Shown in pieces: positions 1 to 64,000 of a stretch of 64,000 bases of DNA. This DNA comes from an uncultured Latescibacterota bacterium (GTDB lineage Bacteria > Latescibacterota > UBA2968). The notes beneath the pieces are model-generated. The model was given only the letters and a program-made list of their open reading frames with translations. It made no database searches and was not told where the DNA came from. The stretch's first letter is position 1, and each line of letters begins with the position of its first letter. The DNA lies in the NCBI GenBank assembly GCA_958295785.1, contig OY282377.1:5334896-5398895 (forward strand), in the 5' to 3' direction. The translations under genes and the position numbers were made by a program.

Positions 1-1
1 G

Positions 2-103
2 CGCTGGTCGCAGGCAACGGAGCGATTGATCGGCACAATGGCGCGCGTGCCCACGCAACGCTACAATGGCTATGGCGAATACGTGGCGCACCTGTACGGT
101 TAG
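2..103 (+). CDS. 3' end of an unrecognised gene, cut by the window edge
   Basis: Reading frame 2 is open from the window edge to a TAG at 101-103 and gives about 33 residues ending in [12 protein letters not shown] strong hairpin follows within 30 bases, as expected after a real gene. The fragment is too short to assign to a family. Coding status rests on the open frame, the aromatic and charged composition and the terminator behind it. Confidence 0.45.
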
Positions 104-131
104 CGCGGCGTACCAGCGATACCTGTCCCAT

Positions 132-170
132 GCCAAACCGCTCGGCGATCATTTTGCCGAGCGGTTTGGC
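132..170 (+). terminator. Rho-independent-like hairpin
   Basis: A perfect 15-bp inverted repeat (GCCAAACCGCTCGGC and its complement) surrounds a 9-nt loop, 28 bases after the stop of the partial gene. The trailing T-run is poor (GTTTCC), so this may be a weak terminator or an mRNA 3'-end stabiliser. Confidence 0.65.
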
Positions 171-204
171 GTTTCCGGATATTGGTATTAGTGGATTATC
201 CGCC

Positions 205-268
205 TTGTATCTTGCCTTTTCGGGCGGGCACGGGGGCATCGCCCCTACGTTTCTATCCTCGCATCTTT
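205..268. repeat. Intergenic palindromic repeat, 65-bp version
   Basis: It carries the core GGGGGCATCGCCCC preceded by TTGTATCTTGCCTTTTCGG. Its reverse complement matches 39940-40004 over the whole length with about one mismatch. It is a member of the dispersed family found throughout the window. Confidence 0.8.
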
Positions 269-297
269 CGCCCTTCATCTGCGGATGCGCCTCGCCT

Positions 298-483
298 TTA
301 TTGTTCCGAGAGCAGAGTTCCGCCTCTTGCCCAGTGGTCGCGGGGAATGTCTTCGATGACGACCATCGTGCCATCGGCTTTGGCATTGCAGATCTCGACC
401 AGGGCATCGGTAATGGCTTTGGCGAGTGCGCGCTTTTGCTCATGCGTGCGTCCTTCCAGCATTTTGACATTGACAAACGGCAT
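298..483 (-). CDS. 4-oxalocrotonate tautomerase family protein
   Basis: This is a 61-residue protein starting MPFVNVKMLEGRT, the usual size of a 4-OT subunit. In this family the N-terminal Met is removed and Pro becomes the catalytic base for keto-enol tautomerisation in small homo-oligomers; that Pro is present as residue 2. The N-terminal beta strand, the helix THEQKRALAKAITDAL and the second strand TMVVIED follow the family pattern. A GAGGAGG ribosome site sits just before this ATG, which decides it over an upstream in-frame start. The gene begins 10 bases after the stop of the propeller gene upstream, so the two are probably cotranscribed. The substrate is unknown. Confidence 0.85.
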   Translation of the reverse strand: MPFVNVKMLEGRTHEQKRALAKAITDALVEICNAKADGTMVVIEDIPRDHWARGGTLLSEQ

Positions 484-493
484 AGTTTCCTCC

Positions 494-1807
494 TCAAAAA
501 ACAATGAGTTCTGGACTGTCCAAGTTGGGTATGGCGGGTTTGGATGCGTTGAATGAAAAGGCCACGGGCACCTCAAAGCCGCGAAGGGTGCCCAGCGTGG
601 CGTTGTTTTCGAGATCGACGATAAAAATTTGTAAATTTCTGGTGGTCGGGTCGTCGAGGGATTCGATGCCGGCGACGTACAGGGTTTTGCCGTCGGGCGT
701 CATGCCGATATTTGCCACGAGCGCGCCGAGAAAAATTTCGGCTGTTTGCGTCCAGGTTCGCGTGTCAATAACCGCAATGCCGCCCCACAAAACAGGCGCG
801 GCGTTGCCCAAGGCATCAAAACCCGAAAAAGTTCGACTGAGGGATGCGGCGAGGCGCGTGCCATCTGCGGAAAGCGCGACATCGAGGATTTGAACGCCCA
901 AATCGCTTTCTCGGCCCAGCGAGAGGCTGTCTGCTATCGCTTTGGTCATCGCATTGACTTTGAGCAACCGCCCCGCGTTCCGATTGTTGAGATATAGGGT
1001 TTGCCCATCGGGCGAAAGTGCCAAGCGAGTGACCGCTTGCCCCACCGAGATGCTGTCGATCAAATTCGGGATGCGCGTGTCGATTATAGACACCGCCCCC
1101 GCGCCATTGCCGTGCCCGACGTAGAGCCGCGCACCATCGGGCGAAATGACTATGCCACTGGGGGTGGGTGGCACGTCGATGAGATCTAACGACTGGCCTG
1201 CGAGGACGTCGATGACTTCGACTGCCGCGCCGGATTCTTCGGTGAGGTATGCAAATTGATGATCGGGTGAAAGCACAACGCGATACCCGCCCCGACTCGT
1301 GAAGGGATCGCCTTTGAGAGAAAGTTGAAACGCGGGCGAGCCATCTTCGTCAAAGGCGTGAAAAGTGTCAATGGCTGCCACGTAAATTTGCGCGTTGGTA
1401 TTGGAAATGGCAATGCCGCGGGGTTGCGCGGCACGAAGCGTTCGGGTGGGGTCGAGAAGGTTGGTCTCGATATCGAGGACTTGGATATTGTCGTTGGTCA
1501 GGTCGGCGATATAGAGCAAAAGCGGTTCGGGTTCTGGGGGCGGATTGGGCGTGCCAGATCCCCTAAAGGCATTGACAAAGAGGAGAAAGTCCTCAAAGTC
1601 GATTGTGCCATCGGCGTTGAGATCGAGTTTGGCGTTGAAATCGGCCTGACCGGCTGACTTTCCGAATCCCTGTGCAAAAAGGAGAAAGTCCGCAGAGTTG
1701 ATTGTGCCATCGCCATTGAAGTCCGCGGATCCCGTTTCTTGCGCCGCGAGAAAGGCCGTCGCCAAAAACAATGCGAGACACAACGCTGTCGCCGTATATT
1801 TTTTCAT
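494..1807 (-). CDS. Secreted YncE-like beta-propeller protein with N-terminal dockerin-type repeats
   Basis: The protein has 437 residues. An N-terminal signal peptide (MKKYTATALCLALFLATAFLA) is followed by two Asp-rich segments, DFNGDGTINSADFLLFAQGF at about 29-48 and a second DLNADGTIDFEDFLLFVNAF at about 67-86, which look like paired EF-hand/dockerin type I motifs. A Pro-rich linker leads into a 40-residue-periodic propeller with strands such as LALSPDGQTLYL, VALSADGTRLA and IGMTPDGKTLYVAG. Function is unknown; secretion and ligand or protein binding are inferred. An AGGGAAA ribosome site precedes the ATG. A second propeller with the same motif pair, at its C-terminus, lies at 54897-56138. 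Confidence 0.8.
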   Translation of the reverse strand: MKKYTATALCLALFLATAFLAAQETGSADFNGDGTINSADFLLFAQGFGKSAGQADFNAKLDLNADGTIDFEDFLLFVNAFRGSGTPNPPPEPEPLLLYIADLTNDNIQVLDIETNLLDPTRTLRAAQPRGIAISNTNAQIYVAAIDTFHAFDEDGSPAFQLSLKGDPFTSRGGYRVVLSPDHQFAYLTEESGAAVEVIDVLAGQSLDLIDVPPTPSGIVISPDGARLYVGHGNGAGAVSIIDTRIPNLIDSISVGQAVTRLALSPDGQTLYLNNRNAGRLLKVNAMTKAIADSLSLGRESDLGVQILDVALSADGTRLAASLSRTFSGFDALGNAAPVLWGGIAVIDTRTWTQTAEIFLGALVANIGMTPDGKTLYVAGIESLDDPTTRNLQIFIVDLENNATLGTLRGFEVPVAFSFNASKPAIPNLDSPELIVF

Positions 1808-2011
1808 TGCATTTCCCTTGGTGTAATCCGCGTTAGCGGGTTATGATACGCCTGCCTGTTGATGCTGTCAATCTGATAAGACACTTGAGTTTATCGAGAG
1901 TTCCACAGCCAAACGAGTCTGAAACCCGGTATTCTTCGCCACAATCTCATTGGAACTGCCCGCAACGAGACAACGGTTTGTCAAGATGTGCCTTTTACGG
2001 AGGGAACGGTT

Positions 2012-4447
2012 GTGTTTCGCAATTACTTGATCGTCGCGTTGAGAAATCTCAATCGGCAAAAATTTTTTGGTGTCATCAATATTTTGGGCCTTGCCATTGG
2101 CTTGGGCATGTGCATTTTGATCGTGCTCTACATTCGGGACGAATTGAGCTATGACGGATGGCATACAAAAGGAGATCGGATCTATCGGGTCATCAGGGAA
2201 ACCCGCGCAGGCGGTCAATCGGATTATCTGCCCTTCACCTCGGGCGCGCTCGCAGGGGCACTCGACCGAGATTTTCCCGAGGTGGAAAAAGCCGCGCGCG
2301 TGTGGCAGGGGTGGGTTGACGTGCGCTTGGGAGACAAAAAATTCGATTTGTCCGCCTGCATTGTCGATCCGGAACTGTTTGAAATTTTCGATTTGCCATT
2401 CGTGCAGGGCAATCACAAAACCGCATTTCCCAATCCCAATGCCGTCGCCATCACGGAATCGACGGCAAAGCGGTTGTTTGGGGATGGCGATCCGATTGGC
2501 AAGTCATTCACGGTTGACAGCAACCATCTCGGCGGGGAGCGCGCTGTCACGGCGGTCTTAAAAGATTTTCCCCGCAATTCCACACTCGTAGATGACCAAT
2601 TCGTCTATATCGCAACGGGCGGCATTGCTGAAGAATCGAAATACGCTTGGGAAGATTGGATACCCACCGATGGCTGGCGGCCCGTCAACACGTATTTCCT
2701 GCTTCGCAACGGGGCCGACCCAAAAGTGCTATCCGCCAAACTGCCCGCCTTCATCGACCGCTATATGGGGGCTGAGATTGCGCGCACCAATGCGTACCAC
2801 CTCCAGCCGCTTCATCGCATCTACCTCTATTCGGAGCAGGACTACAATTTGGACTGGTATGGGGATATCGACCGCGTCTATCAATTTGGCGCGGTTGCAT
2901 TTTTGGTGCTGGCGATAGGGGGTATCAATTTCACCAATCTGACCGCGGCGCAATCGGCACGCAGGGCGCGCGAGGTCGGCTTGCGAAAAGTGTCGGGCGC
3001 GCACCGCGCACAACTGATGGGTCAGTTCTTGGGCGAATCCGTACTTACAACTCTGTTTGCCCTCGTTCTCGCGCTGGTGGCTGTCAAACTCGCGCTGCCC
3101 ACATTCAATGCGTTTTTTTTCAAACAACTCGATCTCGATTTGTCGGGCGGTTTTGCCGTCGCCCTGCTCGGCAGCGTCATACTCGTCGGGCTGTTGGCCG
3201 GCGCCTATCCCGCGTTTTTCCTGTCTGCGTACGAACCCACGGAAACGCTCAAAGGGGCGTTTCGCGCAGGGGCGCGCGGGCAATGGATCCGCAAGGGCCT
3301 GATGGTCGCGCAATTTGCGATTTCGATCATCTTGCTCGCGGGTACCGGGGCGATCTACCGGCAACTCGATTACCTCGCCAACAAACGCTTGGGATTCAAC
3401 GTGGCTCAGATGGTGATGATGCCGGTATTCGTGTTCGATCAAGAGACGGAACCGGACGCAGGGCGACGGCTCGCGGCGCGTTATGCCACTGTGAAACAAG
3501 CATTTCTCGCGCATCCAAATGCCATCAAAGCCACGGCCTATCGCTGGTGGCTCGGCTGGACCGGGGGCATCATCCGCACCATTCGGGCAGAGGGACACAG
3601 CGACACGGATTGGCGCATGCACCTTTTGGAGGTGGATGAGGACTATTTGGACGTGTTCCAAATCCCACTGGTACACGGCCGCAAATTCGACCCCATTGCC
3701 TTTCCCACAGACACGGCAACAGCCTTTGTCATCAATGAAACAGCGGTTGCCAAGTTCGGCTGGGATGATCCCATTGGCAAATCCTTAGAGTGGGTGGATC
3801 GAACCCGAAATCGCAAAGGAACCGTGATCGGCGTTGTGCGAGATTTTCACTACAGTCCGCTGCGCGAAAAAATCGGCCCTGTCGCGCTGACCCTTCGGTC
3901 GCAGCAATTTTACTCCTTGGCCGTGCGCGTCAAAGCTGAAGATATGGAAGAGACGCTGGCGTTTTTTGAGAAGACTTGGAAGCAATTTGTCCCCGCGGAG
4001 CACGTTTTTACGCATACGACGTGGGACGTGCAGTTTGAATACATGTACTTTGAGGAACGGCAGGCGCAAGCACTGACCTCGTTCTCGTCGGGGATGGCGA
4101 TTTTGCTGGCGTGTATGGGCCTGTTTGGCCTTGCGGCTTATGCGATTGAACAGCGCGTGAAAGAAATTGGGGTGCGGAAAGTTTTGGGCGCGAGTGCGTC
4201 CCAAATTGTGATTTTGATTTGCAGAACATTTGCCGCGATGGTTTTGATCGCCGGTGTGTTGGCCTGCCCGGTTGCCTATTTTGCCGTGCGAAATTGGCTG
4301 GCTGGCTTTGCGTACCGCGCGGACCTGTCGTGGTGGATATTTGTGTTAAGTGGCGCGGTTGCATTGGTGATCGCGCTGCTCACCGTGGGCTATCACGCCC
4401 TCCGCGCCGCGCTGGCTAACCCAGCGGAAGCCCTGCGGCAGGACTAA
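2012..4447 (+). CDS. FtsX/MacB-type ABC transporter permease
   Basis: The protein has about 811 residues. It repeats the FtsX unit twice: a TM helix (INILGLAIGLGMCILIVLYI), a large periplasmic MacB_PCD-like domain, then a three-helix block beginning LAIGGINFTNL and containing REVGLRKVSGA; the second half repeats this and contains the matching KEIGVRKVLGAS. Such permeases couple a cytoplasmic ATPase to periplasmic or outer-membrane work (lipoprotein release, peptide or macrolide export), but no ATPase gene is adjacent. The start chosen is the GTG at 2012 because GGAGGG lies 7 bases before it; a GTG 8 codons upstream has no such site. The family is often expanded in FCB-group bacteria. Confidence 0.85.
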   Translation: MFRNYLIVALRNLNRQKFFGVINILGLAIGLGMCILIVLYIRDELSYDGWHTKGDRIYRVIRETRAGGQSDYLPFTSGALAGALDRDFPEVEKAARVWQGWVDVRLGDKKFDLSACIVDPELFEIFDLPFVQGNHKTAFPNPNAVAITESTAKRLFGDGDPIGKSFTVDSNHLGGERAVTAVLKDFPRNSTLVDDQFVYIATGGIAEESKYAWEDWIPTDGWRPVNTYFLLRNGADPKVLSAKLPAFIDRYMGAEIARTNAYHLQPLHRIYLYSEQDYNLDWYGDIDRVYQFGAVAFLVLAIGGINFTNLTAAQSARRAREVGLRKVSGAHRAQLMGQFLGESVLTTLFALVLALVAVKLALPTFNAFFFKQLDLDLSGGFAVALLGSVILVGLLAGAYPAFFLSAYEPTETLKGAFRAGARGQWIRKGLMVAQFAISIILLAGTGAIYRQLDYLANKRLGFNVAQMVMMPVFVFDQETEPDAGRRLAARYATVKQAFLAHPNAIKATAYRWWLGWTGGIIRTIRAEGHSDTDWRMHLLEVDEDYLDVFQIPLVHGRKFDPIAFPTDTATAFVINETAVAKFGWDDPIGKSLEWVDRTRNRKGTVIGVVRDFHYSPLREKIGPVALTLRSQQFYSLAVRVKAEDMEETLAFFEKTWKQFVPAEHVFTHTTWDVQFEYMYFEERQAQALTSFSSGMAILLACMGLFGLAAYAIEQRVKEIGVRKVLGASASQIVILICRTFAAMVLIAGVLACPVAYFAVRNWLAGFAYRADLSWWIFVLSGAVALVIALLTVGYHALRAALANPAEALRQD

Positions 4448-4483
4448 AAAAAGGTCTGTGACGACAAGCGTCGCAGACCTTTT
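4448..4483. terminator. Bidirectional terminator
   Basis: Stem AAAGGTCTGTGACG pairs with CGTCGCAGACCTTT (one G-T pair) around a short loop. It has an A-run on the left and a T-run on the right, so it can serve both the permease gene and the convergent peroxiredoxin gene. Confidence 0.8.
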
Positions 4484-4503
4484 GGATTTTCACAAAGGAT
4501 CGG

Positions 4504-5136
4504 TTAATCGGCGGGTTGCTGGGTCACGCGCAAATAGGGTTTGACCGCCGTGTAGCCGGGGAAACGCTCGGCGGCTTCTCCGTCTGAAACCGCGGGCGCG
4601 ATGATCACATCATCGCCCGGTCGCCAGTTGACAGGCGTTGCCAAACTGTGCTTGGCCGTCAATTGCAGGGAATCGACCACGCGCAAAATTTCGTCGAAGT
4701 TTCGGCCCGTAGATGCCGGATACGTCAGCATCAGCTTGATCGCCTTGTCCGGGCCGATCACAAAGACCGAGCGCACGGTCAGGGTATTGTCTGCATTGGG
4801 GTGAATCATCCCATACAAATCGGCCACTTCGCGGTTGGGATCGGCGATCATCGGATAATTCACCGTGGCATTTTGCGTTTCGTTGATGTCGTGAATCCAG
4901 CCCTCGTGCGATTCGAGGGGATCGACACTGATCGCCAAAACTTTGACCCCGCGCTTTTCAAATTCGCCCTTGATATTTGCCATCGCACCCAATTCGGTGG
5001 TACACACGGGCGTAAAATCGGCCGGATGGGAAAACAAAATGCCCCAACCATCGCCCAACCATTCGTGGAAGTTAATCTGGCCTTCCGTGGTCTCTGCCGT
5101 AAAATCGGGGGCAACATCGCCCAATTGCAATGCCAT
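4504..5136 (-). CDS. 1-Cys (Prx6-type) peroxiredoxin
   Basis: The protein has 210 residues. The active-site segment HPADFTPVCTTELG places the peroxidatic Cys at residue 45, within the PxxxTxxC motif. The C-terminal part (YPASTGRNFDEILRVVDSLQ and later TPVNWRPGD, GYTAVKPYLRVT) is the extended arm typical of Prx6-type enzymes, which reduce H2O2 and organic hydroperoxides in the cytoplasm. The length fits the family (about 210-220). The start is the ATG of MALQLGDVAPDF, preceded by GAAAGGG; upstream in-frame codons have no homology to the family. The gene ends against a bidirectional terminator. Confidence 0.93.
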   Translation of the reverse strand: MALQLGDVAPDFTAETTEGQINFHEWLGDGWGILFSHPADFTPVCTTELGAMANIKGEFEKRGVKVLAISVDPLESHEGWIHDINETQNATVNYPMIADPNREVADLYGMIHPNADNTLTVRSVFVIGPDKAIKLMLTYPASTGRNFDEILRVVDSLQLTAKHSLATPVNWRPGDDVIIAPAVSDGEAAERFPGYTAVKPYLRVTQQPAD

Positions 5137-5257
5137 AACATAGCCCTTTCTGTTGGATTGTGGAGGAGATGTAGAACGCATGCGTGCGTTAATATAAAAC
5201 AAAACCACGCGCTGTCAAGCGGGCGCGGGAGCACTTTCCACTTTGCCCTCGCCTTTC

Positions 5258-5301
5258 TTGTATCTTGCCTTTTCGGGCGGGCACGGGGGCATCGCCCCTA
5301 C
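5258..5301. repeat. Intergenic palindromic repeat in the 5137-5475 gap
   Basis: It contains CTTGTATCTTGCC followed by GGGCGGGCACGGGGGCATCGCCCCTAC, closely matching 205-249. The rest of the roughly 340-base gap holds no gene that I can support. Confidence 0.8.
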
Positions 5302-5475
5302 CTGTCTTTCATCCGCTGGGAGTGGATGGCAGGGATTGCTTGTTGCGTTGCGTTTGAGCATTGCATGCCTTGATTTTGGATGGATAAATGTGTAAATTTG
5401 AGACCTTGAGTTTGTCCAAAAGAAGCCCCTGTACTGTCTCGGGTCGGGGCTGACAACATTTTCAGGAAGCAAGTC

Positions 5476-6438
5476 GTGTACAAAAATTTTACGGTGTTTG
5501 ATCAAATCGTCGAAGAGGCCGCGCCGGATATGGCGTCGGTCAATGCGTCCATGCAAGCCCTGATGGGCGAGTTGGACAATTTTCAGGACATTGCCCGGTA
5601 CGTCAAGCCGCTGCCGGGTGAAATCCCCACTTTGGATGGCGTTGATATTTACGGCGAGACCATTCCGCTCAACGGCATTGTGGGGGGCGACCACGTCGTC
5701 TATGTTGACTTTAAGACGCGCTACGATCTCGATGCGCGCATCGAAAAGGCCCGCGACCAGGGGCAGGAGCACATTGTTCAAGAACTGGAGGAATGCCGCT
5801 TTAAGGCCGGCGTTGCCTTGGCCGATGTTTCCGGGCACTTGATCACAGACGCGCTGCTCGCCGCAATGCTCCATCAGGCTTTTCTGCTGGGCGCGATTTA
5901 CGAAATGGACTACTACGGCAACATCACGCCCAAGTTGTTTGAAAATCTCAATACGCGATTTTACAACTCGTCGAGCCTCAGCAAATTCATCACGATGATC
6001 TACGGTGAAATTTCTCGAGATGGGCATTTCCAATTTCTATCGGCCGGGCATCCGATGCCCATAATTTATTCGCGCAAGTACGAAGCGATTGTCGAAGTGC
6101 CCAAAAATAAAATGATCGCCTCGCCGCCCATTGGCACGCTTCCCTCTGGCCGGGATATTGATCGCAATGCGAACAAAAGCGTGCTCGGGTACAAAGAAGA
6201 ATACGAAATTAACAAATGGAATTTAATGGGCACGGGCGATATTCTCATTCTGTATACCGATGGCCTCATCGAGCACCACCGCAATGACGAATTGTACGCG
6301 CCGCATCATCTCGAACAAAAGCTCCACGAGATCAGAGACCTGACTGCCCAAGAAATTTTCCACGCCCTCAAAGAAGACCTCATGGCTTTCACCAAGCCCG
6401 AAGACGACATCAGCTACGTCATCATCAAGCGGCACTGA
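5476..6438 (+). CDS. SpoIIE-type (PP2C-like) serine/threonine phosphatase
   Basis: The protein has 320 residues. The region VALADVSGHLITDALLAAML supplies the metal-binding Asp of SpoIIE/RsbU phosphatases, FLSAGHPMPIIY the central Gly-His motif, and DILILYTDGLIE plus the terminal PEDDISYVIIK the remaining metal-binding Asp residues. RsbU-type enzymes dephosphorylate anti-anti-sigma proteins in partner-switching networks; no STAS or anti-sigma gene is nearby, so the partner is unknown. The first 80 residues form a separate N-terminal segment with no recognisable sensor domain. The start is GTG, with GGAAGC a few bases upstream. Confidence 0.85.
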   Translation: MYKNFTVFDQIVEEAAPDMASVNASMQALMGELDNFQDIARYVKPLPGEIPTLDGVDIYGETIPLNGIVGGDHVVYVDFKTRYDLDARIEKARDQGQEHIVQELEECRFKAGVALADVSGHLITDALLAAMLHQAFLLGAIYEMDYYGNITPKLFENLNTRFYNSSSLSKFITMIYGEISRDGHFQFLSAGHPMPIIYSRKYEAIVEVPKNKMIASPPIGTLPSGRDIDRNANKSVLGYKEEYEINKWNLMGTGDILILYTDGLIEHHRNDELYAPHHLEQKLHEIRDLTAQEIFHALKEDLMAFTKPEDDISYVIIKRH

Positions 6439-6487
6439 GGTTTTCCCCGCCACACGGCCCTCTTTCCCCTCGTCTAAACGCCGGCCT

Positions 6488-6573
6488 TATAGCCAACTTA
6501 TGCGGGATGTCAAATCGCATTGCTGAAAACAACGGGCAATTTGCCCTTGACACTTCGGTATAAGTTGGCTATA
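6488..6573. repeat. Nested inverted repeat overlapping a promoter
   Basis: The perfect 14-bp arms TATAGCCAACTTAT (6488-6501) and ATAAGTTGGCTATA (6560-6573) enclose a second inverted pair, TGTCAA (6508-6513) and TTGACA (6547-6552), and a small palindrome GGGCAA-T-TTGCCC. The right arm covers the promoter spacer and -10 region of the nucleotidyltransferase gene. It is probably a repressor operator pair or a small inserted element. Confidence 0.6.
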
Positions 6574-6575
6574 CA
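6547..6575 (+). promoter_or_regulatory. Sigma70-like promoter of the nucleotidyltransferase gene
   Basis: TTGACA at 6547-6552 and TATACA at 6570-6575 are separated by exactly 17 bases. Transcription would begin about 30 bases before the ribosome site of the gene starting at 6611. Confidence 0.75.
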
Positions 6576-6610
6576 TGTGTTCAGTAATTATTTGTACATG
6601 GAGGTGCGTC

Positions 6611-7552
6611 ATGTCGGTTGTCGTGCGGGAAGAGATCCAGAAACGCTACGAGCAGGCCCTGTGGTTGCTCGTTGAAAAACTCGAAAAAGATCGCACTGTG
6701 CTCGCCGCGATTCTCTTTGGCAGTTTGGCTTACGACGAGGTGTGGAAAAACTCGGACATCGACTTGTGGATCATCATGGAAGACGGGCAAAAACAAGGCG
6801 CGGTCACGCTTTGCGAAGACGACGTCAATATCCATGCACAGCGCGTCCCCCGCAGCGTTTTCAAACGCCGCATTGAAGGCGATCTCAGCGGCGGTTGGCT
6901 CGACTTTACCTTTTCCAAGAGTGCGCTGTTGTTCACCAAAGACGACTCTGTGGCGCGGTGGTATGCCACCATCAACCACATTGGCACGCGCGACCGGGCA
7001 TTTCAATTGATGAGAAACGCGGCCTTTTTGCTGCCATCGCTCCACAAAGCCGAAAAGTACTTTTACTTGAAAGAGGACTGCGAATACAGCTTTTGGTGGC
7101 TGATGCAGGTCGTGCGCGGGTTGGCGACTATCGAAGTCCTGTTTCACAATCGTGCCCCCGCGCGTGAAGTCATCCATCAGGCCCTCCAATACAATCCCCA
7201 ATTTTTCACCCGCGTCTATACGGATTTTGTCAACCAGCCCAAAACGCGCGAAGCCGTTGCAAGCGTGCTCGATCAGGTCAACCGGTATTTGGAAGACAAA
7301 ACGCACGACCTCTTTCGCCCGTTGCTCGACTATCTCACAGAATCGGGCGACGTGCGGACGCTGTCTGAAATCGACGACTACTTTCGCAAAAAAATTCAGG
7401 GCGGCGGCCTCGAGGAAGCCTGCGAGTGGCTCGTGCAACAGGAAATCATCGAAAAACTCTCAAGCCCCATTCACCTAACTGAAAAGAGCCGCATCGAAGT
7501 CGAAGAGCCCGCGTATTATTGCGACGAGGATGTGGTGGAGTTGTTTGAGTAA
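6611..7552 (+). CDS. Nucleotidyltransferase-domain protein
   Basis: The protein has 313 residues. [20 protein letters not shown] shows the GS...DxD motif of the polymerase-beta-like nucleotidyltransferase fold at about residues 37-55. The long helical C-terminal part resembles the substrate-holding domain of aminoglycoside-type or unassigned nucleotidyltransferases. The ATG at 6611 is chosen because GGAGGTG lies 5 bases upstream; a longer frame adds 12 unlikely residues. It sits 15 bases before the uvrA-like gene and is probably cotranscribed with it. The substrate is not predictable from the sequence. Confidence 0.8.
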
Positions 7553-7567
7553 TAAGGAGATCGACCG

Positions 7568-10483
7568 ATGAGATCGACCATTGAAGTCCAGGGGGCGCGC
7601 GAAAACAATTTGCAAAATATCCATCTCGAAATTCCGCGCGACAAACTCGTGGTTGTCACGGGCGTCAGCGGATCGGGCAAATCCTCGCTGGCCTTTGACA
7701 CGGTCTATGCCGAGGGGCAGCGGCGGTTTATGGAATCGCTCTCCACGTTTGCGCGGCGGTTTGTCTCGCAACTCAAAAAGCCGGATGTCGATTTTGTCAA
7801 TGGGCTTTCGCCCGTGATTTCCATTGAACAGAAGACCGTCATGAAAAACCCCCGGTCCACTGTGGGCACGATGACGGATTTGTACGATTATTTGCGGATG
7901 CTCTTTGCAAATATCGGGCAACCGCGCTGTCCCATCACCCATGAGAAAGTCAAGGTGTGGACGCCCCATCAAATGATGGAACACATGCTCGCCTTGCCCG
8001 AGGGCGCAGAGGTCGAAGTTCGCGCGCCCGTGCTCAAAATTTACGGCGAGGATTACGCCTACCTCTTTGACGACATTCGCACCAAGGGCTATCGCCGCGT
8101 GCGTATTGACGGTAGGGTTTGCGATCTAAGCGAAGAGATGGACTTGGACGAAGGCGAGGATTATCTCATCGAAGTGATCGTGGATCGCTTTGTCATTCGC
8201 AAGGGCTTGGACAAACAGATCGTCACGTCGCTCAGGCACGGCCTCGAAATCATTGGCGAGGGCTTTTTGAGTTTTCGCGTTCTCAACGACAAAAACAAAA
8301 AAGCCACCGAAACCTTTTACAACAAACTCGGTGGCTCATCTGTGCGCGTTGTGGCAGGGCGCATGCACCACGGCATGTTCACCTTCAACGACCCCTTGGG
8401 CGCGTGCGTCACCTGCTCGGGACTGGGCACGTATCTCAAAGCCCATCCGGACCTCGTTGCCCCGGACAAAGACCGTAGCCTGCGCGAAGGGGCATTTGTC
8501 AAAGAAGCTCTGAAGTACGATGTCAACACATGGGGCGGGCGCATGCTCTACAGCCTGTCAAAAAAATACAAGTTCGACCTCGACGCGCCGTACAAAGACC
8601 TCGCCGACGAGATTAAAGACTTGCTCCTGTACGGCACAAAGGGCGAAAAAGTCGTTATCGAAAACCCCCCGAGCGCGAAAATTGGGGCGAAATACGCCGG
8701 GCGCGAGTTTAGCTACGACGGCGTGATCAATCAGATCGAACGCCTGTATCGCCGGTACCGACAAAAAGGCGTGGCGCACGGGCGCATGGAAGACTATTTG
8801 CGAAAAGTCATGGTCGAAAACCCGTGCCCGGACTGCGGGGGCGAGCGGCTCAAAAAACAACGCTTGTTGGTGACTATCGAGGATCACAACATCCACAGCT
8901 TGGGGCAAATGCACCTGCCGGAATTGTTCGCGTTTCTCACGCAACTCGGCTTGCCGCCCAAACATCGGGAAGTCGCGTCGCAAATCATCGTTGAAATCGC
9001 GTCTCGCCTGGAACTCCTCATGGGCATTGGCCTGGATTATCTCAATCTCAACCGGCCGTCGGGCACGCTTTCGGGGGGCGAATCGCAGCGCATTCGCCTT
9101 TCCACGCAAATCGGCTCTGGGCTGATGGGCATGCTCTATGTGCTCGACGAACCCAGCATTGGCTTGCACCCGAAGGACAATGTCAAGATGATCAACACCA
9201 TGCGGCGATTGCGCGACATTGGCAATACGGTCATTGTGGTCGAACACGACGAAGACACCATCCGCGCTGCGGATCACATCATCGAGATGGGGCCTGGCCC
9301 CGGCGTTCACGGCGGGCATGTGGTCGCAAGCGGCCCCCTCGCGGAGGTCGTAACATGCGCGGAATCGCCGACCGCGCAATACCTCAGCGGCGAGCGGCAA
9401 ATCGCGGTTCCGTCCCAACGCCGGAAAAAGAACGGCCAAGCTCTGTTCATCGAGGGCGCGCGTGCGAACAATCTCAATGACATTGACGTGGAAATCCCGC
9501 TCGGCATTTTCACCTGCATCACCGGCGCATCCGGCTCGGGCAAAAGCACCCTGATTCACGAAGTCCTGTACAAAAAACTCTACAACCTCTACCGCGACAG
9601 CCGCGTCTTTTCGGGCGATCACGACGACCTCATCGGGCACGAACATCTCGCAGATGTGATCAACATCGACCAGTCGCCTATCGGACGCTCCCCGCGGTCC
9701 AATCCCGCGACGTACATCGGATTTTACGACAACATCCGCAAATGCTTTGCCGCGACCCCCGAAGCCCAATCGCGCGGTTACACGGCGTCCCGGTTCAGCT
9801 TCAATGTCAAGGGCGGTCGCTGCGAGGAATGCGCGGGCGAAGGCGCGATCAAGACCAGCCTCGCGTTTATGCCCGATGTCGAAATCCCATGCCCCACCTG
9901 CAAAGGGGCGCGCTACAATGACGAGACCCTCGAAGTCACGTATCGGGATAAGACTATCGCCGATGTGTTGGACATGTCGATAGAAGATGGGGTCTCGTTT
10001 TTTTGCGACGAGAGACTCGTCGCCCACAAACTCTCGGTGCTCGACGACCTGGGCTTGGGCTATCTCAAGATCGGCCATCCCGCCACCATTCTCTCCGGCG
10101 GCGAGGCGCAGCGCGTCAAACTCGCCAACGAACTCGGCAAGGTCAAACGCGGCAAACACAACCTCTACATTCTCGACGAACCGACAACGGGATTGCACTT
10201 GGCCGATATCCAAAAATTGCTCGACGCGCTCAACGGGCTCGTGGATGCGGGCCACACGGTCGTGGTGATCGAACACCACCTCGACGTGATCAAAACCGCG
10301 GATTACGTCATTGACCTGGGCCCCGAAGGCGGGCACAACGGGGGCGATGTGATTGCAACCGGCCCGCCCGAGGCGATAGTCCGCGTGGCGCAGTCTTATA
10401 CGGGGCAATTTTTGAAACCGCATTTGAAGGGAGAAATATCTTATGGGCATAAAAAACATGACACCGCTGTTGCAAGTATATGA
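7568..10483 (+). CDS. uvrA: UvrA-family excinuclease ATPase (UvrA paralogue)
   Basis: The protein has 971 residues with two ABC ATPase modules: Walker [11 protein letters not shown] near residue 37 and [10 protein letters not shown] near 655, signature motifs [11 protein letters not shown] and [12 protein letters not shown], and Walker [15 protein letters not shown] and [14 protein letters not shown]. The C-terminal zinc module ([11 protein letters not shown] ... [13 protein letters not shown]) is intact. In the first zinc module only the second Cys pair (ACVTCSGLG) is present; the preceding CxxC of canonical UvrA is missing. The protein recognises DNA damage in nucleotide excision repair, or may be a UvrA2-like resistance or repair paralogue. 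AAGGAG precedes the ATG. Confidence 0.93.
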
Positions 10484-10838
10484 TATGAAGGCGTCCGTTG
10501 CGTTCTATTGCGATATACTCGGATTCAAATTGGCGCGTTCTTATGCACCCGATGGGCATTTTTACTGGGCATCTCTCGAATTGGAAGACGCGACACTCAT
10601 GCTCAATGCCCGTTACGAAGACGACAACCGGCCCGCCGAACCCGAAGCGGATCGGATAAACGCACACAGAGACACAGAACTCTATTTTGAATGCGATAAT
10701 GTGGCCGAGATTTACGCCTCCCTAAAAGAAAAAGGCGTTGATCTCAGGCCGCCGGCAGAATCCAACTACGGTGCAATGGAAATCAAATTGCGAGATCCCG
10801 ATGGCTTTGGCATATCCTTTTTTCAAAAAATAAAATAG
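10443..10838 (+). CDS. VOC (glyoxalase/bleomycin-resistance) superfamily protein
   Basis: The protein has 131 residues with one VOC module pattern: [22 protein letters not shown] at the N-terminus and [16 protein letters not shown] at the end, where the acidic metal ligand would sit. Its start lies inside the end of the uvrA-like gene (41-base overlap) with AAGGGAG about 9 bases upstream, so translation is probably coupled. Members bind small molecules or act as metal-dependent lyases or dioxygenases. Linkage to uvrA suggests a stress or antibiotic-resistance role, which is inference only. Confidence 0.8.
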
Positions 10839-10875
10839 ACCGTCAAACGGCTTTTGAACAGCAGGGCGCTATACT

Positions 10876-13239
10876 GTGATCCGCAATTACCTCACCGTTG
10901 CCATTCGCAACGCAATGCGTCACAAGACTTATGCGGTCATCAGCTTGGGCAGTTTGGTCATTGGGTTGACGTGTGCCATGCTCATCATGCTCTCGGTGCG
11001 CTACGAGATGAGCTTCGACGCGTTTCGCCCGCATGCAGAGCGCGTGTACCGCATCGTGAAAAAGGAACGGGATGCGCGTGGGCAAATCGAATGGCGCGGC
11101 GCGTTGCCCGCACAGGTCGCCGCGCATTTGCGCGAAGAAGTCGCCGAGGTGGAGGCCATTGTACAGTTCCGCCGCATCACGTCTTGGTTTCGCGTTGAGG
11201 AGAGAGCGTTTCAACACCGCCTTTGTCCTGCGAGTGGGGACGTCATCGACTTTTTTGGCCTTGAGATCGTCCGCGGGGATGCCACCGCGCTCAAACGCGG
11301 GGATGCCGCCATGGTTTTGACGGAAAGCCTCGCGGACAAACTCTTTGGACAGAAAGACCCCATCGGGCGCGTGGTTGAGGTGCAGCGCGAGACCGCTGTG
11401 CAGTCTTTCGCCGTGGTTGGAGTGATGAAAGACCGCTTGCCCAATACGCGATTGGAATTTGACAGCGTGACCTTTTTCGCGTCCGATATTTGGGCCATCC
11501 GATCTGCGCCGATTTACGTGCGCTTGCGCCCCGATGCCGATGTCGCCGCCCTCGAGCGGGCATTGACCGCGCGATTTTCCTCTGATTCTCGGCGTGCGAC
11601 GTATCGTCTTCAAGCCCTGCCGCGCATCCATCTGTATTCCAAAATTGATTTGGAGGGCTTTAACGGCGATTCGGGCATGCCGTATCGGGATATCCGCGAC
11701 CTGTATCCCCTCACTGTTTTGGGCCTGAGTATTTTGCTCATCGCCTGTACCAATTTTGTGAATTTAGCCACGGCGCGGTCGGTCACGCGCGCCCGCGAGA
11801 TTGGCCTGCGCCAGGTTGTCGGCGCGCATCGGCGGCAGGTCGTGGGCCAATTTTTGTGCGAATCCCTGTTGTTCACGGGCCTTGCCCTGCCCATTTCGCT
11901 GTGCTTGACGCGCCTGATGTTGCCGCAATTTTCTGCCCTCATGGGGCAACCGCTCGCCTTCAACATCGCGGACCACATGTCGTGGATTGCGGGCATCGCG
12001 CTGATCGCCGGGCTGATTTCCGGAAGCTATCCCGCGTTTTACCTTTCGGCGCAGCAACCCGTGGATGTGCTCAAGGGATTGCGCCATCGGTTGCCCAAAG
12101 ACCTCTGTCTGCGGCGCGGGCTCGTGGTCGCGCAATTTGCCGTGTCCGCCATTCTCATTGCGTTTACCCTCGTGGTGTACCAGCAGATGGATTTGGTACA
12201 GCGCAGGGATTTGGGATTTGACCGCGAGCAGATCGCAGTGGTCAAAATTTTTGGCCCGGACGCAGAGCAGGTCCACTTGAACGGGCAATACAACGCGGTT
12301 AAACAGCGGTTTCTGCGGCATCCCAACATCGTCGCCGCGGGCACCAGCTTTGACCTGCCCGGGCACAGTTGGCCCAAGCAGGGTTTTGCATCGGCATTTG
12401 AGGCGCCCGACCGCGAGATGGAAGTGCGCGTTTTTCGGGCGAATGAAAGTTTTCTCGCGTGTTACGATATTCCAATACTCGCGGGGCAAAATTTTTCAGC
12501 GCGATATGCGGAGCGGGCAACGGATACCCAAGTGCTCATCAACGAGACAGGGGCTAAACAATTCGGTTGGCCCAATCCCATTGGGCAGACGCTCGTGATC
12601 GGCGGGAAGCCCGTGCAGATTATTGGCCTGATGCGAGATTTTCACGTGCGTTCGCTCAAAGAACCCTTGGGCGCGGTGGTTTTGGCTGCGGCGGGTTCGC
12701 GCTTGAAATACTTGCATCTCAAGATCGAGCCCGATCACCTTGGAGATACGATGGCTTTTATTGAAGAAACATGGACGCATTTTATCCCCACGCGCCCGTT
12801 TGAATACTTTTTTATTGACGATTATATCGACTCCAAATACCGCCGCGAACAACGGCAGGGGCAACTTTTTACGCGGGCTGCCCTCGTTGCTGTGCTGTTG
12901 GCGTGTTTGGGCACGGCGGGGTTGGCGGCTTTTGCCGCAGAACAACGCGCCCGGGAAATGGGTATCCGCAAAGTGCTGGGGGCTTCAACGCGCCATCTCC
13001 TCGTTCTGCTCGGTCGAGATTTTGCCAAACTCGTGGTTTGCGCCTGCGCGATAGCATGGCCGATTGGCTATTTTTTGATGCGCGACTGGTTGCAAGATTT
13101 TGCCTATCGCGTGTACTTGGGCGCGTTCCCATTTGTCGCGAGCGGCTTGGGATGTCTTTTCGCCACCGCGCTGGTCGTTGGCTACCCGTGTTTGAAGGCC
13201 GCCAGCGCGAATCCCGCAGAAGTCTTGCGCCGCGAGTAA
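10876..13239 (+). CDS. FtsX/MacB-type ABC transporter permease
   Basis: The protein has 787 residues with the same two-fold architecture as the protein at 2012-4447: TM1 near residues 20-40 (ISLGSLVIGLTCAMLIMLSV), periplasmic domain, then a TM block with REIGLRQVVGAHRRQ, and a second unit with REMGIRKVLGASTRH near the C-terminus. Ending residues ASANPAEVLRRE parallel AALANPAEALRQD of the first permease, so the two are paralogues. The start is a GTG without a strong ribosome site. No ATPase partner is adjacent. Confidence 0.83.
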   Translation: MIRNYLTVAIRNAMRHKTYAVISLGSLVIGLTCAMLIMLSVRYEMSFDAFRPHAERVYRIVKKERDARGQIEWRGALPAQVAAHLREEVAEVEAIVQFRRITSWFRVEERAFQHRLCPASGDVIDFFGLEIVRGDATALKRGDAAMVLTESLADKLFGQKDPIGRVVEVQRETAVQSFAVVGVMKDRLPNTRLEFDSVTFFASDIWAIRSAPIYVRLRPDADVAALERALTARFSSDSRRATYRLQALPRIHLYSKIDLEGFNGDSGMPYRDIRDLYPLTVLGLSILLIACTNFVNLATARSVTRAREIGLRQVVGAHRRQVVGQFLCESLLFTGLALPISLCLTRLMLPQFSALMGQPLAFNIADHMSWIAGIALIAGLISGSYPAFYLSAQQPVDVLKGLRHRLPKDLCLRRGLVVAQFAVSAILIAFTLVVYQQMDLVQRRDLGFDREQIAVVKIFGPDAEQVHLNGQYNAVKQRFLRHPNIVAAGTSFDLPGHSWPKQGFASAFEAPDREMEVRVFRANESFLACYDIPILAGQNFSARYAERATDTQVLINETGAKQFGWPNPIGQTLVIGGKPVQIIGLMRDFHVRSLKEPLGAVVLAAAGSRLKYLHLKIEPDHLGDTMAFIEETWTHFIPTRPFEYFFIDDYIDSKYRREQRQGQLFTRAALVAVLLACLGTAGLAAFAAEQRAREMGIRKVLGASTRHLLVLLGRDFAKLVVCACAIAWPIGYFLMRDWLQDFAYRVYLGAFPFVASGLGCLFATALVVGYPCLKAASANPAEVLRRE

Positions 13240-13290
13240 ATAATCACCCGTTGCTTTCTGTATTAGATGCCAAGCAAAGGATGGAAAACA

Positions 13291-14403
13291 ATGGATAATT
13301 TGACGGTGATTGACTTGTTTTGCGGTTGCGGTGGCATGTCTTGGGGGCTTTCAAAGGCGAGTTTTAAGGTGCTTGCCGGCATTGATAATTGGGCACCTGC
13401 GCTCAATACATTTCATCTGAACCATCCGGACTCCCGCATCGTAAATGGCGATCTGACACGTCTTGATCCCGAAGATGTTATGGAGCGGTTGCAACTCAAA
13501 AAAGGGCAATTAGACTGTATTGTCGGCGGCCCTCCATGTCAGGGGTTTTCAAAAAATGTGCCATCTTCGTATAGATTCTTAGAAGATCCAAGAAATCAAC
13601 TCTTTAGGGATTTTTTGAGATTTGTTAAAACCCTATATCCCAAAACTGTGTGTATGGAAAATGTCGCGGAAATTTACAATGCCTATTCTGGAATTGTTCG
13701 CGACGAAATCATTGGCATTCTGAATGCGGCGGGCTATGAGGTGGCGGTCAAGGTTATTTACGCGCCTGATTACGGGGTTCCGCAAAGGCGGAGGAGGTGT
13801 TTCTTTTTGCCGTCGAGAACGGGCGTGCCGCCTTCGTTTTCTCCATCTCAATTCGGGTCAGTTGAGAAATTATCTCTTTGGCAGAGTCATACAGTACAAT
13901 ATCGATCTGCGTGGTCGGCGTTATCCGATTTACCCGTTTTGGGAAATGGAGAGGGGTTTGAACCTATGGCATACGATAAAGAACCCGAGAATGAGTTTCA
14001 AAATCAGATGCGCGGCGATTCGATAAAACTTTACGATCACATCACCCGCGAATTAAGAGAGAAACAATTCTCGAGAATCGCCTCGCTAAAACCAGGTCAG
14101 GGTATCAAAGACCTGCCAGATCACCTCAGACCCAAGTCCGGATATAGTGGCGCGTATGGACGGTTGGATTGTGAGATGATCGCGCCGACGATCACGCGAT
14201 GGGTGTTCCATCCGGGGTCAGGGAGATTTTGCCACCCAAAAGAAATCCGCCTCATCACAATACGAGAGGCGGCGCGGTTACAATCATTTTCTGACGATTT
14301 TAGATTTATGGGAACTTACATCCAAAAATCCCAACAAGTGGGCAATGCCGTTCCTCCCTTATTGATGGAGGTGCTCGCCGAGGACATTAGGCGGTGTTGT
14401 TGA
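13291..14403 (+). CDS. DNA (cytosine-5-)-methyltransferase of a type II restriction-modification locus
   Basis: The protein has 370 residues. All main C5-MTase motifs are present: motif I IDLFCGCGGMSWG at residues 7-19, motif IV GGPPCQGFS with catalytic Cys83, motif VI MENV, motif VIII QRRRR, a target-recognition region, and motifs IX and X (IREAARLQSFSDDF, QQVGNAVPPLL). It adds methyl to C5 of cytosine in an unknown target and protects host DNA. AAAGGATGG favours the ATG at 13291 over one 8 codons upstream. The gene is visibly AT-richer than its neighbours and overlaps the convergent nuclease-candidate gene by 17 bases, both signs of a transferred R-M cassette. Confidence 0.93.
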   Translation: MDNLTVIDLFCGCGGMSWGLSKASFKVLAGIDNWAPALNTFHLNHPDSRIVNGDLTRLDPEDVMERLQLKKGQLDCIVGGPPCQGFSKNVPSSYRFLEDPRNQLFRDFLRFVKTLYPKTVCMENVAEIYNAYSGIVRDEIIGILNAAGYEVAVKVIYAPDYGVPQRRRRCFFLPSRTGVPPSFSPSQFGSVEKLSLWQSHTVQYRSAWSALSDLPVLGNGEGFEPMAYDKEPENEFQNQMRGDSIKLYDHITRELREKQFSRIASLKPGQGIKDLPDHLRPKSGYSGAYGRLDCEMIAPTITRWVFHPGSGRFCHPKEIRLITIREAARLQSFSDDFRFMGTYIQKSQQVGNAVPPLLMEVLAEDIRRCC

Positions 14404-15101
14404 GTTGGCCCAACAACAGATCGACAACCCCATCCATTGACAATCGCTTGGGTTCAAGTGAAAAAATGTGTGCATTTTCCGGTAGAATAAATCTTTCAAA
14501 AAATTGTTTTTGATTGGGATACCATCGGAAAACACAAAATCCATCCTTTCTTTGAATGCCTTGAAGCCCCGTTTTTGTTTTCGTTGTCCATCGCCACTCG
14601 AGCGCATCGGGTTTGTAATCTGACAGATCTTTTTCGAGGAAGGCATAAGGTTTTTCGGTCTTTTGATTTCACGAGAATACAAACGCTTTTGTCTGTAACG
14701 CTTTGTTCTTTGGCATCCCCATCCACTTTTCCATACCAATGTCGCCATAGTGCCAAACCCAAATCTCGAGTGGGAGACGCCACGCTGAGCGAATTAAAGC
14801 CAAGCTCTTGACTTTTTGTAAAGATGTCTGCGCGTTGGATGACCCATTCGAATTTGCAATGTGGACGAACTTCTTTTTGCAAAGCCTTTGCAGACCACCC
14901 TATCGAAGCAGAAGAATCGACAATATCAAAAAGCCTCTTTTTTCTGATATTTGTAAGCGGGTCTGCCAGAGGAATATCTTTGACATAACAAAAAATGGCT
15001 TCCCAAATAAAATCTTCAACGTCGTCAATAAACGGGATGGTGTATACTGCACGCAATGCTTTTTTGAGTTTTTTTCTTTCACAACTGGTCAGAGGATACA
15101 C
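14387..15101 (-). pseudogene. Putative type II restriction endonuclease, frameshifted
   Basis: The first frame (start 15101) encodes a coherent protein through ...SVCILVKSKDRK. Reading then only continues sensibly one frame over, as KPYAFLEKDLSDYKPDALEW and on to FSLEPKRLSMDGVVDLLL, ending at TAA 14389-14387. The break lies at a run of five T's at 14651-14655 (A5 on the coding strand); one base fewer restores the frame. The candidate catalytic region is LFDIVDSSASIGWSAK, which has D...xxK spacing of PD-(D/E)XK nucleases, but this is inference. It overlaps the controller gene start-to-end by 23 bases and the methyltransferase tail-to-tail by 17. Either a decayed nuclease or a sequencing error. 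Confidence 0.75.
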
Positions 15102-15321
15102 TCTCCATTTCCTTTTCCAATAATCTCATGAGTTCTTCAAGGCTAATCTCCAGCACTGTGGAAATTTTGTACAATGTCTTTAGAGATGGACTTTTTAAGC
15201 CTCTTTCGAGCTGACTCACATAGGTCCTGTGGATTTCGCATTCAAAACCGAATGCTTCTTGACTCAGATTTTTTTTCGTTCTCAAACGTTTGAGAATTTT
15301 CGCAAAAGCCTCGTTCATCAT
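15079..15321 (-). CDS. Controller (C) protein, XRE-type HTH regulator of the R-M system
   Basis: The protein has 80 residues, the size of known C proteins. The helix-turn-helix lies at about residues 18-45 (KNLSQEAFGFECEIHRTYVS), followed by QLERGLKSPSLKTLYKI and a dimerising helix EISLEELMRLL. C proteins bind a palindromic C-box upstream of their own gene and set delayed expression of the nuclease, giving the methyltransferase time to act. Here the gene directly precedes the nuclease-candidate gene with a 23-base overlap and has a matching operator 20 bases upstream. It could otherwise be a generic XRE repressor, but operator and context favour C. Confidence 0.85.
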   Translation of the reverse strand: MMNEAFAKILKRLRTKKNLSQEAFGFECEIHRTYVSQLERGLKSPSLKTLYKISTVLEISLEELMRLLEKEMESVSSDQL

Positions 15322-15341
15322 AGTTGTGAACTTATGAGATT

Positions 15342-15372
15342 GAATACTATTAGTCCACAGACTATAGTATTC
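15342..15372 (-). promoter_or_regulatory. C-box operator of the controller gene
   Basis: Arms GAATACTATTAGTC (15342-15355) and GACTATAGTATTC (15360-15372) form an inverted repeat differing by one inserted T, around CACA (TGTG on the gene strand). The AGTC-TGTG-GACT centre is the hallmark of C-protein operators. It ends about 20 bases before the controller start codon. Confidence 0.8.
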
Positions 15373-15476
15373 TATACAATCGAAGGTGACGATGATGGTT
15401 GGAAATGATGGCGAATACCGCGCAGAGTGTTGAGGAGGGAAGGGGCGTCGTTCAACCTATTGAGAAAGGAATGGGT

Positions 15477-17165
15477 ATGACCACAAATGGAAGCTATAAA
15501 ATTGCGGACCTGTGCGATGCAGCGGCCGAGGGCGATGTTGGGAAGATGAGGCGCATTCTCCACGCGCAACCCGATCTGGTCAATGTTCACATGGCCGAAA
15601 GCGACGAACACCGCGCCATTCACTATGCGGTCGTGAATGGGCACGCCGATGCGGTGCGCGTGCTCATGGAAGCGGGGGCCGATCACACGTCGGGCATTTA
15701 TCCCCACCGCGATGCCACAGACGCGCTGACGATGGCGCGTGAACGCGGGCTGGACGATATCGTTCACATCTTGCAAGAAGAGGACGAAAGGCGCAAGCTC
15801 GCGGCCTGCAAGAACATCGCCATCACCCGAGAAAATGACGCGCTCTTCGAGGCGGTTCAAGAAGGGCGAGATGCGGATGCGCTGGCGATTCTCGACCGGC
15901 ACCCCGATTTGCTCGACGCCTGCCATCGCAATGGCGGCAGTGTGATTCACGCGGCGGCCTCTCGTGGGCGTTACCAACTCGTTCAGGAACTGCTCAAGCG
16001 CGGCGCGGATATTGCCCATCTCACCCCCGAAGGGCAATCGCCCCTCGACGGCGCGGTTCACAATATTCGCGGTCGCAACAGGCCGATTGACGAAGGGTGT
16101 TTGATTTGCGCGGGGATGCTCCTTCAGGCCGGTTGCGGGCAATCGCTCGAATCTGCCATTGCACTCGGGGATGTCGCCTTTGTCCGCGAGTACGCAAAAC
16201 AGCATCCTCACCGCTTTCAATCCAATGACAGTGACCGCGACGGACTTCTCCAAATTGCGGTGCAAAATGACAATATCGACATGACGCGCTTGTTGCTCGA
16301 CCTCGGCCTCGACCCGGACGACAAATACCAACTCCACCACTACGAATCCAAACCCTATTCCTGGGGCCAACCCCTCGCCCATGCAGCGGGGCACGCGCAG
16401 TATGAGATCGCCGAACTCCTGCTCGAGCGCGGCGCAGATCCCAATGCCAGCATTTATGCGAGCGGCAATCCGGTTGAGGCGGCGTACAACAATCGCGACG
16501 ACAAAATGAAGGGCTTGCTGTTTCGATACGGCGGGGTTTTGACGCACATCACCGCTGGCCTTGAAGGCGAGACCTCTGCCGCTGCGGTCGCGCTTCACAA
16601 CGACCCGTCGCTCGCCGAAAGGTTGCTGTGGGCGGCCGGATGCGGGGGCGATCCCAATATTGTGGGGATGTGTTTGCGCCAACTCGACTGGGAAGCCAAT
16701 GACAAGCGTTGGTTCGGCTTGCTCGAGCAACCGCTCCGCCTGTGGCGCGCCAGCCCCCATCGCAGATTCCGCGATTTTGACCGCGCGGTCTATCCGGAAA
16801 TTTTTCGCATGATCCTCGACCGCGGCGTCAGCCCCAATCTGGTCGGGCGTTTCGGGTACCGCCTCGCCCATCGCATGGCGGCGTGCGGCGTGGTTTGGGG
16901 GCAAACGATAATGACCGAACCCGAACGCATCGCCTTTGCGACCATTCTTCTCGACTGCGGCGCGGACCTCGATGTGATCGACGATCTCCTGCTGTCTTCC
17001 CCACTCGGATGGGCCGCACGCTGGGGCAAATACGACCTCGCGCGTCTCTATCTCGAGCGCGGCGCGAATCCCACTCTCGCGGGTGCCGAATGGGCAACCC
17101 CTCTCGCCTGGGCGAAAAAAAAAGGACACGACGACATTGCCGATCTCATCGAGCGGTATCTTTGA
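15477..17165 (+). CDS. Ankyrin-repeat protein
   Basis: The protein has about 562 residues built from ankyrin repeats of about 33 residues, with recognisable units such as HAAASRGRYQLVQELLKRGA, AHAAGHAQYEIAELLLERGA and GWAARWGKYDLARLYLERGA, spaced by degenerate ones. No signal peptide, membrane helix or catalytic domain is evident, so it is probably a cytoplasmic protein-binding scaffold. AAAGGA lies 6 bases before the ATG at 15477; two earlier in-frame ATGs lack such a site and would place the start next to the C-box. Its base composition returns to the GC-rich background. Confidence 0.85.
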   Translation: MTTNGSYKIADLCDAAAEGDVGKMRRILHAQPDLVNVHMAESDEHRAIHYAVVNGHADAVRVLMEAGADHTSGIYPHRDATDALTMARERGLDDIVHILQEEDERRKLAACKNIAITRENDALFEAVQEGRDADALAILDRHPDLLDACHRNGGSVIHAAASRGRYQLVQELLKRGADIAHLTPEGQSPLDGAVHNIRGRNRPIDEGCLICAGMLLQAGCGQSLESAIALGDVAFVREYAKQHPHRFQSNDSDRDGLLQIAVQNDNIDMTRLLLDLGLDPDDKYQLHHYESKPYSWGQPLAHAAGHAQYEIAELLLERGADPNASIYASGNPVEAAYNNRDDKMKGLLFRYGGVLTHITAGLEGETSAAAVALHNDPSLAERLLWAAGCGGDPNIVGMCLRQLDWEANDKRWFGLLEQPLRLWRASPHRRFRDFDRAVYPEIFRMILDRGVSPNLVGRFGYRLAHRMAACGVVWGQTIMTEPERIAFATILLDCGADLDVIDDLLLSSPLGWAARWGKYDLARLYLERGANPTLAGAEWATPLAWAKKKGHDDIADLIERYL

Positions 17166-17196
17166 AAGCGGGCGACGCATTGAGCTGTAAAACTAA

Positions 17197-17622
17197 ATTG
17201 ATTTTTATTTGTCCGTATCCTGCCTCCCATCAGGGAGGAATGAGGGATGGGGAACAGACTTACGTAGAGATCATGCGTTGCTCGTCTCAAGCGTTTGGTT
17301 CTGCCTCCATGTGGGTTGCCTTTGATGCGTTGGCTACGCCTGTGCCTACGGCGTGCGGCGACCTACTTTTTTTTAACAGCAAAAAAAAGGAGGCAAAAAA
17401 TGCCGCTCTCATGCGCCGAGGGACTGGCACAGCGCAAAGTGCTTTTGTAACAGGACGACATGCGTTGGCCTGCAAGGTGGGTTGCCAGATGGCTGTTGGT
17501 TGCGAGACGGCCTTGCGCGCTGTGCGTGATGGCATGATCTGATGGTCTTTTGGGATGGCATTTTTGCAATGGCTTTTCTGAATGACTGCGAAAAGTCGAG
17601 GGGATCGCTTGCTGGTAACATA
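17197..17622. repeat. 0.4-kb dispersed repeat, copy 1
   Basis: This fills most of the 17166-17730 gap. It starts ATTGATTTTTATTT and ends GCTTGCTGGTAACATA, matching 29702-30112 with roughly 90% identity in its second half (17459-17622). It contains a T8/A8 hairpin (17362-17393) and, relative to copy 2, an extra insert of about 26 bases around 17328-17357 with the palindrome CGCC...GGCG. No convincing conserved reading frame is seen. Confidence 0.8.
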
Positions 17623-17730
17623 CTGTTTGTGATTATCTGTCGCACCGACCAACTTGGCAATCAGGTCAAAGGGCGGTTCAAGCGCTGTTCTGCGAAGCCG
17701 GCTCAGATTTTGATACAGTGATATCCGAAA

Positions 17731-19299
17731 ATGAACACTTGTACCCGTGCTCAGTCCCGAGTTTTTCGCGGTAAAAGGCCGCTCTCAAACGCCGAAAAGT
17801 TCAAATTTTTGAAGCTATTCGCCTGCGCGGCTTTTGCCATGCTGATATGGATGGCTTCGGGCATCTCGTTATTGGATGACGACTGGGGCCATCTCTTGTT
17901 GGCGTCTAAGGGCGTTGGCTTTGCGCTGACCACGGGTTGGGAAGGCTTGGTTGGGCAAGGGGGGTACTATCGCCCGGTGGTCGTTTTGTCGTTTTATTTG
18001 GATTATCTAATCGCCGGTTATGAACCCGCGATTTATCACATCCACAATATTTTGATCCACGCGGGATGCGCGTGTCTCGTTTTTCTTCTGGCGCGATGCT
18101 CGGGTATGGAACGCGCTGTGGCTTGGGGCAGCGCGCTTTTGTTTTTTGTCTTGCCCATCCACACGGATTCGGTTTTTTGGATTGTCGGGCGCACAGATTT
18201 GCTATGTGCGCTGTTTTATTTGGGCGCGTTGATTTCGTTTTCCGCGTATTTGCAGCGCGGTTCTTGGAGCGTGCTGTTCGCACTTGCCGCTTGCAGCGCG
18301 CTCGCTTTTTTTTCCAAAGAAATGGCCGTTTCCCTGCCCGCCGCGCTCGCGGTATGGATCGCCCATCGCAAGGCGTGGAAAACGGCTCGGGCGCGGCGCG
18401 GCATGGCGGTTGTTTGCGGCGCGTTGCTGGTGTATTTTGGCGTCAGGTGGCTCGTGCTGGGCAGCGTGTTGGGGGGAACGCCTCGCGTATCGGTTGTGGA
18501 TTGGACGCGAGATGGTGCGAAAGCCATCGCAAAATTTGGGATGGGCGATATTTGGTGGCTGGGCATCGCGCTGTTGATCGCAAGCGCGGGCATTTTTATT
18601 TGCAAACGCCGAGATGCGATGAACCTCGTCCTGCTCTTGGGCGGCCTCCTCGGCGCGAGCTTGGCACCGGCATTGGGGCATTTGCACAACTGGTATTTGT
18701 ATTTGCCATCCGCCTTTTTTTGCGTGGGCATTGCCGCGGTCTGGCTGGATAAAAGCCGCCCCATTCTCCGCGTTCTCTTCGGCGTTCTGATCCTGTATTA
18801 CGGAACAGTGCTCGGGCGAGAAGGCATGTTTTGGCGAGAGGCGTCAAAAATGAGCGAACACGCGCTCGCCAATTTGATGCCTTATGCACAGAAGACCACG
18901 GGCAAATTGTTTGTCTGCAATGTGCCCGCGGCGTGGACGCCCAAGGGCGGGTTTAGCGGCAAGCCCCTGTTTGCTTATGCCCTCAAAAACGCGCTCGCCA
19001 TGCGGTCGTCCCAACCGCTGCATGCGGAAATCGAGATGGTGAACCACGTCTGGCTGACAGGCGATTTTCATTGTCGCGTTCACCGAACAAACACGGGATT
19101 TGATCTGGCTATCGAAAAGGGCGGATTTTTTTCGTTTCACGGCAAGGGACAAGGACAAACCCCTCCTTTTGCCATTGACCAATCGCGGGGCGCGCTGACG
19201 GTTCACGCGCTGGATTCCCTGTCTGTCGCGCTGAATGTGCAACCGGGCGATGGCGTGGTGATCTACAACAAGGGCAAATTTGAAAAATTGTGGCCGTGA
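17731..19299 (+). CDS. Polytopic membrane protein resembling GT-C (protein O-mannosyl/GlcNAc-type) glycosyltransferases
   Basis: The protein has about 522 residues with some 10 hydrophobic helices in the first 370, then a soluble C-terminal part. Features seen in dolichyl/undecaprenyl-phosphate sugar transferases are present: an acidic LDDDWGH in the first extracytoplasmic loop, GGYYRPVV, YHIHNILIH, GRTDLLCALFYLG and FFSKEMAVSLPAAL. The likely role is transfer of sugar from a lipid carrier to protein or lipid at the inner membrane; acceptor unknown. There is no good ribosome site at the ATG, and codons 17-22 coincide with an 18-base match to the dispersed repeat, so the true start may lie further downstream. 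Confidence 0.7.
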   Translation: MNTCTRAQSRVFRGKRPLSNAEKFKFLKLFACAAFAMLIWMASGISLLDDDWGHLLLASKGVGFALTTGWEGLVGQGGYYRPVVVLSFYLDYLIAGYEPAIYHIHNILIHAGCACLVFLLARCSGMERAVAWGSALLFFVLPIHTDSVFWIVGRTDLLCALFYLGALISFSAYLQRGSWSVLFALAACSALAFFSKEMAVSLPAALAVWIAHRKAWKTARARRGMAVVCGALLVYFGVRWLVLGSVLGGTPRVSVVDWTRDGAKAIAKFGMGDIWWLGIALLIASAGIFICKRRDAMNLVLLLGGLLGASLAPALGHLHNWYLYLPSAFFCVGIAAVWLDKSRPILRVLFGVLILYYGTVLGREGMFWREASKMSEHALANLMPYAQKTTGKLFVCNVPAAWTPKGGFSGKPLFAYALKNALAMRSSQPLHAEIEMVNHVWLTGDFHCRVHRTNTGFDLAIEKGGFFSFHGKGQGQTPPFAIDQSRGALTVHALDSLSVALNVQPGDGVVIYNKGKFEKLWP

Positions 19300-19339
19300 A
19301 CACCCGTCCGCTCAGTCGAGTGCGCGGTTGCTGGCTTAT

Positions 19340-19459
19340 CGGGCGATCACGGGGGTATCGCCCCTGCGATTGCCTTGTATCTTGCCTTATCGGGCGGGAC
19401 TGACCACTGACCGTTTCGTTGCTGGGTACACGGACAGGCACGGGGGCCTGTCCCTACGG
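19340..19459. repeat. Cluster of intergenic palindromic repeats
   Basis: Three units lie in the 19300-19520 gap: a diverged CACGGGGGTATCGCCCCTG unit, a truncated TTGTATCTTGCC unit (19374-19400), and CGGACAGGCACGGGGGCCTG (19431-19459). Tandem TGACCACTGACC-like words lie between and after them. Confidence 0.75.
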
Positions 19460-19520
19460 TTGATGGGGCAGGGCGGAGCGGGGACTGACTACTGACCACT
19501 GCTTCTTCAAGGATCAAACA

Positions 19521-22500
19521 ATGGTTTTCCGACATTGGGTAGTTGCTTTGCTGATGGGTGTTGGCGTTGTGCAGGCGGGCGAGGTGCGCATGGTGGCGAC
19601 GGGCGAAAATTGGGTGGAGGTTGTGGTGTCCGAGGCGGATATCGTTCCCACGCAATCGTCGTTTGCGAATGTGTTGCACCGGCCGGGCGCGCCTGCTGTG
19701 CCGGTGCGCGGCGCGATATTGGGCATGCCCTTTGGATCGCGTGCGGTTGTTCAAGTGGTGGATGCGGACTATGAGGAGTTCGGGGGGATCGACGTGATGC
19801 CCGTGCCGCAAATCCAGTGGTTGGGGTCCGAAGAACACCCGTTTTCCAGAGCGGTTTATGACCGCGATGCCGCCATTTACCAACGCCCGGGATTTTACCC
19901 CGGCGCAGAAGCTGTCATCGCACACACGGGCGTATTGCGCGATCAACAAGTTGCGGTGCTGTCCTTGCGCCCGGTGCAATACGACCCGGTTCAGCGCAGG
20001 CTTCGGGTTGCGCGGCACTTGCGCGTGCGCGTGCAATTTGTCGCAGGCGCGACTCGGCCCGCGGTTCGGCCCGTGCGCGAAACAGATGGGTTCGCGCCCA
20101 TCTATCAACGGGGATTGCTCAACGCGGAACAGGCGCGAAAGTGGCGCGGGCAGCGCGTGGGCGCGCCAAAGCGGACACGGGATTGGTACGATCCCACGGC
20201 CACGCATTACAAGATCAGAATTTTTGAAGATGGCCTCTACCGCTTGGACGCGCGTTGGTTTGCCGAATCGGGCATTGCGTTGTCGGATTTGGATCGCTTG
20301 CAGATGTTCTCAAATGGCGAAGAAATCCCCCTGCTCATTGAAGATGGCGGCGATGGCGCGTTGGATGCGGGCGAGGGTGTGGTGTTCTGGGCCACGTTTC
20401 GGCGCGCGCCGGATCGGGATTTTGAAAGCGAGTACGGGAAAGAACACATTTACTTCCTGCGCGTGGGCCGCGAATCTGGCCTGCGCTATACCCATGTCAA
20501 TGGCGCGCCGGTCAATAATGCCCCCGAGATTTCGCATTTTTGGTCGCGCAAACACGTTGAAATTGACTCGACCTTTGAAGCACTGGGACATGCGCGCAAT
20601 GCGGCCCGCGACCACTGGTTCTGGCGGCGCACCGCGTCTCCGTCTCGCGCAGGCGATCCGCCCGTGGATGTGGTCATGCCCATACCATTGCCGGGGCTAA
20701 GGCGCGAAGCAGGAGGCAACGCGCAGATTCGCACGGGCATGCATTCGCTGACATTGAATCAAAATATCGACCCCGATCACTATGCCGTCATCCGCATTCA
20801 AGATGGGCCGATCATCGCAGAAGCGCGCTGGGACGGGCAGGACGCGCATCTCGCCACCGGCACGGCCCCTGTGTCCGCGCTGTCGGACACCACGCACATC
20901 GCGTTGCAGACGCCCGGCGACCCGTCGTTTCCGCTCGAACCGATCCCTTATGTCGATCACGTTTTTTTGAACTGGGTGGAAATCACCTATCCGCGCCGGT
21001 TTGAGGCCACAGATGGCGCGTTGCGTTTTTCTTTGGACACTGCGCCTTCGCGGCGTGCGATTTCGATAGCCAATTTTGACGCGGCGCGGATTTGGGTTTT
21101 GAATTTGGACGCGAGAGAGATCATCGACCAGGTGCAAGTGGATGGGAATTTGCACGCGACCTTTGAAATTGTCGAACAGGGCGATTTTGTGGCGGTGGAT
21201 GAGTCCGCGCTGAAAAGGCCCGCCCTGGGAGAACGCGATACGCCCGCCAATTTGCGCGGGTTCTCCGGCGCGGAATACCTGATCATCTCCGGCGCGGATT
21301 TTATGGACGCAGCCGAGCAATTGGCCGCGCATCGCCGCGCGCGAGGGTTGTCCGCACTGGCGGTCGATGTGGCCGATGTGTACGACGAGTTTTCCTTTGG
21401 GCAGGTTGATGCCGAGGCCATTCGCCGGTTTGTGCAATACGGATTTCGCTCGTGGGCAAAACGGCCCGTTCACGTATTGTTGTTCGGGCGGTTCAGTTTT
21501 GATTATCGCAATGTGTTTGGGCAAACGCGGGTCGCGCGCCGCAACGCGGTGCCGGGCATGCCGTTTCAATCGCCGAACCGCGGTTTGGCATTTACCGATG
21601 AGTTTTTTGGGCGCATAGACAGAGATTTGTTTATGGATGTGTTTGTCGGGCGGTTTTCCATTAGCCGCGTGTCGCAGGCCAATGCCGTTGTGCAAAAGGT
21701 CATCGATTACGACGAGACGCCTCCGGCACAGTGGCGCGACCGCGTCTTGCTGATGGCGAATTGGGACGCCGATGATCCGCGCAAATTTATCGGGACGAGC
21801 GATTCGCTGGCAACGTTCACAGAGGCGATAGGGCTGGAGAATTTCAAGGTGCATCACGACGAAAACACGCCGCCCGAGCCCAATGCCTCGTCTCGAGAGG
21901 TCATTCGGCAGATCAACGAGGGGCGTTTGGTGGTGAATTTTATCGGGCACGGCAGCGCGGCGTCCATATCCAAATTCTTTGCCGGCACCTTTCAGCAGGG
22001 CGCGTTTAATTACATGAGCCAAATTCAAAACCGCGAACGCCTGCCCTTGTTCATCGGCATGTCCTGCCTCAACGGGTTGTACTGGGACTCGCGCATCATC
22101 AGCCTGGCAGAGGAAATGACCAACAAACGCGATGGGGGCGCGATAGCCTACATCTCGGCGTCTTCCCTCGCGTTCATCCGCATCAACAACGAACTCAACC
22201 TCGCGCTGTTCCAACACACCTTTCAAAATGGCGTCTTGGCCTTTGGGCAGAGCCTCGCGCTGGCAAAGATGACCGAACTCGCGGTGTTGCCCTCGAGCGA
22301 GTTGGGCTTGGTGACGATGAATCTGATCGGCGATCCCGCGCAACAAATCGCCCTGCCCTCTGGGCCGGATCTCGTCGTAGAAAACATACAGTTGGGCAGA
22401 CAAGGCGAACTGAGCACAGCCGACTCGGTGCGCGTAACCCTGCGCGTGGGCAACTGGGGCCTCACGCCCGCCCGCAATGTGGATGTGGTCCTCATAGATC

Positions 22501-25139
22501 GCAATTTGGATTCCGGGGGCGTGGATACCCTGTTCATGGCGGCATTGCCTCCGTTTGGCACGCGCGACAGCATAACGGTGCTGTGGCGTCTCGAAAATCG
22601 CGGCGGGCGTCACGCCTTAGAGGCTGTGGTCGATCCGCGCAACGCGATTGCGGAAGGCGATGAATCGAATAACCGCGCCACCATTGAGGTCGATGTACTC
22701 GGCACGCTGGGCGCTGTGCCCTTCGCGCTCTGGCCCAGCCAGACCGTCGCGGATGTGGTCTTGGGCGTGCGATCTGCGGAAGACAAGCGCGATTTCACCG
22801 GCGAATTTGAGATAAGCGCGTCTGGCGATTTTCGCGCCGCCGATGCCCTGCGCTCGGGCCGTGTGCCCGCTTCTGATGGCGCGATTTTGTGGCGCCCGAC
22901 CGGTTTGCGCGAGGGGTCTTATTTTTGGCGCGCCCGATTGTCCGACGGGCAAACAACAGGCCCCTGGTCGGATGTGCGGCATTTTGTGGTGGCGGCCTCT
23001 GTGCCCGAGCGGCAAGTCGTGTGGCGGCAAGATGGCGCGGTTGCCCTATCGCGCGGTCGGGGCGAAGATGTGATCGCGTTCGACGACAATTCCGTGGGGC
23101 GCACCTTGTCGCCACCGCCGATCCGCTTCAATGCTGCCGAGGCGTCTTTTTCCGCACAGGGCGTGGCAGGAGCGGGCGTTTTGTGTTCGGATGGGACTTA
23201 TTTGTATGTAAAGCGTTTTTACACGGCGCGAAATCTCTACCCCGGCGGGGATTTGTTCGCGCGCATTGGCACGGGGTTCAACGGCACAGTGGCCGGGCAA
23301 AATTACGGGTTGGTGACAGAGATGCCGATTCAAAGCATTTCCGCGACCTTTCACAGCGATGGGTTTATTTATTCCGAACACAGCGATGCCCAATCGATCT
23401 TGCGGATTTCGCCCGTTACCGGACAGGTCGATACCGTGGAAGTGCCCGCCGGATTGCTGGATTTGCTTCGCGGCTTGCCCTTTGATTCCCATGCGTTGAT
23501 CACCTCTGATGGCGAGTTTATTTACAATGTGTCCGCAGGAGTCAATGGCCTGCGGCGCGCCGGGTGGACCGTGCGCGTGTTTGACCCGGCCAAGGCGTGG
23601 CGCGTGGTGCGCCAATTCACTGTGGAACCCACGGAAACCGGATTTGGCTATTTGTTCACCAATGGCGCCATAGCCGACGGGCGGTTTGTCTATTTGATCG
23701 AGTTTGGCACGGGGCTAACGCATCGCGTGCGCGTGGTGGATGCCCACACCGGCGCGTTTGTCGAAGAATTTGAAAGCGATCAGGTGCAGACAGATATTTT
23801 GGGCGGGCAATACGATTGGGTGAACAATGTGGTGTGGCTGGGGCAGTTGCGCGGGGGTGCGGTGTATCGCTATGCGGGCCGTGGCTTGCCCGAATTTGGC
23901 ACGCTGACCTCTGCGGCCATTGGCCCGTCGAGCGCGTGGCACACCGCAGCGATAGCCGTATCGGGCGCGGGCAGGGCCGAGGTGACCGTGTTGGGCGAGG
24001 TTGAGGCCGATACTTTCGCGCCATTGCCGCAATGGCAAAATTTGCCGCCCGGCGCGATTGACTTGCGCGGTGTGTCCAGCCCGCACTTGAAATTGCAGAT
24101 CAGATTGTTCGGCGAGGGCTTGAACCGATCTCCGGCCTTGCAGACGTGGACCGCGACTTACCAACCGCTTTCGGATATCGGCCTGGGCAATTTGCGGGCC
24201 GAACCGCCCGAAGTCGAGGAATTGCAACCCGTACACCTGCACCTCGATGTGCAAAACCGAGGGCCGCTCAACTCGGCGTTGGGCGCGTCCGTCGCCTTTT
24301 ACAGCGGGCCGCCCGAATCCGGGCGTTTGATCGGACGCGCGCCCGTGCCCGAAGACGCGCCCCTCGGTCAAGTGTTCCCGATGCGCTGGGCGTGGCAAAC
24401 CGCGCAGTGGGCCGGGCAACACATTGTGACAGCGCGGTTGGAAAACGCGCAGGGACAACCCGTGTTTTCGGGCCGACAGGTGATAGCCAAAGACCCCGTG
24501 CGGATTTTACGCAGTTCTGACCGGGATGTGCCCTTCATTGAAATCGCTGCCCTCGACGCGCTGGGCGAGGTGCGCGCTGAGGATTATTTGCCGTCCGCGC
24601 CTGCTTTTCGCATTGCCATGCGCGACACCGCGGGCATTGATTTGTCGAGCCTTCGCCTGTCGCTCACAGACGAGGTTCAGTACGAATCGGAACACATCAC
24701 AGACCGCGCGGTCACACCCACGACCCTGTCCTTTGTCTATGCGCCGCCCGCGCTCGCCGACGGTTCGTATACGCTCGACGTCTCGGCCTCCGACAGGCTG
24801 GGGAATGGCCCTGCCAAAGCCGCGCTATCCTTCCGCGTGTCTTCAATATTGTCGATAGAACAACCCCTGGTCGCGCCCAATCCCGTGTCTGACACTGGCC
24901 ATTTTACCTTTGTTTTGTCGCAGCCATCAGGAGTCACCGTGCGGGTTTATACCCTCGCTGGTCGCCTCGTTCAGGTGCTTGAAGAACCCTTTGCCCGCGC
25001 CGGATACAATCAGATTTTTTGGGACGGACGAGACGCCGATGGGCACATCCTAAGCAACAACACGTATTTGTACACCGTAACCGCAGACAATGGCGAATCG
25101 CAGGCGCGAGTCAGGGACAAGCTGATTGTGTATCGGTGA
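19521..25139 (+). CDS. Giant secreted gingipain-like (peptidase C25) protein with C-terminal sorting/FlgD-like domain
   Basis: The protein has 1872 residues. A signal peptide (MVFRHWVVALLMGVGVVQAG) precedes a propeptide-like region and a C25 caspase-fold domain at about 590-960. The catalytic His810 lies in NFIGHGSAAS and Cys849 in FIGMSCLNGLYWD. A CARDB-like Ig domain (about 950-1055), a WD/propeller-like middle part, more Ig-like domains and a C-terminal FlgD-type module (VTVRVYTLAGRLVQVL ... YNQIFWDGRDADG) follow. In Bacteroidetes this architecture belongs to type IX secretion substrates and PorU-like sortases. No Por gene is in the window. GGATCAA precedes the ATG. Confidence 0.88.
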   Translation: MVFRHWVVALLMGVGVVQAGEVRMVATGENWVEVVVSEADIVPTQSSFANVLHRPGAPAVPVRGAILGMPFGSRAVVQVVDADYEEFGGIDVMPVPQIQWLGSEEHPFSRAVYDRDAAIYQRPGFYPGAEAVIAHTGVLRDQQVAVLSLRPVQYDPVQRRLRVARHLRVRVQFVAGATRPAVRPVRETDGFAPIYQRGLLNAEQARKWRGQRVGAPKRTRDWYDPTATHYKIRIFEDGLYRLDARWFAESGIALSDLDRLQMFSNGEEIPLLIEDGGDGALDAGEGVVFWATFRRAPDRDFESEYGKEHIYFLRVGRESGLRYTHVNGAPVNNAPEISHFWSRKHVEIDSTFEALGHARNAARDHWFWRRTASPSRAGDPPVDVVMPIPLPGLRREAGGNAQIRTGMHSLTLNQNIDPDHYAVIRIQDGPIIAEARWDGQDAHLATGTAPVSALSDTTHIALQTPGDPSFPLEPIPYVDHVFLNWVEITYPRRFEATDGALRFSLDTAPSRRAISIANFDAARIWVLNLDAREIIDQVQVDGNLHATFEIVEQGDFVAVDESALKRPALGERDTPANLRGFSGAEYLIISGADFMDAAEQLAAHRRARGLSALAVDVADVYDEFSFGQVDAEAIRRFVQYGFRSWAKRPVHVLLFGRFSFDYRNVFGQTRVARRNAVPGMPFQSPNRGLAFTDEFFGRIDRDLFMDVFVGRFSISRVSQANAVVQKVIDYDETPPAQWRDRVLLMANWDADDPRKFIGTSDSLATFTEAIGLENFKVHHDENTPPEPNASSREVIRQINEGRLVVNFIGHGSAASISKFFAGTFQQGAFNYMSQIQNRERLPLFIGMSCLNGLYWDSRIISLAEEMTNKRDGGAIAYISASSLAFIRINNELNLALFQHTFQNGVLAFGQSLALAKMTELAVLPSSELGLVTMNLIGDPAQQIALPSGPDLVVENIQLGRQGELSTADSVRVTLRVGNWGLTPARNVDVVLIDRNLDSGGVDTLFMAALPPFGTRDSITVLWRLENRGGRHALEAVVDPRNAIAEGDESNNRATIEVDVLGTLGAVPFALWPSQTVADVVLGVRSAEDKRDFTGEFEISASGDFRAADALRSGRVPASDGAILWRPTGLREGSYFWRARLSDGQTTGPWSDVRHFVVAASVPERQVVWRQDGAVALSRGRGEDVIAFDDNSVGRTLSPPPIRFNAAEASFSAQGVAGAGVLCSDGTYLYVKRFYTARNLYPGGDLFARIGTGFNGTVAGQNYGLVTEMPIQSISATFHSDGFIYSEHSDAQSILRISPVTGQVDTVEVPAGLLDLLRGLPFDSHALITSDGEFIYNVSAGVNGLRRAGWTVRVFDPAKAWRVVRQFTVEPTETGFGYLFTNGAIADGRFVYLIEFGTGLTHRVRVVDAHTGAFVEEFESDQVQTDILGGQYDWVNNVVWLGQLRGGAVYRYAGRGLPEFGTLTSAAIGPSSAWHTAAIAVSGAGRAEVTVLGEVEADTFAPLPQWQNLPPGAIDLRGVSSPHLKLQIRLFGEGLNRSPALQTWTATYQPLSDIGLGNLRAEPPEVEELQPVHLHLDVQNRGPLNSALGASVAFYSGPPESGRLIGRAPVPEDAPLGQVFPMRWAWQTAQWAGQHIVTARLENAQGQPVFSGRQVIAKDPVRILRSSDRDVPFIEIAALDALGEVRAEDYLPSAPAFRIAMRDTAGIDLSSLRLSLTDEVQYESEHITDRAVTPTTLSFVYAPPALADGSYTLDVSASDRLGNGPAKAALSFRVSSILSIEQPLVAPNPVSDTGHFTFVLSQPSGVTVRVYTLAGRLVQVLEEPFARAGYNQIFWDGRDADGHILSNNTYLYTVTADNGESQARVRDKLIVYR

Positions 25140-25143
25140 GGTA

Positions 25144-25185
25144 AGACGTAGGGGCGATGCCCCCGTGCTCGCCCAAAGATACAAG
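25144..25185. repeat. Intergenic palindromic repeat between two plus-strand genes
   Basis: It contains GTAGGGGCGATGCCCCCG and CTCGCCC with a trailing GATACAAG, the reverse orientation of the unit at 205. It occupies nearly the whole space between the C25 gene and the start of the next gene. Confidence 0.75.
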
Positions 25186-25197
25186 AGGCAACCACCG

Positions 25198-26697
25198 ATG
25201 AATACGGATGAACTTCGCAAAGTACTCGTCATAGGGCTGGATTGCGCGCCGCCCGAGTTGATCTTTCATCGTTTTCGGGATGACCTGCCCACCATCCGCC
25301 ATCTGATGCAGACCGGGGTTTATGGCCCGCTCAACAGTACGATACCACCGATCACCGTGCCCGCGTGGATGAGCATGATGACGGGCAAGGACCCCGGCAC
25401 TTTGGGGTTTTACGGGCTTCGCAACCGCGCGGATTATTCCTATACCCGCCTGTCTATCGCCAATGCAACGCTGGTAAATGACGACACGGTGTGGGACATT
25501 CTCTCGGCTGCGGGGAAAAAAGTCATTCTCGTCGGCGTGCCCCAAACGTACCCGCCCCGCGCGGTCAACGGCTGTTTGATCGCCTCGTTTCTCACGCCGA
25601 GCAACGACAGTGTCTATACCTATCCCCAGAGCCTGAAAGCCGAAATTGAGCGCGTGGCCGATGGCTATGTCATTGACGTGCGCGACTTTCGCACCGATGA
25701 CAAAGCGCGGTTGTTGCGCGATATTTACGCCATGACCGAAAAGCGATTTCGCGTGACGCGGCATCTCGTGCAAACCCGCGATTGGGATTTTTGCATGCAC
25801 GTCGAAATGGGCACGGACCGCATCCACCACGGGTTTTGGCGGTTTCTCGATCCAACCCACCGCAAACGCGAGTTCCATTCCGAATTTCAAAACGCCATCC
25901 GCGATTACTACCGCTATCTCGACCGCGAAATCGCATCGCTGATCGATCTCGCAGGTGAAGACGCGGCGATTCTCCTCGTGTCGGACCACGGCGCCAAGCG
26001 CATTGACGGCGGCATCTGCATCAACGAATGGCTGATCCGCGAAGGCTATTTGGTGCCCAAAAAATATCCCCAAACGCCCGCGGCATTTGAGGCGCTCGAA
26101 ATCGACTGGACAAAAACCACAGCTTGGGGCGCGGGTGGGTATTACGCACGCATTTTCTTGAACATTGCCGGGCGCGAGCCAACCGGCATCGTCCCGCCCG
26201 AACGCTGCGACGCCCTGTGTGATGAACTCTCGGAAAAGATCGCGGCCATTCCCGACGACCGCGGGCATCCCTTGCCGACGCGGGTTTTCAAACCCAAAGA
26301 GATCTATCGTGCGATCACCAATATTCCCCCGGATTTGATCGTCTATTTCGGGGACCTGCTCTGGCGATCTGTCGGCACAGTGGGGCACCGGGCAATCCAC
26401 ACCTTCGAAAACGACACGGGCCCCGACGATGCCAACCACAGCCAACACGGCGTCTTCATCCTCAACGACGGCACGCACACAGGGGAACGCTCCCATTTGG
26501 ACATCCGCGACGTCGCGCCGACCATCCTCGGCCTGATGGGCATGCCCATTCCCACTGACATGCAAGGACAGGCAATCGTCAGTACATCCTCAATGCCTGC
26601 GTCTGCCGCACGCCCCTCACACACGGGCGGCGAGGTTTATACAGCAGACGAACAAAAAGCCATTGAAGATCGACTCAGGGCTTTGGGATATTTGTAA
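25198..26697 (+). CDS. Alkaline-phosphatase-superfamily phosphodiesterase/nucleotide pyrophosphatase
   Basis: The protein has 499 residues. The metal and nucleophile regions are VLVIGLDCAPPELIF at the N-terminus, PPITVPAWMSMMTGKDPG (nucleophile neighbourhood) and LLVSDHGAKRIDGG with its DHG metal ligands; a late GTVGHRAIH and HGVFILNDG complete the fold. Relatives hydrolyse phosphodiester or pyrophosphate bonds of nucleotides or lipids. There is no signal peptide, so the site is cytoplasmic or uncertain. The ATG at 25198 follows AAGAGGCA; a longer open frame begins inside the intergenic repeat and is not credible. Confidence 0.85.
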   Translation: MNTDELRKVLVIGLDCAPPELIFHRFRDDLPTIRHLMQTGVYGPLNSTIPPITVPAWMSMMTGKDPGTLGFYGLRNRADYSYTRLSIANATLVNDDTVWDILSAAGKKVILVGVPQTYPPRAVNGCLIASFLTPSNDSVYTYPQSLKAEIERVADGYVIDVRDFRTDDKARLLRDIYAMTEKRFRVTRHLVQTRDWDFCMHVEMGTDRIHHGFWRFLDPTHRKREFHSEFQNAIRDYYRYLDREIASLIDLAGEDAAILLVSDHGAKRIDGGICINEWLIREGYLVPKKYPQTPAAFEALEIDWTKTTAWGAGGYYARIFLNIAGREPTGIVPPERCDALCDELSEKIAAIPDDRGHPLPTRVFKPKEIYRAITNIPPDLIVYFGDLLWRSVGTVGHRAIHTFENDTGPDDANHSQHGVFILNDGTHTGERSHLDIRDVAPTILGLMGMPIPTDMQGQAIVSTSSMPASAARPSHTGGEVYTADEQKAIEDRLRALGYL

Positions 26698-26853
26698 TCG
26701 CGGATTGCATTGAGCACCTTTCTACATCACATGGGCGAGTCAAAACAACGCAATAGGTCTTCAGAAGAACATCACGGCTTGCCATCTGTCGGAATTGACA
26801 ACAGCCATTCAGCGCGTCTATCGCCCGATTATCATACGCGCCCGCCCGATCAC

Positions 26854-26915
26854 AAAAAGCCCCCGCAACTGGCTCCTGATTAAATCCTTTCAGGGTCCGT
26901 ATGCGAGGGCTTTTT
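26854..26915. terminator. Bidirectional terminator with long loop
   Basis: AAAAAGCCCCCGCA pairs with TGCGAGGGCTTTTT (one mismatch) across a loop of about 35 bases. It lies between the convergent phosphodiesterase and CARDB/PPC protein genes. The rest of 26698-26939 holds nothing I can identify. Confidence 0.7.
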
Positions 26916-26939
26916 CATTTTGCAAGCAAAAAGCTATGG

Positions 26940-29504
26940 TTATTTTTCTTTTATGGTGCCTCGAAGATTGCTACCTAGAACCCTTCCCTGCCATTCGACA
27001 TTACATGAAAGTGTGTTGGCGCTTGTGCTGATGACACCTGATAGTATGATGTTGCGGGATTGCCCCGCCGACATGCTAGATATTTGTTCAGAATCCACAA
27101 AACTGTTGTTCGCATAGCCGGTGATTATTAAACTTCGCACTTCCCTATGTGCTCGAAGAGTGACGTCTATTCTGACAGACACAGCCCCCCCCTGACTATC
27201 TCTTGAGCCTGAACAGTTCGTAATTGATCCCGTAATCGCATCACCCACCCCACTGCCACCACCGCTACCACTGCTCACCGTGACGCTCACGCCATCCGAG
27301 CAGTTGTTGTTTGTATTGCTCTCCCCGCTGACGCTTGCCACGCACGCGCCGTAGTAATACGTGCCAGAACTCGATGGGGCAGTCAGGCTGATCGACTCAG
27401 AACTGGTGCCAGAAGCCGAAAGCCCGCTGACCGAATCCGTGCCGACTTGCGTATCGCTCGTGGAGATCGTGGAATTGGACGAGCGGTAATAGCGCAGGGT
27501 CGTCGAGGCTGACCGTCCCGTACCCGAGTTGCGAACCGTGGCACGCAGGGTAAAGGATTGCCCGGTTGTCAGCGTGTTGTCGCTGACCGAAGGCGATTGA
27601 ACAATCAGGTCGGGACGACCAAAACGCGCATGAAGGGTATAGCTTCCAGTTACTCTTGAATGAAGCCCTTTGACTTCAACATAATACGTGCCCGCACTCA
27701 CGGCGCGTGCGATGCTGAAATTCCTGCCATCCCCATCATCGTCATCATTTTCCAAAGCGGAACCGGAACTGTTTTGTAGCGTACCATAAGTATCGATGTT
27801 GCCTGTGGTGTAAACCGTCAAGGTACCAGAAGTGCTGACTTGCACCCTGAAGTAATCAACATCGCCACCGGTTTCTATCTGCCCTGAGCGTGAGCCACCC
27901 AAAGAAAGACTGGTCGCGCCAGATCGGGTATTGCTGTGATCATCTCTCACAAAACGCGCATGAAGGGTATAGCTTCCAGTTACTCCTGAATGAAGCCCTT
28001 TGACTTCAACATAATATGTGCCCGCACTCACGGCGCGTGCGATGCTGAAATTCCTGCCATCCCCATCATCGTCATCATTTTCCAAAGCGGAACCGGAACT
28101 GTTTTGTAGCGTACCATAAGTATCGATGTTGCCTGTGGTGTAAACCGTCAAGGTACCAGAAGTGCTGACTTGCACCCTAAAGTAATCAACATCGCCACCG
28201 GTTTCTATCTGTCCTGAGCGTGAGCTACCCAAAGAAAGACTGGTCGCACCAGATCGGGTATTGCTGTGATCATCTCTGCCACCACCGCTACCACTGCTCA
28301 CCGTGACGCGCACGCCGGTTGAGCAGTTGTTATTGGAATTGCTCTCGCCGCTGACGCTTGCCACGCACGCGCCGTAGTAATACGTCCCCGCACTCGAAGG
28401 CGCTCTCAGGCTGATTGACTCAGAACTGGTCGCCGAAGCCGAAAGCCCGCTGACCGAATCCGTGCCGACTTCTGTATCGCTTGTCGAGATCGACGAATTG
28501 GACGAACGGTAATAGCGCAAGGTCGTCGCGGCAACCGAACCCGTGCCCGAGTTGCGAACCGTCGCACGCAGGGTGAAGGATTGCCCGGTCGTCAGCGTAT
28601 TGTCGCTGACCGAAGGCGATTCAACGATCAGGTCGGAACGACTACTGCCCCCGCCAGGAGGCGATACTGGGCCACCATAACTGCCGGCAAAACTGAGAAA
28701 ATCAGAAAAGTCTATCGCGCCATCGCCATTCAAATCATACCTAGCTTGGTATCTGCTATCCCCGCGGCTTGACCCATACTGCCCTGCAAACGCCAAAAAG
28801 TCGGAAAAGCCAACTGTGCCATCGCCATCAAAATCCGGCGTCCGGGCAGTCGTCGCATTAAACTCGATTCGGTTTGTCGTGGTGAGCACATCTCTCGAGG
28901 TCGTGCTTTCAGAAAGCGTCACCGACGCAATGCCAATGGAAAATTCCCTGCCCGTGACATTGGTCGCTGTGGTGAACTCTGCCCGTGTTAGAAAACCCGA
29001 CGAACCCAAGTTGACCGGCGAAGTCCCCGCGAAGTCTGTGCCCGTCGGTTGTGGCAGGTTAAAGACAAACGCGCTGTTTTCGGCTTTGACAAAGGTCAGC
29101 ACAGACGCATCAAAGTCAAAGCGGATTTGCATGCCGACCAAAGAGGTGGTCACGCCGGTTGCGAAAACTTCAATGGCAATGGTCGTGCCCCGTCCAGACA
29201 CGGTGCCCGAGGTCACGCCATCATTTCGCCGATTGCCCGACCCGCCATTGGGAATCAAATCCAGCGACAGCGTCGCATTGGCATTGGCGCCTGCGGCAAC
29301 TTTGGCGCGCTGTATCGCGTCATCCGAACGCTCTGCTTCTGCCTCGTCCTCGGCGATTTTCGCACGCAGGTCAGAACTCGGGGCAGATTCCCCAGGGGTC
29401 GCGCCCGCATTGACATCGGGTTCAGCAGCGGCCTGATCGCCCACAAAGACCAGCACGGTCAGTGCGGTCATCAACAAGCCTATTGCCACAATCCGTTTAC
29501 GCAT
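26940..29504 (-). CDS. Secreted multidomain surface protein: cohesin-like, dockerin-type, CARDB and PPC domains
   Basis: The protein has 854 residues. A signal peptide (MRKRIVAIGLLMTALTVLVF) is followed by an Ala/Glu-rich linker, a cohesin-like beta domain (about 75-210; FDASVLTFVKAENSAF), two Asp-rich repeats (DFDGDGTVGFSDFLAFAGQY, DLNGDGAIDFSDFLSFAGSY), CARDB domain 1, two nearly identical pre-peptidase C-terminal (PPC) domains, CARDB domain 2 and a final unassigned domain. No catalytic residues are recognised, so a binding or structural role on the cell surface or in the matrix is likely. AAAGGAG before the ATG at 29504 decides the start over a frame 52 codons longer. Confidence 0.82.
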   Translation of the reverse strand: MRKRIVAIGLLMTALTVLVFVGDQAAAEPDVNAGATPGESAPSSDLRAKIAEDEAEAERSDDAIQRAKVAAGANANATLSLDLIPNGGSGNRRNDGVTSGTVSGRGTTIAIEVFATGVTTSLVGMQIRFDFDASVLTFVKAENSAFVFNLPQPTGTDFAGTSPVNLGSSGFLTRAEFTTATNVTGREFSIGIASVTLSESTTSRDVLTTTNRIEFNATTARTPDFDGDGTVGFSDFLAFAGQYGSSRGDSRYQARYDLNGDGAIDFSDFLSFAGSYGGPVSPPGGGSSRSDLIVESPSVSDNTLTTGQSFTLRATVRNSGTGSVAATTLRYYRSSNSSISTSDTEVGTDSVSGLSASATSSESISLRAPSSAGTYYYGACVASVSGESNSNNNCSTGVRVTVSSGSGGGRDDHSNTRSGATSLSLGSSRSGQIETGGDVDYFRVQVSTSGTLTVYTTGNIDTYGTLQNSSGSALENDDDDGDGRNFSIARAVSAGTYYVEVKGLHSGVTGSYTLHARFVRDDHSNTRSGATSLSLGGSRSGQIETGGDVDYFRVQVSTSGTLTVYTTGNIDTYGTLQNSSGSALENDDDDGDGRNFSIARAVSAGTYYVEVKGLHSRVTGSYTLHARFGRPDLIVQSPSVSDNTLTTGQSFTLRATVRNSGTGRSASTTLRYYRSSNSTISTSDTQVGTDSVSGLSASGTSSESISLTAPSSSGTYYYGACVASVSGESNTNNNCSDGVSVTVSSGSGGGSGVGDAITGSITNCSGSRDSQGGAVSVRIDVTLRAHREVRSLIITGYANNSFVDSEQISSMSAGQSRNIILSGVISTSANTLSCNVEWQGRVLGSNLRGTIKEK
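27621..28280. repeat. In-gene tandem duplication of a 330-bp PPC-domain unit
   Basis: Units 27621-27950 and 27951-28280 have the same length (110 codons) and differ at only a handful of positions. Near-identity at synonymous sites points to a recent duplication or gene conversion. The two flanking CARDB domains (about 27260-27610 and 28281-28640) are similar but more diverged. Confidence 0.9.
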
Positions 29505-29701
29505 AACTATCTCCTTTGCGTTGGGAATACAGGGGGAAATCTCACGAGCAGATGGAGGTCTTGACGAGAGACAATATATAACCTGCCGAAAATAAAAAAA
29601 CAAAAAAACCGAATGCCACAATACAGTGACACGCGGTTGATTTTCGGATAGACCGACCAAATGCCACAGGCGGCCTACTTGAAAATTCCGGTAATAATAC
29701 C

Positions 29702-30112
29702 AATTTGATTTTTATTTTTCCGTATTCCGCATCCCATCAGGGAGGAATGAGGAATTGGGGACAGACTTACGTAAAGCGTTTGGTTCTGCCTCCACGTTGG
29801 TTGCCTTTGATGCCTTTGGCGACCTACTTTTTTTCAACAGCAAAAAAAGTAGGCGAGCGGGGTACAACTGCCCCAGCAGTTCAAAAATGCCGCTCTCAAA
29901 CGCCGAGGGGTGCTCTGCACAGCGCAAAGCGCTTTTGTAGTAGCACGACATGCGCTGGCCTGCAAGGTGGGTTGCAAGATGGATGTTGGTTGCGAGACGG
30001 CCTTGCGCGCTGTGCGTGATGGCTTTATCTGATGGTCTTTTGGGATGGCATTTTTGCAATGGCTTCTCTGAATGACTGCGGAACGTCAAGGGGATCGCTT
30101 GCTGGCAACATA
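29702..30112. repeat. 0.4-kb dispersed repeat, copy 2
   Basis: It matches 17197-17622 from AATTTGATTTTTATTT to GCTTGCTGGCAACATA. It includes the perfect hairpin CCTACTTTTTTT (29823-29834) with AAAAAAAGTAGG (29842-29853) and AGCGCAAAGCGCT. It occupies most of the 29505-30237 gap; no gene is supported there. Confidence 0.8.
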
Positions 30113-30161
30113 TCGCATCACGTTAGGACAACAGCTATTCAATTTGGTATAAATTTGTAGG

Positions 30162-30190
30162 TTGACAAGGGTACCCTGTTTTTTTATCAT
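30162..30190 (+). promoter_or_regulatory. Sigma70-like promoter of the HU gene
   Basis: TTGACA at 30162-30167 and TATCAT at 30185-30190 are spaced by 17 bases, about 48 bases before the HU start codon. The palindrome GGGTACCC lies in the spacer. Confidence 0.75.
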
Positions 30191-30237
30191 TCACGCGCTC
30201 AAAAAACTATGTCTGTAACGCTGAGAAAGGGGATGCG

Positions 30238-30534
30238 GTGACCAAAGCGGATATTGTCAATCAGATTGCCGAAGCAACGGGTTTGACCAAAACAGATACT
30301 TCTTTAGTCGTAGAGGGCATGCTCGCGTCGCTCAGTGAGGCGATGCAGCAGGGCGAACACATTGAAATTCGCGGGTTTGGCACGTTCAAGGTCGTTCGCC
30401 GCGCACCGCGCACAGGGCGCAACCCCAAAACAGGCAAAGTCGTAAAAATTCCCGCACGTCCAGTGCCCGTGTTCAAGCCCTCACGCGAACTGCGTCATTC
30501 AGTTGCGGAGGCTTCTGTTCTTCCATCTAGCTAA
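30238..30534 (+). CDS. HU/IHF-family nucleoid DNA-binding protein
   Basis: The protein has 98 residues. The order is the N-terminal helices TKADIVNQIAEATGLTK, the beta saddle IEIRGFGTFKVVRRAPRTG, the DNA-wrapping arm tip RNPKTGKVVKIPARPVPVFK with its intercalating Pro, and the C-terminal helix. HU-type proteins bend and compact DNA as dimers. The start is GTG with GAAAGGGG upstream and a clear promoter. The tiny ribosomal-type gene follows after 21 bases, so both are likely in one transcript. Confidence 0.95.
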   Translation: MTKADIVNQIAEATGLTKTDTSLVVEGMLASLSEAMQQGEHIEIRGFGTFKVVRRAPRTGRNPKTGKVVKIPARPVPVFKPSRELRHSVAEASVLPSS

Positions 30535-30555
30535 TGCACCCACAGGAGGTGGCTC

Positions 30556-30648
30556 TTGCCCAGCGGAAAAAAACGCAAACGCGCAAAAATCGCAACGCAT
30601 AAGCGCAAAAAAAGACGCCGACGAGACCGACACAAAAAGAAGGTTTAA
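30556..30648 (+). CDS. AURKAIP1/COX24-domain small ribosomal peptide
   Basis: This is a 30-residue, extremely basic peptide, MPSGKKRKRAKIATHKRKKR followed by RRRDRHKKKV. The pattern MPSGKKRKR..IATHKRKKR..RHKKK is that of the bacterial AURKAIP1/COX24 family, tiny proteins found associated with the small ribosomal subunit in Bacteroidetes and relatives. The start is TTG, supported by a perfect AGGAGG 6 bases upstream. It lies 21 bases after HU. A gene this short is easily missed by automatic calling. Confidence 0.85.
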   Translation: MPSGKKRKRAKIATHKRKKRRRRDRHKKKV

Positions 30649-30703
30649 GGGGTATCGGCTGTCAGCGATTGGCAATTAGCGCACGGCACGCCATTGGACT
30701 TGA

Positions 30704-30785
30704 GGGCCCCTGACCTTGTACCTTGCCGGCCTTGTCAGCCCCAAAGGCTGCGATACTCTCCGGTAAAACTTGAAGGCAGGGGCCC
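30704..30785. other. Long stable hairpin element upstream of tRNA-Arg
   Basis: Three stacked pairings fold the whole segment. GGGCCCCTG(A)CCTT at 30704-30716 pairs with AAGGCAGGGGCCC at 30773-30785, TTGCCGG (30723-30729) pairs with CCGGTAA (30760-30766), and CAGCC (30736-30740) pairs with GGCTG (30746-30750). No T-run follows on either strand, so it is not a standard terminator. It could be a structured RNA, a leader, or an inserted palindromic element. Confidence 0.55.
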
Positions 30786-30812
30786 CATTTCCCAGTTGGC
30801 TGTTGTTGCTCT

Positions 30813-30889
30813 GGGGCATTAGCTCAGTTGGATAGAGCACTGGTCTCCGGAACCAGAGGTCACAGGTTCGAATCCTGTATGTCCCACCA
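30813..30889 (+). tRNA. tRNA-Arg (anticodon CCG)
   Basis: The cloverleaf is complete: acceptor GGGGCAT/ATGTCCC with one G-T pair, D arm AGCTCAGTTGGATAGAGC, anticodon stem CTGGT/ACCAG with loop CTCCGGA (anticodon CCG, reading CGG), T arm with GGTTCGAATC, and an encoded CCA tail. CGG decoding suits a GC-rich genome. Confidence 0.96.
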
Positions 30890-30895
30890 TAAGCA

Positions 30896-30934
30896 ATGGG
30901 GCGAGAGTCATTCATCACTCTCGCCCCATTTTTT
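30896..30934 (+). terminator. Strong intrinsic terminator after tRNA-Arg
   Basis: GGGGCGAGAGT pairs with ACTCTCGCCCC (11 bp) around an 8-nt loop and is followed by ATTTTTT. It also stands 17 bases beyond the end of the convergent obg gene. Confidence 0.93.
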
Positions 30935-30950
30935 GTGTCAAAATAGCGAA

Positions 30951-31937
30951 TTAACGAATCGCGGTTGCGTTTCGAACATAGTGCCGCAGCTTTTGAATGA
31001 GCGCGTCCAGCCCTTGTCCCGTGACGGAGGAGATGCCCAAATCTGTTTGGCCCTCGAAAAACGAGGCGCCGCGTTGTTCGGGCGGTAACAAGTCGAGTTT
31101 GGTGGCAATGAGCATCGCGGGTTTTTCGCGCAATTTGGGGCTGAATTGGTTGAGTTCTTCTTTTAGAACTGCCAGATCGCGTTCGGGATTGGGGCTTGTG
31201 ACATCGACCATAAACAGGAGCACGCGCGTGCGTTCAATATGACGCAAAAACTGAAATCCAAGCCCTTTGCCCTCGTGCGCGCCTTCAATCAGGCCGGGAA
31301 TGTCTGCCATCACAAAGCTGTCGTAATCGCCGCATTTGACAATGCCCAAGTTGGGTTGCAATGTGGTGAAGGGATAGTCGGCGATTTTGGGTTGCGCCGC
31401 AGAAATTCTGGACAGGAGCGTTGATTTGCCCGCATTTGGATGGCCGACCAAACCGACATCCGCGATGAGTTTGAGTTCGAGTTCCAAGTGGCGTTCGCTG
31501 CCTGCTTGTCCGGGTTGTGCATGCTCTGGCGTTCTGTTTGTCGGGGTGGCAAAACGCGCATTGCCGCGGCCCCCACGTCCGCCCATGATCAAAACAACGC
31601 GCTGGCCGGGTTCGGTCAAATCAGCGAGGAGTTCGCCTGTTTCTGCATCTTTGACAAGTGTGCCAACGGGCACGGGAATCTCAGCGTCATCGCCCCGTCT
31701 TCCCGCCCTCTTTTTGCCCGACCCGCTCGCGCCATGCCCTGCGCGCAGGTGTTGTTGATACCGATAATCGAGCAGTGTGGCAAGACGTGAATCAGCGATG
31801 AAAACGACATCGCCGCCATCGCCGCCATCGCCGCCATCTGGCCCTCCGCGCGGCACGTACTTTTCGCGGCGAAAGCTCTTGCAACCCTTCCCGCCACTGC
31901 CAGAACGGGCGTAAATTTTGGTAAGATCGACGAACAT
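30951..31937 (-). CDS. obg: GTPase Obg/CgtA
   Basis: The protein has 328 residues. The N-terminal Gly-rich Obg fold (residues 1-158, with GGDGGDGGDVVF) is followed by the G domain: G1 GHPNAGKSTL, G2 within ADYPFTTL, G3 DIPGLIEGA, G4 ATKLDLL, G5 near ISSVTGQG. The C-terminal OCT domain of some Obg proteins is absent. Obg is an essential ribosome-associated GTPase acting in 50S assembly and stress control. The start is the ATG of MFVDLTKIYARSG; upstream codons run into a repeat and are unlikely. Confidence 0.96.
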   Translation of the reverse strand: MFVDLTKIYARSGSGGKGCKSFRREKYVPRGGPDGGDGGDGGDVVFIADSRLATLLDYRYQQHLRAGHGASGSGKKRAGRRGDDAEIPVPVGTLVKDAETGELLADLTEPGQRVVLIMGGRGGRGNARFATPTNRTPEHAQPGQAGSERHLELELKLIADVGLVGHPNAGKSTLLSRISAAQPKIADYPFTTLQPNLGIVKCGDYDSFVMADIPGLIEGAHEGKGLGFQFLRHIERTRVLLFMVDVTSPNPERDLAVLKEELNQFSPKLREKPAMLIATKLDLLPPEQRGASFFEGQTDLGISSVTGQGLDALIQKLRHYVRNATAIR

Positions 31938-31955
31938 AAAAGGTGAGAGGTAAGA

Positions 31956-32020
31956 TGGGAGGATAGAAACGTAGGGGCGATGCCCTCGTGCTCGCCCGAA
32001 AAGGCAAGATACAAGATGGA
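31956..32020. repeat. Intergenic palindromic repeat, 65-bp version
   Basis: It reads GGGAGGATAGAAACGTAGGG and continues with GCGATGCCCTCGTGCTCGCC, ending GGCAAGATACAAG. It aligns with 39940-40004 and with the reverse complement of 205-268. Confidence 0.8.
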
Positions 32021-32070
32021 AGAAGCGACCGCAGATAAAAGGCGAGCGCAGGAGCGCGGCCACTGACCTC

Positions 32071-33360
32071 TCAATCTCTTCGCGCCAACACATCGCGCTC
32101 GTAGGCTTCTATGTCGTCGAGCCAAGCCGCGCCGAGGGGCACATTGGCTTTGAGGCAGCACATATCCCATACCGCGGAAAAGGGCATGGTTTTCATGTCT
32201 TCCATGAGCGCGAGTTTTTGCGCGTTTTTGCCCTCGGCTTCGAGTTGGCGCAGGCGGTCCGTGGGATCGACGAGGCCATAGAGGAGGGCTTTGCGGGTGG
32301 CGCGCGTGCCAATGACGTACGCGGCGATGCGGTTGATGCTGGCGTCGAAAAAATCGAGCGCGAGATACATGCGGTCAATGGCGTTGTGCCGGGCAAGTTC
32401 CAGAAAGACGTTGCGGACATCATCGCTGAAAAGCACCACATGATCCGAATCCCAGCGAATGGGGCGACTGGTGTGGATGAGCAATTTTTCGTGGAATGCA
32501 AAATGGGCGGAGAGCTTGTCGGCGATGGATTCGGTGGGGTGAAAATGGCCCATGTCGAGGCAGAGGAGTTTGCCCTGGCTGAGGGCGTAGTTGGCGTAAA
32601 AGTCATTGGATCCCACAGTGTAATCTTCCATGCCCAAGCCAAAGAGTTTGCCTTCAACCGCGTCAACGCATTGGGGGCCAATGCCCAAGCGGTCGTCGAA
32701 AATCGCGTCTAAGGCTTCGACGAGACGCTCGCGCGGGGTCCACCGATCCGCGGGATGGTCTTTCGCGCCGTCGGGGATCCAGTGGTTGTTGACCACCTCG
32801 TCGCCCAAGGCTTTGCCAATGGCTTCAGAGATGCGGCGGCTCGCAATGCCGTGCTGAATCCAGAAGTCGCGGATGCCCTTGTCCTGATGGCTTAAGGTGA
32901 AGCCGTCGTTGGCTTTGGGGTGTGCAAAATAGGTGGGGTTAAAGTCAATGCCGATGTCGTGCGTTTTTGCCCAATCGATCCAAGCGGCAAAGTGCTTGGG
33001 TTCAAGGGCGTCTCGGTCAATGATTTCGCCGCCGGTATCGCAATACGAGGCGTGGATGTTTGCGCGGTGCGGGCCGGGCAACAGGTCAATCGCGGTTTTG
33101 AGGTCGCGGCGCAACTCATCGCCATTGCGCGCGCGGCCGGGGTAATTGCCCGTGGCCATAATGCCGCCGCCTTCGACGGCTTCGTCTTTGACTTCAAACC
33201 CAGCTACATCATCGGCCTGCCAGCAGTGGAGTGAGATCGGGACTTCGAGTGCGCGGTCAACGGCCTGTTCAATGTCGACGCCAAAGGCGGCGTATTGTTC
33301 GGTGGCGTGCTTAAAATTGGCTTCGATCTGAGCGTCTGTAATCGGTGTTTTGTAAGACAT
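32071..33360 (-). CDS. rhaA: L-rhamnose isomerase
   Basis: The protein has 429 residues and closely follows E. coli RhaA. Landmarks are VPISLHCWQADDVAGFE, ATGNYPGRARN, the metal-binding stretches DFNPTYFAHPKA, DAVEGKLFGLGMEDYTVGSN, CLDMGHFHPTESIADK and HTSRPIRWDSDHVV, then ALDFFDASINRIAAYVIGTR. It converts L-rhamnose to L-rhamnulose with divalent metals. No rhamnulokinase or aldolase gene is next to it, so the pathway is either split or serves another sugar. AGGAGA precedes the ATG at 33360, which is chosen over a longer frame. Confidence 0.95.
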   Translation of the reverse strand: MSYKTPITDAQIEANFKHATEQYAAFGVDIEQAVDRALEVPISLHCWQADDVAGFEVKDEAVEGGGIMATGNYPGRARNGDELRRDLKTAIDLLPGPHRANIHASYCDTGGEIIDRDALEPKHFAAWIDWAKTHDIGIDFNPTYFAHPKANDGFTLSHQDKGIRDFWIQHGIASRRISEAIGKALGDEVVNNHWIPDGAKDHPADRWTPRERLVEALDAIFDDRLGIGPQCVDAVEGKLFGLGMEDYTVGSNDFYANYALSQGKLLCLDMGHFHPTESIADKLSAHFAFHEKLLIHTSRPIRWDSDHVVLFSDDVRNVFLELARHNAIDRMYLALDFFDASINRIAAYVIGTRATRKALLYGLVDPTDRLRQLEAEGKNAQKLALMEDMKTMPFSAVWDMCCLKANVPLGAAWLDDIEAYERDVLARRD

Positions 33361-33434
33361 TGAAATCTCCTGTAAAAATCGGCGATCAGTCATCCGCCCA
33401 AAGCGATGCATGGGCTTACCGCTAACCGCTTGGG

Positions 33435-33465
33435 CGAGGACAGGCCCGGGGGCCTGTCCCTACGG
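33435..33465. repeat. Intergenic palindromic repeat, GGCCTGTCC version
   Basis: The core is GGACAGGCCCGGGGGCCTGT followed by CCCTACGG. The remainder of the 33361-33592 gap consists of short direct words such as GCTGACCGCTGA and shows no gene. Confidence 0.7.
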
Positions 33466-33592
33466 ATGATCGGGGCCTGGTCACGAATCGCTTGTTTTGC
33501 TGACCGCTGAACACAAAAAAAAAGGTGAAATGGGTGGGAGAGATGACTCGCTGTGGGTTGCGCCTGTACGTCTATGAACTGCTAGCGCAGTT

Positions 33593-35032
33593 TTACCCCG
33601 GTCCGCGCTTTTTGTCTTCTGCTCTGCGAATCACCTTTACATCGCGCAAATATCGCTCCAATGCCGTATCTACGCGCTGGCCTGTAAAATCGAATGCAAC
33701 AGTATCGGAAGCTGCGTTGCGGAGAAAATGTCGAAATGCGATTTGCTTTTCCATGGCGACGAGATAGGTGCCTACCGAATCTGATTTTGCGCGTATGGCC
33801 AGATTTGCGATGGCGTTTTCCATGCGGTCAAATGAACAGCCCGCTGTCAGGTACATTCGCGCCGAGAGAACCGCTCGGATCTGGTCTCGTGAAAGGCGCG
33901 TGAGCATGAGGGGCGGTCTGTATTGCCGGAGGCGATAAATGTCTTTCAGGGCAATATCGCCCGCGGCAAAACCTTGCGTATCGCCATTGCGTTCGAGAAT
34001 CGCAACATCGGCCCGCGTTTGATGCAATACGGCGCGGGCGACCAAATCGCCCAATGCAGACTTCTGGTCTCGCGCATTGGGCAAGTCGCGTTCTGTTTGG
34101 CAAATCACTTCATCCAAGGGCACGGCCTGTTCAGCGATGAGTGCTTCGATCTCGGCATCGGGCGCGATTTTCTCATCAATCGGCAACAATTTGCCATCCA
34201 ACCGCGCGACCCGATAGCCCTGATTCGCCTTTTTTAATTGCACATCCACGCGCCCCAAAAACTGGTAATAATGCCGCGCTTGCACAATGGACACGCGCCC
34301 GGCCCCGTTCGCTCGCGCAATGCGCGAGGGGGTGTCCAAGCGCGTGTGAGAATCGCCGCCGACAATCAAATCCAGTTCGGGAACCGCCGCGGCCAACAAG
34401 CTGTCATTTTTCGCGCCAATATGCGTCAAAGCGATCAAAAAATTGACCTTTGGGCGCAAGGCTGGCGCGTATTGCTTTGCCGTTTCCACCGCGTCATTCA
34501 GCGTGAGGGGCAAAGACGACTGGTGCCATGGGCGAATGAGGCCAAGCCCCAAAATGCCCACTTTTACACCTTGGATTTCTTTGATCACATAAGGCGGAAA
34601 AATGGCGCCTTTGTGATACTGATAGGTCACATTTGCGTGGATAAAGGGCGTGGCGACGCGCGATGTTTGTCGCTCCAAATTTTCAATGCCAAAATAAAAC
34701 TCGCCATTGCCGGGTGTGATGGCGTCAAAGCCCATTTTTTCAAACGCGAGCAGATTCACATGGCCGCCCGTGTAAATCACCACAGGCTCGCCGCGCGAAA
34801 AAATATCGCCCGCGTGCAAAAGCAGAACGCGCCCGGGATTTGCTGCGCGAATCTGTTTGACCAGCGTTGCCAGACGCCCCATGCCCCCAACGCTTCGGCC
34901 TTCCAAATCGTAGGGAGACAATTTCCCGTGTGTATCATTGATATGCAACACCACCAAATTGATGGTATCGGATGCCCAAATGGAAACCGCCGGGATGAGC
35001 GCGAGGAGTATTGTTTTTGCGATCAGCCTCAT
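33593..35032 (-). CDS. UshA-like 5'-nucleotidase/metallophosphoesterase with altered active-site motifs
   Basis: The protein has 479 residues. A signal peptide (MRLIAKTILLALIPAVSIWA) is followed by the calcineurin-like domain (VVLHINDTHGKL, LLHAGDIFSRGEP, ITPGNGEFYFG, LIALTHIGAK, LIVGGDSHT) and a 5'-nucleotidase C-terminal domain (about 300-450, with LGDLVARAVL and ILERNGDT). UshA-type enzymes dephosphorylate nucleotides or sugar nucleotides in the periplasm. Two family motifs are changed: GNHE reads GNGE and GGH reads GGD, so the catalytic His is missing. GAGGATC precedes the ATG chosen at 35032. Confidence 0.85.
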   Translation of the reverse strand: MRLIAKTILLALIPAVSIWASDTINLVVLHINDTHGKLSPYDLEGRSVGGMGRLATLVKQIRAANPGRVLLLHAGDIFSRGEPVVIYTGGHVNLLAFEKMGFDAITPGNGEFYFGIENLERQTSRVATPFIHANVTYQYHKGAIFPPYVIKEIQGVKVGILGLGLIRPWHQSSLPLTLNDAVETAKQYAPALRPKVNFLIALTHIGAKNDSLLAAAVPELDLIVGGDSHTRLDTPSRIARANGAGRVSIVQARHYYQFLGRVDVQLKKANQGYRVARLDGKLLPIDEKIAPDAEIEALIAEQAVPLDEVICQTERDLPNARDQKSALGDLVARAVLHQTRADVAILERNGDTQGFAAGDIALKDIYRLRQYRPPLMLTRLSRDQIRAVLSARMYLTAGCSFDRMENAIANLAIRAKSDSVGTYLVAMEKQIAFRHFLRNAASDTVAFDFTGQRVDTALERYLRDVKVIRRAEDKKRGPG

Positions 35033-35180
35033 TATGCGATCCTCGTTTGATACCGAAAGCCAACACATAGCGAAAAAAGGCGAAACGGGGTGGGCTGTCA
35101 AGGGAAAAGGCTGTGGATTTTGGCGGCAAATGGGGTTATCATCATTTGTCAAAGATAGCGATTCGGAGATTTTTCGCGTT

Positions 35181-35258
35181 GCCACAAAAGACGCAGAAAG
35201 CACAAAAGGGTACATTGAAGCGGTGTGTTGCGACAGAAGGTCACGCGCCTTTTGTGGC
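35181..35258. repeat. Inverted repeat in the UshA-sulfatase gap
   Basis: GCCACAAAAG (35181-35190) and CTTTTGTGGC (35249-35258) are perfect complements separated by 58 bases. The segment lies upstream of the sulfatase start, inside an otherwise featureless 35033-35292 gap. Confidence 0.5.
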
Positions 35259-35292
35259 TGGCCGTAAAAGGGTAGCGAAAGAGAGGGCTTGC

Positions 35293-36693
35293 ATGAAACG
35301 ACCAAATATATTGTTGATTTACACGGATCAGCAGCGGTGGGATGCGATGGGTGTGAATGGGAATGCCGATATTCAGACGCCGAATCTGGATCGCTTGGCA
35401 CGCGAGGGCATAAACTTCGATCACTTTTTCGTGCAGAACCCGGTGTGTATGCCCAGTCGGGTGAGTTTTTTGACCGGGCAATATCCCTCAACCCTCGGCA
35501 TTACGCACATGGGCGTGCCCGTGCCCGAAGATTTTGTGACCCTGCCCCGGTTGCTGCACAATTCGGGCTATCATTCGGCAAACATCGGCAAGTTGCACTT
35601 TTTGCCCCACGCCAATCGCGATCACAACGACGTGCATCCCTGCTATGGGTTTGACCAGCTCGAGATCAGCGACGAACCCGGGTGTTACGAAGATGCGTAT
35701 CGCGCATGGGTGCGGCGGGAAGCACCGGATCAACTCGATCACATCAGTTTGGGATTGCCGCCATTGGCCGAGCAGTGGCATCGCGTGATGGGGATCAAAG
35801 ACGGCATCGCCCATCCGGATGAACGCTTTCCCAAACATCCGCTTGCGTTTCGCGGGCGAGATGATGATACGCATACGGCGTGGGTGGCGAGCAGGTCGAT
35901 TCAATACATGGCGGAACGCACATGCGAGGGGCGTCCGTTTTTGTGCATTGCGGGGATTTACTCGCCGCATTCGCCCTGGGTCGCGCCGCAGCGTTTTTTG
36001 GACATGTACGATCCCGATGAACTCGCGCTACCATCCTTTCCGCCCGAAGTGGATGAAAAGCGCGGGGCAGATCACTTTGGCGACCGAGAACTCCGCCTGG
36101 CGCGGCAGGGATATTACGGCATGGTCAGCGAGGTGGATCACCACGTCGGGCGAATGTTGGACGCGCTGGACGAATGGGGCATTGCAGATGAAACCCTTGT
36201 GGTTTTTACGTCTGATCACGGCGAATGGCTCGGCGAACATTCGCGCTATGGCAAGGGCTATCCGGGGCACGATTGCATAAGTCGCGTGCCGCTGTTGATG
36301 CGCGTTCCCGGCACAACGGGTGGGCGGCGGGTTTCGGGCCTCGTCGAAGGCGTGGATGTGTTGCCCACGTTGCTCGACACATGTGGGATACCCGCGCCAC
36401 CCCATTTGCAGGGCCAATCCCTGTGGCCCGTTTTGAACGGGGGCGATGATCCCGATAAAGAGGTGGCGTTGATGGAGGCGACCGGGTGGAAAATGATTCG
36501 GTCGAGGGATTACCGCTATGTCGCGCATGCCGATGGGCGAGAGTTTCTCTATGACCTCAATGCCGCATGGGGCGAGTACCGCGATGTGGCGAGCGATCCA
36601 ACTTATGCAGACGCGCTGACGGAACACCGGCACCTGTTGATCAAGCGGCTGATCGAGATGGAGCGACCGAGGAAGCGGATTTGGGGATATTGA
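35293..36693 (+). CDS. Sulfatase (alkaline-phosphatase superfamily)
   Basis: The protein has 466 residues. The family start NILLIYTDQQRWDAMG supplies metal-binding Asp residues. VCMPSRVSFLTGQYPS carries the C-x-P-S-R maturation signal, so Cys52 is expected to become formylglycine. TSDHGEWLGEHSRYGKG gives the second DHG metal site. Such enzymes cleave sulfate esters of glycans or other metabolites. There is no signal peptide, which hints at cytoplasmic action or a non-classical route. The neighbouring rhaA and dehydrogenase genes fit breakdown of sulfated sugars, as inference. The ATG at 35293 begins the conserved region; longer frames read through intergenic sequence. Confidence 0.93.
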   Translation: MKRPNILLIYTDQQRWDAMGVNGNADIQTPNLDRLAREGINFDHFFVQNPVCMPSRVSFLTGQYPSTLGITHMGVPVPEDFVTLPRLLHNSGYHSANIGKLHFLPHANRDHNDVHPCYGFDQLEISDEPGCYEDAYRAWVRREAPDQLDHISLGLPPLAEQWHRVMGIKDGIAHPDERFPKHPLAFRGRDDDTHTAWVASRSIQYMAERTCEGRPFLCIAGIYSPHSPWVAPQRFLDMYDPDELALPSFPPEVDEKRGADHFGDRELRLARQGYYGMVSEVDHHVGRMLDALDEWGIADETLVVFTSDHGEWLGEHSRYGKGYPGHDCISRVPLLMRVPGTTGGRRVSGLVEGVDVLPTLLDTCGIPAPPHLQGQSLWPVLNGGDDPDKEVALMEATGWKMIRSRDYRYVAHADGREFLYDLNAAWGEYRDVASDPTYADALTEHRHLLIKRLIEMERPRKRIWGY

Positions 36694-36695
36694 AG

Positions 36696-36736
36696 TATCT
36701 TGCATTTTCGGACGAGCACGGGGGCATCGCCCCTAC
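36696..36736. repeat. Intergenic palindromic repeat
   Basis: It contains TATCTTGCATTTTCGGACGA followed by GCACGGGGGCATCGCCCCTAC. It begins right after the sulfatase stop codon. Confidence 0.75.
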
Positions 36737-36814
36737 CACACACGGGCGGACTAACCACTTGGGCGAGGATGAGAGCGGGGAAACTGCGTTCTTATGGGGT
36801 TGCTTTTCCCTCTC

Positions 36815-37237
36815 CTAAATCTCGCTCTGTTCGTTGGTGCTGAACAGGGAAATATCGGCTTTGATCTTGACGGCATTCGTCCCCCTGTTGCTAAAAACGA
36901 CATAGTAAGTAGCACTATCGTCTATGGATAGGCGAAAGGTCGCGCCAGAGGTGTCACCCGGGCTATAAAGCACGTCGGGCGTTCCGTTTTCTTGCCATGT
37001 CCGAAACTCGGATTCGATCATCACTGCCATCTGCACATTGCCATTCTCGACGCTGAACTCGCCTTGTAGAACGACGTTTTGCTGGATGTCTGCATCTACG
37101 ATAAAGCGAAACTGGACATAGGACCCACCCGGCAGGTCAAAGGACCGGTCGACGACGGGTTGGCCCGAATTGGCGGGGTTGTCATCGCCACATCCGACAA
37201 TGACAAACGCCAGACACAAAAATACAATTTTTTTCAT
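36815..37237 (-). CDS. Small lipoprotein, unknown function
   Basis: The protein has 140 residues. MKKIVFLCLAFVIVGCGDDN is a lipoprotein signal with lipobox IVGC. Asp after the Cys would suggest inner-membrane retention by the E. coli rule, which may not apply here. The mature part is a beta-rich domain (GSYVQFRFIVDADIQQNVVL, ATYYVVFSNRG) resembling a PPC- or emp24-like sandwich that could bind a ligand; there is no catalytic signature. AGGAGAAAG precedes the ATG. No operon partner is evident. Confidence 0.75.
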   Translation of the reverse strand: MKKIVFLCLAFVIVGCGDDNPANSGQPVVDRSFDLPGGSYVQFRFIVDADIQQNVVLQGEFSVENGNVQMAVMIESEFRTWQENGTPDVLYSPGDTSGATFRLSIDDSATYYVVFSNRGTNAVKIKADISLFSTNEQSEI

Positions 37238-37308
37238 ACTTTCTCCTCGTTCCCGGCAGAATGTAACTGATGTGAGATGTTTAAGCGATTAGCGGTCAGC
37301 GGATGCTG

Positions 37309-37370
37309 CGGGCGAGCACAGGGGCATCGGCCCTACACACTGCGGGCGAGCACGAGGGCATCGCCCCTAC
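37309..37370. repeat. Tandem pair of intergenic palindromic repeats
   Basis: Two adjacent units, GCGGGCGAGCACAGGGGCAT and GCGGGCGAGCACGAGGGCAT, are each followed by a CCCTAC end, separated by ACACACT. They lie between convergently placed small genes. Confidence 0.75.
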
Positions 37371-37377
37371 CTGCTTT

Positions 37378-37794
37378 TCACGTCAGTTCGTTTTGAAAAA
37401 ATTCAATGACCTCTCCGTCTGGCCCTTTGCAAAAGGCGATGCGAACAGGGGTTTCGTGGGGTTCACTGGGAATGTTGACGCTTTTGGGTTCGATGGTGAC
37501 TTCTGCCCCGGCGGCTCTGGCGCGTTCAATGGCCGCGTCGCAATCGCTGGTACGCAGGGCAAAGTGAATGATCGATCCCTCTGGTTTGGGTTCGCCTGTG
37601 CCATTGGCGAAAATTTCGAGGTAATTCCCATCGCCCGTGTCGAGCATAATCGCACGCCTTTTGCCCTCGCCCCATGCAATTTTTTTCTCGAACCCCAAGG
37701 CTTTGGTGTAAAACGCGACAGACGCATCAAAGTCGTGTGCGCGAATGGCAACGTGGTGAAAACCGCCGCCGCCAATGGTTTTGTTTTCTGACAT
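37378..37794 (-). CDS. VOC-family (glyoxalase-like) protein
   Basis: The protein has 138 residues. GFHHVAIRAHDFDASVAFYT starts the first beta-alpha-beta module with metal-ligand His; LEIFANG and the final GPDGEVIEFFQ carry the likely acidic metal ligands. The arrangement matches glyoxalase I or methylmalonyl-CoA-epimerase-type members that act on small molecules with a divalent metal. AGGAGCGGG precedes the ATG. It is divergent from the dehydrogenase gene 97 bases away, so the two may share a regulatory region. Confidence 0.82.
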   Translation of the reverse strand: MSENKTIGGGGFHHVAIRAHDFDASVAFYTKALGFEKKIAWGEGKRRAIMLDTGDGNYLEIFANGTGEPKPEGSIIHFALRTSDCDAAIERARAAGAEVTIEPKSVNIPSEPHETPVRIAFCKGPDGEVIEFFQNELT

Positions 37795-37891
37795 GGCCCG
37801 CTCCTGTTTTGGGTTGATTATGGCGCGAATTTTTGCAAAGATAGGCCGCTACAAAAATTTCGCAAGCAGATTGTTTTCATTGGAGGAAGTT

Positions 37892-39082
37892 ATGGACCGT
37901 CTCAAAATTGCACTCGTGGGCGCCGGACGCCGAGGCGCGGGCGCGCATTTGCCCGCGATTGTGGCACTGGCAGATGTGTTTGACTTTGTTGCGATTTGCG
38001 ATATGGATGAAGACACGACTCAAAGTTTGGCCGCCGAACACGGGGTCAAAGCCTATACGAGCGTGCGCGATTTGGTTGACCGGGAAGATATCGACATTGC
38101 CGATGTGGTGGTGCCCGGCGGTGCTCATCACGCGGTTTCCTGCTTTTTGTCGCAAGCGGGCGTGCATCAAATTGTGGAGACTCCCATTGCCATGACCCGC
38201 CCCGCAGCGGACTTGATGATGCGGGCCGCGCGAGATGCGGGCGTTTATTTGGAGGTTGCCGAGAATTATTATCGCGCGCCAATTGAGCGATTGAAAAAGC
38301 AGGTGCTCACCTCGAATGTCATCGGCGAGATCAGCCGGATCTATCGCATCTGCCACGAGGGCGGGTATCACGGCATGAGTTTGTTGCGCGTGTTGGCAGG
38401 CGGCAATCCCAAACAGGTGATTGGCTTGAGCCATGCAACGCCCGTGATTCCGCATATCGATCTGATGAAACGGCATCACGAGCGCGAAAACTGGAGTTTG
38501 AGTTTTTTGGAATTTGACAACGATGTGGCCGCGCTGATGGTGTATTCCAATGTGATTCACGCGCGTTCACTCGGGCGCAAACAGGCGGGGATGGATGAGA
38601 TCGACGGCACAGCGGGCAGCATTGTGGATGGCAAGGTGTATGTCGTGCCCAAAGAGGATTTGAAAACGGGCGCGCGAGCAGTGGCTTATGAACCCGTGCG
38701 CGCAACGGAAACGGTGAACGGAACAGAGGTATTGCGCGAGATTCGCTATGAATTGCCCACCGGCGCGATAGCGTGGGAGAATCCGTTTGCCAAGTACGCC
38801 CTGAGCGAAGGGCGCGTGGCAATAGCCGATGAGTTGTTGAGCATCGCCAATGCCGTGCGCGAAAACCGCGAGCCAGATTACGGCGCCGCGCTCGGTCGGT
38901 TGGATCAAGAAATGAATCTCGCGGTGAATGCGTCTATCGAGGCCAACCGCGAGACCATTGTGTTTCCCCTGCCCGACGAGACAGAAGTGGAGCGCAATAT
39001 CCACCGCGGGTTTGAAGAGCGATTCAATTGCGCTTGGGACGATGTGGAGACGATGGTGGATGTGTTGTATCCGAGGAGTTAA
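37892..39082 (+). CDS. Gfo/Idh/MocA-family NAD(P)-dependent oxidoreductase
   Basis: The protein has 396 residues. The Rossmann start KIALVGAGRRGAGAHLPAIV gives GxGxxG-type cofactor binding, DFVAICDMDED ends beta 2 with the ribose-binding Asp, and HQIVETPIAMT stands at the position of the family EKP motif, here changed to ETP. The missing Lys is catalytically important in many members. A C-terminal alpha/beta substrate domain follows. Members oxidise or reduce sugars and related compounds. GGAGGAAG precedes the ATG at 37892; the frame extends upstream without support. Its stop overlaps the convergent deacetylase gene by 4 bases. Confidence 0.88.
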   Translation: MDRLKIALVGAGRRGAGAHLPAIVALADVFDFVAICDMDEDTTQSLAAEHGVKAYTSVRDLVDREDIDIADVVVPGGAHHAVSCFLSQAGVHQIVETPIAMTRPAADLMMRAARDAGVYLEVAENYYRAPIERLKKQVLTSNVIGEISRIYRICHEGGYHGMSLLRVLAGGNPKQVIGLSHATPVIPHIDLMKRHHERENWSLSFLEFDNDVAALMVYSNVIHARSLGRKQAGMDEIDGTAGSIVDGKVYVVPKEDLKTGARAVAYEPVRATETVNGTEVLREIRYELPTGAIAWENPFAKYALSEGRVAIADELLSIANAVRENREPDYGAALGRLDQEMNLAVNASIEANRETIVFPLPDETEVERNIHRGFEERFNCAWDDVETMVDVLYPRS

Positions 39083-39900
39083 TCAAAAAACGGGAAAAGC
39101 ACCGGGATGTTGTCCTCTGTGAGCGCGCTACCGTATTCGCAGGCTTCAAAGGCTTCGGCATATTGCACTTTTGACCCGCGTTCTGCGCCGTAGTATTTGA
39201 TCAAGAGATCGCGGTGTCGATCAGCTATGGCGCGAAAGGCATCGAGGCGATAGGCCACCCATTCGCGCCGTTCCCGAGGGGATTTGGGCACTTGGTCGAG
39301 GCGGCCCGCGTTGAAGGGCAACCATTCGTACATTTGCGACGTGTGGCAGTGAATCATGTCGAGTTTCTTCTCGACGACATCGTCAATGGCAATGGCGACA
39401 TCGGGCGAAAAGGGATGCGGCTTTTGAAAATTGTCGCTCAGGTACGCAATGACGGGATTGTGCGACATGGCGGGCGTGTCTGTGCAAATATTGGGCACGG
39501 TCACCATATACGCCGAGTCTTGAATGAGGATCGAGGTATAGCGGTGGTCCGGGTGGTAATCGTTGGGGCGATGGGTCAGAATCAGGTCTGGCGTATAGCT
39601 GCGGATGATGCGAATGATTTTTTTTCGATTTTCAAGCGTGGGTTCGAGTTCGCCATCGCGGTTGTCGAGAACGTGGTATTCAATGCCTGCAACCGCGCCT
39701 GCGGCCTGAACTTCGGCGCGGCGCCTGCGGGCGAGTTCAACGCCGCCGATTTCGTGATGGCCTGCATCGCCATTGGTGACAGAGACAAAATTGACCTCGT
39801 GCCCGAGGTGCGCGTATTTAATGGCTATGCCACCGGCTTTGATGTCGCAATCGTCGGGATGCGCCCCAAAGACCAGGATTTTGAGTGCGCGATTATTCAT
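39079..39900 (-). CDS. PIG-L family (LmbE-like) deacetylase
   Basis: The protein has 273 residues. LVFGAHPDDCDIKAGG holds the AHPDD zinc-binding and catalytic motif, and HRPNDYHPDHRYT the distal His pair. The family removes acetyl groups from N-acetylglucosamine-type substrates (GlcNAc-PI, mycothiol or bacillithiol precursors, antibiotics). Extra C-terminal residues (about 190-273) are common in sugar-catabolic members from environmental bacteria. GAGGAACG precedes the ATG. Genomic company with dehydrogenase and sulfatase genes suggests amino-sugar breakdown, as inference. Confidence 0.92.
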   Translation of the reverse strand: MNNRALKILVFGAHPDDCDIKAGGIAIKYAHLGHEVNFVSVTNGDAGHHEIGGVELARRRRAEVQAAGAVAGIEYHVLDNRDGELEPTLENRKKIIRIIRSYTPDLILTHRPNDYHPDHRYTSILIQDSAYMVTVPNICTDTPAMSHNPVIAYLSDNFQKPHPFSPDVAIAIDDVVEKKLDMIHCHTSQMYEWLPFNAGRLDQVPKSPRERREWVAYRLDAFRAIADRHRDLLIKYYGAERGSKVQYAEAFEACEYGSALTEDNIPVLFPFFD

Positions 39901-39939
39901 GGGCGTTCCTCACCCTGCTTAAAGGTGCGTCATCAGCGA

Positions 39940-40004
39940 GAAAGATGCGAGGATAGAAACGTAGGGGCGGTGCCCCCGTGCCCGCCCGAAAAGGCAAGAT
40001 ACAA
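39940..40004. repeat. Intergenic palindromic repeat, 65-bp version
   Basis: It reads GAAAGATGCGAGGATAGAAA and continues through GTAGGGGCGGTGCCCCCGTG to GGCAAGATACAA. It is almost identical to the reverse complement of 205-268, 40 kb away. Confidence 0.85.
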
Positions 40005-40079
40005 GATATAGTGGATACACCAAAAGTGCAATACGCATAGCGGTCAGCGGGGGATCGGCGGGGCAGATGGCTCTTTTTT

Positions 40080-41258
40080 TTATGTGGTTGCTTTTTGTCC
40101 ATGCAAGCGATAGAGGCCCACGCCGCAGGCGAGCGCGCCCAAGCAAAACAAGACCGAGATGCCAAAGGGCCATGCAATGCCCCAGTCAATGAGTTTTCCG
40201 CCGCCCAAGTTGCCGGAAAGCATTCCCAAACTCCAAGCCAAGTGGGCCGCGCCAACGACGCGGCCTTTTTCATTTTCGCGCGCGATGAGTTGGATGAGGC
40301 CCGGCATCGTGGTCGAAAGCGACCATGCCGAGGCGGTTGCGAGAATGCCAAAGACGTAAATGCCGGCCAAAGTGTGTGCGCCAAAGGCGAGGCCGAGCGC
40401 GCTGATGGCGACGAGAGATGCGGAGACGAGGATGGGACGCCAGCGTCCAATGCGGTCGCAAAGCCGCCCCGTGAGCACTTGAAAGCACGCGGCAATGGTC
40501 AGGCTGATCGCGGTATAATTCGTGGCGGCGGTGCTGTTGCCCGTGATGCGAAAAATGAGCAGGGGCAACAGCAGGGTGACGGCCCCCCAATAACTGGTCG
40601 GCAAGTAGCGAATGCCCAACAGGAGGCACAGGTCAAACCGGCGAAACAGGGACATCAGCGCGGACAGGTCGCGCCCCCTGTCAACCGATTGCGGGGAGGG
40701 AATCGCGGGGAGGATCAACATGCTCATCAGGACGAGCCCCATTCCCGCAAGCGCGATACAAAAGCCGAGGGTTTGGAACCCAAACGCATCGGCGATGGGG
40801 CCAGAGAGCAAGTTGCCCGAAGCAGAGCCGAGGGTGTTGCCCAAAAAATAACCGGCCGATGCCATGCCGATCACAGACGCAGGGGCCGCGCTGATCAAAT
40901 AGCTTTGCCCCCCCGCGCTGTTAAATCCAAACGAAATGCCAATGCCCGTACACAGGGCCGTCAGCAAGAGGGGATCGCCGCTTAGGAAAATCGCTCCGGC
41001 GAGCACAGGCCCCAAAGTGCCGAGCACGTAAACGGGTTTGACGCCCCAAACATCGGACAGGCGCCCCGCAGGCACGGCAAAGACACCGCCCAAAATGAGA
41101 AATGCCGAACGCAATCCCGCAGAAAAAAAGGGCGTGCCGCGCAAATCCGCTTCCACGTAGATGGGCAACAGAGTGCCGACCGGGGCAGAGACAAAGCTGC
41201 TAAAAAAGGAAACAACGAGCAGGGCGAGGAACCGGCGGTTGAGGAGTTCGGAGATCAT
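40080..41258 (-). CDS. Major facilitator superfamily transporter
   Basis: The protein has 392 residues with 12 predicted membrane helices in two halves of six. The loop 2-3 motif GRLSDVWGVKP and the second-half counterpart GRLCDRIGRWRP are the MFS signature. A Ser/Gly-rich helix 5 (GYFLGNTLGSASGNLLSGPI) resembles drug or sugar efflux members. The substrate is unknown. The start ATG has no strong ribosome site. The gene stands between the deacetylase and a divergent MerR regulator, which could control it. Confidence 0.9.
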   Translation of the reverse strand: MISELLNRRFLALLVVSFFSSFVSAPVGTLLPIYVEADLRGTPFFSAGLRSAFLILGGVFAVPAGRLSDVWGVKPVYVLGTLGPVLAGAIFLSGDPLLLTALCTGIGISFGFNSAGGQSYLISAAPASVIGMASAGYFLGNTLGSASGNLLSGPIADAFGFQTLGFCIALAGMGLVLMSMLILPAIPSPQSVDRGRDLSALMSLFRRFDLCLLLGIRYLPTSYWGAVTLLLPLLIFRITGNSTAATNYTAISLTIAACFQVLTGRLCDRIGRWRPILVSASLVAISALGLAFGAHTLAGIYVFGILATASAWSLSTTMPGLIQLIARENEKGRVVGAAHLAWSLGMLSGNLGGGKLIDWGIAWPFGISVLFCLGALACGVGLYRLHGQKATT

Positions 41259-41364
41259 AGTGTTGAATCGAAGCGCGCAGTGATTTTGGGGAGATAAGGC
41301 AGGGACTGACTGCTTGGTGGACCGGTGGGATGGAATTCATTTTCTAAATTTTTTTGTTTTCCCC

Positions 41365-41414
41365 TTGACTCTCCAGTTGCTGGAACGTGTATATTGTCCT
41401 TTGAAGGCCTTCAA
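41365..41414 (+). promoter_or_regulatory. MerR-type promoter with 19-bp spacer and operator dyads
   Basis: TTGACT (41365-41370) and TATATT (41390-41395) are 19 bases apart, the overlong spacing that MerR-family activators compensate. The spacer holds the dyad TCCAG-TTG-CTGGA (41372-41384). A perfect 14-bp palindrome TTGAAGGCCTTCAA follows at 41401-41414, 24 bases before the merR start. Confidence 0.8.
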
Positions 41415-41438
41415 ACACCTTATTCGTTGGCGCGTTCC

Positions 41439-42236
41439 ATGCTCAAAATTGGAGAATTTTCCAGGCTTGTCGGCGTGCCGGTGAAGACGTTGCGCTACTA
41501 CGACGGCATTGGTTTGTTCAAACCGGACCGCGTCGATTCGCATACCGGCTACCGCTTCTACTCTTTCGAGCAACTCCCGCGACTCAATCGCCTTTTGGCC
41601 CTCAAGGACCTGGGCTTGTCGCTGAACCAAGTTGCCCTGCTGCTGGAGGAAACGCTTTCGGCGGATCAACTGCGCGGGATGCTTTTGCTGAAACAGGTCG
41701 AGCTCGAAGACTTGGCCCGGGACATCCGGGAGCGCATCGCCCGCGTGGAAGCCCGCCTGAACCTCATCGAAATGGAGGATAACATGCCGCATTACGAAGT
41801 CGTCATCAAGACTGTTGAACCCGTTTTGGTCGCTTCCAAGCGCGAGGCCATCCCGGACTATGAAACCATTGGCCCGGTGATGGATCGCCTGTACAATGAG
41901 GTCGTCAACTACGTCGTGGAACACAAGGGGCAGTTCGCAGGGATGGGCATGACGGTGTGGCACGACAATCTCGACGCCGAGGCGACCGTGCCGATTAAGA
42001 AGCCCGTGCCCGAAAATGACCGCGTCAAAATCCGCACGTTGTCGGGCGATCAAATGGCGTGCTTGGTGCATCGCGGAAGTTTCGATCTCATGCCCCGTGC
42101 GTACGAAGCGGCCTTGCGATGGATTGAGGCCAATGGCTATCGGATCACCGGGCCGAGCCGGGAAGTGTATTTGCAATTCAAACCCGATGGCAACCCGAAG
42201 GATTACGTGACGGAAATCCAATTTCCTGTCGCATAA
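41439..42236 (+). CDS. MerR-family regulator with GyrI-like effector-binding domain
   Basis: The protein has 265 residues. The winged HTH MLKIGEFSRLVGVPVKTLRY is followed by YDGIGLFKPDRVDSHTGYRF, a coiled-coil dimer helix (about 85-118), and a GyrI-like/BmrR-type small-molecule-binding domain (about 120-265, ending SREVYLQFKPDG...VTEIQFPV). It is thus a BmrR-like one-component sensor of hydrophobic compounds. The start ATG is placed 24 bases after the palindrome. Autoregulation through the 19-bp-spacer promoter is likely; the divergent MFS carrier is a plausible second target. Confidence 0.9.
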   Translation: MLKIGEFSRLVGVPVKTLRYYDGIGLFKPDRVDSHTGYRFYSFEQLPRLNRLLALKDLGLSLNQVALLLEETLSADQLRGMLLLKQVELEDLARDIRERIARVEARLNLIEMEDNMPHYEVVIKTVEPVLVASKREAIPDYETIGPVMDRLYNEVVNYVVEHKGQFAGMGMTVWHDNLDAEATVPIKKPVPENDRVKIRTLSGDQMACLVHRGSFDLMPRAYEAALRWIEANGYRITGPSREVYLQFKPDGNPKDYVTEIQFPVA

Positions 42237-42260
42237 GCCGCGTGTTTTCGGCAGATAGAC

Positions 42261-42296
42261 AAATACCGGGATGGATGTTGCGTCCCGGTATTTTTT
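42261..42296 (+). terminator. Intrinsic terminator after the MerR gene
   Basis: AAATACCGGGA pairs with TCCCGGTATTT around an 11-nt loop and runs into six T's. It separates merR from the convergent ATPase gene. Confidence 0.92.
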
Positions 42297-42311
42297 GCAC
42301 GCCATCAGCCA

Positions 42312-43526
42312 TCAGCGTTTCGCTTTCAGCTTGTTTTGCTGACTGCTGATTGCTGACCGCTCCACTTGTGTCGCGCCTGTTTCCGTGGTGACAAAACAAA
42401 GTACTTGCTCGGGATCGGCGCAGTCGAGAACGAGGGGCGAATGCGTGGTTGCCAAAATTTGGGCGTTTGGCACCGTGCTCAGTGCGTTGAAGACCGCTTC
42501 TACGGCTGAAGCGTGAAGGCCGTTTTCGAGCTCTTCAATCAGGCATATCCCATCGTAATCCGGCACATGGGCCAGCAGGGTCAAAGCCAGCAGGCGCAGC
42601 GTGCCATCTGACAACATCCACGACGGGGTTTCGAGGTCGTTGTGGTGCTCGACCACGAGATAGCAGTGTTGATCTTCTAGACGCACAACCGCGTGAACAG
42701 CCGATAACCCCGGCAGGGCCTCGCGCAAGCGCGCAAGCCACGCCGCATGCAGGCGCGGCGCGTTTTTCTCTAAAGCCGCGACGACCCAGGGCAGATTGCC
42801 GGCATCGGGCAACAGATCGCGCGATAGCCCAGGCGGGCTGGGGCGTCTGATTTGTTCGCCGTTGAGGGCCAGGGTGCGAATCCCATTTGAGAGGGTGTGT
42901 TTGAGCCAGGTTGCGATGGGAAAACGCGCTTCATCTTCGGGCAAATTGCCCAGTGCCGAACGCCGTGCGCCGAGTTTGAATGTGGGGTCCCATCCCGCGC
43001 CGGATTCATCGTAAAACTTGTCGTTGCCCCCAGGCACTTTGTTGACAATGGTCTTGATGCCGCGCAACCTGCGCGTGGCCAGGGTTTGCGGCGTGGGATC
43101 ATCCACCGGAAAGAGCGATTCTTGAATGGCGCGGGCATCCCGCTGAATATCCGTGAGCAAAAGCACGCGCTCAGAGAGAATCCCGATGTCCCCCGTCTCT
43201 TCAATCAGGCCAATGGCGATTTCGTAGCGACAGCGCGAAAAATTCCGGTCGGACAAAAGATTGGATTCGCGTTCGGGCACGGGCAATTCAGCGGCGATTT
43301 CAAACCGGTCCGCAAGCCCGTGCCAAGTGAGATCGCGCAACTCGCTGGCCCGGCTGTAAATGGCCGCGTCAAGGCCATCGCGCACGAAATCCCCAAAAAA
43401 CGCAATCGCGTCGAGAAAGGTCGTTTTCCCGCTGCCATTCGCGCCACTGAGAATGTGAAACGGCGCGAGGTCCTGTTCCACGTGGCGCAAACACCGATAA
43501 TAAAGGGTTTCGAGACGCTGAATCAT
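42312..43526 (-). CDS. OLD/RecF-like AAA family ATPase
   Basis: The protein has 404 residues. Walker A is SGANGSGKTTFLDAI at about 28-42, the ABC-like signature region SDGTLRLLALTLL lies near 310, Walker B is ICLIEELENGLH, and the H-loop region is QILATTHSPLVL. This is the SMC/RecF/OLD ATPase type with a long middle insertion. Such proteins act in DNA repair or as phage-defence ATPases; no partner nuclease is adjacent. The last dozen residues (SAISSQQNKLKAKR) are encoded by an intergenic-type GCTGATTGCTGACC word, suggesting the C-terminus was remodelled by repeat sequence. AGGAG precedes the ATG. Confidence 0.82.
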   Translation of the reverse strand: MIQRLETLYYRCLRHVEQDLAPFHILSGANGSGKTTFLDAIAFFGDFVRDGLDAAIYSRASELRDLTWHGLADRFEIAAELPVPERESNLLSDRNFSRCRYEIAIGLIEETGDIGILSERVLLLTDIQRDARAIQESLFPVDDPTPQTLATRRLRGIKTIVNKVPGGNDKFYDESGAGWDPTFKLGARRSALGNLPEDEARFPIATWLKHTLSNGIRTLALNGEQIRRPSPPGLSRDLLPDAGNLPWVVAALEKNAPRLHAAWLARLREALPGLSAVHAVVRLEDQHCYLVVEHHNDLETPSWMLSDGTLRLLALTLLAHVPDYDGICLIEELENGLHASAVEAVFNALSTVPNAQILATTHSPLVLDCADPEQVLCFVTTETGATQVERSAISSQQNKLKAKR

Positions 43527-43620
43527 GGAAAACTCCTGAGTTGCGTTGGGAAAGGCATATTACACGCCAGAGGGAAAGGCGTCAAGGGCAAAGCCCGCGC
43601 TTTCTTTTTTTGATTCCGAT

Positions 43621-44361
43621 ATGAAACCGAGAAAAACAGTCTTGATCACCGGCGCGACAGATGGGATTGGCCGGGCACTCGCAGAAATCTATCAGAAGCG
43701 CGGCGACCGCACGGTGCTGGTGGGCAAGCGGGCACTGGACGCGCTCTATGGCGCGTTGTATCGCAAAGACACGTATTGCCAAGCGGATTTATCGCGGAGC
43801 GATTGTGCGGACCGAGTACGCGCCTTTCTGAACGCGCAGCGGATTGAAACCGTAGATTTGGCGATTCAAAATGCGGGCATTGGATATTTCGGCGCCATCG
43901 CCGATCAGAGCGCGGAAAGCATCCGCGAGATCGTGGCTGTCAACTTGATCGCGCCATTGCGCTTGACGCACGCGCTCGCGCCACACGTCAAAAAGGCCAA
44001 TGGCAAACATGTGCTGATCGGCTCTGTCGCGCATGCCTTTCCCCGTTCCGATTACGCCGTGTACGCCGCGAGCAAAGAGGCACTCCGGGTGCTGGGGCGC
44101 AATTTGCGCGTTGAGGGCGATATGCATGTACAAGTCATCCATCCGGGCGCGACGCGAACGGGCATGCACCGAAAAATTGGATGGGACAGCGAGCGGGCAA
44201 AGGGGTTTCCGCCGGCAGAACGGGTCGCGCAAAAAATCGCACGGGCCATAGATGGGCGGCGGGCCGTGGTGACAATTGGATGGAAAAACGCATGGGGGCG
44301 GTTTTTGGGGCGTTATTGCGAGGGGGCTATCAATAACCTGATGCGGCGAGGGACAATGTGA
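43621..44361 (+). CDS. Short-chain dehydrogenase/reductase (SDR)
   Basis: The protein has 246 residues. The cofactor loop TVLITGATDGIGRALAEIY (TGxxxGIG), the structural NAG at IQNAGIGYFG, and the catalytic Ser with Tyr-x3-Lys (IGSVAHAF ... YAVYAASKEAL) are all present. Classical SDRs oxidise or reduce alcohol and keto groups with NAD(P)H. HPGATRTGMHRKIG follows as in DltE/YqjQ-like members. The stop overlaps the next SDR by ATGTGA, so the two genes are translationally coupled paralogues. Confidence 0.92.
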   Translation: MKPRKTVLITGATDGIGRALAEIYQKRGDRTVLVGKRALDALYGALYRKDTYCQADLSRSDCADRVRAFLNAQRIETVDLAIQNAGIGYFGAIADQSAESIREIVAVNLIAPLRLTHALAPHVKKANGKHVLIGSVAHAFPRSDYAVYAASKEALRVLGRNLRVEGDMHVQVIHPGATRTGMHRKIGWDSERAKGFPPAERVAQKIARAIDGRRAVVTIGWKNAWGRFLGRYCEGAINNLMRRGTM

Positions 44362-45104
44362 AACACGCGGTCATTACAGGCGCGGCGCATGGAATAGGCA
44401 AGGCACTCGCCCATCGCTTTGTGAGGGCGGGATATGCCGTAACAGGCGTGGATGTGGATGAACCGGGGGCAACGATTGCCGAGCGGGAATTGGATGCGCG
44501 ATTTGTCGTTGCAGATTTGCGTTCTGATGCGGGCATAGCGCATATTTGTTGCGAACTGGCCTCGACAGAAGCCATAGACGTGTTGATTCACAACGCGGGC
44601 ATCAATGCCGTGGGGCGATTTTCCGATGTGAGCTTGGAAGATCAAGCGCAGGTGGTCGCCGTGAATTTTTGCGCGCCTATGGCACTGACTGCGGGGTTGC
44701 TGAACACCGACCGCTTTGCAAAAGGCGCGTCCATTGTTTTCATTTCTTCTCTTTCCCACTACACGAGCTATCCGGGCGCTGCAACTTATGCTGCGACCAA
44801 GAGCGGATTGGCGTCTTATGCCCGCAGTTTATCCGTCGCCCTCGCGCCGCAAAATATTCACGTTATGACGGTTTTTCCCGGGGCAACGCGCACGGCCCAT
44901 GCGCGGCGTTACAGCCCGAACAACGCACGCGAAGAAAAACGCATGCCACCCGAAACATTGGCCGATCACGTCTTTCGAGGAGTAAAAAAGAGAAAACGCC
45001 TGCTCGTGCCGGGCTTTGGCAATCGCATCTTTGCCCATTTGGGCAAATACTGTCCATGCCTGATGGAATATGCCATGCGGAAGGTGATTTTGGAGAAGTT
45101 GTGA
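44358..45104 (+). CDS. Short-chain dehydrogenase/reductase (SDR), second of a pair
   Basis: The protein has 248 residues. The pattern is TGAAHGIGKALAHRF, then NAGINAVGRF, Ser in FISSLSHYTSYPG, and YAATKSG (Tyr-x3-Lys). It starts at a GTG that overlaps the stop of the preceding SDR. PGATRTAHARR mirrors PGATRTGMHRK of the first copy, so the two arose by duplication and may form a heteromer or successive steps. The substrate is not predictable. Confidence 0.9.
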   Translation: MKHAVITGAAHGIGKALAHRFVRAGYAVTGVDVDEPGATIAERELDARFVVADLRSDAGIAHICCELASTEAIDVLIHNAGINAVGRFSDVSLEDQAQVVAVNFCAPMALTAGLLNTDRFAKGASIVFISSLSHYTSYPGAATYAATKSGLASYARSLSVALAPQNIHVMTVFPGATRTAHARRYSPNNAREEKRMPPETLADHVFRGVKKRKRLLVPGFGNRIFAHLGKYCPCLMEYAMRKVILEKL

Positions 45105-45162
45105 AGATGGGGTACTGGCGGAAATTAGAGATGGCGAGCGGTTCACGTTTCTATCCTCGCAT

Positions 45163-45873
45163 CTATCCTCCCACTTTTTTTCCCACAAAAAATGGACCCA
45201 GCGATTCCACGTACAGCGCGGTTTGCTGGGTTTTTCGCATGTCTTGCACAACGCGGGAAAGGGAATGGAGTTCCGCGCCGACGAGGCCGATGACAAAATC
45301 GTTGTCATTCACATCGAGACCATAGCTGGCTAGGCGAATATCGTGCGCGTGATTCTCGCGGCCATAAGCGCGTCCGATAGAGGCGTGTTCCATAAGGACT
45401 TCGCGCTGTTCTTTGTGGTCGAGGCGGGCGAAAGCCCCGTTGCGGCGCAAGGGGTACCAAATCGCCCAGGGCCATTCGGGGTTGAGCACATGGTTGCGCG
45501 GCCGGGTGATGAGCGCGTATTCGAGGTCGGGTTCATAGCCCGTGGCGTACGTGCGCCCGAACATGGCGAGTTCGGGACGCCGCGTGCAGGATGTGAAGGG
45601 AGCGCGGTTGAGCATGACGCGAATGTCGGTCACAAACAGATCGGGCGATTCCGCGAGAAAAACAATGCCAATGCCATAAGGGTCGTGCGCGGCGAGATAG
45701 AGCGCGGCGTCGAGACCGCTTTGGTCAAGTGCGCGAGACACAGCGTCAACAAACTTGACGCCCGTAAAGACCTGCAACTGCATGTAGAGCCGCCGATTAC
45801 TCGTCTGGGGCTTGCCATCAACGGGCACGCCGCGTTCGCGGAGGTCGAGTTTTTCTTTTTTAGGATGATGCAC
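45163..45873 (-). CDS. Chlorite-dismutase-family (Cld/HemQ-like) protein
   Basis: The protein has 236 residues. The C-terminal ferredoxin-like half fits the family: MEHASIGRAYG carries the likely proximal haem His, DVNDNDFVIGLVGAELHSLS a beta-alpha unit, and the end TALYVESLGPFFVGKKV the family's closing strand. The N-terminal half contains the paired domain with FLAESPDLFVTD. Relatives either decompose chlorite or, as HemQ, decarboxylate coproheme; no other haem gene is nearby, so the role is open. Its C-terminal codons lie in a CGTTTCTATCCTCGC-type repeat remnant near 45144-45170. Confidence 0.75.
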   Translation of the reverse strand: MHHPKKEKLDLRERGVPVDGKPQTSNRRLYMQLQVFTGVKFVDAVSRALDQSGLDAALYLAAHDPYGIGIVFLAESPDLFVTDIRVMLNRAPFTSCTRRPELAMFGRTYATGYEPDLEYALITRPRNHVLNPEWPWAIWYPLRRNGAFARLDHKEQREVLMEHASIGRAYGRENHAHDIRLASYGLDVNDNDFVIGLVGAELHSLSRVVQDMRKTQQTALYVESLGPFFVGKKVGG

Positions 45874-45987
45874 GTCAAAACTCCCGGTTCAAAATTGTGT
45901 GCAACAGGTCGCGCCCAATATCACCGCGCAACTTAAGACCTGACATTACGCAATTTACTGTAAAATGCCCCATTTCGCCGGCCTTCC

Positions 45988-47565
45988 TCACATCCCCCAT
46001 ACCTCGATTTCTACGCCACTGTCAGACACTCGGCGATCCCGAAATATCTTGTCCCGCCAACGCCGATCCTCGCGGCGATCAAAGATCACCAGATGACCTG
46101 CTTCTGCATCGCAGCGATCCATGTACTCAAAGGTCTGTTCCAAACCCTCGGCGATAGTCCGTTCCAAGGTCCTGCGAAGCACTTTGCACTCGATCACAAA
46201 TTTGCGCTCCCGCTCGCCCTGGGGCCAGACGATGAGCAGATTGGTACGCATGCGCCCCAAGCCATACTCTCGCTCGATATGCCCACCGCTGTTGATGATC
46301 CTTTGCAAAAACGCCTGCAACAGCAACTGAGGTCCGGCCTCTTGATACGCGAATCGCTTGATCCAATGCTCGGAATTTTCTCGGAAGAAAGTCTGGAACT
46401 CGGCCATCAATCTGACCACATCCAAACTGCTATCGGTTTGGATGTACCAGACCGTTTCCTGCCCAAATTCCTCTTGGATAACCCACGTCAGTTCGCGGGG
46501 CACGACTTCGGCGTAGATCGGATTGGCGATGTGATACGGCAGATCTTGCGCCACGAGCCCGAGATCCTGTACATACTCCAAATCGCGATCCGTGAAGTGG
46601 CGTTCCTCATCGCCGCCGCTCAAGATCGGTTCGACAACGCGCCGCACGCGCTCTTCTCTGAGCTTGTCGGTCAACTGGTCGAGATGCGTTTCGCGGCGCA
46701 GGATGAGTTGCTCTTTCGCCTCGATGACAGCGGTAGCAGTGACGGGATCGTTTCGATCCTCTGCACCATCTCGGAAACAGGTTTGATCCGCTAAGGCGTT
46801 GACCAGCCACGGTTGCCCCTGTGTCTGATGCCAGATCGTCTCCAGTGCGTCGGGCGTGAACACTTGGCCTGTCTCCTCCGTATGCTGTGCGAGCAGTGTC
46901 TGTACCTCGTCTTGTGAAAAATCTCCCAATCGCAACGAGCGCGATTTAATGTTAAACGCGCTCCCACCTGCAATGACGGCATTGGCAGAACCGGAATGGA
47001 TGCGGTAATCGCGCACATCGCGTATCCCGCACAGGACCACGCTTTGCGGAAAATACTCTGGACGTTGGTCGTAGCCTGCGCGCAACTGCCGCAGCACGGA
47101 CAGGAGCGAATCGCCAATTAGCGCGTCTATCTCGTCGATGAGCAACACCAGCGGTTTCGGATCCGCATTGGACCATCGCGTCAAGGCCACGCGCAACGCA
47201 GCACCCGGCCCGCTCTTGGTCAAGATGTCGAGCCAAATCTCGTCCAGAAACGCATCGCCCAGCGTCAAACTCGCCCGGAGTGCCAACTCGCCCAGAACGA
47301 CGCGCATGACCTGTTCCACATCTTCGCGCATGGCTTGTCCGCCTTCGATATTGACGTACACGCAACGGTATGCGTCCTCGGCGTTGAGCAGGTCGCGCAA
47401 GGTCAGCAGGGCAGAGGTCTTGCCCGTTTGCCGAGGCGCGTGCAGGACGAAGTAGCGTTTGTCCCGGATGAGTCGACGCACCTCGACGAGATTTAGCCGT
47501 TCTAAGGGCGGGATACAGTAGTGGTCTTCAGCCACTACAGGGCCGGTGGTGTTAAAAAAGCGCAT
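45988..47565 (-). CDS. AAA-like ATPase fused to a PD-(D/E)XK-type nuclease domain
   Basis: The protein has 525 residues. The ATPase part runs to about residue 300: Walker A LHAPRQTGKTSALL, Walker B LVLLIDEIDAL, and an arginine-rich winged region. The C-terminal domain (about 415-525) has the nuclease outline GLGRMRTNLLIVWP then KFVIECKVL; the first catalytic position, Asp in most PD-(D/E)XK enzymes, reads Asn, while the E-x-K pair (IECK) is kept. Such proteins are scattered in environmental genomes and may belong to mobile or defence functions. AGGAAAC precedes the ATG. No partner gene is adjacent. Confidence 0.8.
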   Translation of the reverse strand: MRFFNTTGPVVAEDHYCIPPLERLNLVEVRRLIRDKRYFVLHAPRQTGKTSALLTLRDLLNAEDAYRCVYVNIEGGQAMREDVEQVMRVVLGELALRASLTLGDAFLDEIWLDILTKSGPGAALRVALTRWSNADPKPLVLLIDEIDALIGDSLLSVLRQLRAGYDQRPEYFPQSVVLCGIRDVRDYRIHSGSANAVIAGGSAFNIKSRSLRLGDFSQDEVQTLLAQHTEETGQVFTPDALETIWHQTQGQPWLVNALADQTCFRDGAEDRNDPVTATAVIEAKEQLILRRETHLDQLTDKLREERVRRVVEPILSGGDEERHFTDRDLEYVQDLGLVAQDLPYHIANPIYAEVVPRELTWVIQEEFGQETVWYIQTDSSLDVVRLMAEFQTFFRENSEHWIKRFAYQEAGPQLLLQAFLQRIINSGGHIEREYGLGRMRTNLLIVWPQGERERKFVIECKVLRRTLERTIAEGLEQTFEYMDRCDAEAGHLVIFDRREDRRWRDKIFRDRRVSDSGVEIEVWGM

Positions 47566-47715
47566 GGTGAAAGTTTCCTTTTCTATCGTCAGTAGTCAGT
47601 CCACCTAACCCCAATCAATCTGTAGCCACAACGCGCCGAATATAAACGCCCCAAGTGAGATTGGCAACTAAATAGCAATCGGCGGTCAGCCTCCGCTGGC
47701 CTACCGCTGAGTGCG

Positions 47716-47746
47716 GGGACAGGCACAGGGGCCTGTCCCTACGGCT
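47716..47746. repeat. Intergenic palindromic repeat, GGCCTGTCC version
   Basis: GGGGACAGGCACAGGGGCCT followed by GTCCCTACGG. TGACCACTGGTCACT words follow up to the stop of the TonB receptor gene. The 47566-47783 gap holds nothing else. Confidence 0.7.
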
Positions 47747-47783
47747 GATGGGGGACTGGTCACTGGTTACTGACCACTGGTCA

Positions 47784-49961
47784 CTAAAAAAAATACACCT
47801 TGTAATTCAACCGCACATTGCGACCGGGTTCTGGCATGACGGAGCGGATGCGCGACAGGTGGTTGCGGTATTCGCGGTTGAAAAGGTTGTGGACCGAGAG
47901 CATTGCATTGTGCCGGGTGTGGGCGGTTTGGAAGTCGCGTTGTAAGAATGCGCCCAAGACGATGTAGCGATCCGTTGGGGTTTCGTACGTATCCACGCGC
48001 GTTTGCTTCGCGGCAAACTCGGCGGTCACTCCCAGCGCGAAAAAGGGAAAGCGATAGGCCACTTCGGCATTGAGTTTGAGCGGGGGCATTTCCGGCAGGG
48101 GCAGGCGATCATCCCGGTTTTGACCGCGCACATAGCTGCTGTTCAATTCCAAATTGAACCGCGCATCGGGCCGCCAGCCCACCTGCATTTCCGCGCCCAA
48201 AAATCGCGCGGCGATCCCATCGGCGGCGTAGATCGGCAAGAGTTGGGCAAAATTGATCTCCCCGGTATTGCGCGGGGCAATATAGGTGTCAAATTCATTC
48301 CAATAGCCGCTTAGGACAAAATCAAAGCCCGCTTGCAAATAGGAGAAAAACACTTCCACCCCCAAGCTCGTTTCCGCGTCGAGATCGACATTGCCCACCT
48401 CATACGTGTACGCGGCCAGGTGCGGGCCCTCGTTGTAGAGTTCTTCAATGGTGGGCACGCGCTGCGACCGGCTCAGGCTGAGGCCAGCATGCAACCCGTC
48501 GGACAGGGCCACGAGCGGGCTGATGGCCGCAGACCAGGTGTGAAAGGTGCGATCCACATCCGTGCCCACGCGGGTTTGGATATTGGGGCGCGGATCGAAA
48601 TTGGCATACATGTAGCGGGCCGCGGTTTGAAGTTCGAGTTGGCGATAGGTCCATTCGCGGTAAAGGCCGATGGTCGCGCTGTGCTTGCGCGTGGGTGGGG
48701 TGAAAACATACGCCCCCAGCTTGAGATCGTGGTGGTCAAAGCCGAGCGCGAGCGCGGTCTTGCGATTGGGGCCGAAATGCAACTTCAGATCGGCATTGTA
48801 ATTGTGAAACAGAAATTCCGAACCAATGTTGCCGCTGGATTCGTATTCAAAATGGTGATAGAAGGTTCTGGTAAAACTCGCTTCGACCTCATTGATCGCC
48901 GCGTGGTCAAGGGTGTACGCGGCCTTGCCGTCAAACACGCGGCGCAAAATATCCAAATCCGCGCCATTGGGATGCGCGCCGATAAAGCCGCCGGGTATGC
49001 CGTATTCGGTGTCGAATTGGTCATAAGACGCGCCGATATAGCCCCTGTGCGTGGGGTATGACAGGCCGAGCGTGTACGTGCGCGTGTCAATGGGTGTGTT
49101 GTCCAGTTTGCCAACGGGCGTTAGCATATCCCGCGTATCGCGGTACGTGGTTTCGGCGTACAGCGCGAGCGGGCCAATAGGCGTTGTTATTGACGCGGCG
49201 GAGAGATAGCCCCGATTGACTGTTTCTCCATACGCCCCCGCGCTGCCGGAAACGCGCTGCGGATGGACTTTGGGGATTTTGTGTTTGACCGCATTGATCA
49301 CGCCGCCAATGGCAGACGCGCTGTAGAGCAAAGTGCGCGGCCCTCGGATGATTTCGAGGCGGTGGATGCCAAATAGTTCCAGCGCGACCGCGTGATCCGC
49401 AGATGTGGCAGACAAATCGCGTGTGCGAATCCCATCCAAGTTGATCTGCACGCGGTCCCCACTCAGGCCGCGAATGACCGGGCGTGCGGACGCAGGCCCC
49501 ATGCTGCGAATGGCAACGCCCATTTCGCTCTTGATCGTTTCGGCAAGCGTGAGGCCGTATTTCTTTTTTAGTTCGTCTCCCTCGGTGATTTCGCGGAGTG
49601 CTTCAAAGCGGGTTTCGGCATTTTTTCCGACCACGTCGAGCGTATCCATCTCGATTTCCCACGCGGTCATTGCTATGTACAAGATGGGCATTTTCGCGTC
49701 GGAAACCGCGACTTCCCTGCGCGCTGTGCGGTAGCCAATGCGCGAAAAGGAGAGGTCGTGCGTGCCCGGGGGCAAGCGCAAGACAAACCGGCCCTGTTCA
49801 TCGCTCGTCGCGCCCACTGCGTCCGCATCCCATTTGATATTGACATTTTCAATCGTGCGTTGGGTTGCGCGATCAAACACATAGCCTTCGAGCAACACGG
49901 CCCCATCCGCCGCGCCGAGCGCGAGAATGCAGAATAGGGGAAAGAGGAGGGTCAATTTCAC
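47784..49961 (-). CDS. TonB-dependent outer-membrane receptor (probable metal uptake)
   Basis: The protein has about 725 residues. It has a signal peptide (MKLTLLFPLFCILALGAADG, read from GTG), a carboxypeptidase-regulatory-like N-terminal domain (VLLEGYVFDRATQRTIENVN), a plug domain (GVAIRSMGPASARPVIRGLS, DRVQINLDGIRT) and a C-terminal barrel ending NYKVYFF with a terminal aromatic. His-rich barrel segments (TFYHHFEYES, GFDHHDLKLG) and the two small upstream proteins point to a metal ion such as Zn, as in ZnuD-type receptors; this is inference. The start is uncertain: a longer frame overlaps the lipoprotein gene. Confidence 0.88.
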   Translation of the reverse strand: MKLTLLFPLFCILALGAADGAVLLEGYVFDRATQRTIENVNIKWDADAVGATSDEQGRFVLRLPPGTHDLSFSRIGYRTARREVAVSDAKMPILYIAMTAWEIEMDTLDVVGKNAETRFEALREITEGDELKKKYGLTLAETIKSEMGVAIRSMGPASARPVIRGLSGDRVQINLDGIRTRDLSATSADHAVALELFGIHRLEIIRGPRTLLYSASAIGGVINAVKHKIPKVHPQRVSGSAGAYGETVNRGYLSAASITTPIGPLALYAETTYRDTRDMLTPVGKLDNTPIDTRTYTLGLSYPTHRGYIGASYDQFDTEYGIPGGFIGAHPNGADLDILRRVFDGKAAYTLDHAAINEVEASFTRTFYHHFEYESSGNIGSEFLFHNYNADLKLHFGPNRKTALALGFDHHDLKLGAYVFTPPTRKHSATIGLYREWTYRQLELQTAARYMYANFDPRPNIQTRVGTDVDRTFHTWSAAISPLVALSDGLHAGLSLSRSQRVPTIEELYNEGPHLAAYTYEVGNVDLDAETSLGVEVFFSYLQAGFDFVLSGYWNEFDTYIAPRNTGEINFAQLLPIYAADGIAARFLGAEMQVGWRPDARFNLELNSSYVRGQNRDDRLPLPEMPPLKLNAEVAYRFPFFALGVTAEFAAKQTRVDTYETPTDRYIVLGAFLQRDFQTAHTRHNAMLSVHNLFNREYRNHLSRIRSVMPEPGRNVRLNYKVYFF

Positions 49962-50037
49962 AATGGACTCTTTATGAAACAAATGGACGGAATAGCAAAG
50001 CCATCCCGTCCAAAGCCATGTGGTGTGCGTGCGTTGC

Positions 50038-50505
50038 TTATGGCGCGACATGCACGGGAAGGGGCACTGTGCGGAAGTCTGCGTGGCCATCGTGGTTGAG
50101 CAACAGTCTCATGGTGGTCTCTCCTGCTTTGAGGCCGCGCAGGTGAAATTCAAACTTGCCTTCGTCCCCGGGATCTTGGACGACTTCGACTATGCTGGTA
50201 TCGGCGATGTCCCAGCCAAGGGTGTAGTCGGGATCATTCGGGGGGTCGATTTCATTGCCATTTCCGTCCAAAAATTTGACGCTCCAATGGGCGGTCAGGC
50301 CAATAGGTGATTGGAGGTGATCCATCCGGCCACCACCGGCATCAATTTGCCCCTGAAAATAGCGAAAGAACCGATTGCCGGAGTCAATGAGGACCAATCC
50401 CTCGGCTTCGAAATGTTCTTCCTGCGAGGACACGGGATCATCACTGCCACAGCCGACCGCAAACAGGGCCAGCACTGCCAAGAGGTATTGCAATCTAAAA
50501 AACAT
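50038..50505 (-). CDS. Lipoprotein partner of the TonB receptor
   Basis: The protein has 155 residues. MFFRLQYLLAVLALFAVGCG is a lipoprotein signal with lipobox AVGC followed by SDDP. The mature part is beta-rich and contains HWSVKFLDGNGNEI, LGWDIADTSIVEVV, LRGLKAGETTMRLLLNHDG and a terminal HADFRTVPLPVHV. Several His residues could bind metal. It directly precedes the TonB receptor (about 76 bases) and follows the His/Cys-rich gene, so the three are probably one operon. AGGAG precedes the ATG. Confidence 0.78.
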   Translation of the reverse strand: MFFRLQYLLAVLALFAVGCGSDDPVSSQEEHFEAEGLVLIDSGNRFFRYFQGQIDAGGGRMDHLQSPIGLTAHWSVKFLDGNGNEIDPPNDPDYTLGWDIADTSIVEVVQDPGDEGKFEFHLRGLKAGETTMRLLLNHDGHADFRTVPLPVHVAP

Positions 50506-50608
50506 GATAGTCTCCTAAATAATTGAGATGTACATACACCCGTCCCATTCCCAAAGACATGCAGAAGGGTCAGGTGTACAGATTCAGCGGAAAGGTGGAA
50601 TCTAATTT

Positions 50609-50887
50609 TTAGGAGACTACGGGAGGGGAACGGCCTTGAGGCGCGAGGAAAAACAGGTGAGAGAAAAATGTCGGATTCGACCACAAGAGAAAACAATGCG
50701 CGTACAATGCACCGAGCGCGACTGCGGCACTGACGAGCCAGCAAACGCCATAAACCCAATGGCAAACCAAGCAATGGACTGTGTGCTCAACGTGATCGAA
50801 AGCATGCCCAAAGGCAAAGGCGAACGCGCCGATGAGCAATATGGCGATCAGTGCTCTGACGAGCGGATGTTTGGTGTGGAAGTTCAT
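50609..50887 (-). CDS. Small membrane protein with a His/Cys-rich motif
   Basis: The protein has 92 residues with two hydrophobic helices. Between them HAFDHVEHTVHCLVCHWVYG supplies HxxxH..H..HCxxCH, a likely metal-binding site. Small proteins of this type (DUF2946-like arrangement) occur beside TonB receptors for Zn or Cu. No ribosome site is seen; a weak dyad TAACAGGTTA (50900-50909) lies just upstream of the start. The His/Cys pattern makes coding likely. Confidence 0.65.
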   Translation of the reverse strand: MNFHTKHPLVRALIAILLIGAFAFAFGHAFDHVEHTVHCLVCHWVYGVCWLVSAAVALGALYAHCFLLWSNPTFFSHLFFLAPQGRSPPVVS

Positions 50888-50944
50888 TTTCGTTTTTTGT
50901 AACAGGTTATTGGGTAGGGAAAAAAATCAATGGTTCAGCCTGAA

Positions 50945-51430
50945 TCAAGTCTCCTCGGCGAGTTCCAGAACAATCTGACGAATCCTGGGGTTTAGCCGGA
51001 ATCGCAACATCTGTAAACGATCCAGAACAGGCTGAACCGCGTAGAGAATGCCTCGCTCTTTTGCCCGCAACAAGATGCCCAATGTGCCAGAGACCTCCAA
51101 TTTCAGAAAACTTGCATACCGACGGGCATCTCGGTCATCCAAGAGGAGCAGTGCGTCCTTTGCTTCCAGTCCCAATGCGAGAACTTCTTTCTCGCCAGCC
51201 CCGAGATACGCCACCGAGGGCAGCAACGTCCGATCACGTATGGACCGCACGTTTAGCCAAGAAAATTCCTCCACAATAGGCAGAGGTATATTTCGACGCT
51301 GGCCCTCTTTCAACTCTGCCACCACCGCATCGGGGACATACACTTGCTCGACAAGCGCGGGCAGGAGTTCCAACACGCCGGCCTGATGCAAGTACTGTAA
51401 TGGAGACGTATTACAAATGACGTCGGGCAC
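50945..51430 (-). CDS. DUF3368-type PIN-like toxin
   Basis: The protein has 161 residues. VICNTSPLQYLHQAG at the N-terminus carries the first acidic/asparagine position of PIN-like nucleases (N in CNTSPL), VYVPDAVVAELKEG the second, and LLLDDRDARRYA the acidic DD pair. These proteins are RNase-like toxins, usually paired with UPF0175 antitoxins. The GTG start overlaps the antitoxin gene by 20 bases, which is the standard TA arrangement. Confidence 0.85.
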   Translation of the reverse strand: MPDVICNTSPLQYLHQAGVLELLPALVEQVYVPDAVVAELKEGQRRNIPLPIVEEFSWLNVRSIRDRTLLPSVAYLGAGEKEVLALGLEAKDALLLLDDRDARRYASFLKLEVSGTLGILLRAKERGILYAVQPVLDRLQMLRFRLNPRIRQIVLELAEET

Positions 51431-51677
51431 TGGTCAAATCCCGTTGGAGTTCTTCCTTGGTCAGTTGGAACGCATCCATGCCATAGTCGGCCAATTTCAT
51501 CAGAAACAGGGGCTTGGGGATGTCGGCCAGTTTGGCCGCGGCCCCCGAAGACAAACGTCCCAACTCGTAGAGTTTGATGGCAACGAGGATTTTCGCCTCT
51601 TCCTTGAACTGCTTTGGAGACAATCCCAGGGCCAGCAATACATCATCGCCGTAATCAATGGTCAAAGTTTGCTTCAT
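51411..51677 (-). CDS. UPF0175-family antitoxin
   Basis: The protein has 88 residues. LLALGLSPKQFKEEAKILVA followed by IKLYELGRLSSGAAAKLADI is the UPF0175 signature (helix, then an HTH-like segment). MKLADYGMDAFQLTKEELQRDL closes it. It should bind and neutralise the DUF3368 toxin and repress the operon. AAGGAA precedes the ATG at 51677. Confidence 0.85.
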   Translation of the reverse strand: MKQTLTIDYGDDVLLALGLSPKQFKEEAKILVAIKLYELGRLSSGAAAKLADIPKPLFLMKLADYGMDAFQLTKEELQRDLTSARRHL

Positions 51678-51695
51678 CGCGTTGTTCCTTTCCAC

Positions 51696-51884
51696 TCACT
51701 CATAGCTCATCAGCCCGAAGTCGTTCGCGGTGCCACTCCTTTGCATTGAGATCAAAGAAAGCAATGCCCAACGGTAGAACTCCAGGATGATCATTTCACG
51801 AGCCGTTTCCCGAATGGGCTGATAGCGTTTCTGCAACAGGGCAACCAAATCAGTATCAAGTGTTACGGTGACGGGTGTCACCAT
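51696..51884 (-). pseudogene. UPF0175 antitoxin remnant with internal deletion and frameshift
   Basis: The first part of the frame reads VTLDTDLVALLQKRYQPIRE and TAREMIILEFYR, an ordinary UPF0175 N-terminus. The following in-frame residues are meaningless, but the next frame reads LGIAFFDLNAKEWHRERLRA and ends at TGA 51702-51700, a typical UPF0175 C-terminus. The HTH-like middle (about 25-30 codons) is missing and the halves are out of frame. GGGAGG precedes the ATG. It lies just upstream of the intact antitoxin. Confidence 0.7.
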
Positions 51885-51958
51885 GACCTCCCTGTTTTCG
51901 TTTCGACTTCATGCAAAAAAATAGGAGACTGACCTCAAAAAGTCAATGAATGTTTATC

Positions 51959-53023
51959 CTAAAACGCCTGACTCGCGTTTTTGCGATGTAGGATGAAGCC
52001 GATCACAATGGGCGCGCCAATCAGGGATGTCACCGCATTGAGGGGCAAGGCATAAGGGCTGCCCGGCAAATGGGCAATCAGATCGGCCAACAGCGCCAGC
52101 GTCGCGCCCAAGCAGGTAACGGCGGGCATCAATGCGCGATGGTCGGATGTGTGCAACAGGCTGCGGCAAAGATGGGGCACGGCCAGGCCTAAAAACGCAA
52201 TCGGCCCGCAAAACGCCGTGGTCGCGCCTGCCAAAATGGATGCGTTGACCAAGACCCACACGCGGGCGCGTTTGACATTCAACCCCATGCTGCGGGCGTA
52301 ATTTTCCCCGAGCAACAGCGCGTTGAGCGGCTTGACACACAAAAACGCCAGCAAAAGGCCCAGGAAAATCGCCGCCGTGAACACGGGCATTTGCCGCCAT
52401 GTCACGCTGCCAAAACTCCCAAACGTCCACAAAATATACGATTGGATTTGTTCGGGAATGGCAAAATAAATCAGAATGCTGACAAAGGCCCCGGTCGCAT
52501 ACCCAAACATCAGGCCCAGAATGAGCAGGGTCATCGCGCTTTGCACCCGGGCGGAAATGAGCAACACGCACCCGAACACGGCCCCTGCGCCCAAGCTGGC
52601 AGCGGCGACCAAACTCAGATCGCCCAAAAGGCCCAAGCCAGCGATGAGCACGCCGCCGACCGATCCCACAGTCAGCACCACAATAGCAACGCCCAAGCTG
52701 GCACCCGCATTGATGCCCAGCACAAAGGGATCGGCCAAGGGATTGCGAAAAAGCGTTTGCATCTGCAACCCGCTCACCGAAAGCGCGGTGCCAGCCAGCA
52801 CAGCGGTCAGGGCTTTGGGCAGGCGAATGGTGTGAACAATAATCGCCCAGGCGGGAACAGACGCATCGCCGCCTGCGAGAATGCCCAGCAGATCGCCCAA
52901 CGGAATGCGAACCGACCCGAGGGACAAACTCAAACCGAACGCGATCAAGAGCAGCAGAAATAACCCGAGCGCGACAATGCGCCGAGACATCCTCTGCGTT
53001 TTATGTTCTATTGGTAGGGACAT
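51959..53023 (-). CDS. btuC: BtuC/FecCD-type ABC importer permease (cobalamin uptake)
   Basis: The protein has 354 residues with about 10 TM helices. Family landmarks are SVRIPLGDLLGIL, HTIRLPKALTAVLAGTALSV, GLQMQTLFRNPLADPFVLGI and, near the end, GPIAFLGLAVPHLCRSLL in the loop that contacts the ATPase. It forms the inner-membrane channel for cobalamin or siderophores; the riboswitch operon assigns it to cobalamin. The ATG at 53023 is chosen, though MSRR at 52990 has a slightly better ribosome site. It is the last gene of the operon, 140 bases after btuD. Confidence 0.9.
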   Translation of the reverse strand: MSLPIEHKTQRMSRRIVALGLFLLLLIAFGLSLSLGSVRIPLGDLLGILAGGDASVPAWAIIVHTIRLPKALTAVLAGTALSVSGLQMQTLFRNPLADPFVLGINAGASLGVAIVVLTVGSVGGVLIAGLGLLGDLSLVAAASLGAGAVFGCVLLISARVQSAMTLLILGLMFGYATGAFVSILIYFAIPEQIQSYILWTFGSFGSVTWRQMPVFTAAIFLGLLLAFLCVKPLNALLLGENYARSMGLNVKRARVWVLVNASILAGATTAFCGPIAFLGLAVPHLCRSLLHTSDHRALMPAVTCLGATLALLADLIAHLPGSPYALPLNAVTSLIGAPIVIGFILHRKNASQAF

Positions 53024-53088
53024 GGCGATGTGTGGGGTTAGGATCAAGGGTCAGGGGTCAGTCCCCGCCCTGTTAGGAAAAAATAAAA

Positions 53089-53118
53089 TGTAGGGGCGGT
53101 GCCTCCGTGCCCGTCCAA
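53089..53118. repeat. Intergenic palindromic repeat inside the B12 operon
   Basis: TGTAGGGGCGGTGCCTCCGT followed by GCCCGTCC. It lies between btuD and btuC, flanked by GGTCAGTCCCCGCCC words. Confidence 0.7.
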
Positions 53119-53163
53119 AGCAGTCGTCAGTAGTCAAGGGTCAGTCCCCGCCCGAAGCAGTTG

Positions 53164-54186
53164 TCAATCCCGATTCAGACCCCCCAGCGACGCGATCAAT
53201 TCGTAAATGGACGGGCATTCTCGAATCGCGCCATCGCGCTCTACGCGCCAAGAGCGGGGCTCGCCTTCCCGTATTTCGATGTGGCAAGCCGATTCTGCAT
53301 CTGTCACGCGAAACCCGGCGCGTTCGAGTGCGTGCTTGGTCCAATAAGCGGCTCGCCCCTGTCCCGAAACCGAAATAGCGGAACGCCCGAGGTGCGCGTT
53401 GAGCACAAACGCGCCCGTATCCGCGTCAAAACGCGCGCCCTCGCTTTGGAACGCGCCTTCATAAGCCCCGTTGAGAATCAGATCTTCGGGCGCGCCGGTT
53501 TGCAGCGCGCCATCCATGGGCAGAAGACATAAGCGGTCTGCACAGCGCAAGGCCAAGGCCAAGTCGTGTGTGGAGAGCAGGATCGCTTTGCCGGTGGCGT
53601 GTGCGAGATTTCGCAACAAGGCCATGATTTCCACGCGGCGGGGCAGGTCGAGAAAAGCCGTGGGTTCATCCAGAATCAGAAGGTCGGGCTGTTGCGCCAG
53701 GGCGCGGGCGATCAGGACTTTTTGACGCTCTCCATCGCTGAGTTCGGCCACATTGCGATGCGCGAGATGCGCCGCGCCCGCGGCCCGAAGCGCCCATAAA
53801 ACGGCCTGTTCATCTTCATCTGTCAGGCGTCCGATCCAATTGGTATGGGGGTATCGCCCCAAAGCGACCAAATCGCGTGCCGACACAATGCCGATGCCGA
53901 TGCGGTCTGTGAGCACCACGCTGAGCATGCGCGCCACTTCGGTTGCAGACAGATCCGCGAGGGCTTTGCCCATGAGACAGACCCGGCCATTGAGCGGCGG
54001 TTGCATGCCCGCAAGCGTGCGTATCAGCGTGGATTTGCCCGCGCCGTTGGGCCCGAGCAAACACACAAATTCACCGCGCTCGAGCGACATATTTATTTTG
54101 CAGGCCACAACGCGACGCGGGCGAAGGTAGCCCACAGCGAGATTTTGGGTTATGAGAACGGGGTCTTTCACGGGTTGTATTTCCAT
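53164..54186 (-). CDS. btuD: BtuD/FecE-type ABC importer ATPase with C-terminal extension
   Basis: The protein has 340 residues. Walker A is LGPNGAGKSTLIRTL, the Q-loop region follows, the signature is AELSDGERQKVLIARAL, Walker B is LLILDEPTAFLDL, and the H-loop is LLSTHDLAL. About 90 residues follow the ABC domain (from VLNAHLGRSAIS to IYELIASLGG), longer than E. coli BtuD, with an ACT-like beta pattern; their role is unknown. It powers BtuC. A TTG start overlapping cobO is possible; the ATG at 54186 is preferred for family alignment. Confidence 0.9.
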   Translation of the reverse strand: MEIQPVKDPVLITQNLAVGYLRPRRVVACKINMSLERGEFVCLLGPNGAGKSTLIRTLAGMQPPLNGRVCLMGKALADLSATEVARMLSVVLTDRIGIGIVSARDLVALGRYPHTNWIGRLTDEDEQAVLWALRAAGAAHLAHRNVAELSDGERQKVLIARALAQQPDLLILDEPTAFLDLPRRVEIMALLRNLAHATGKAILLSTHDLALALRCADRLCLLPMDGALQTGAPEDLILNGAYEGAFQSEGARFDADTGAFVLNAHLGRSAISVSGQGRAAYWTKHALERAGFRVTDAESACHIEIREGEPRSWRVERDGAIRECPSIYELIASLGGLNRD

Positions 54187-54238
54187 TGCAAAAACAAAAT
54201 CGCCAGACCCGTTGCGAGGTTTTGGAACTCGTCCATTG

Positions 54239-54793
54239 TCAAAAATCAATCCCCGGCTGGGCGACGATGTCCTGATCGCGAAACGGATGCTTGATCTCCC
54301 GCATCTCGGTCACCAAATCGGCATGGGCGATCAACGCTTCGGGCGCGTTTCGGCCCGTAATAATCACATGCAACATCTCGGGCTTGTTCTCGCGCAGCCA
54401 GTCCACGACCTCTGTCGCATTCAACCAGCCAAAATCCATCAAATACGTGAACTCGTCCAAAATAAACAGATCGTATTCCCCGCTCGCAATGCGCGCCTGA
54501 GCCAGTTCCCAACCGCGCAATGCCCGCGCCTGCGTTTCGCGGATATCCTTGCTCTGCCACGTCCATCCATCCCCCGTGCCCATCCAGTCAATTGCCATGC
54601 GTTTGGCTGCGCGAATTTCGCCAAAATTGGCGTTCTCGTGCTTCAAAAACTGAATCACCCCCACGCGCATCTTGCGGCCCCATGCGCGCGTCATCACCCC
54701 CAGCGCGGCTGTGGTCTTGCCCTTGCCATCGCCGGTATTGACAATCACCAGTCCCTTTTTGACGTGCTGCTTGCGCCTTTGCTCTCGGCTCAT
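54239..54793 (-). CDS. cobO: Cob(I)yrinic acid a,c-diamide adenosyltransferase
   Basis: The protein has 184 residues. The P-loop [19 protein letters not shown] is the CobO/BtuR/CobA signature; [33 protein letters not shown] and [20 protein letters not shown] follow the family. It transfers adenosyl from ATP to Co(I) corrinoids, making the coenzyme form. In the B12 uptake operon it completes salvage of imported cobalamin. AGGAGG precedes the ATG; the stop abuts the btuD region. Confidence 0.96.
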
Positions 54794-54818
54794 AAAATCC
54801 TCCTTTGCGGGCCTGCTA

Positions 54819-54850
54819 TTCGGGCGGGCACGGGGGCCGCGCCCCTACGA
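54819..54850. repeat. Intergenic palindromic repeat inside the B12 operon
   Basis: TTCGGGCGGGCACGGGGGCC then GCGCCCCTACGATTGCC, located between the propeller gene and cobO. Confidence 0.7.
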
Positions 54851-54896
54851 TTGCCTTTTGTTCATCTGCGGATCGCCTTTAGGGGGCAGGGTTCGT

Positions 54897-56138
54897 CTAT
54901 TCGTTGAAAGCGGAAACAAAAATCAGAAAATCGGGAAAATCAACCGCGCCATTGCCATTGAGATCAAACATCGCGTCAAAATCCCCATCGCTCGCGGTTT
55001 TGCCAAACGCGCCGACAAACGCCATAAAGTCGCCAAAATCAACCACGCAATCGCCATCAAAATCCGCAGCACTGCCCACAAATGCAATATCCGAAGGCGG
55101 CAGCCCAGTGCTGATGGGACCGGCGACGAGTTGATCGGTATGCACATCGAAAATTTTCACACCGGCAGATGCGGGATCGGTAAAACTGCCTTGGTCCAAA
55201 ACATATAACCGGCCGGCAAACGCGCCCAAACCGGGGACGAACCCGCCCGAAAGTCCCTCCAAACGCGGGGACACAGACCGCGTCGCCAAATCGAAGCGTT
55301 TGACCATATTGGCGAAATTTGCATCTGTGACAACGACATACCCCTCGCTGTTGGAAACCATTGCCAGAGAACTCAAATTGCCGCCCAAAGCCATCTCGCC
55401 AAGCGCGATGCCCTCGCTTCTCAAATTTGCCAGATCGATCACTTCGATCCCTCCATCCGTCAAGTCCGCAAACGTATTGACATGGCTCAATATCCACTTG
55501 TTGCCGCGTTGCGCCGCGCCTACGGGATTCTTGCCCGCCATTGCAATCCCCTGCACGCCCGCCGCGTTCTCATCCACATCCACCACCTGATCGGTTGCCA
55601 CATCGACGACCGCAATCGCCGAGGCATCTGTCGGCACCCAGTCATTGTCTCGATCCAGACGCTGACACGCGACAAACAGGCGATTGCCGTACAGCGCGAG
55701 TTGAAACATCTCGGGCAAGCCATCCGCATCGGCAAATCCCGCCAGATCGACCGCGCCGAGCGAATCGCCCGTCACTGGATTGACAATCAGCAATTGCGTG
55801 CGTCCATACCGCGAAATATACGCTTTGCCCTCGCTGACAAACGCCATATCACTCGGATTGCTGCCATTGCCAGTCGAATACTGCGTCACGGGCGTTTTCA
55901 AATCGCCGCTGTGCAGAACGATCACATTGTCCTGTCCCCGCCGGTTGATCACATACACCTCGTCCCGATAAACGCGCACCACGGCATCGGAGTGAATCGT
56001 CAGGTGATCGCGGGTTGCGACATGCGTCTGCAAATCCAAACGCGACAGGCTACCACTATTGTAATCCGTCGTGGTGACAACCGCCTGATTTGCCAGTACA
56101 TCTGTCGCAAAAAATAAAACAACCAAAAACCGCTTCAT
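54897..56138 (-). CDS. Secreted beta-propeller in the cobalamin operon (BtuG-like candidate) with C-terminal dockerin-type repeats
   Basis: The protein has 413 residues. After a signal peptide (MKRFLVVLFFATDVLANQ), repeated blades run to about residue 345 (YVINRRGQDNVIVLHSG, AYISRYGRTQLLIVNP, LFVACQRL, YVVVTDANFANMVKRFD, LYVLDQGSF). Two Asp-rich repeats end the protein: DFDGDCVVDFGDFMAFVGAF and DLNGNGAVDFPDFLIFVSAF. In Bacteroides, BtuG surface propellers bind cobalamin and pass it to BtuB; position between btuB and cobO under a B12 riboswitch suggests the same role here, but no lipobox is present and homology to BtuG cannot be checked by eye. GGAGG precedes the ATG. Confidence 0.78.
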   Translation of the reverse strand: MKRFLVVLFFATDVLANQAVVTTTDYNSGSLSRLDLQTHVATRDHLTIHSDAVVRVYRDEVYVINRRGQDNVIVLHSGDLKTPVTQYSTGNGSNPSDMAFVSEGKAYISRYGRTQLLIVNPVTGDSLGAVDLAGFADADGLPEMFQLALYGNRLFVACQRLDRDNDWVPTDASAIAVVDVATDQVVDVDENAAGVQGIAMAGKNPVGAAQRGNKWILSHVNTFADLTDGGIEVIDLANLRSEGIALGEMALGGNLSSLAMVSNSEGYVVVTDANFANMVKRFDLATRSVSPRLEGLSGGFVPGLGAFAGRLYVLDQGSFTDPASAGVKIFDVHTDQLVAGPISTGLPPSDIAFVGSAADFDGDCVVDFGDFMAFVGAFGKTASDGDFDAMFDLNGNGAVDFPDFLIFVSAFNE

Positions 56139-56464
56139 TGCATCCTCCTTAGATAAAATTGACGAATCAGTGTATTCGTCGATTTGGACAGGCACGGGGG
56201 CCTGTCCCTACGGGTCTTATACGCAAGGGACCTGTCCCTATGGGTCTTATACCAAGGGGCCTGTCCCTATATCTGCTTCTATCTGCGTCCATCTGTGGAT
56301 ACGCTCACAAATTCATTGCATCCTCCTTAGATAAAATTGACGAATCAGTGTATTCGTCGATTTGGACAGGCACGGGGGCCTGTCCCTACGGGTCTTATAC
56401 GCAAGGGACCTGTCCCTATATCTGCTTCTATCTGCGTCCATCTGTGGATATGCTCACAAAAAAC
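56134..56464. repeat. Imperfect tandem duplication of the btuB-propeller junction
   Basis: Unit 1 (56134-56311) and unit 2 (56312-56464) share TTCATTGCATCCTCCTTAG, the hairpin GACGAATCAGTGTATTCGTC, palindromic repeat cores ending CCTGTCCCTA, and ATCTGTGGAT(A/C)...GCTCACAAA. Unit 1 has one extra CCTGTCCCTA block of about 29 bases. Unit 2 contains the last ten codons of btuB; unit 1 contains the ribosome site and start codon of the propeller gene. Confidence 0.85.
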
Positions 56465-58614
56465 GCCCGTCCCGGCAGGGGATAGCCCCAGGTGTCGGCG
56501 ATTTGTGAACCGCTCAAATTTTTGGCCTCCAACCCAATGCGAAATCGCTTTCCCACCGCTATTTTTACGCCCGCATTGTGAATGTGCCGCGCGGTTGATG
56601 GGCGGCGATTGGCGCGGTCGAGAAAATTGCCATCTTCAAACGTGTAATCGCAAAAAACCGTGCAGCGGCCCAGTCGCGTCGTGACGCGGGCAAAAAGCGC
56701 GTGGGGCGGGCGGTTGGGCAAGGTATTGCCGCTTAGATGGGGGATAGCGGATTTGTCTTTGGCGCGTTGAAACGTGTAGTTGCCCGACAGATTGACGCGA
56801 GAACCCAAGCGTTTTTGTGCGGTGATTTCAAGCCCATGCACACGCGCTTTGCCGATGTTGACCGGGCGCGACGTGGCTTGTGACGTGTGGACAAATTGGA
56901 TCAAATTTTCATAGCGATGGTCAAAATACGCGCCCTCTAGCGCGGTCGTCTCGCCCGCATAACGCAGACCCGCGTCCCATGTGTGCCCGCGCTCGGGCAT
57001 GAGGTTGACATTGCCGATCACGCCGCCGCGGTCGCCAAAAAGTTCGTAAAAAGAGGGCACTCTGAACACGCGCCCGGCATTGGCTTTGAGCATCGTGTTG
57101 GAGGTCAGGTCCAAACGCACGCCCGACCGCAGGCTGGTCAGATGGCGCGTATTGGCTGAATCGGGCGCGAGCGGCGAAAAATTGAAGGGGTTGGCGCCGG
57201 TGAACGAACTGTGGATGCGGCGTTGTTCCACGCCGAAAGACCATAAGCCGATATTGTGCGGCAGCGAGAGGTCCAAGCGCGTGCGTGCAGACGCGATCCA
57301 CCGCCGACTGTCGAACAAATTGGCGCTGGTGCCGATGCGTGCCGTGGGCAAATAAGTCTCTCTGTGCAAGCCAACCACAGCCGCAATATCACAGCGCGAA
57401 AAGAGATCGGTTTGCAGCCGACTTTGCCATCCGTACGTGCGCGTGCGGTAATCGTTGTCTTGGCGGCCAATCCCGATTTCGCCCTCCAAGTCCCGAAACC
57501 GCTCTTTGGTATGGGTAAAATAAAGCGATTGGCGCAGGGTCACGCCGCGCAACAGGGCGCGATCTCTGTATGCAATTTCGGTAAAGGTTCGGAAGGCGTC
57601 TAGTTGTGCATGTTGCGATTGGTTATTGCCAATGCCGGGGATGCCCTGGCGTTTCCAATACGCGGTTTCTTGGATGGACAGGGTTCTATGCGGTCCGAAC
57701 GCACGCCGCCATTTGCCCAAAAAATTGACCGATTGGTGGGCGTTGTTCTGCCGATTGCGCCACGCATCGTCATCGGCATTGTATTCGGTGCCATTGTCGT
57801 CGAGGAATCCAAAATCGTTGTCGCTGTGTGCGTAATCGGTCACAAATAAAAATTGCGACTGCCCAACCCCGCCTGTGATCGCGCCGCTGAGTGCTCGCGT
57901 GTCAAACGACCCCCACGATCCGTGAATCCCGTGCGACCACTGCTTGTCGGTTGGGCGCGTACGCACATGCACCGCGCCGCCCAAGCCATTGCCACCTGCA
58001 CCGCGATAGATTTCAATTTGCCCGACGTGCGCGAGCGGCAGGTTGCTGAGATCCACGCCCCCGCCAAACGCGGCATTGAGCAACATGCCGTCGAGATAGA
58101 CTTTGACTTGAGCCGCTGATGACCCGCGCAGGGAAATCGCGCTGAACGCGCCCAATCCACCGAGGCGTTTGACCTGCACGCCTACGGCCTCGGCCAATAC
58201 ATCGGGCAATGAGGTTTCTCGGCCTTCAAAATGTTCGCGGGTGATCACGGTCGCATACGCCGGATGCCTGTGAATGTCGCCCGCCCCGATGGGATCCGCG
58301 ATGACCGAGAGTTCGTCGAGCGGAAGCGTTTTGGGGAAAAGCGCGATCAAAAGTTCGGTGGTTTCGGTCGTGCGAACCGTGCGCTCGGCCGGGTCGTAGG
58401 CCACATGGGATAGGGCGAGGGTGTAAGAGCCGGGCGGCAGATCGAAAAAGGAAAAGCGTCCCTCCTCATCCGTCTGAGTCGCAAACTCGGCATTGAGCAC
58501 GCGAACACTCGCATTTGCGAGGGGCATCAGGGTCTCTGCATCAACGACCCGCCCGACGATCTGCGCAGCCCAAAGCGGCGTGTTCAAGCAGAGAAAAAAA
58601 ATGATATAGCGCAT
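56428..58614 (-). CDS. btuB: TonB-dependent cobalamin receptor (BtuB-like)
   Basis: The protein has 728 residues. It has a signal peptide (MRYIIFFLCLNTPLWA), a carboxypeptidase-regulatory-like domain (IVGRVVDAETLMPLANASVR), a plug (SLPDVLAEAVGVQVKRLGGL, AISLRGSSAAQVKVYLDGML) and a 22-strand-type barrel with a late FRVPSFYELFGDRGG, a motif seen in BtuB-like and siderophore receptors. It imports a large ligand across the outer membrane using TonB energy. Its position under a cobalamin riboswitch gives the substrate. Its last ten codons lie in the duplicated junction block, and a BtuF-like gene precedes it. Confidence 0.9.
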   Translation of the reverse strand: MRYIIFFLCLNTPLWAAQIVGRVVDAETLMPLANASVRVLNAEFATQTDEEGRFSFFDLPPGSYTLALSHVAYDPAERTVRTTETTELLIALFPKTLPLDELSVIADPIGAGDIHRHPAYATVITREHFEGRETSLPDVLAEAVGVQVKRLGGLGAFSAISLRGSSAAQVKVYLDGMLLNAAFGGGVDLSNLPLAHVGQIEIYRGAGGNGLGGAVHVRTRPTDKQWSHGIHGSWGSFDTRALSGAITGGVGQSQFLFVTDYAHSDNDFGFLDDNGTEYNADDDAWRNRQNNAHQSVNFLGKWRRAFGPHRTLSIQETAYWKRQGIPGIGNNQSQHAQLDAFRTFTEIAYRDRALLRGVTLRQSLYFTHTKERFRDLEGEIGIGRQDNDYRTRTYGWQSRLQTDLFSRCDIAAVVGLHRETYLPTARIGTSANLFDSRRWIASARTRLDLSLPHNIGLWSFGVEQRRIHSSFTGANPFNFSPLAPDSANTRHLTSLRSGVRLDLTSNTMLKANAGRVFRVPSFYELFGDRGGVIGNVNLMPERGHTWDAGLRYAGETTALEGAYFDHRYENLIQFVHTSQATSRPVNIGKARVHGLEITAQKRLGSRVNLSGNYTFQRAKDKSAIPHLSGNTLPNRPPHALFARVTTRLGRCTVFCDYTFEDGNFLDRANRRPSTARHIHNAGVKIAVGKRFRIGLEAKNLSGSQIADTWGYPLPGRAFFVSISTDGRR

Positions 58615-58681
58615 AAAAGCAGTGGTCAGTGGTTAGTGGTCAGTCCGCTCCGCCCATCTGCCCAAAGGCGAGACACAGGAC

Positions 58682-58709
58682 CGTAGGGACAGGCCCCTGT
58701 GCCTGTCCG
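58682..58709. repeat. Intergenic palindromic repeat inside the B12 operon
   Basis: CGTAGGGACAGGCCCCTGTG followed by CCTGTCCG, between btuF and btuB; TCAGTGGTTAGTGGTCAGT precedes it. Confidence 0.7.
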
Positions 58710-58715
58710 ACCAAA

Positions 58716-59876
58716 TTACGGATCGAGTTTTCGATAGTATTTGAGTTGGTGGTCTGGCAACAAGTTGGGATGTAGAATTTTGATGATGTCCGCCAAGAGC
58801 ACATCGGGTTCCATCAGCCCGGTTTCCCAATAGTCATTGCCGCCGTATTTGTTGAGCCGCGCATTGGCGTTGAAAATTTGCCCGGTTTTGAAGGCGGAGA
58901 ATTTTTTGTACCGCTCGTCCGCAGCCACCACATCGCTTCGAGACAACCACGCATTTTGCATGGTGATCCAGCAGTCCGCATCGTGCGCTTTTTCGTACAC
59001 CGTTTCAAAATCGAGCGATAAACTCTGTTGCGAATCGTCGTCTGCCCACAGGTAATTCGCACCCGCGTCTTTGAGCAGTTGCGCGGCGTACGTCTTGCCG
59101 CCAGACATAAACCATGTGCCGCGCCAGAGCGATCCGACAAAAACCGATGGTCGCGCGTCCGCCGGCAAATGTTGCGTCAACGCGCTACGCGCCTCATAGC
59201 GGACGACCAAGTTGTCAAATTGGGCAGATGCCAGTTCTTCTTTGTCAAAAAACGCGGCGACAAATTTGATCCACTCGGCGCGCCCAAGCAAAGAGGGTTC
59301 GGCATACGCGGCGTTCACGACAACGGACACGCCACCTTCTTGAAGCGCGAGATGGGCGTTGTCGGGCGCGTCTGTGATCACGAGATCGGGTTGGAGCACC
59401 AAAACTTTCTCCAGATCGATGGACATGCCCCGCCCAACTTCGGCCAATTCGCCCGCTGCAAAACGACTGTGAATGGCCTCTGAATTGACGTATTTGATGT
59501 TGTCTATCGCAACGAGACGCTCGAGTTCGCCGAGCTTTTCGATATGCGGCAAATGCGTGGTGGATGTCGCAATCAGGGTTCGCACGGGAATTTCAATACG
59601 CGGAACGCCTTCGTATCTATCGGGCGGCGCTTGCCCGCGCTGTATCAGAATATAGCGGAACGGTTCTTCTGCACCCGGTCGGGTCACGGTGACGACCTTG
59701 TAAGCGTCAAAATAATCCACCCGGAAACCGCGTGCATAGTGCAAATCCACTCGCGCTTGAATGGGCACAACCGCGCCCCAAACCGCGATACAGCACAGAA
59801 ATCGCATCCATCTTTTTGCCTTCAACACGGCGTTCACCTTTCGTTTTTTTCGAGTGGGCACGAGAGCACCAGTCAT
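58716..59876 (-). CDS. btuF: Periplasmic cobalamin-binding protein (BtuF-like)
   Basis: The protein has up to 386 residues. A signal peptide (MRFLCCIAVWGAVVPIQA) lies about 23 residues in, so the start may be the ATG at 59807. The body is the two-lobed helical-backbone binding protein (periplasmic binding fold III): IATSTTHLPHIEKLGELERL, LVLQPDLVITDAPDN, PSVFVGSLWRGTWFMSGGKT, YAAQLLKDAGANYLWADD. It delivers ligand to BtuCD. It is the first gene after the riboswitch terminator. Confidence 0.87.
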   Translation of the reverse strand: MTGALVPTRKKRKVNAVLKAKRWMRFLCCIAVWGAVVPIQARVDLHYARGFRVDYFDAYKVVTVTRPGAEEPFRYILIQRGQAPPDRYEGVPRIEIPVRTLIATSTTHLPHIEKLGELERLVAIDNIKYVNSEAIHSRFAAGELAEVGRGMSIDLEKVLVLQPDLVITDAPDNAHLALQEGGVSVVVNAAYAEPSLLGRAEWIKFVAAFFDKEELASAQFDNLVVRYEARSALTQHLPADARPSVFVGSLWRGTWFMSGGKTYAAQLLKDAGANYLWADDDSQQSLSLDFETVYEKAHDADCWITMQNAWLSRSDVVAADERYKKFSAFKTGQIFNANARLNKYGGNDYWETGLMEPDVLLADIIKILHPNLLPDHQLKYYRKLDP

Positions 59877-59907
59877 AACATTTTACCTATCGCTTTCATC
59901 CGCGGAA

Positions 59908-59936
59908 CGGGCGAGCACGGGGGCATCGCCCCTACA
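59908..59936. repeat. Intergenic palindromic repeat between riboswitch and btuF
   Basis: GGGCGAGCACGGGGGCATCG followed by CCCCTAC, located in the leader just downstream of the riboswitch terminator. Confidence 0.7.
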
Positions 59937-59993
59937 CACACTGCTCGCCTTTTGTGGCTCATCGCTTCTTGCGTCTTACCTTTTACCACGAAT

Positions 59994-60025
59994 AAAAAAA
60001 TCCCCGATTTCCTCGTGGAAATCAG
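59994..60025 (-). terminator. Riboswitch-controlled intrinsic terminator
   Basis: On the transcript strand CCCTGATTTCC, loop ACGA and GGAAATCGGGG form a strong stem (one mismatch) and are followed by seven T's. It stands between the cobalamin aptamer and btuF. Confidence 0.9.
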
Positions 60026-60090
60026 GGACATGGCGATGCGCGGCAACAGGCCATTGCCGAACCGCAGGCATTATCTCACCTATTTCCCAA

Positions 60091-60104
60091 TCCACGAGGA
60101 AATC
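60091..60104 (-). promoter_or_regulatory. Antiterminator strand of the riboswitch
   Basis: GATTTCCTCGTGGA on the transcript is a 14-base perfect complement of the loop and right arm of the terminator (60006-60019). Pairing would open the terminator. It lies right behind the aptamer's closing stem. Confidence 0.75.
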
Positions 60105-60111
60105 AATAAGG

Positions 60112-60270
60112 TCTGAGATTCAGGCAGGTCTTCTGGCTTCTGGAGCATCGCTTCTCGCGCCTTCCCAGCTTTTTGCCAGTGGCACACAATGCGAGAAACA
60201 TCTCCAGTTACAGCGGCGGGACCGCAACGGATTTTCACCGTTTTCCCTATTTGGCGACCTGAATCCGAGA
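60112..60270 (-). promoter_or_regulatory. Cobalamin riboswitch aptamer
   Basis: On the transcript strand the conserved elements occur in order: P1 strand GGATTCAGG, GGGAAAACGGTGAAAATCCG, then GGTCCCGCCGCTGTAACTGG, GCCACTGG(CAAAAAGC), GAAGCCAGAAGACCTGCC and closing P1 strand CCTGAATCT. This is the B12-box architecture of AdoCbl-type riboswitches. It sits between rpmB and btuF and must control the B12 operon. GGGTTGTCATAACCC just upstream is a small hairpin ending the rpmB unit. Confidence 0.95.
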
Positions 60271-60293
60271 GGGTTATGACAACCCGAGTTGTG

Positions 60294-60536
60294 TTACAGC
60301 GCGACTTCCTCCAGTGAAAGCCCCCGGTCTTTGAGAAAGGGCAAAAGCCCCTTTTTGTTCACCGTACGCAGTGCGCGAGCCGAGAGTTTGATCCGCACAA
60401 AGCGACCGAGTTCGGGCACGTAAATCCGTTTGCTTTTTAGATTGGGCTTTTGCACCCGCTTGACTTTGCGGTTGGAATGGGACACATGGTTGCCCGTGAG
60501 CGGTCCCTTTCCCGTGATGTTACAACGTCTGGCCAT
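60294..60536 (-). CDS. rpmB: 50S ribosomal protein L28
   Basis: The protein has 80 residues, MARRCNITGKGPLTGNHVSH followed by SNRKVKRVQKPNLKSKR, a standard L28 sequence with the single Cys kept but no CxxC zinc pairs. It binds 23S rRNA. AGGGGAT precedes the ATG at 60536; it follows rpmG by 16 bases in one operon. Confidence 0.97.
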   Translation of the reverse strand: MARRCNITGKGPLTGNHVSHSNRKVKRVQKPNLKSKRIYVPELGRFVRIKLSARALRTVNKKGLLPFLKDRGLSLEEVAL

Positions 60537-60552
60537 GGTAAAAATCCCCTTG

Positions 60553-60717
60553 TTATCTGTCTTCCCGATAGAGCACATGCTTACGCAGTGTGGGATCGAA
60601 TTTTTTTAGTTCGAGGCGGTCGGGATTATTTTGTCGATTTTTTTCCGTGTGGTAATAGTGCGAACTTTCCGTGCTTTTCATTTTGATGAGTACGCGGTTG
60701 CCCTGTCGTTTGGCCAT
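60553..60717 (-). CDS. rpmG: 50S ribosomal protein L33
   Basis: The protein has 54 residues. [20 protein letters not shown] then [20 protein letters not shown] and [11 protein letters not shown] are the L33 sequence; the four zinc-binding Cys are absent, so this is the Cys-minus type. GGAGG precedes the ATG at 60717. It is the first gene of the rpmG-rpmB pair. Confidence 0.97.
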
Positions 60718-60890
60718 GGTGCTACCTCCGGTATCCTTTTGTGTGAGCCATAAACACGCGGCGGAACGAGAAATCCAAATATACAGAGTTGTCCGTATAA
60801 CATCAAGAATTTTGTATTGCAAAGATTTGATTGGCAAAAAGACGCCCCAGGTGATATCATACAGCATCCGACTCAACACAGGAGAACACC

Positions 60891-61241
60891 ATGGCCGAAG
60901 AAACGATTTTCAGCAAAATTATTCGCCGCGAAATTGCCGCGGATATCGTGTATCAGGACGATTTGGTAACGGCGTTTCGAGACATCAACCCCCAAGCCCC
61001 CACCCATGTCTTGATCGTTCCCAACAAATTGATACCAACGGTGAATGACGCCACCTCAGAAGACGAACCCGCGCTCGGGCGCATGCTGACTGTGGCGGCA
61101 AAAATTGCAACAGATGAGGGCATTTCAGCAGACGGGTATCGCTTGATCATCAATTGCAACCGCAACGGGGGGCAGGAAGTGTACCACATTCACATGCATC
61201 TGGTAGGAGGACGACCTTTGGGCAGGATATTGGGGAGATGA
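60891..61241 (+). CDS. HIT-family (HinT-like) nucleotide hydrolase
   Basis: The protein has 116 residues. [20 protein letters not shown] and [18 protein letters not shown] start the HIT fold; [15 protein letters not shown] carries the HxHxH catalytic triad, and [10 protein letters not shown] lies ahead of it. HinT enzymes cleave AMP from lysine or other amine adducts. AGGAG precedes the ATG; it is divergent from rpmG. Confidence 0.95.
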
Positions 61242-61298
61242 GAGACGCAAGAGGGGAGAGTGGTCAGTGGTCAGAGTCCACCCAAAAGGCGCAAGACC

Positions 61299-61330
61299 CG
61301 TAGGGGCAGTGCCCCCGTGCCTGCCCGAAG
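61299..61330. repeat. Intergenic palindromic repeat
   Basis: CGTAGGGGCAGTGCCCCCGT followed by GCCTGCCCGAAG, between the HIT gene and yidD. TGGTCAGTGGTCAGAG precedes it. Confidence 0.7.
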
Positions 61331-61462
61331 GGAATGGCGAGAAGGTAGCCCAGCCCCAAGCGGTCAGAGGTCAACAGTCGGCAAAACAAGCAATCTTCCA
61401 GCGACCAACCCCAAGTCGTCCCAACGCGAAAGGCGATACGCCCCTGCACTCTACACTGTCGT

Positions 61463-61756
61463 TCATTCGCGTTCATCTGCGGATGCTTTTCGCCTCTGCG
61501 GAACCGGATCATAGCCTCCTTTGGCAAACGGATGGCAACGCGCAATGCGGCGCAAGGTCAGCGCGAGGGCATACGCGAAAGGATGCCGGCGAAACGCTTC
61601 GAGGGCATAGTGCGAGCAGGTGGGGGAATAGCGGCATGGACTGGGCGCGATGGCAAAAAAGCGCGACAGGGGCGAGAGCACGTATTGATAGCCTCTGACG
61701 ATCACACGCGCGATGGCTGCGAATATTTTGTCGGTGATTTTTAGGGGATTGACCAT
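61463..61756 (-). CDS. yidD: Membrane protein insertion efficiency factor YidD
   Basis: The protein has 97 residues. [12 protein letters not shown] starts the family core; [20 protein letters not shown] and [12 protein letters not shown] are its conserved Cys-containing motifs. YidD is a peripheral inner-membrane protein that aids YidC-dependent insertion. The C-terminal ten residues (RKASADERE) derive from an intergenic CATCTGCGGATG word. It is divergent from folE2; no rnpA, rpmH or yidC is adjacent. Confidence 0.92.
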
Positions 61757-61817
61757 TTTGCGTTTTCGGGTATATTAGGCTGAATTTTTTGCCGACACAT
61801 CCGCTTAGGAGATGGAA

Positions 61818-62666
61818 ATGGATTTACCAGATATACAAAACTCGCAGGACAGACGCGGCATTGAAATCGATCAGGTGGGCGTATCCAATGTGCGCTACCC
61901 CTTGACCTTGCCGCTGCGCGACAACGGCGAATTTCACACCGTGGCCAATCTGTCGATGACCGTGAGTTTGCCGCACTACCAAAAGGGCGCCCACATGTCG
62001 CGGTTTATGATCGCGCTGAACGAGCATCACAAACACTTCACGCCCAACAGCGTTCACATTGTCCTCGAAGAAATCCTCGCATTATTGGAAGCCGAAGAAG
62101 CGTTTCTGAGTATGACATTTCCCATTTTTTTGGTGAGAAAAGCCCCGGTAACGGGCATTGAAGGCATGCTGGACTACAACTGCGAATTTAAGGCGATGTT
62201 GACCAGAGATGGCATGCACGACAAGTTGATCGGCGTGCGCGCCAATGTGGCGAGTCTCTGCCCGTGTAGCAAGGAAATCAGTGACTACGGCGCGCACAAT
62301 CAGCGTTCTGAAGTGCGGATGAACGTGCGCCCCTATGACGGTGAGTTTATCTGGTTTGAAGATTTGATCGACATTGGCGAATACAATGCGTCTTGTCAAC
62401 TCTATCCCATCTTGAAACGCCCGGATGAAAAATACGTCACGGAGCGCGCTTATGATCATCCCAAGTTTGTCGAAGACATGGTGCGCGATGTGGCCGCTGA
62501 TTTGCTCGCGATCATGGACGAAGAGCGCATCGCGTGGTTTTACGTATCGAGCAACAACTACGAGAGCATTCACAACCACGACGCGTTTGCCAAAATTGAG
62601 CGCGGCGTGCGCGGGCCTCTCTTAACGCACCGCAAAGAAGCCCAAAATGAGTTGGTGATGATTTAG
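61818..62666 (+). CDS. folE2: GTP cyclohydrolase FolE2 (type IB)
   Basis: The protein has 282 residues. MDLPDIQNSQDRRGIEIDQV, GVSNVRYPLTLP, KGAHMSRFMIAL and VASLCPCSKEISDYGAHNQR are FolE2 landmarks; the Cys in LCPCS is the metal ligand. It opens GTP to 7,8-dihydroneopterin triphosphate for folate and/or queuosine precursors, using diverse metals, and substitutes for FolE under zinc limitation in some bacteria. TTAGGAG favours the ATG at 61818. A terminator follows. Confidence 0.95.
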   Translation: MDLPDIQNSQDRRGIEIDQVGVSNVRYPLTLPLRDNGEFHTVANLSMTVSLPHYQKGAHMSRFMIALNEHHKHFTPNSVHIVLEEILALLEAEEAFLSMTFPIFLVRKAPVTGIEGMLDYNCEFKAMLTRDGMHDKLIGVRANVASLCPCSKEISDYGAHNQRSEVRMNVRPYDGEFIWFEDLIDIGEYNASCQLYPILKRPDEKYVTERAYDHPKFVEDMVRDVAADLLAIMDEERIAWFYVSSNNYESIHNHDAFAKIERGVRGPLLTHRKEAQNELVMI

Positions 62667-62827
62667 CAAGCACAGTACACGACAAAACGCAACTCTACGG
62701 AACGGGGTACCACTGCGTAGCCGTTCATCTAAGCGCGCAGTAATTGGGGAGGGAGCGGGAACTGACCACCAGCCACCAACTACTTGGGAGCGGCGGTTGT
62801 TCGTCTATTCTGCTGTTTGGCACAAAG

Positions 62828-62860
62828 AAAGCCCGTGAACATTGCTCGCGGGCTTTTTTA
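62828..62860 (+). terminator. Intrinsic terminator of folE2
   Basis: AAAGCCCG pairs with CGGGCTTT across a 13-base loop and ends in TTTTTT. It overlaps the last codon of the convergent sufE by 3 bases. Confidence 0.85.
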
Positions 62861-63277
62861 TCCCGCTGTGGCAAACGCGAGTTCGTGAATGCGCTTGACC
62901 ATCGCGGCAAAGCCATTGGCGCGGTTGATGCTGAGGTGGTTGGCGAGGTCGAGTTTTACAAAAATGCTGCGGATGTCCGCAGTGAGAATTTCCCGGGCGG
63001 TTTTGCAGGAATACAACGCCAACAAAATAGCGACCAAGCCCTTGACAATTTGTGCGTCGCTGTCTGCGCGAAATTCGATCACGGGCGGGTCGCCATCTCG
63101 AACATCGGTGATGAGCCATACATTGCTCACGCACCCCTGCACGCGATTGGCCTCGTTTTTGTATTCGGCTTCGAGCGGGGGCAATTTGCGACCGAGTTCA
63201 ATGATATACCGATAGCGGTCTTCCCAATCCGCGAGCACATCAAAATTTTGCATAATGCGGTCAATGGTGATGTCCAT
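62858..63277 (-). CDS. sufE: SufE-family cysteine desulfurase acceptor
   Basis: The protein has 139 residues. WEDRYRYIIELGRKLPPLEA and NRVQGCVSNVWLI are SufE signatures; Cys49 in VQGCVS accepts the persulfide. It takes sulfur from SufS for Fe-S cluster assembly. AGAGG precedes the ATG. No suf genes are adjacent. Confidence 0.95.
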   Translation of the reverse strand: MDITIDRIMQNFDVLADWEDRYRYIIELGRKLPPLEAEYKNEANRVQGCVSNVWLITDVRDGDPPVIEFRADSDAQIVKGLVAILLALYSCKTAREILTADIRSIFVKLDLANHLSINRANGFAAMVKRIHELAFATAG

Positions 63278-63344
63278 AGAAAACCTCTAAAAAGCAGGGA
63301 GACGCAAGAAGCCATCTTAAAATTATCGGGACCTACCCCCCTAA

Positions 63345-63431
63345 CCCCCCTTCCTTCAAGGAAGGGGGGAATCAAGATCTCCCTTCATGAAAAGGGGATA
63401 GAACATTTCCCCTCCCCGTTGCAGGGAGGGG
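63345..63431. repeat. Two C/G-rich palindromes in the sufE-ATL gap
   Basis: CCCCCCTTCCTT-C-AAGGAAGGGGGG (63345-63369) and CCCCTCCC...GGGAGGGG (63409-63431) are near-perfect palindromes. They differ from the main repeat family. The 63278-63485 gap otherwise holds nothing. Confidence 0.75.
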
Positions 63432-63485
63432 CCGGGGGCTGAAAGCGAAAAGCTGATTGCATTTTGCATCTTATGCCTTTTACCC

Positions 63486-63794
63486 ATGCAAATCAAGAAG
63501 AAATACGCCCGGATCTACAAAGATGTTGCCAAAATTCCCGAAGGCACAGTGGCAACTTATGGACAAATAGCCGAGCGGGTGGGGTGCGGGCCGCGCGAAG
63601 TGGGCAGGGCACTGTCGGAATTGCCACCCCATATATCTTGCCCATGGCATCGGGTCATCAATGCGCGGGGGATGGTATCAATCCGCAGTGGGAATCACAT
63701 GGCCCATCACGATCAGGAAGCCCGTCTCGAAGCAGAAGGCGTTGTTTTTGTCAATGGACGGGTCGATCTCGAAATTTACAGATGGGAAGAATAG
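63486..63794 (+). CDS. Alkyltransferase-like protein (ATL; MGMT family, non-catalytic)
   Basis: The protein has 102 residues. The winged-helix part IPEGTVATYGQIAERVGCGP precedes the motif SCPWHRVINARG: the acceptor Cys of MGMT (PCHR) is Trp54 here, as in E. coli YbaZ and other ATLs. ATLs bind O6-alkylguanine lesions and hand them to nucleotide excision repair. A UvrA-like gene is elsewhere in the window. Confidence 0.93.
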   Translation: MQIKKKYARIYKDVAKIPEGTVATYGQIAERVGCGPREVGRALSELPPHISCPWHRVINARGMVSIRSGNHMAHHDQEARLEAEGVVFVNGRVDLEIYRWEE

Positions 63795-63890
63795 ATGCAG
63801 GGCGCATGCCTATTGCGTTGAAGCCTTGATCTTGCGACGGGAAAGCGTGCAGTTGGAATCGCCAAATTTTCGCGTGTTGACCACGGCCAA

Positions 63891-64000
63891 ATGGCAGAAT
63901 TGAAGGGTGAATTGAAAGATCTAATCACCAAAGAGATAGCAAAACTAAGGTTGCAAACCACCGAGGACATGGCAGAGTTAAAGGATCAAACTGCCCAAGA
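63891..64000 (+). CDS. 5' part of a coiled-coil protein, cut by the window edge
   Basis: From ATG 63891 the frame stays open to the edge and reads MAELKGELKDLITKEIAKLR then TEDMAELKDQTAQ, a charged heptad-like pattern typical of coiled coils; MAELK recurs. No ribosome site is obvious, so the start could lie further upstream. Confidence 0.5.
   Translation, partial: MAELKGELKDLITKEIAKLRLQTTEDMAELKDQTAQ

What the first reader, a model, noticed from the sequence alone, without database searches (positions are those of the whole stretch)
51959..60270. Complete riboswitch-led cobalamin capture, import and adenosylation operon
Six minus-strand genes follow a B12 aptamer: BtuF-like, BtuB-like, secreted propeller, CobO, BtuD-like, BtuC-like. 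Sequence shows the aptamer boxes, P-loops, TonB plug and permease motifs; family knowledge gives the roles; grouping into one regulon is inference from strand, spacing and the single upstream riboswitch. Several gaps within it carry palindromic repeats that may act as mRNA stabilisers or partial stops.
Basis: partly seen in the sequence, partly recalled or inferred. Interest (0 to 1): 0.72.

Follow-up and report, generated by a model that had tools for sequence, protein, structure and literature searches.

The report
B12 uptake operon with BtuG-like lid
A bacterium related to the uncultured phylum Latescibacterota, which lacks key vitamin B12 synthesis genes, imports the vitamin with a riboswitch-gated operon; its one unexplained gene closely matches BtuG, the B12-grabbing lid reported only from Bacteroidetes, here secreted with a different anchor.

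Summary
An Rfam cobalamin riboswitch (109.7 bits, the only one in this 5.66 Mb genome) precedes six minus-strand genes: btuF, btuB-type TonB receptor, secreted propeller, cobO, btuD, btuC. The operon is an ordinary B12 scavenging system; the genome lacks CbiC and CobS but has MetH. A family profile places nine BtuG sequences first in the PDB (E 3e-11 to 6e-10; next fold 6e-3). A confident AlphaFold model (pLDDT 90.7) has BtuG as its 15 best Foldseek matches. BtuG is the B12-capturing lid of BtuB, reported as exclusive to Bacteroidetes. Here the family occurs in MAGs labelled Latescibacterota, Gemmatimonadota, Eisenbacteria, Krumholzibacteriota and Deltaproteobacteria. Of 58 loci with enough upstream sequence, 57 have a cobalamin riboswitch upstream. 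The surface anchor varies: dockerin-like tail (window), type-IX-type tail, or lipobox without tail. In this genus the riboswitch starts about 16 nt after rpmB and ends in a conserved terminator with a competing antiterminator. The intergenic palindromes are a genome-wide repeat, not operon-specific. B12 binding and lid function are inferred, not shown.

The parts
60106..60277 (-). Cobalamin riboswitch aptamer
   Evidence: RF00174, 109.7 bits, E 1.4e-26; only one in the genome
60092..60104 (-). Candidate antiterminator 5' arm GATTTCCTCGTGG, overlapping a small hairpin whose loop GGATT complements AATCC of the aptamer
   Evidence: 13-bp duplex with the terminator 3' side, -23.2 kcal/mol; equivalent pairing in 8 of 9 sequences compared
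60000..60029 (-). Intrinsic terminator of the riboswitch, followed by TTTTTT
   Evidence: 13-bp stem, only strong terminator-like site in the region; kept in all 9 sequences compared
58716..59876 (-). btuF-like periplasmic binding protein
   Evidence: PF01497, E 3.3e-23
56428..58614 (-). btuB-type TonB-dependent receptor with N-terminal CarboxypepD_reg domain
   Evidence: PF00593, PF07715, PF13620; best NCBIfam model TIGR01779 TonB-B12, 144 bits, below its cut-off; E. coli BtuB and B. theta BtuB among the PDB hits
56134..56419 (.). Direct duplication, two identical 108-nt copies 178 nt apart, with the dispersed palindromic repeat between them
   Evidence: repeat counted genome-wide
54900..56138 (-). 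BtuG-type secreted beta-propeller
   Evidence: profile against PDB: nine BtuG sequences first; AF2 pLDDT 90.7 and Foldseek top 15 all BtuG
54903..55067 (-). Dockerin-like (EF-hand) C-terminal tail of the propeller, residues 358-412
   Evidence: Dockerin_1 E 3.8e-4, EF-hand_1 E 1.6e-4, below the curated cut-offs
54239..54793 (-). cobO, corrinoid adenosyltransferase
   Evidence: PF02572 E 1.2e-61; TIGR00708 190 bits, above its cut-off of 167.75
54226..54236 (-). Possible remnant of the cbiZ start (ATGGACGAGTT) after cobO; suggestive only
   Evidence: compared with L032, where cbiZ and cbiB lie between cobO and btuD
53164..54183 (-). btuD-like ATPase
   Evidence: ABC_tran E 1.4e-28; best NCBIfam model PRK09536 corrinoid ATPase, 190.5 bits, below its cut-off
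51959..53047 (-). btuC-like permease
   Evidence: FecCD E 8.2e-74; best NCBIfam model PRK03784 BtuC, 184.8 bits, below its cut-off
60294..60536 (-). rpmB (L28), only copy in the genome, ends about 16 nt before the aptamer; probable source of read-through
60553..60717 (-). rpmG (L33), upstream of rpmB
   Evidence: PF00471 E 1.7e-16; same order in congeners

Best explanation
This is a corrinoid scavenging operon of a bacterium, related to Latescibacterota, that appears unable to make B12. Inferred mechanism: the secreted propeller sits on the outer face of the BtuB-type receptor as a BtuG-type lid and captures corrinoid; the receptor takes it across the outer membrane with TonB energy; BtuF hands it to BtuCD; CobO adenosylates it. 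In the window's relatives the lid carries a dockerin-like C-terminal tail instead of the lipid anchor of Bacteroides BtuG. Expression is gated by transcription attenuation: RNA polymerase, probably coming from rpmG-rpmB, reads the aptamer; with B12 bound the terminator at 60029-60000 forms, without it the antiterminator does. Shown here: gene content, riboswitch, conserved terminator and antiterminator pairing, BtuG-type fold and sequence kinship, conserved linkage to riboswitch and receptor, alternative anchors. Inferred: corrinoid binding, complex with the receptor, surface location, read-through from rpmB.
For: Riboswitch. Pfam/NCBIfam for the six genes. BtuG first in two profile searches of the PDB and ranks 1-15 in Foldseek with a confident model. 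Riboswitch upstream in 57 of 58 testable loci chosen by propeller pattern only, receptor immediately upstream in 52. No CbiC or CobS, MetH present. Terminator/antiterminator kept in relatives. CbiZ and CbiB in the same operon of congeners.
Against: The window propeller has no lipobox, which is a feature of Bacteroides BtuG, and no DUF5074 hit of its own. Identity to BtuG structures is 15-18%, and the sequence match rests on the profile; a single homologue found nothing in the PDB. BtuF, receptor, BtuD and BtuC all score below the curated equivalog cut-offs. Pocket residues could not be compared one by one. L051 has a propeller-receptor pair without a detected riboswitch.
Confidence: 0.78

Rival explanations
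1. The operon imports B12, but the propeller is a generic secreted propeller (YncE/surface-layer type) with another role, such as holding the receptor in place or binding the cell surface, and does not bind corrinoid.
For: Beta-propellers are versatile; the window protein alone has no propeller hit in Pfam; archaeal surface-layer propeller 1l0q ranks 16th in Foldseek with an E-value close to the BtuG ones; the lipobox is missing.
Against: BtuG leads both profile searches by many orders of magnitude over any other fold, fills Foldseek ranks 1-15, and the gene is tied to cobalamin riboswitch and BtuB-type receptor across many lineages.
Confidence: 0.17
2. The btu operon has its own promoter, inside rpmB or in the short gap, and does not depend on read-through from rpmG-rpmB.
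For: Promoters inside coding sequence are common, and the consensus scan covers sigma-70-type sites only.
Against: The scan lists no promoter-like site on this strand within rpmB or ahead of the aptamer, while two lie ahead of rpmG; the tight rpmB-riboswitch spacing is kept in the genus.
Confidence: 0.35
3. The receptor and ABC system carry haem or a siderophore and only happen to sit behind a cobalamin riboswitch.
For: The binding protein's best NCBIfam model is haem-type IsdE at 31.7 bits, far below its cut-off; siderophore receptor models score within about 20 bits of the B12 receptor model.
Against: Best models of receptor, ATPase and permease are all B12/corrinoid; cobO lies in the operon; congeners carry CbiZ and usually CbiB inside it; the riboswitch linkage holds across lineages.
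Confidence: 0.04

Closest known systems
BtuBG complexes of Bacteroides thetaiotaomicron (BtuG1-3; PDB 3DSM, 8OKV, 8P97/8P98, 8BMX, 8BMY; PMC10404256, PMC6143338)
   Same: Propeller fold and detectable sequence kinship; gene next to a BtuB-type TonB receptor in cobalamin-riboswitch loci
   Different: No lipobox in the window protein, dockerin-like tail instead; 15-18% identity; outside Bacteroidetes; ligand and complex not tested
E. coli BtuB-BtuFCD uptake pathway
   Same: Receptor, binding protein, permease, ATPase
   Different: E. coli has no propeller; here all parts and cobO sit in one riboswitch-led operon, and the receptor has an N-terminal CarboxypepD_reg domain
XusB xenosiderophore lid of Bacteroides (PDB 9HQE, 9HQK; PMC13142918)
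   Same: Surface propeller that serves a TonB receptor; appears lower in the Foldseek list
   Different: Ligand is a siderophore; 10-11% identity; not in the sequence-profile hits
CbiZ/CbiB corrinoid salvage genes
   Same: Present in the same operon of congeners
   Different: CbiZ not detected in the window's genome

Membership tests
Cobalamin riboswitch RF00174 | Match to the covariance model above the gathering score | tested here: met
   109.7 against 31.5 bits, full length 1-189
Cobalamin riboswitch RF00174 | Expression platform responding to B12 | tested here: inconclusive
   Conserved terminator and competing antiterminator; ligand response not testable
CobO/BtuR adenosyltransferase (TIGR00708) | Score above the curated equivalog cut-off | tested here: met
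   190.2 against 167.75 bits
BtuB (TIGR01779) | Score above the curated equivalog cut-off | tested here: not met
   Best model, but 144.4 against 599.7 bits; filed as BtuB-type by context
BtuC (PRK03784) and corrinoid ATPase (PRK09536) | Score above the curated equivalog cut-offs | tested here: not met
   Best models, but 184.8 against 334 and 190.5 against 537 bits
BtuG | Propeller fold like BtuG | tested here: met
   AF2 pLDDT 90.7, Foldseek ranks 1-15 all BtuG, best target TM 0.78; blade number not counted separately
BtuG | Sequence homology to BtuG | tested here: met
   Profile against PDB, E 3e-11 to 6e-10 for nine BtuG sequences; DUF5074 found in 4 of 25 family members but not in the window protein
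BtuG | Gene linked to btuB and a cobalamin riboswitch | tested here: met
   Window; 57 of 58 testable loci with riboswitch, 52 with receptor immediately upstream
BtuG | N-terminal lipobox (surface lipoprotein) | tested here: not met
   No cysteine in MKRFLVVLFFATDVLANQAVV; dockerin-like tail instead; other family members do have a lipobox
BtuG | Very high affinity corrinoid binding | not testable with these tools
   Needs purified protein
BtuG | Stable lid complex with BtuB | not testable with these tools

The most novel reading that the evidence does not exclude
BtuG-type B12 lids are not confined to Bacteroidetes but are a widespread partner of BtuB-type receptors in several environmental lineages, in which the same lid has been fitted with at least three alternative surface anchors (lipid, type-IX-type tail, dockerin-like tail).
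Probability: 0.72. Interest if true: 0.62.

Novelty: new variant of a known kind. Interest (0 to 1): 0.52.

Why it matters
BtuG was reported as exclusive to Bacteroidetes and discussed as an adaptation to competition in the gut (PMC6143338). Finding the same type of lid, riboswitch-linked, in environmental lineages questions that account and makes it testable: lid-assisted B12 capture could be a general solution for B12-dependent bacteria. The anchor swapping offers a natural experiment on how a TonB-receptor lid must be held.

Tried and rejected
Single-sequence AF2 of the propeller failed (pLDDT 36). Scanning genome contigs with the single sequence found nothing. A single lipoprotein-type homologue against the PDB gave no hit, so the BtuG link needs the profile. 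A zinc-starvation reading of the neighbouring rpmG-rpmB was dropped: the L28 gene is the only copy in the genome. Palindromes as operon-specific stabilisers were rejected. Apparent receptor-propeller fusions in L099 and L128 were rejected as overlapping open frames. No paper on BtuG in these phyla was found in the held library; most subscription papers are not covered, so this is no proof that none exists. A tree with Bacteroidota BtuG was not made, because no such sequences were fetched.
Full report
What is there. On the minus strand, a cobalamin riboswitch (60277-60106; RF00174, 109.7 bits, E 1.4e-26) is followed by btuF (58716-59876), a btuB-type TonB receptor (56428-58614), a secreted propeller (54900-56138), cobO (54239-54793), btuD (53164-54183) and btuC (51959-53047). 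Pfam and NCBIfam support the assignments. CobO passes its curated cut-off. The receptor, ATPase and permease have a B12 or corrinoid model as best hit but below the cut-offs, so their substrate is assigned from context. This is the only cobalamin riboswitch found in the 5.66 Mb single-contig genome.

The organism. Its closest named relatives by the propeller are MAGs labelled Candidatus Latescibacterota, some labelled Gemmatimonadota. It has no detectable CbiC and no CobS, while the same searches find them in 7 and 10 of the 14 control genomes. It encodes a 1218-aa protein of the cobalamin-dependent methionine synthase kind, a ribonucleotide reductase that scores just under the cut-off of the class II model, and a small corrinoid-binding protein of the methyltransferase kind (the naming of the first and last rests on the B12-binding hit, length and family knowledge). 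It therefore very likely depends on imported corrinoid.

The propeller. The protein alone matches only dockerin/EF-hand models, at its C-terminus. Relatives were found in 72 of 147 searched genomes, although many of the hits are to the tail only; full-length matches run through the phylum and into some more distant genomes. A profile of 25 of them (A1) against all PDB sequences gave nine distinct BtuG sequences as the nine best (E 3e-11 to 6e-10), with the next fold, WDR5, at 6e-3. A 53-sequence alignment drawn from named loci (A3) gave the same nine on top. The two alignments overlap in membership, so these are not independent tests. AF2 with A3 gave pLDDT 90.7 and pTM 0.86. Foldseek against the PDB returned 857 matches at E<=0.001, many from other propeller families, of which ranks 1-15 are all BtuG or BtuBG structures; an archaeal surface-layer propeller is rank 16, and XusB, NirF, Lp49 and YncE follow lower. 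That these entries are BtuG comes from the Foldseek descriptions and from PMC10404256 and PMC6143338 (3DSM).

Linkage. The 80 named loci were selected by a propeller peptide pattern only. A covariance model built from 16 earlier riboswitch hits found cobalamin riboswitches in 65 of the 80 loci, all on the propeller's strand. Of 58 loci with at least 3.7 kb upstream of the propeller, 57 have one within 5 kb upstream; the exception, L055, begins at a contig end about where the riboswitch would start. In 52 of the 58 the receptor gene is immediately upstream. In five of the other six besides L055's neighbours (L092, L097, L105, L106, L129) it lies further upstream or ahead of an extended propeller gene, and in L102 it follows the propeller. 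In the 20 unnamed loci, riboswitches were found in 16. L034, L037 and L043 are cut by contig ends; L051 is a true exception, with the propeller before the receptor and no riboswitch above threshold. The named records are labelled Latescibacterota, Gemmatimonadota, Handelsmanbacteria, Eisenbacteria, Krumholzibacteriota, Fermentibacteria, Deltaproteobacteria, Desulfosarcinaceae, Deferrisomatales and one Gammaproteobacteria bin. These are submitters' labels on MAGs and may include misbinned contigs.

Anchors. I classified 77 propellers by sequence pattern and corrected the pattern's calls by reading tails (Pfam on A1). About 15 have a dockerin-like tail (the window's relatives), about 45 have a FlgD/Por-secretion-type tail of roughly 100-140 residues, 7 have an N-terminal lipobox and nothing after the propeller, 8 have none of these (several with N-terminal extensions), and 2 are truncated. 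After correction, lipobox and C-terminal tail exclude each other; this correction was made by eye after seeing the output. The type IX core protein SprA is found in this genome and in 63 of the 64 genomes searched, so a type IX tail is plausible in the relatives. The dockerin-like tail also ends other proteins of this genome, and one cohesin domain passes its cut-off. How the tail holds the protein is unknown.

Regulation. 122 nt after the B12 box a 13-bp hairpin followed by T residues forms a terminator (-20.8 kcal/mol with flank). It is the only strong terminator-like stem in the 9-kb region and is present in all nine sequences compared, with changes that mostly keep the stem. An upstream arm, GATTTCCTCGTGG, can pair 13 bp with its 3' side (-23.2 kcal/mol), and an equivalent pairing remains in 8 of the 9 sequences. 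The arm overlaps a small hairpin whose loop GGATT complements AATCC of the aptamer. This fits the usual kissing-loop arrangement (own knowledge), but the letters do not vary, so it is untested. The L28 gene rpmB ends about 16 nt before the aptamer. In the five named congeners measured the gap to the start of my model is -10 to 15 nt, and L28 lies ahead of the riboswitch in L032 and L033 too. There is little room for a promoter and no sigma-70-like site was listed on this strand in rpmB, so read-through from rpmG-rpmB is likely but not shown.

Gene loss. Nine of ten congeners have CbiZ, and where the operon was read it is followed by CbiB, between cobO and btuD. CbiZ was not detected in this genome, and one congener locus (L010/L054) keeps only parts of both genes. 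None of the eleven genomes of this genus has a detectable CobS, so what CbiZ and CbiB do there is open. An 11-nt match to the cbiZ start remains after cobO in the window; this is suggestive only.

Repeats. The palindrome in the gaps (GGGACAGGCCCCCGTGCCTGTCC) matches 135 plus 137 times in the genome with up to two mismatches, largely the same sites read on both strands, against 1 plus 0 for the reversed control. It is a dispersed repeat, not a feature of this operon; whether single copies affect mRNA was not tested. A 108-nt direct duplication sits between btuB and the propeller.

Judgement. The operon as described is right and ordinary. The propeller makes it worth a second look: a BtuG-type lid outside the phylum to which BtuG was said to be confined (PMC6143338), with a different anchor. 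Because the lipoprotein feature was tested and not met, I call it BtuG-type, not BtuG.

Noticed in passing
47784-50505 (-): Downstream of the operon lie a second TonB receptor, whose best NCBIfam model is the zinc receptor ZnuD (209.9 bits, below its cut-off), and a 155-aa protein with a lipobox-like N-terminus and no family match. Relatives of both sit upstream of the btu riboswitch in L036.
   Followed up: partly
50945-51695 (-): Two small adjacent genes between the operon and the second receptor look like a type II toxin-antitoxin pair (PIN-like protein and UPF0175-like protein); named from sequence only, no family search was run.
   Followed up: no
53164-53400 (-): btuD carries about 80 extra C-terminal residues beyond the ABC ATPase domain, also present in congeners (L032, L033), without a domain match.
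   Followed up: no
L032:13820-15520 and L033:5653-7236: In congeners a secreted double Cache-domain protein with a type-IX-type tail sits in the btu operon between cbiB and btuD.
   Followed up: partly
L129:4669-6960: In a bin labelled Gammaproteobacteria the propeller gene appears to hold two propellers in tandem (the sequence ahead of the matched one ends like another propeller).
   Followed up: no
L051:6722-10281: A propeller-receptor pair in reversed order with no cobalamin riboswitch above threshold in 16.9 kb; its ligand may differ.
   Followed up: no
56134-56419: The duplicated 108-nt segment repeats the ribosome-binding site and start codon of the propeller, so that an extra start ATGAATTTGTGA with an immediate stop lies upstream.
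   Followed up: partly

Follow-up and report, generated by a model that had tools for sequence, protein, structure and literature searches.

The DNA analysed here (the window) is a stretch of 64,000 nucleotides from a Latescibacterota bacterium whose genome consists of one contig of 5.66 Mb. The minus strand of the window carries a cobalamin operon with the order riboswitch, btuF, btuB, propeller gene, cobO, btuD and btuC from 5' to 3', all on the same strand. The features are:

60106–60277, minus strand: cobalamin riboswitch aptamer (RF00174), the first element of the operon (Rfam, 109.7 bits; gathering threshold 31.5)
58716–59876, minus strand: BtuF-like periplasmic cobalamin-binding protein (PF01497 Peripla_BP_2, 3.3e-23)
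56428–58614, minus strand: BtuB-like TonB-dependent receptor (PF00593, PF07715 and an N-terminal CarboxypepD_reg)
56144–56149, minus strand: Shine-Dalgarno sequence AGGAGG ahead of the propeller ATG (sequence)
54897–56138, minus strand: gene for a BtuG-like propeller with a dockerin-like tail (open reading frame, 413 aa)
56091–56138, minus strand: signal peptide, residues 1–16, without a lipobox Cys (sequence; predicted cleavage site)
55077–56090, minus strand: seven-bladed β-propeller domain, residues 17–354 (AlphaFold, sequence profile and fold)
54900–55073, minus strand: dockerin-like pair of F-hand repeats, residues 356–413 (PF00404, profile match to 2y3n_B, helices)
54239–54793, minus strand: CobO/BtuR corrinoid adenosyltransferase (PF02572, 1.2e-61)
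53164–54249, minus strand: BtuD-like ABC ATPase (PF00005, 1.6e-28)
51959–53047, minus strand: BtuC-like FecCD permease (PF01032, 8.2e-74)

An earlier note on this DNA had placed the propeller gene between btuB and cobO under B12 control. Both the riboswitch, which is the sole copy in the host genome at the threshold used, and the Pfam matches of the neighbouring genes agree with this. The BtuB-like receptor stays below the TIGR01779 equivalog cut-off (144 bits vs 599.7); its best matches in the PDB include the E. coli BtuB structures (∼6e-20) as well as Bacteroides BtuB. The N-terminal of the propeller protein is a short signal peptide (MKRFLVVLFFATDVLA, presumably cleaved before NQ) without any Cys, and neither a lipobox nor a surface-lipoprotein export signal was found in this region.

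The gap between btuB and the propeller gene (56134–56419) contains a perfect 108-bp direct repeat with a spacing of 178, by which the propeller Shine-Dalgarno sequence and leader are copied. At 47784–50505 (minus strand) a second TonB receptor adjoins a 155-aa lipoprotein without a Pfam match, a pair that is kept in some relatives (L054 and L061).

Kinship with BtuG and linkage to B12 genes

Pfam propeller models gave no match over cut-off for the single window protein. A profile built from 22 orthologues (alignment A1) and searched against the PDB had nine distinct BtuG sequences on top (1e-10 to 7e-10), followed by the next match at 0.012; the BtuG match spans positions 89–201 only, about one third of the propeller. 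Sequence identity to BtuG is only 15–19%. Using an AlphaFold model built from 75 orthologues (mean pLDDT 92.3, pTM 0.88), the best 16 Foldseek chains were all BtuG1/2/3 or close homologues (3e-17 to 2.5e-14), and alignment with VIA-align gave a Z of 32.5 and an rmsd of 2.7 over 302 residues for BtuG1/2/3, compared to a Z of 29.8 for the first non-BtuG structure. The strand order of the model gives seven blades with velcro closure, like BtuG2. The window propeller is a BtuG homologue; the earlier note had called it BtuG-like from the propeller pattern and gene context.

Residues conserved among the orthologues are concentrated in the d-a/b-c loops on one face of the propeller (Mann-Whitney p = 2.7e-4), and the mean net charge of the family is -12 on this loop face vs -5 on the remaining loops. 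The corrinoid-binding face of BtuG2 is negatively charged, and Trp194, Tyr239, Trp272, Tyr316 and Tyr335 are residues of BtuG2 named in the same study (PMC10404256). Because of the low identity and the partial span of the profile match, ligand contacts are beyond residue-level mapping and the conservation applies at the level of the face. Judged by conservation and charge only, nothing was seen that departs from a BtuG-like face. This acidic conserved face is the predicted basis for corrinoid binding, and the propeller would form a complex with BtuB.

The window protein thus shares a homologous seven-bladed propeller, a conserved acidic face and a gene that adjoins btuB under a cobalamin riboswitch with BtuG1/2/3 of Bacteroides (BT1490, BT1954 and BT2095), which are lids of BtuB. 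Unlike these, it comes from a different phylum, lacks a lipobox and has a C-terminal dockerin-like pair.

The propeller is one conserved orthologue that was found in 52 of 60 relatives, and its linkage to B12 genes was kept in most of the loci surveyed. A cobalamin riboswitch lies upstream on the same strand, 2.3–4.8 kb away, in 43 of the 55 Latescibacterota copies, and the copies without one are mostly contig edges or second copies. The same upstream, same-strand arrangement was seen at all 12 loci checked beyond the main Latescibacterota set. Among 80 named loci from several phyla, btuB is located directly 5' of the propeller gene in 76 and 3' of it in one, while the remaining three comprise two contig edges and one locus (L145) with 1.7 kb without btuB. 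Besides Latescibacterota, loci with propeller and btuB are labelled Krumholzibacteriota, Eisenbacteria, Fermentibacteria and Deltaproteobacteria, and many of them come from non-gut samples. The paper that named BtuG in 2018 considered it exclusive to Bacteroidetes after searching 313 gut genomes, and tied its origin to gut competition (PMC6143338). No extension of BtuG to Latescibacterota or the other phyla seen here was found in the literature searched by title and abstract. A 761-aa propeller protein of a Gammaproteobacteria MAG (L157) had an unusually high profile score and is possibly a double propeller.

The dockerin-like tail and its counterparts in other clades

The tail consists of 58 residues with two F-hand loops, DFDGDCVVDFGD and DLNGNGAVDFPD, in which positions 1, 3, 5, 9, and 12 are acidic or Asn, and helices are predicted by AlphaFold for residues 368–377 and 401–410. 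The isolated tail passes PF00404 Dockerin_1 with 25.8 bits (cut-off 22.9), while the full-length window protein comes out slightly under it with 21.0 bits. In the PDB, the tail profile best matched the cellulosomal dockerin 2y3n_B over its full length (1.3e-12); this is the dockerin of a GH48 from Bacteroides cellulosolvens. The combination of two dockerin-type repeats with a missing lipobox, as first read from the sequence, is confirmed.

Two F-hand calcium loops, helices and an inter-repeat linker are shared between the tail and this cellulosomal type I dockerin. Classic type I dockerins use a Ser-Thr/Lys-Arg recognition code, whereas both repeats of the tail have F10 and D12-F13, i.e., a conserved F-x-D-F in place of Ser-Thr behind each loop. 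The tail also differs in being carried by a vitamin-capture protein in a genome with hardly any cohesins, and in belonging to a module that occurs at N-terminal and internal positions as well. In the literature searched, Latescibacter and dockerin were found together only in a fungal microbiome study.

The module is found 57–66 times in the host genome and is thus a genome-wide module that is not peculiar to B12. As it is this frequent, and as the propeller orthologue is present in most of the relatives, the tail and the propeller are real beyond chance. Among 56 host copies examined for placement, 31 sit at the C-terminus, 7 at the N-terminus right after the signal peptide and 18 within the chain. 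Such flexible placement shows the module to be a domain and does not fit a mere replacement for a C-terminal sorting signal, and a strict C-terminal secretion signal is ruled out by the 7/56 copies behind a signal peptide and the 18/56 internal ones.

A YncE-like propeller protein at 494–1840 (minus strand) of the window has its dockerin-like pair at the N-terminus behind the signal peptide, and has a paralogue with the same start in L184.

The anchor of the propeller orthologues differs between clades. In three GTDB families (f1–f3) they end in a dockerin-like tail, while a T9SS type A CTD or a similar FlgD-like domain closes those of f4, f5, f6, f8, Krumholzibacteriota and many Eisenbacteria. 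The orthologues of f7 and many Deltaproteobacteria are tailless, several of them with a lipobox; a lipobox was seen on L085, L120, L126, L130, L133, L155, and L156. The T9SS type A CTD (TIGR04183) was absent when sought on the window protein. On the propeller tree the three tail states require at least six changes in all, of which the dockerin state requires two, and at least four changes, concerning the CTD and no-tail labels, are forced by well-supported branches. A single origin of the dockerin tail would still be compatible with the tree.

Sortase and tail exchange across genomes

Numbers of CTDs and dockerin-like modules were compared in 25 genomes. Genomes of f1–f3 have 27–125 dockerin-like modules and 8–24 CTDs, those of f4 have 4–26 modules and from 73 to at least 150 CTDs, and the other families have 0–3 modules and 30–136 CTDs. 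One protein bears both module and CTD, which also speaks against a simple replacement of the one by the other. SprA and PorV-family proteins are present in all genomes compared. The canonical sortase PorU was over cut-off in 0 of 22 f1–f3 genomes vs 32 of 35 others, and the three genomes outside f1–f3 without a match are 75–87% complete. GldM/PorM (TIGR03517) had no match in any genome, and as this includes the CTD-rich ones, the model is uninformative on the T9SS motor.

Most f1–f3 genomes retain a longer PorU-like C25 protein. In the window this is found at 19521–25139 (plus strand), where a 1872-aa C25-family PorU/PorU2-like protein ends in a FlgD-like CTD; it is below both the PorU and the PorU2 cut-off of NCBIfam and represents the best PorU-like match left in the host genome. 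PorU adjoins PorV in the CTD genomes, while in the host genome the position of PorU is occupied by an M6-like protein that itself carries a CTD. In L206 (4014–7040, minus strand) an M6-like inactivated metalloprotease with a CTD lies beside PorV, where relatives carry PorU.

When 53 dockerin-bearing host proteins were compared with 85 proteins from CTD-rich relatives that bear a CTD, four protein families emerged in which CTD and dockerin are swapped at the matching position. These are the BtuG-like propeller (51% over 336 residues), a matrixin-YncE protein (37% over 717 residues), a DUF6055-like protein (37% over 426 residues) and an Ig-repeat protein (34% over 267 residues). The tail and the CTD are thus alike in their position on orthologues of the propeller and three other protein families, but the fold of the CTD (FlgD-like Ig) is unrelated to that of the tail. 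As the dockerin-like module stands where relatives bear a CTD, a role in surface attachment is suggested. Loss of PorU and the change of tail may have been one event, in which case the correlation is suggestive and does not amount to many independent observations or to proof. Latescibacter was not found in connection with type IX secretion in the literature searched.

Proposed surface attachment of the propeller and alternative explanations

The protein is probably a BtuG-type corrinoid lid for BtuB, held on the surface by a dockerin-like pair that replaces a lipid or CTD anchor. With canonical PorU absent from f1–f3, where CTDs are few and dockerins many, and with four families exchanged, the tail is most readily understood as a replacement module for surface attachment. 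Points that speak against this account are the low identity to BtuG, with a profile match over a third of the propeller, the N-terminal and internal copies of the module, and the longer PorU-like protein that is retained. The propeller would be made when the riboswitch senses low B12, and would leave the cell by the Sec route. Its acidic face might then take up corrinoids at the outer surface and pass them on to BtuB, BtuF and BtuCD, after which CobO would adenosylate the imported corrinoid. The calcium-binding dockerin-like pair would keep the propeller at the surface, a task served by a lipid in Bacteroides BtuG and by the CTD in sister families. In the lineage without canonical PorU, several exported proteins appear to have exchanged their CTD for the dockerin-like module. 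We can only tentatively extend this to a branch-wide scheme, in which dockerin-like modules replaced the CTD as a general, non-cellulosomal surface-display tag with a receptor of its own and with the BtuB lid among its cargo.

Attachment by a non-lipid route, as the earlier note had suggested, is backed by the missing lipobox and the dockerin-like tail, but docking to the cohesin-like protein at 26940–29504 did not hold up. In this protein (locus to 29660, minus strand) a cohesin-like domain is immediately followed by a dockerin-like pair and then by CARDB and PPC. The protein scores 16.5 bits with the Pfam Cohesin model (cut-off 24.1), and the best solved cohesin in a profile search of its domain against the PDB has an E of 0.085; an AlphaFold model of the single sequence was too poor to use (pLDDT 35). 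Classical docking of the tail into the cohesins of this or another host surface protein fits the dockerin profile of the tail, the real cohesins on some Latescibacterota proteins and the cohesin-like domains that many host proteins have ahead of dockerin-like pairs. But the host genome has only two PF00963 cohesin matches with an E of at most 1e-3, one of them over cut-off, for its many dockerin-like modules, and cohesin-like and dockerin-like units adjoin in one chain instead of being separate partners, which makes this explanation quite improbable. About 10 host paralogues of the 26940–29660 protein have the same start and other C-terminal repeats (LRR, YWTD-like and others).

A somewhat better, but still unlikely, explanation is that the propeller binds corrinoids while the tail serves as a calcium-stabilised cap or for oligomerisation, so that the protein would be shed or held only loosely and act as a secreted B12 scavenger. 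The varied placement of the module, the few cohesins available as receivers and the departure of F10 and D12-F13 from the generally known Ser-Thr/Lys-Arg code would all agree with this. Yet the tail is found exactly at the CTD position of relatives in four families and orthologues elsewhere are lipid-anchored, both of which point to attachment, and a working lid has to remain with its receptor. Least credible of all is a generic YncE/DUF5074-type propeller that has a different function despite its place in the B12 operon, e.g., for another ligand, haem or a metal. The window protein has no Pfam propeller match over cut-off, and the siderophore binder XusB and other propellers have the same fold, but BtuG structures come first by both sequence profile and fold, and the btuB adjacency and cobalamin riboswitch are nearly invariant across phyla.

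As lid-receptor pairs with a riboswitch are found in non-Bacteroidetes phyla, at many loci from non-gut samples, surface capture of B12 may be older or more widespread than thought. The lineage would also represent a natural experiment in how surface protein display is kept up without canonical PorU. Since one conserved protein appears to use a lipid, a T9SS domain or a dockerin-like tail as its anchor in different clades, the role of non-cellulosomal dockerins becomes directly testable.
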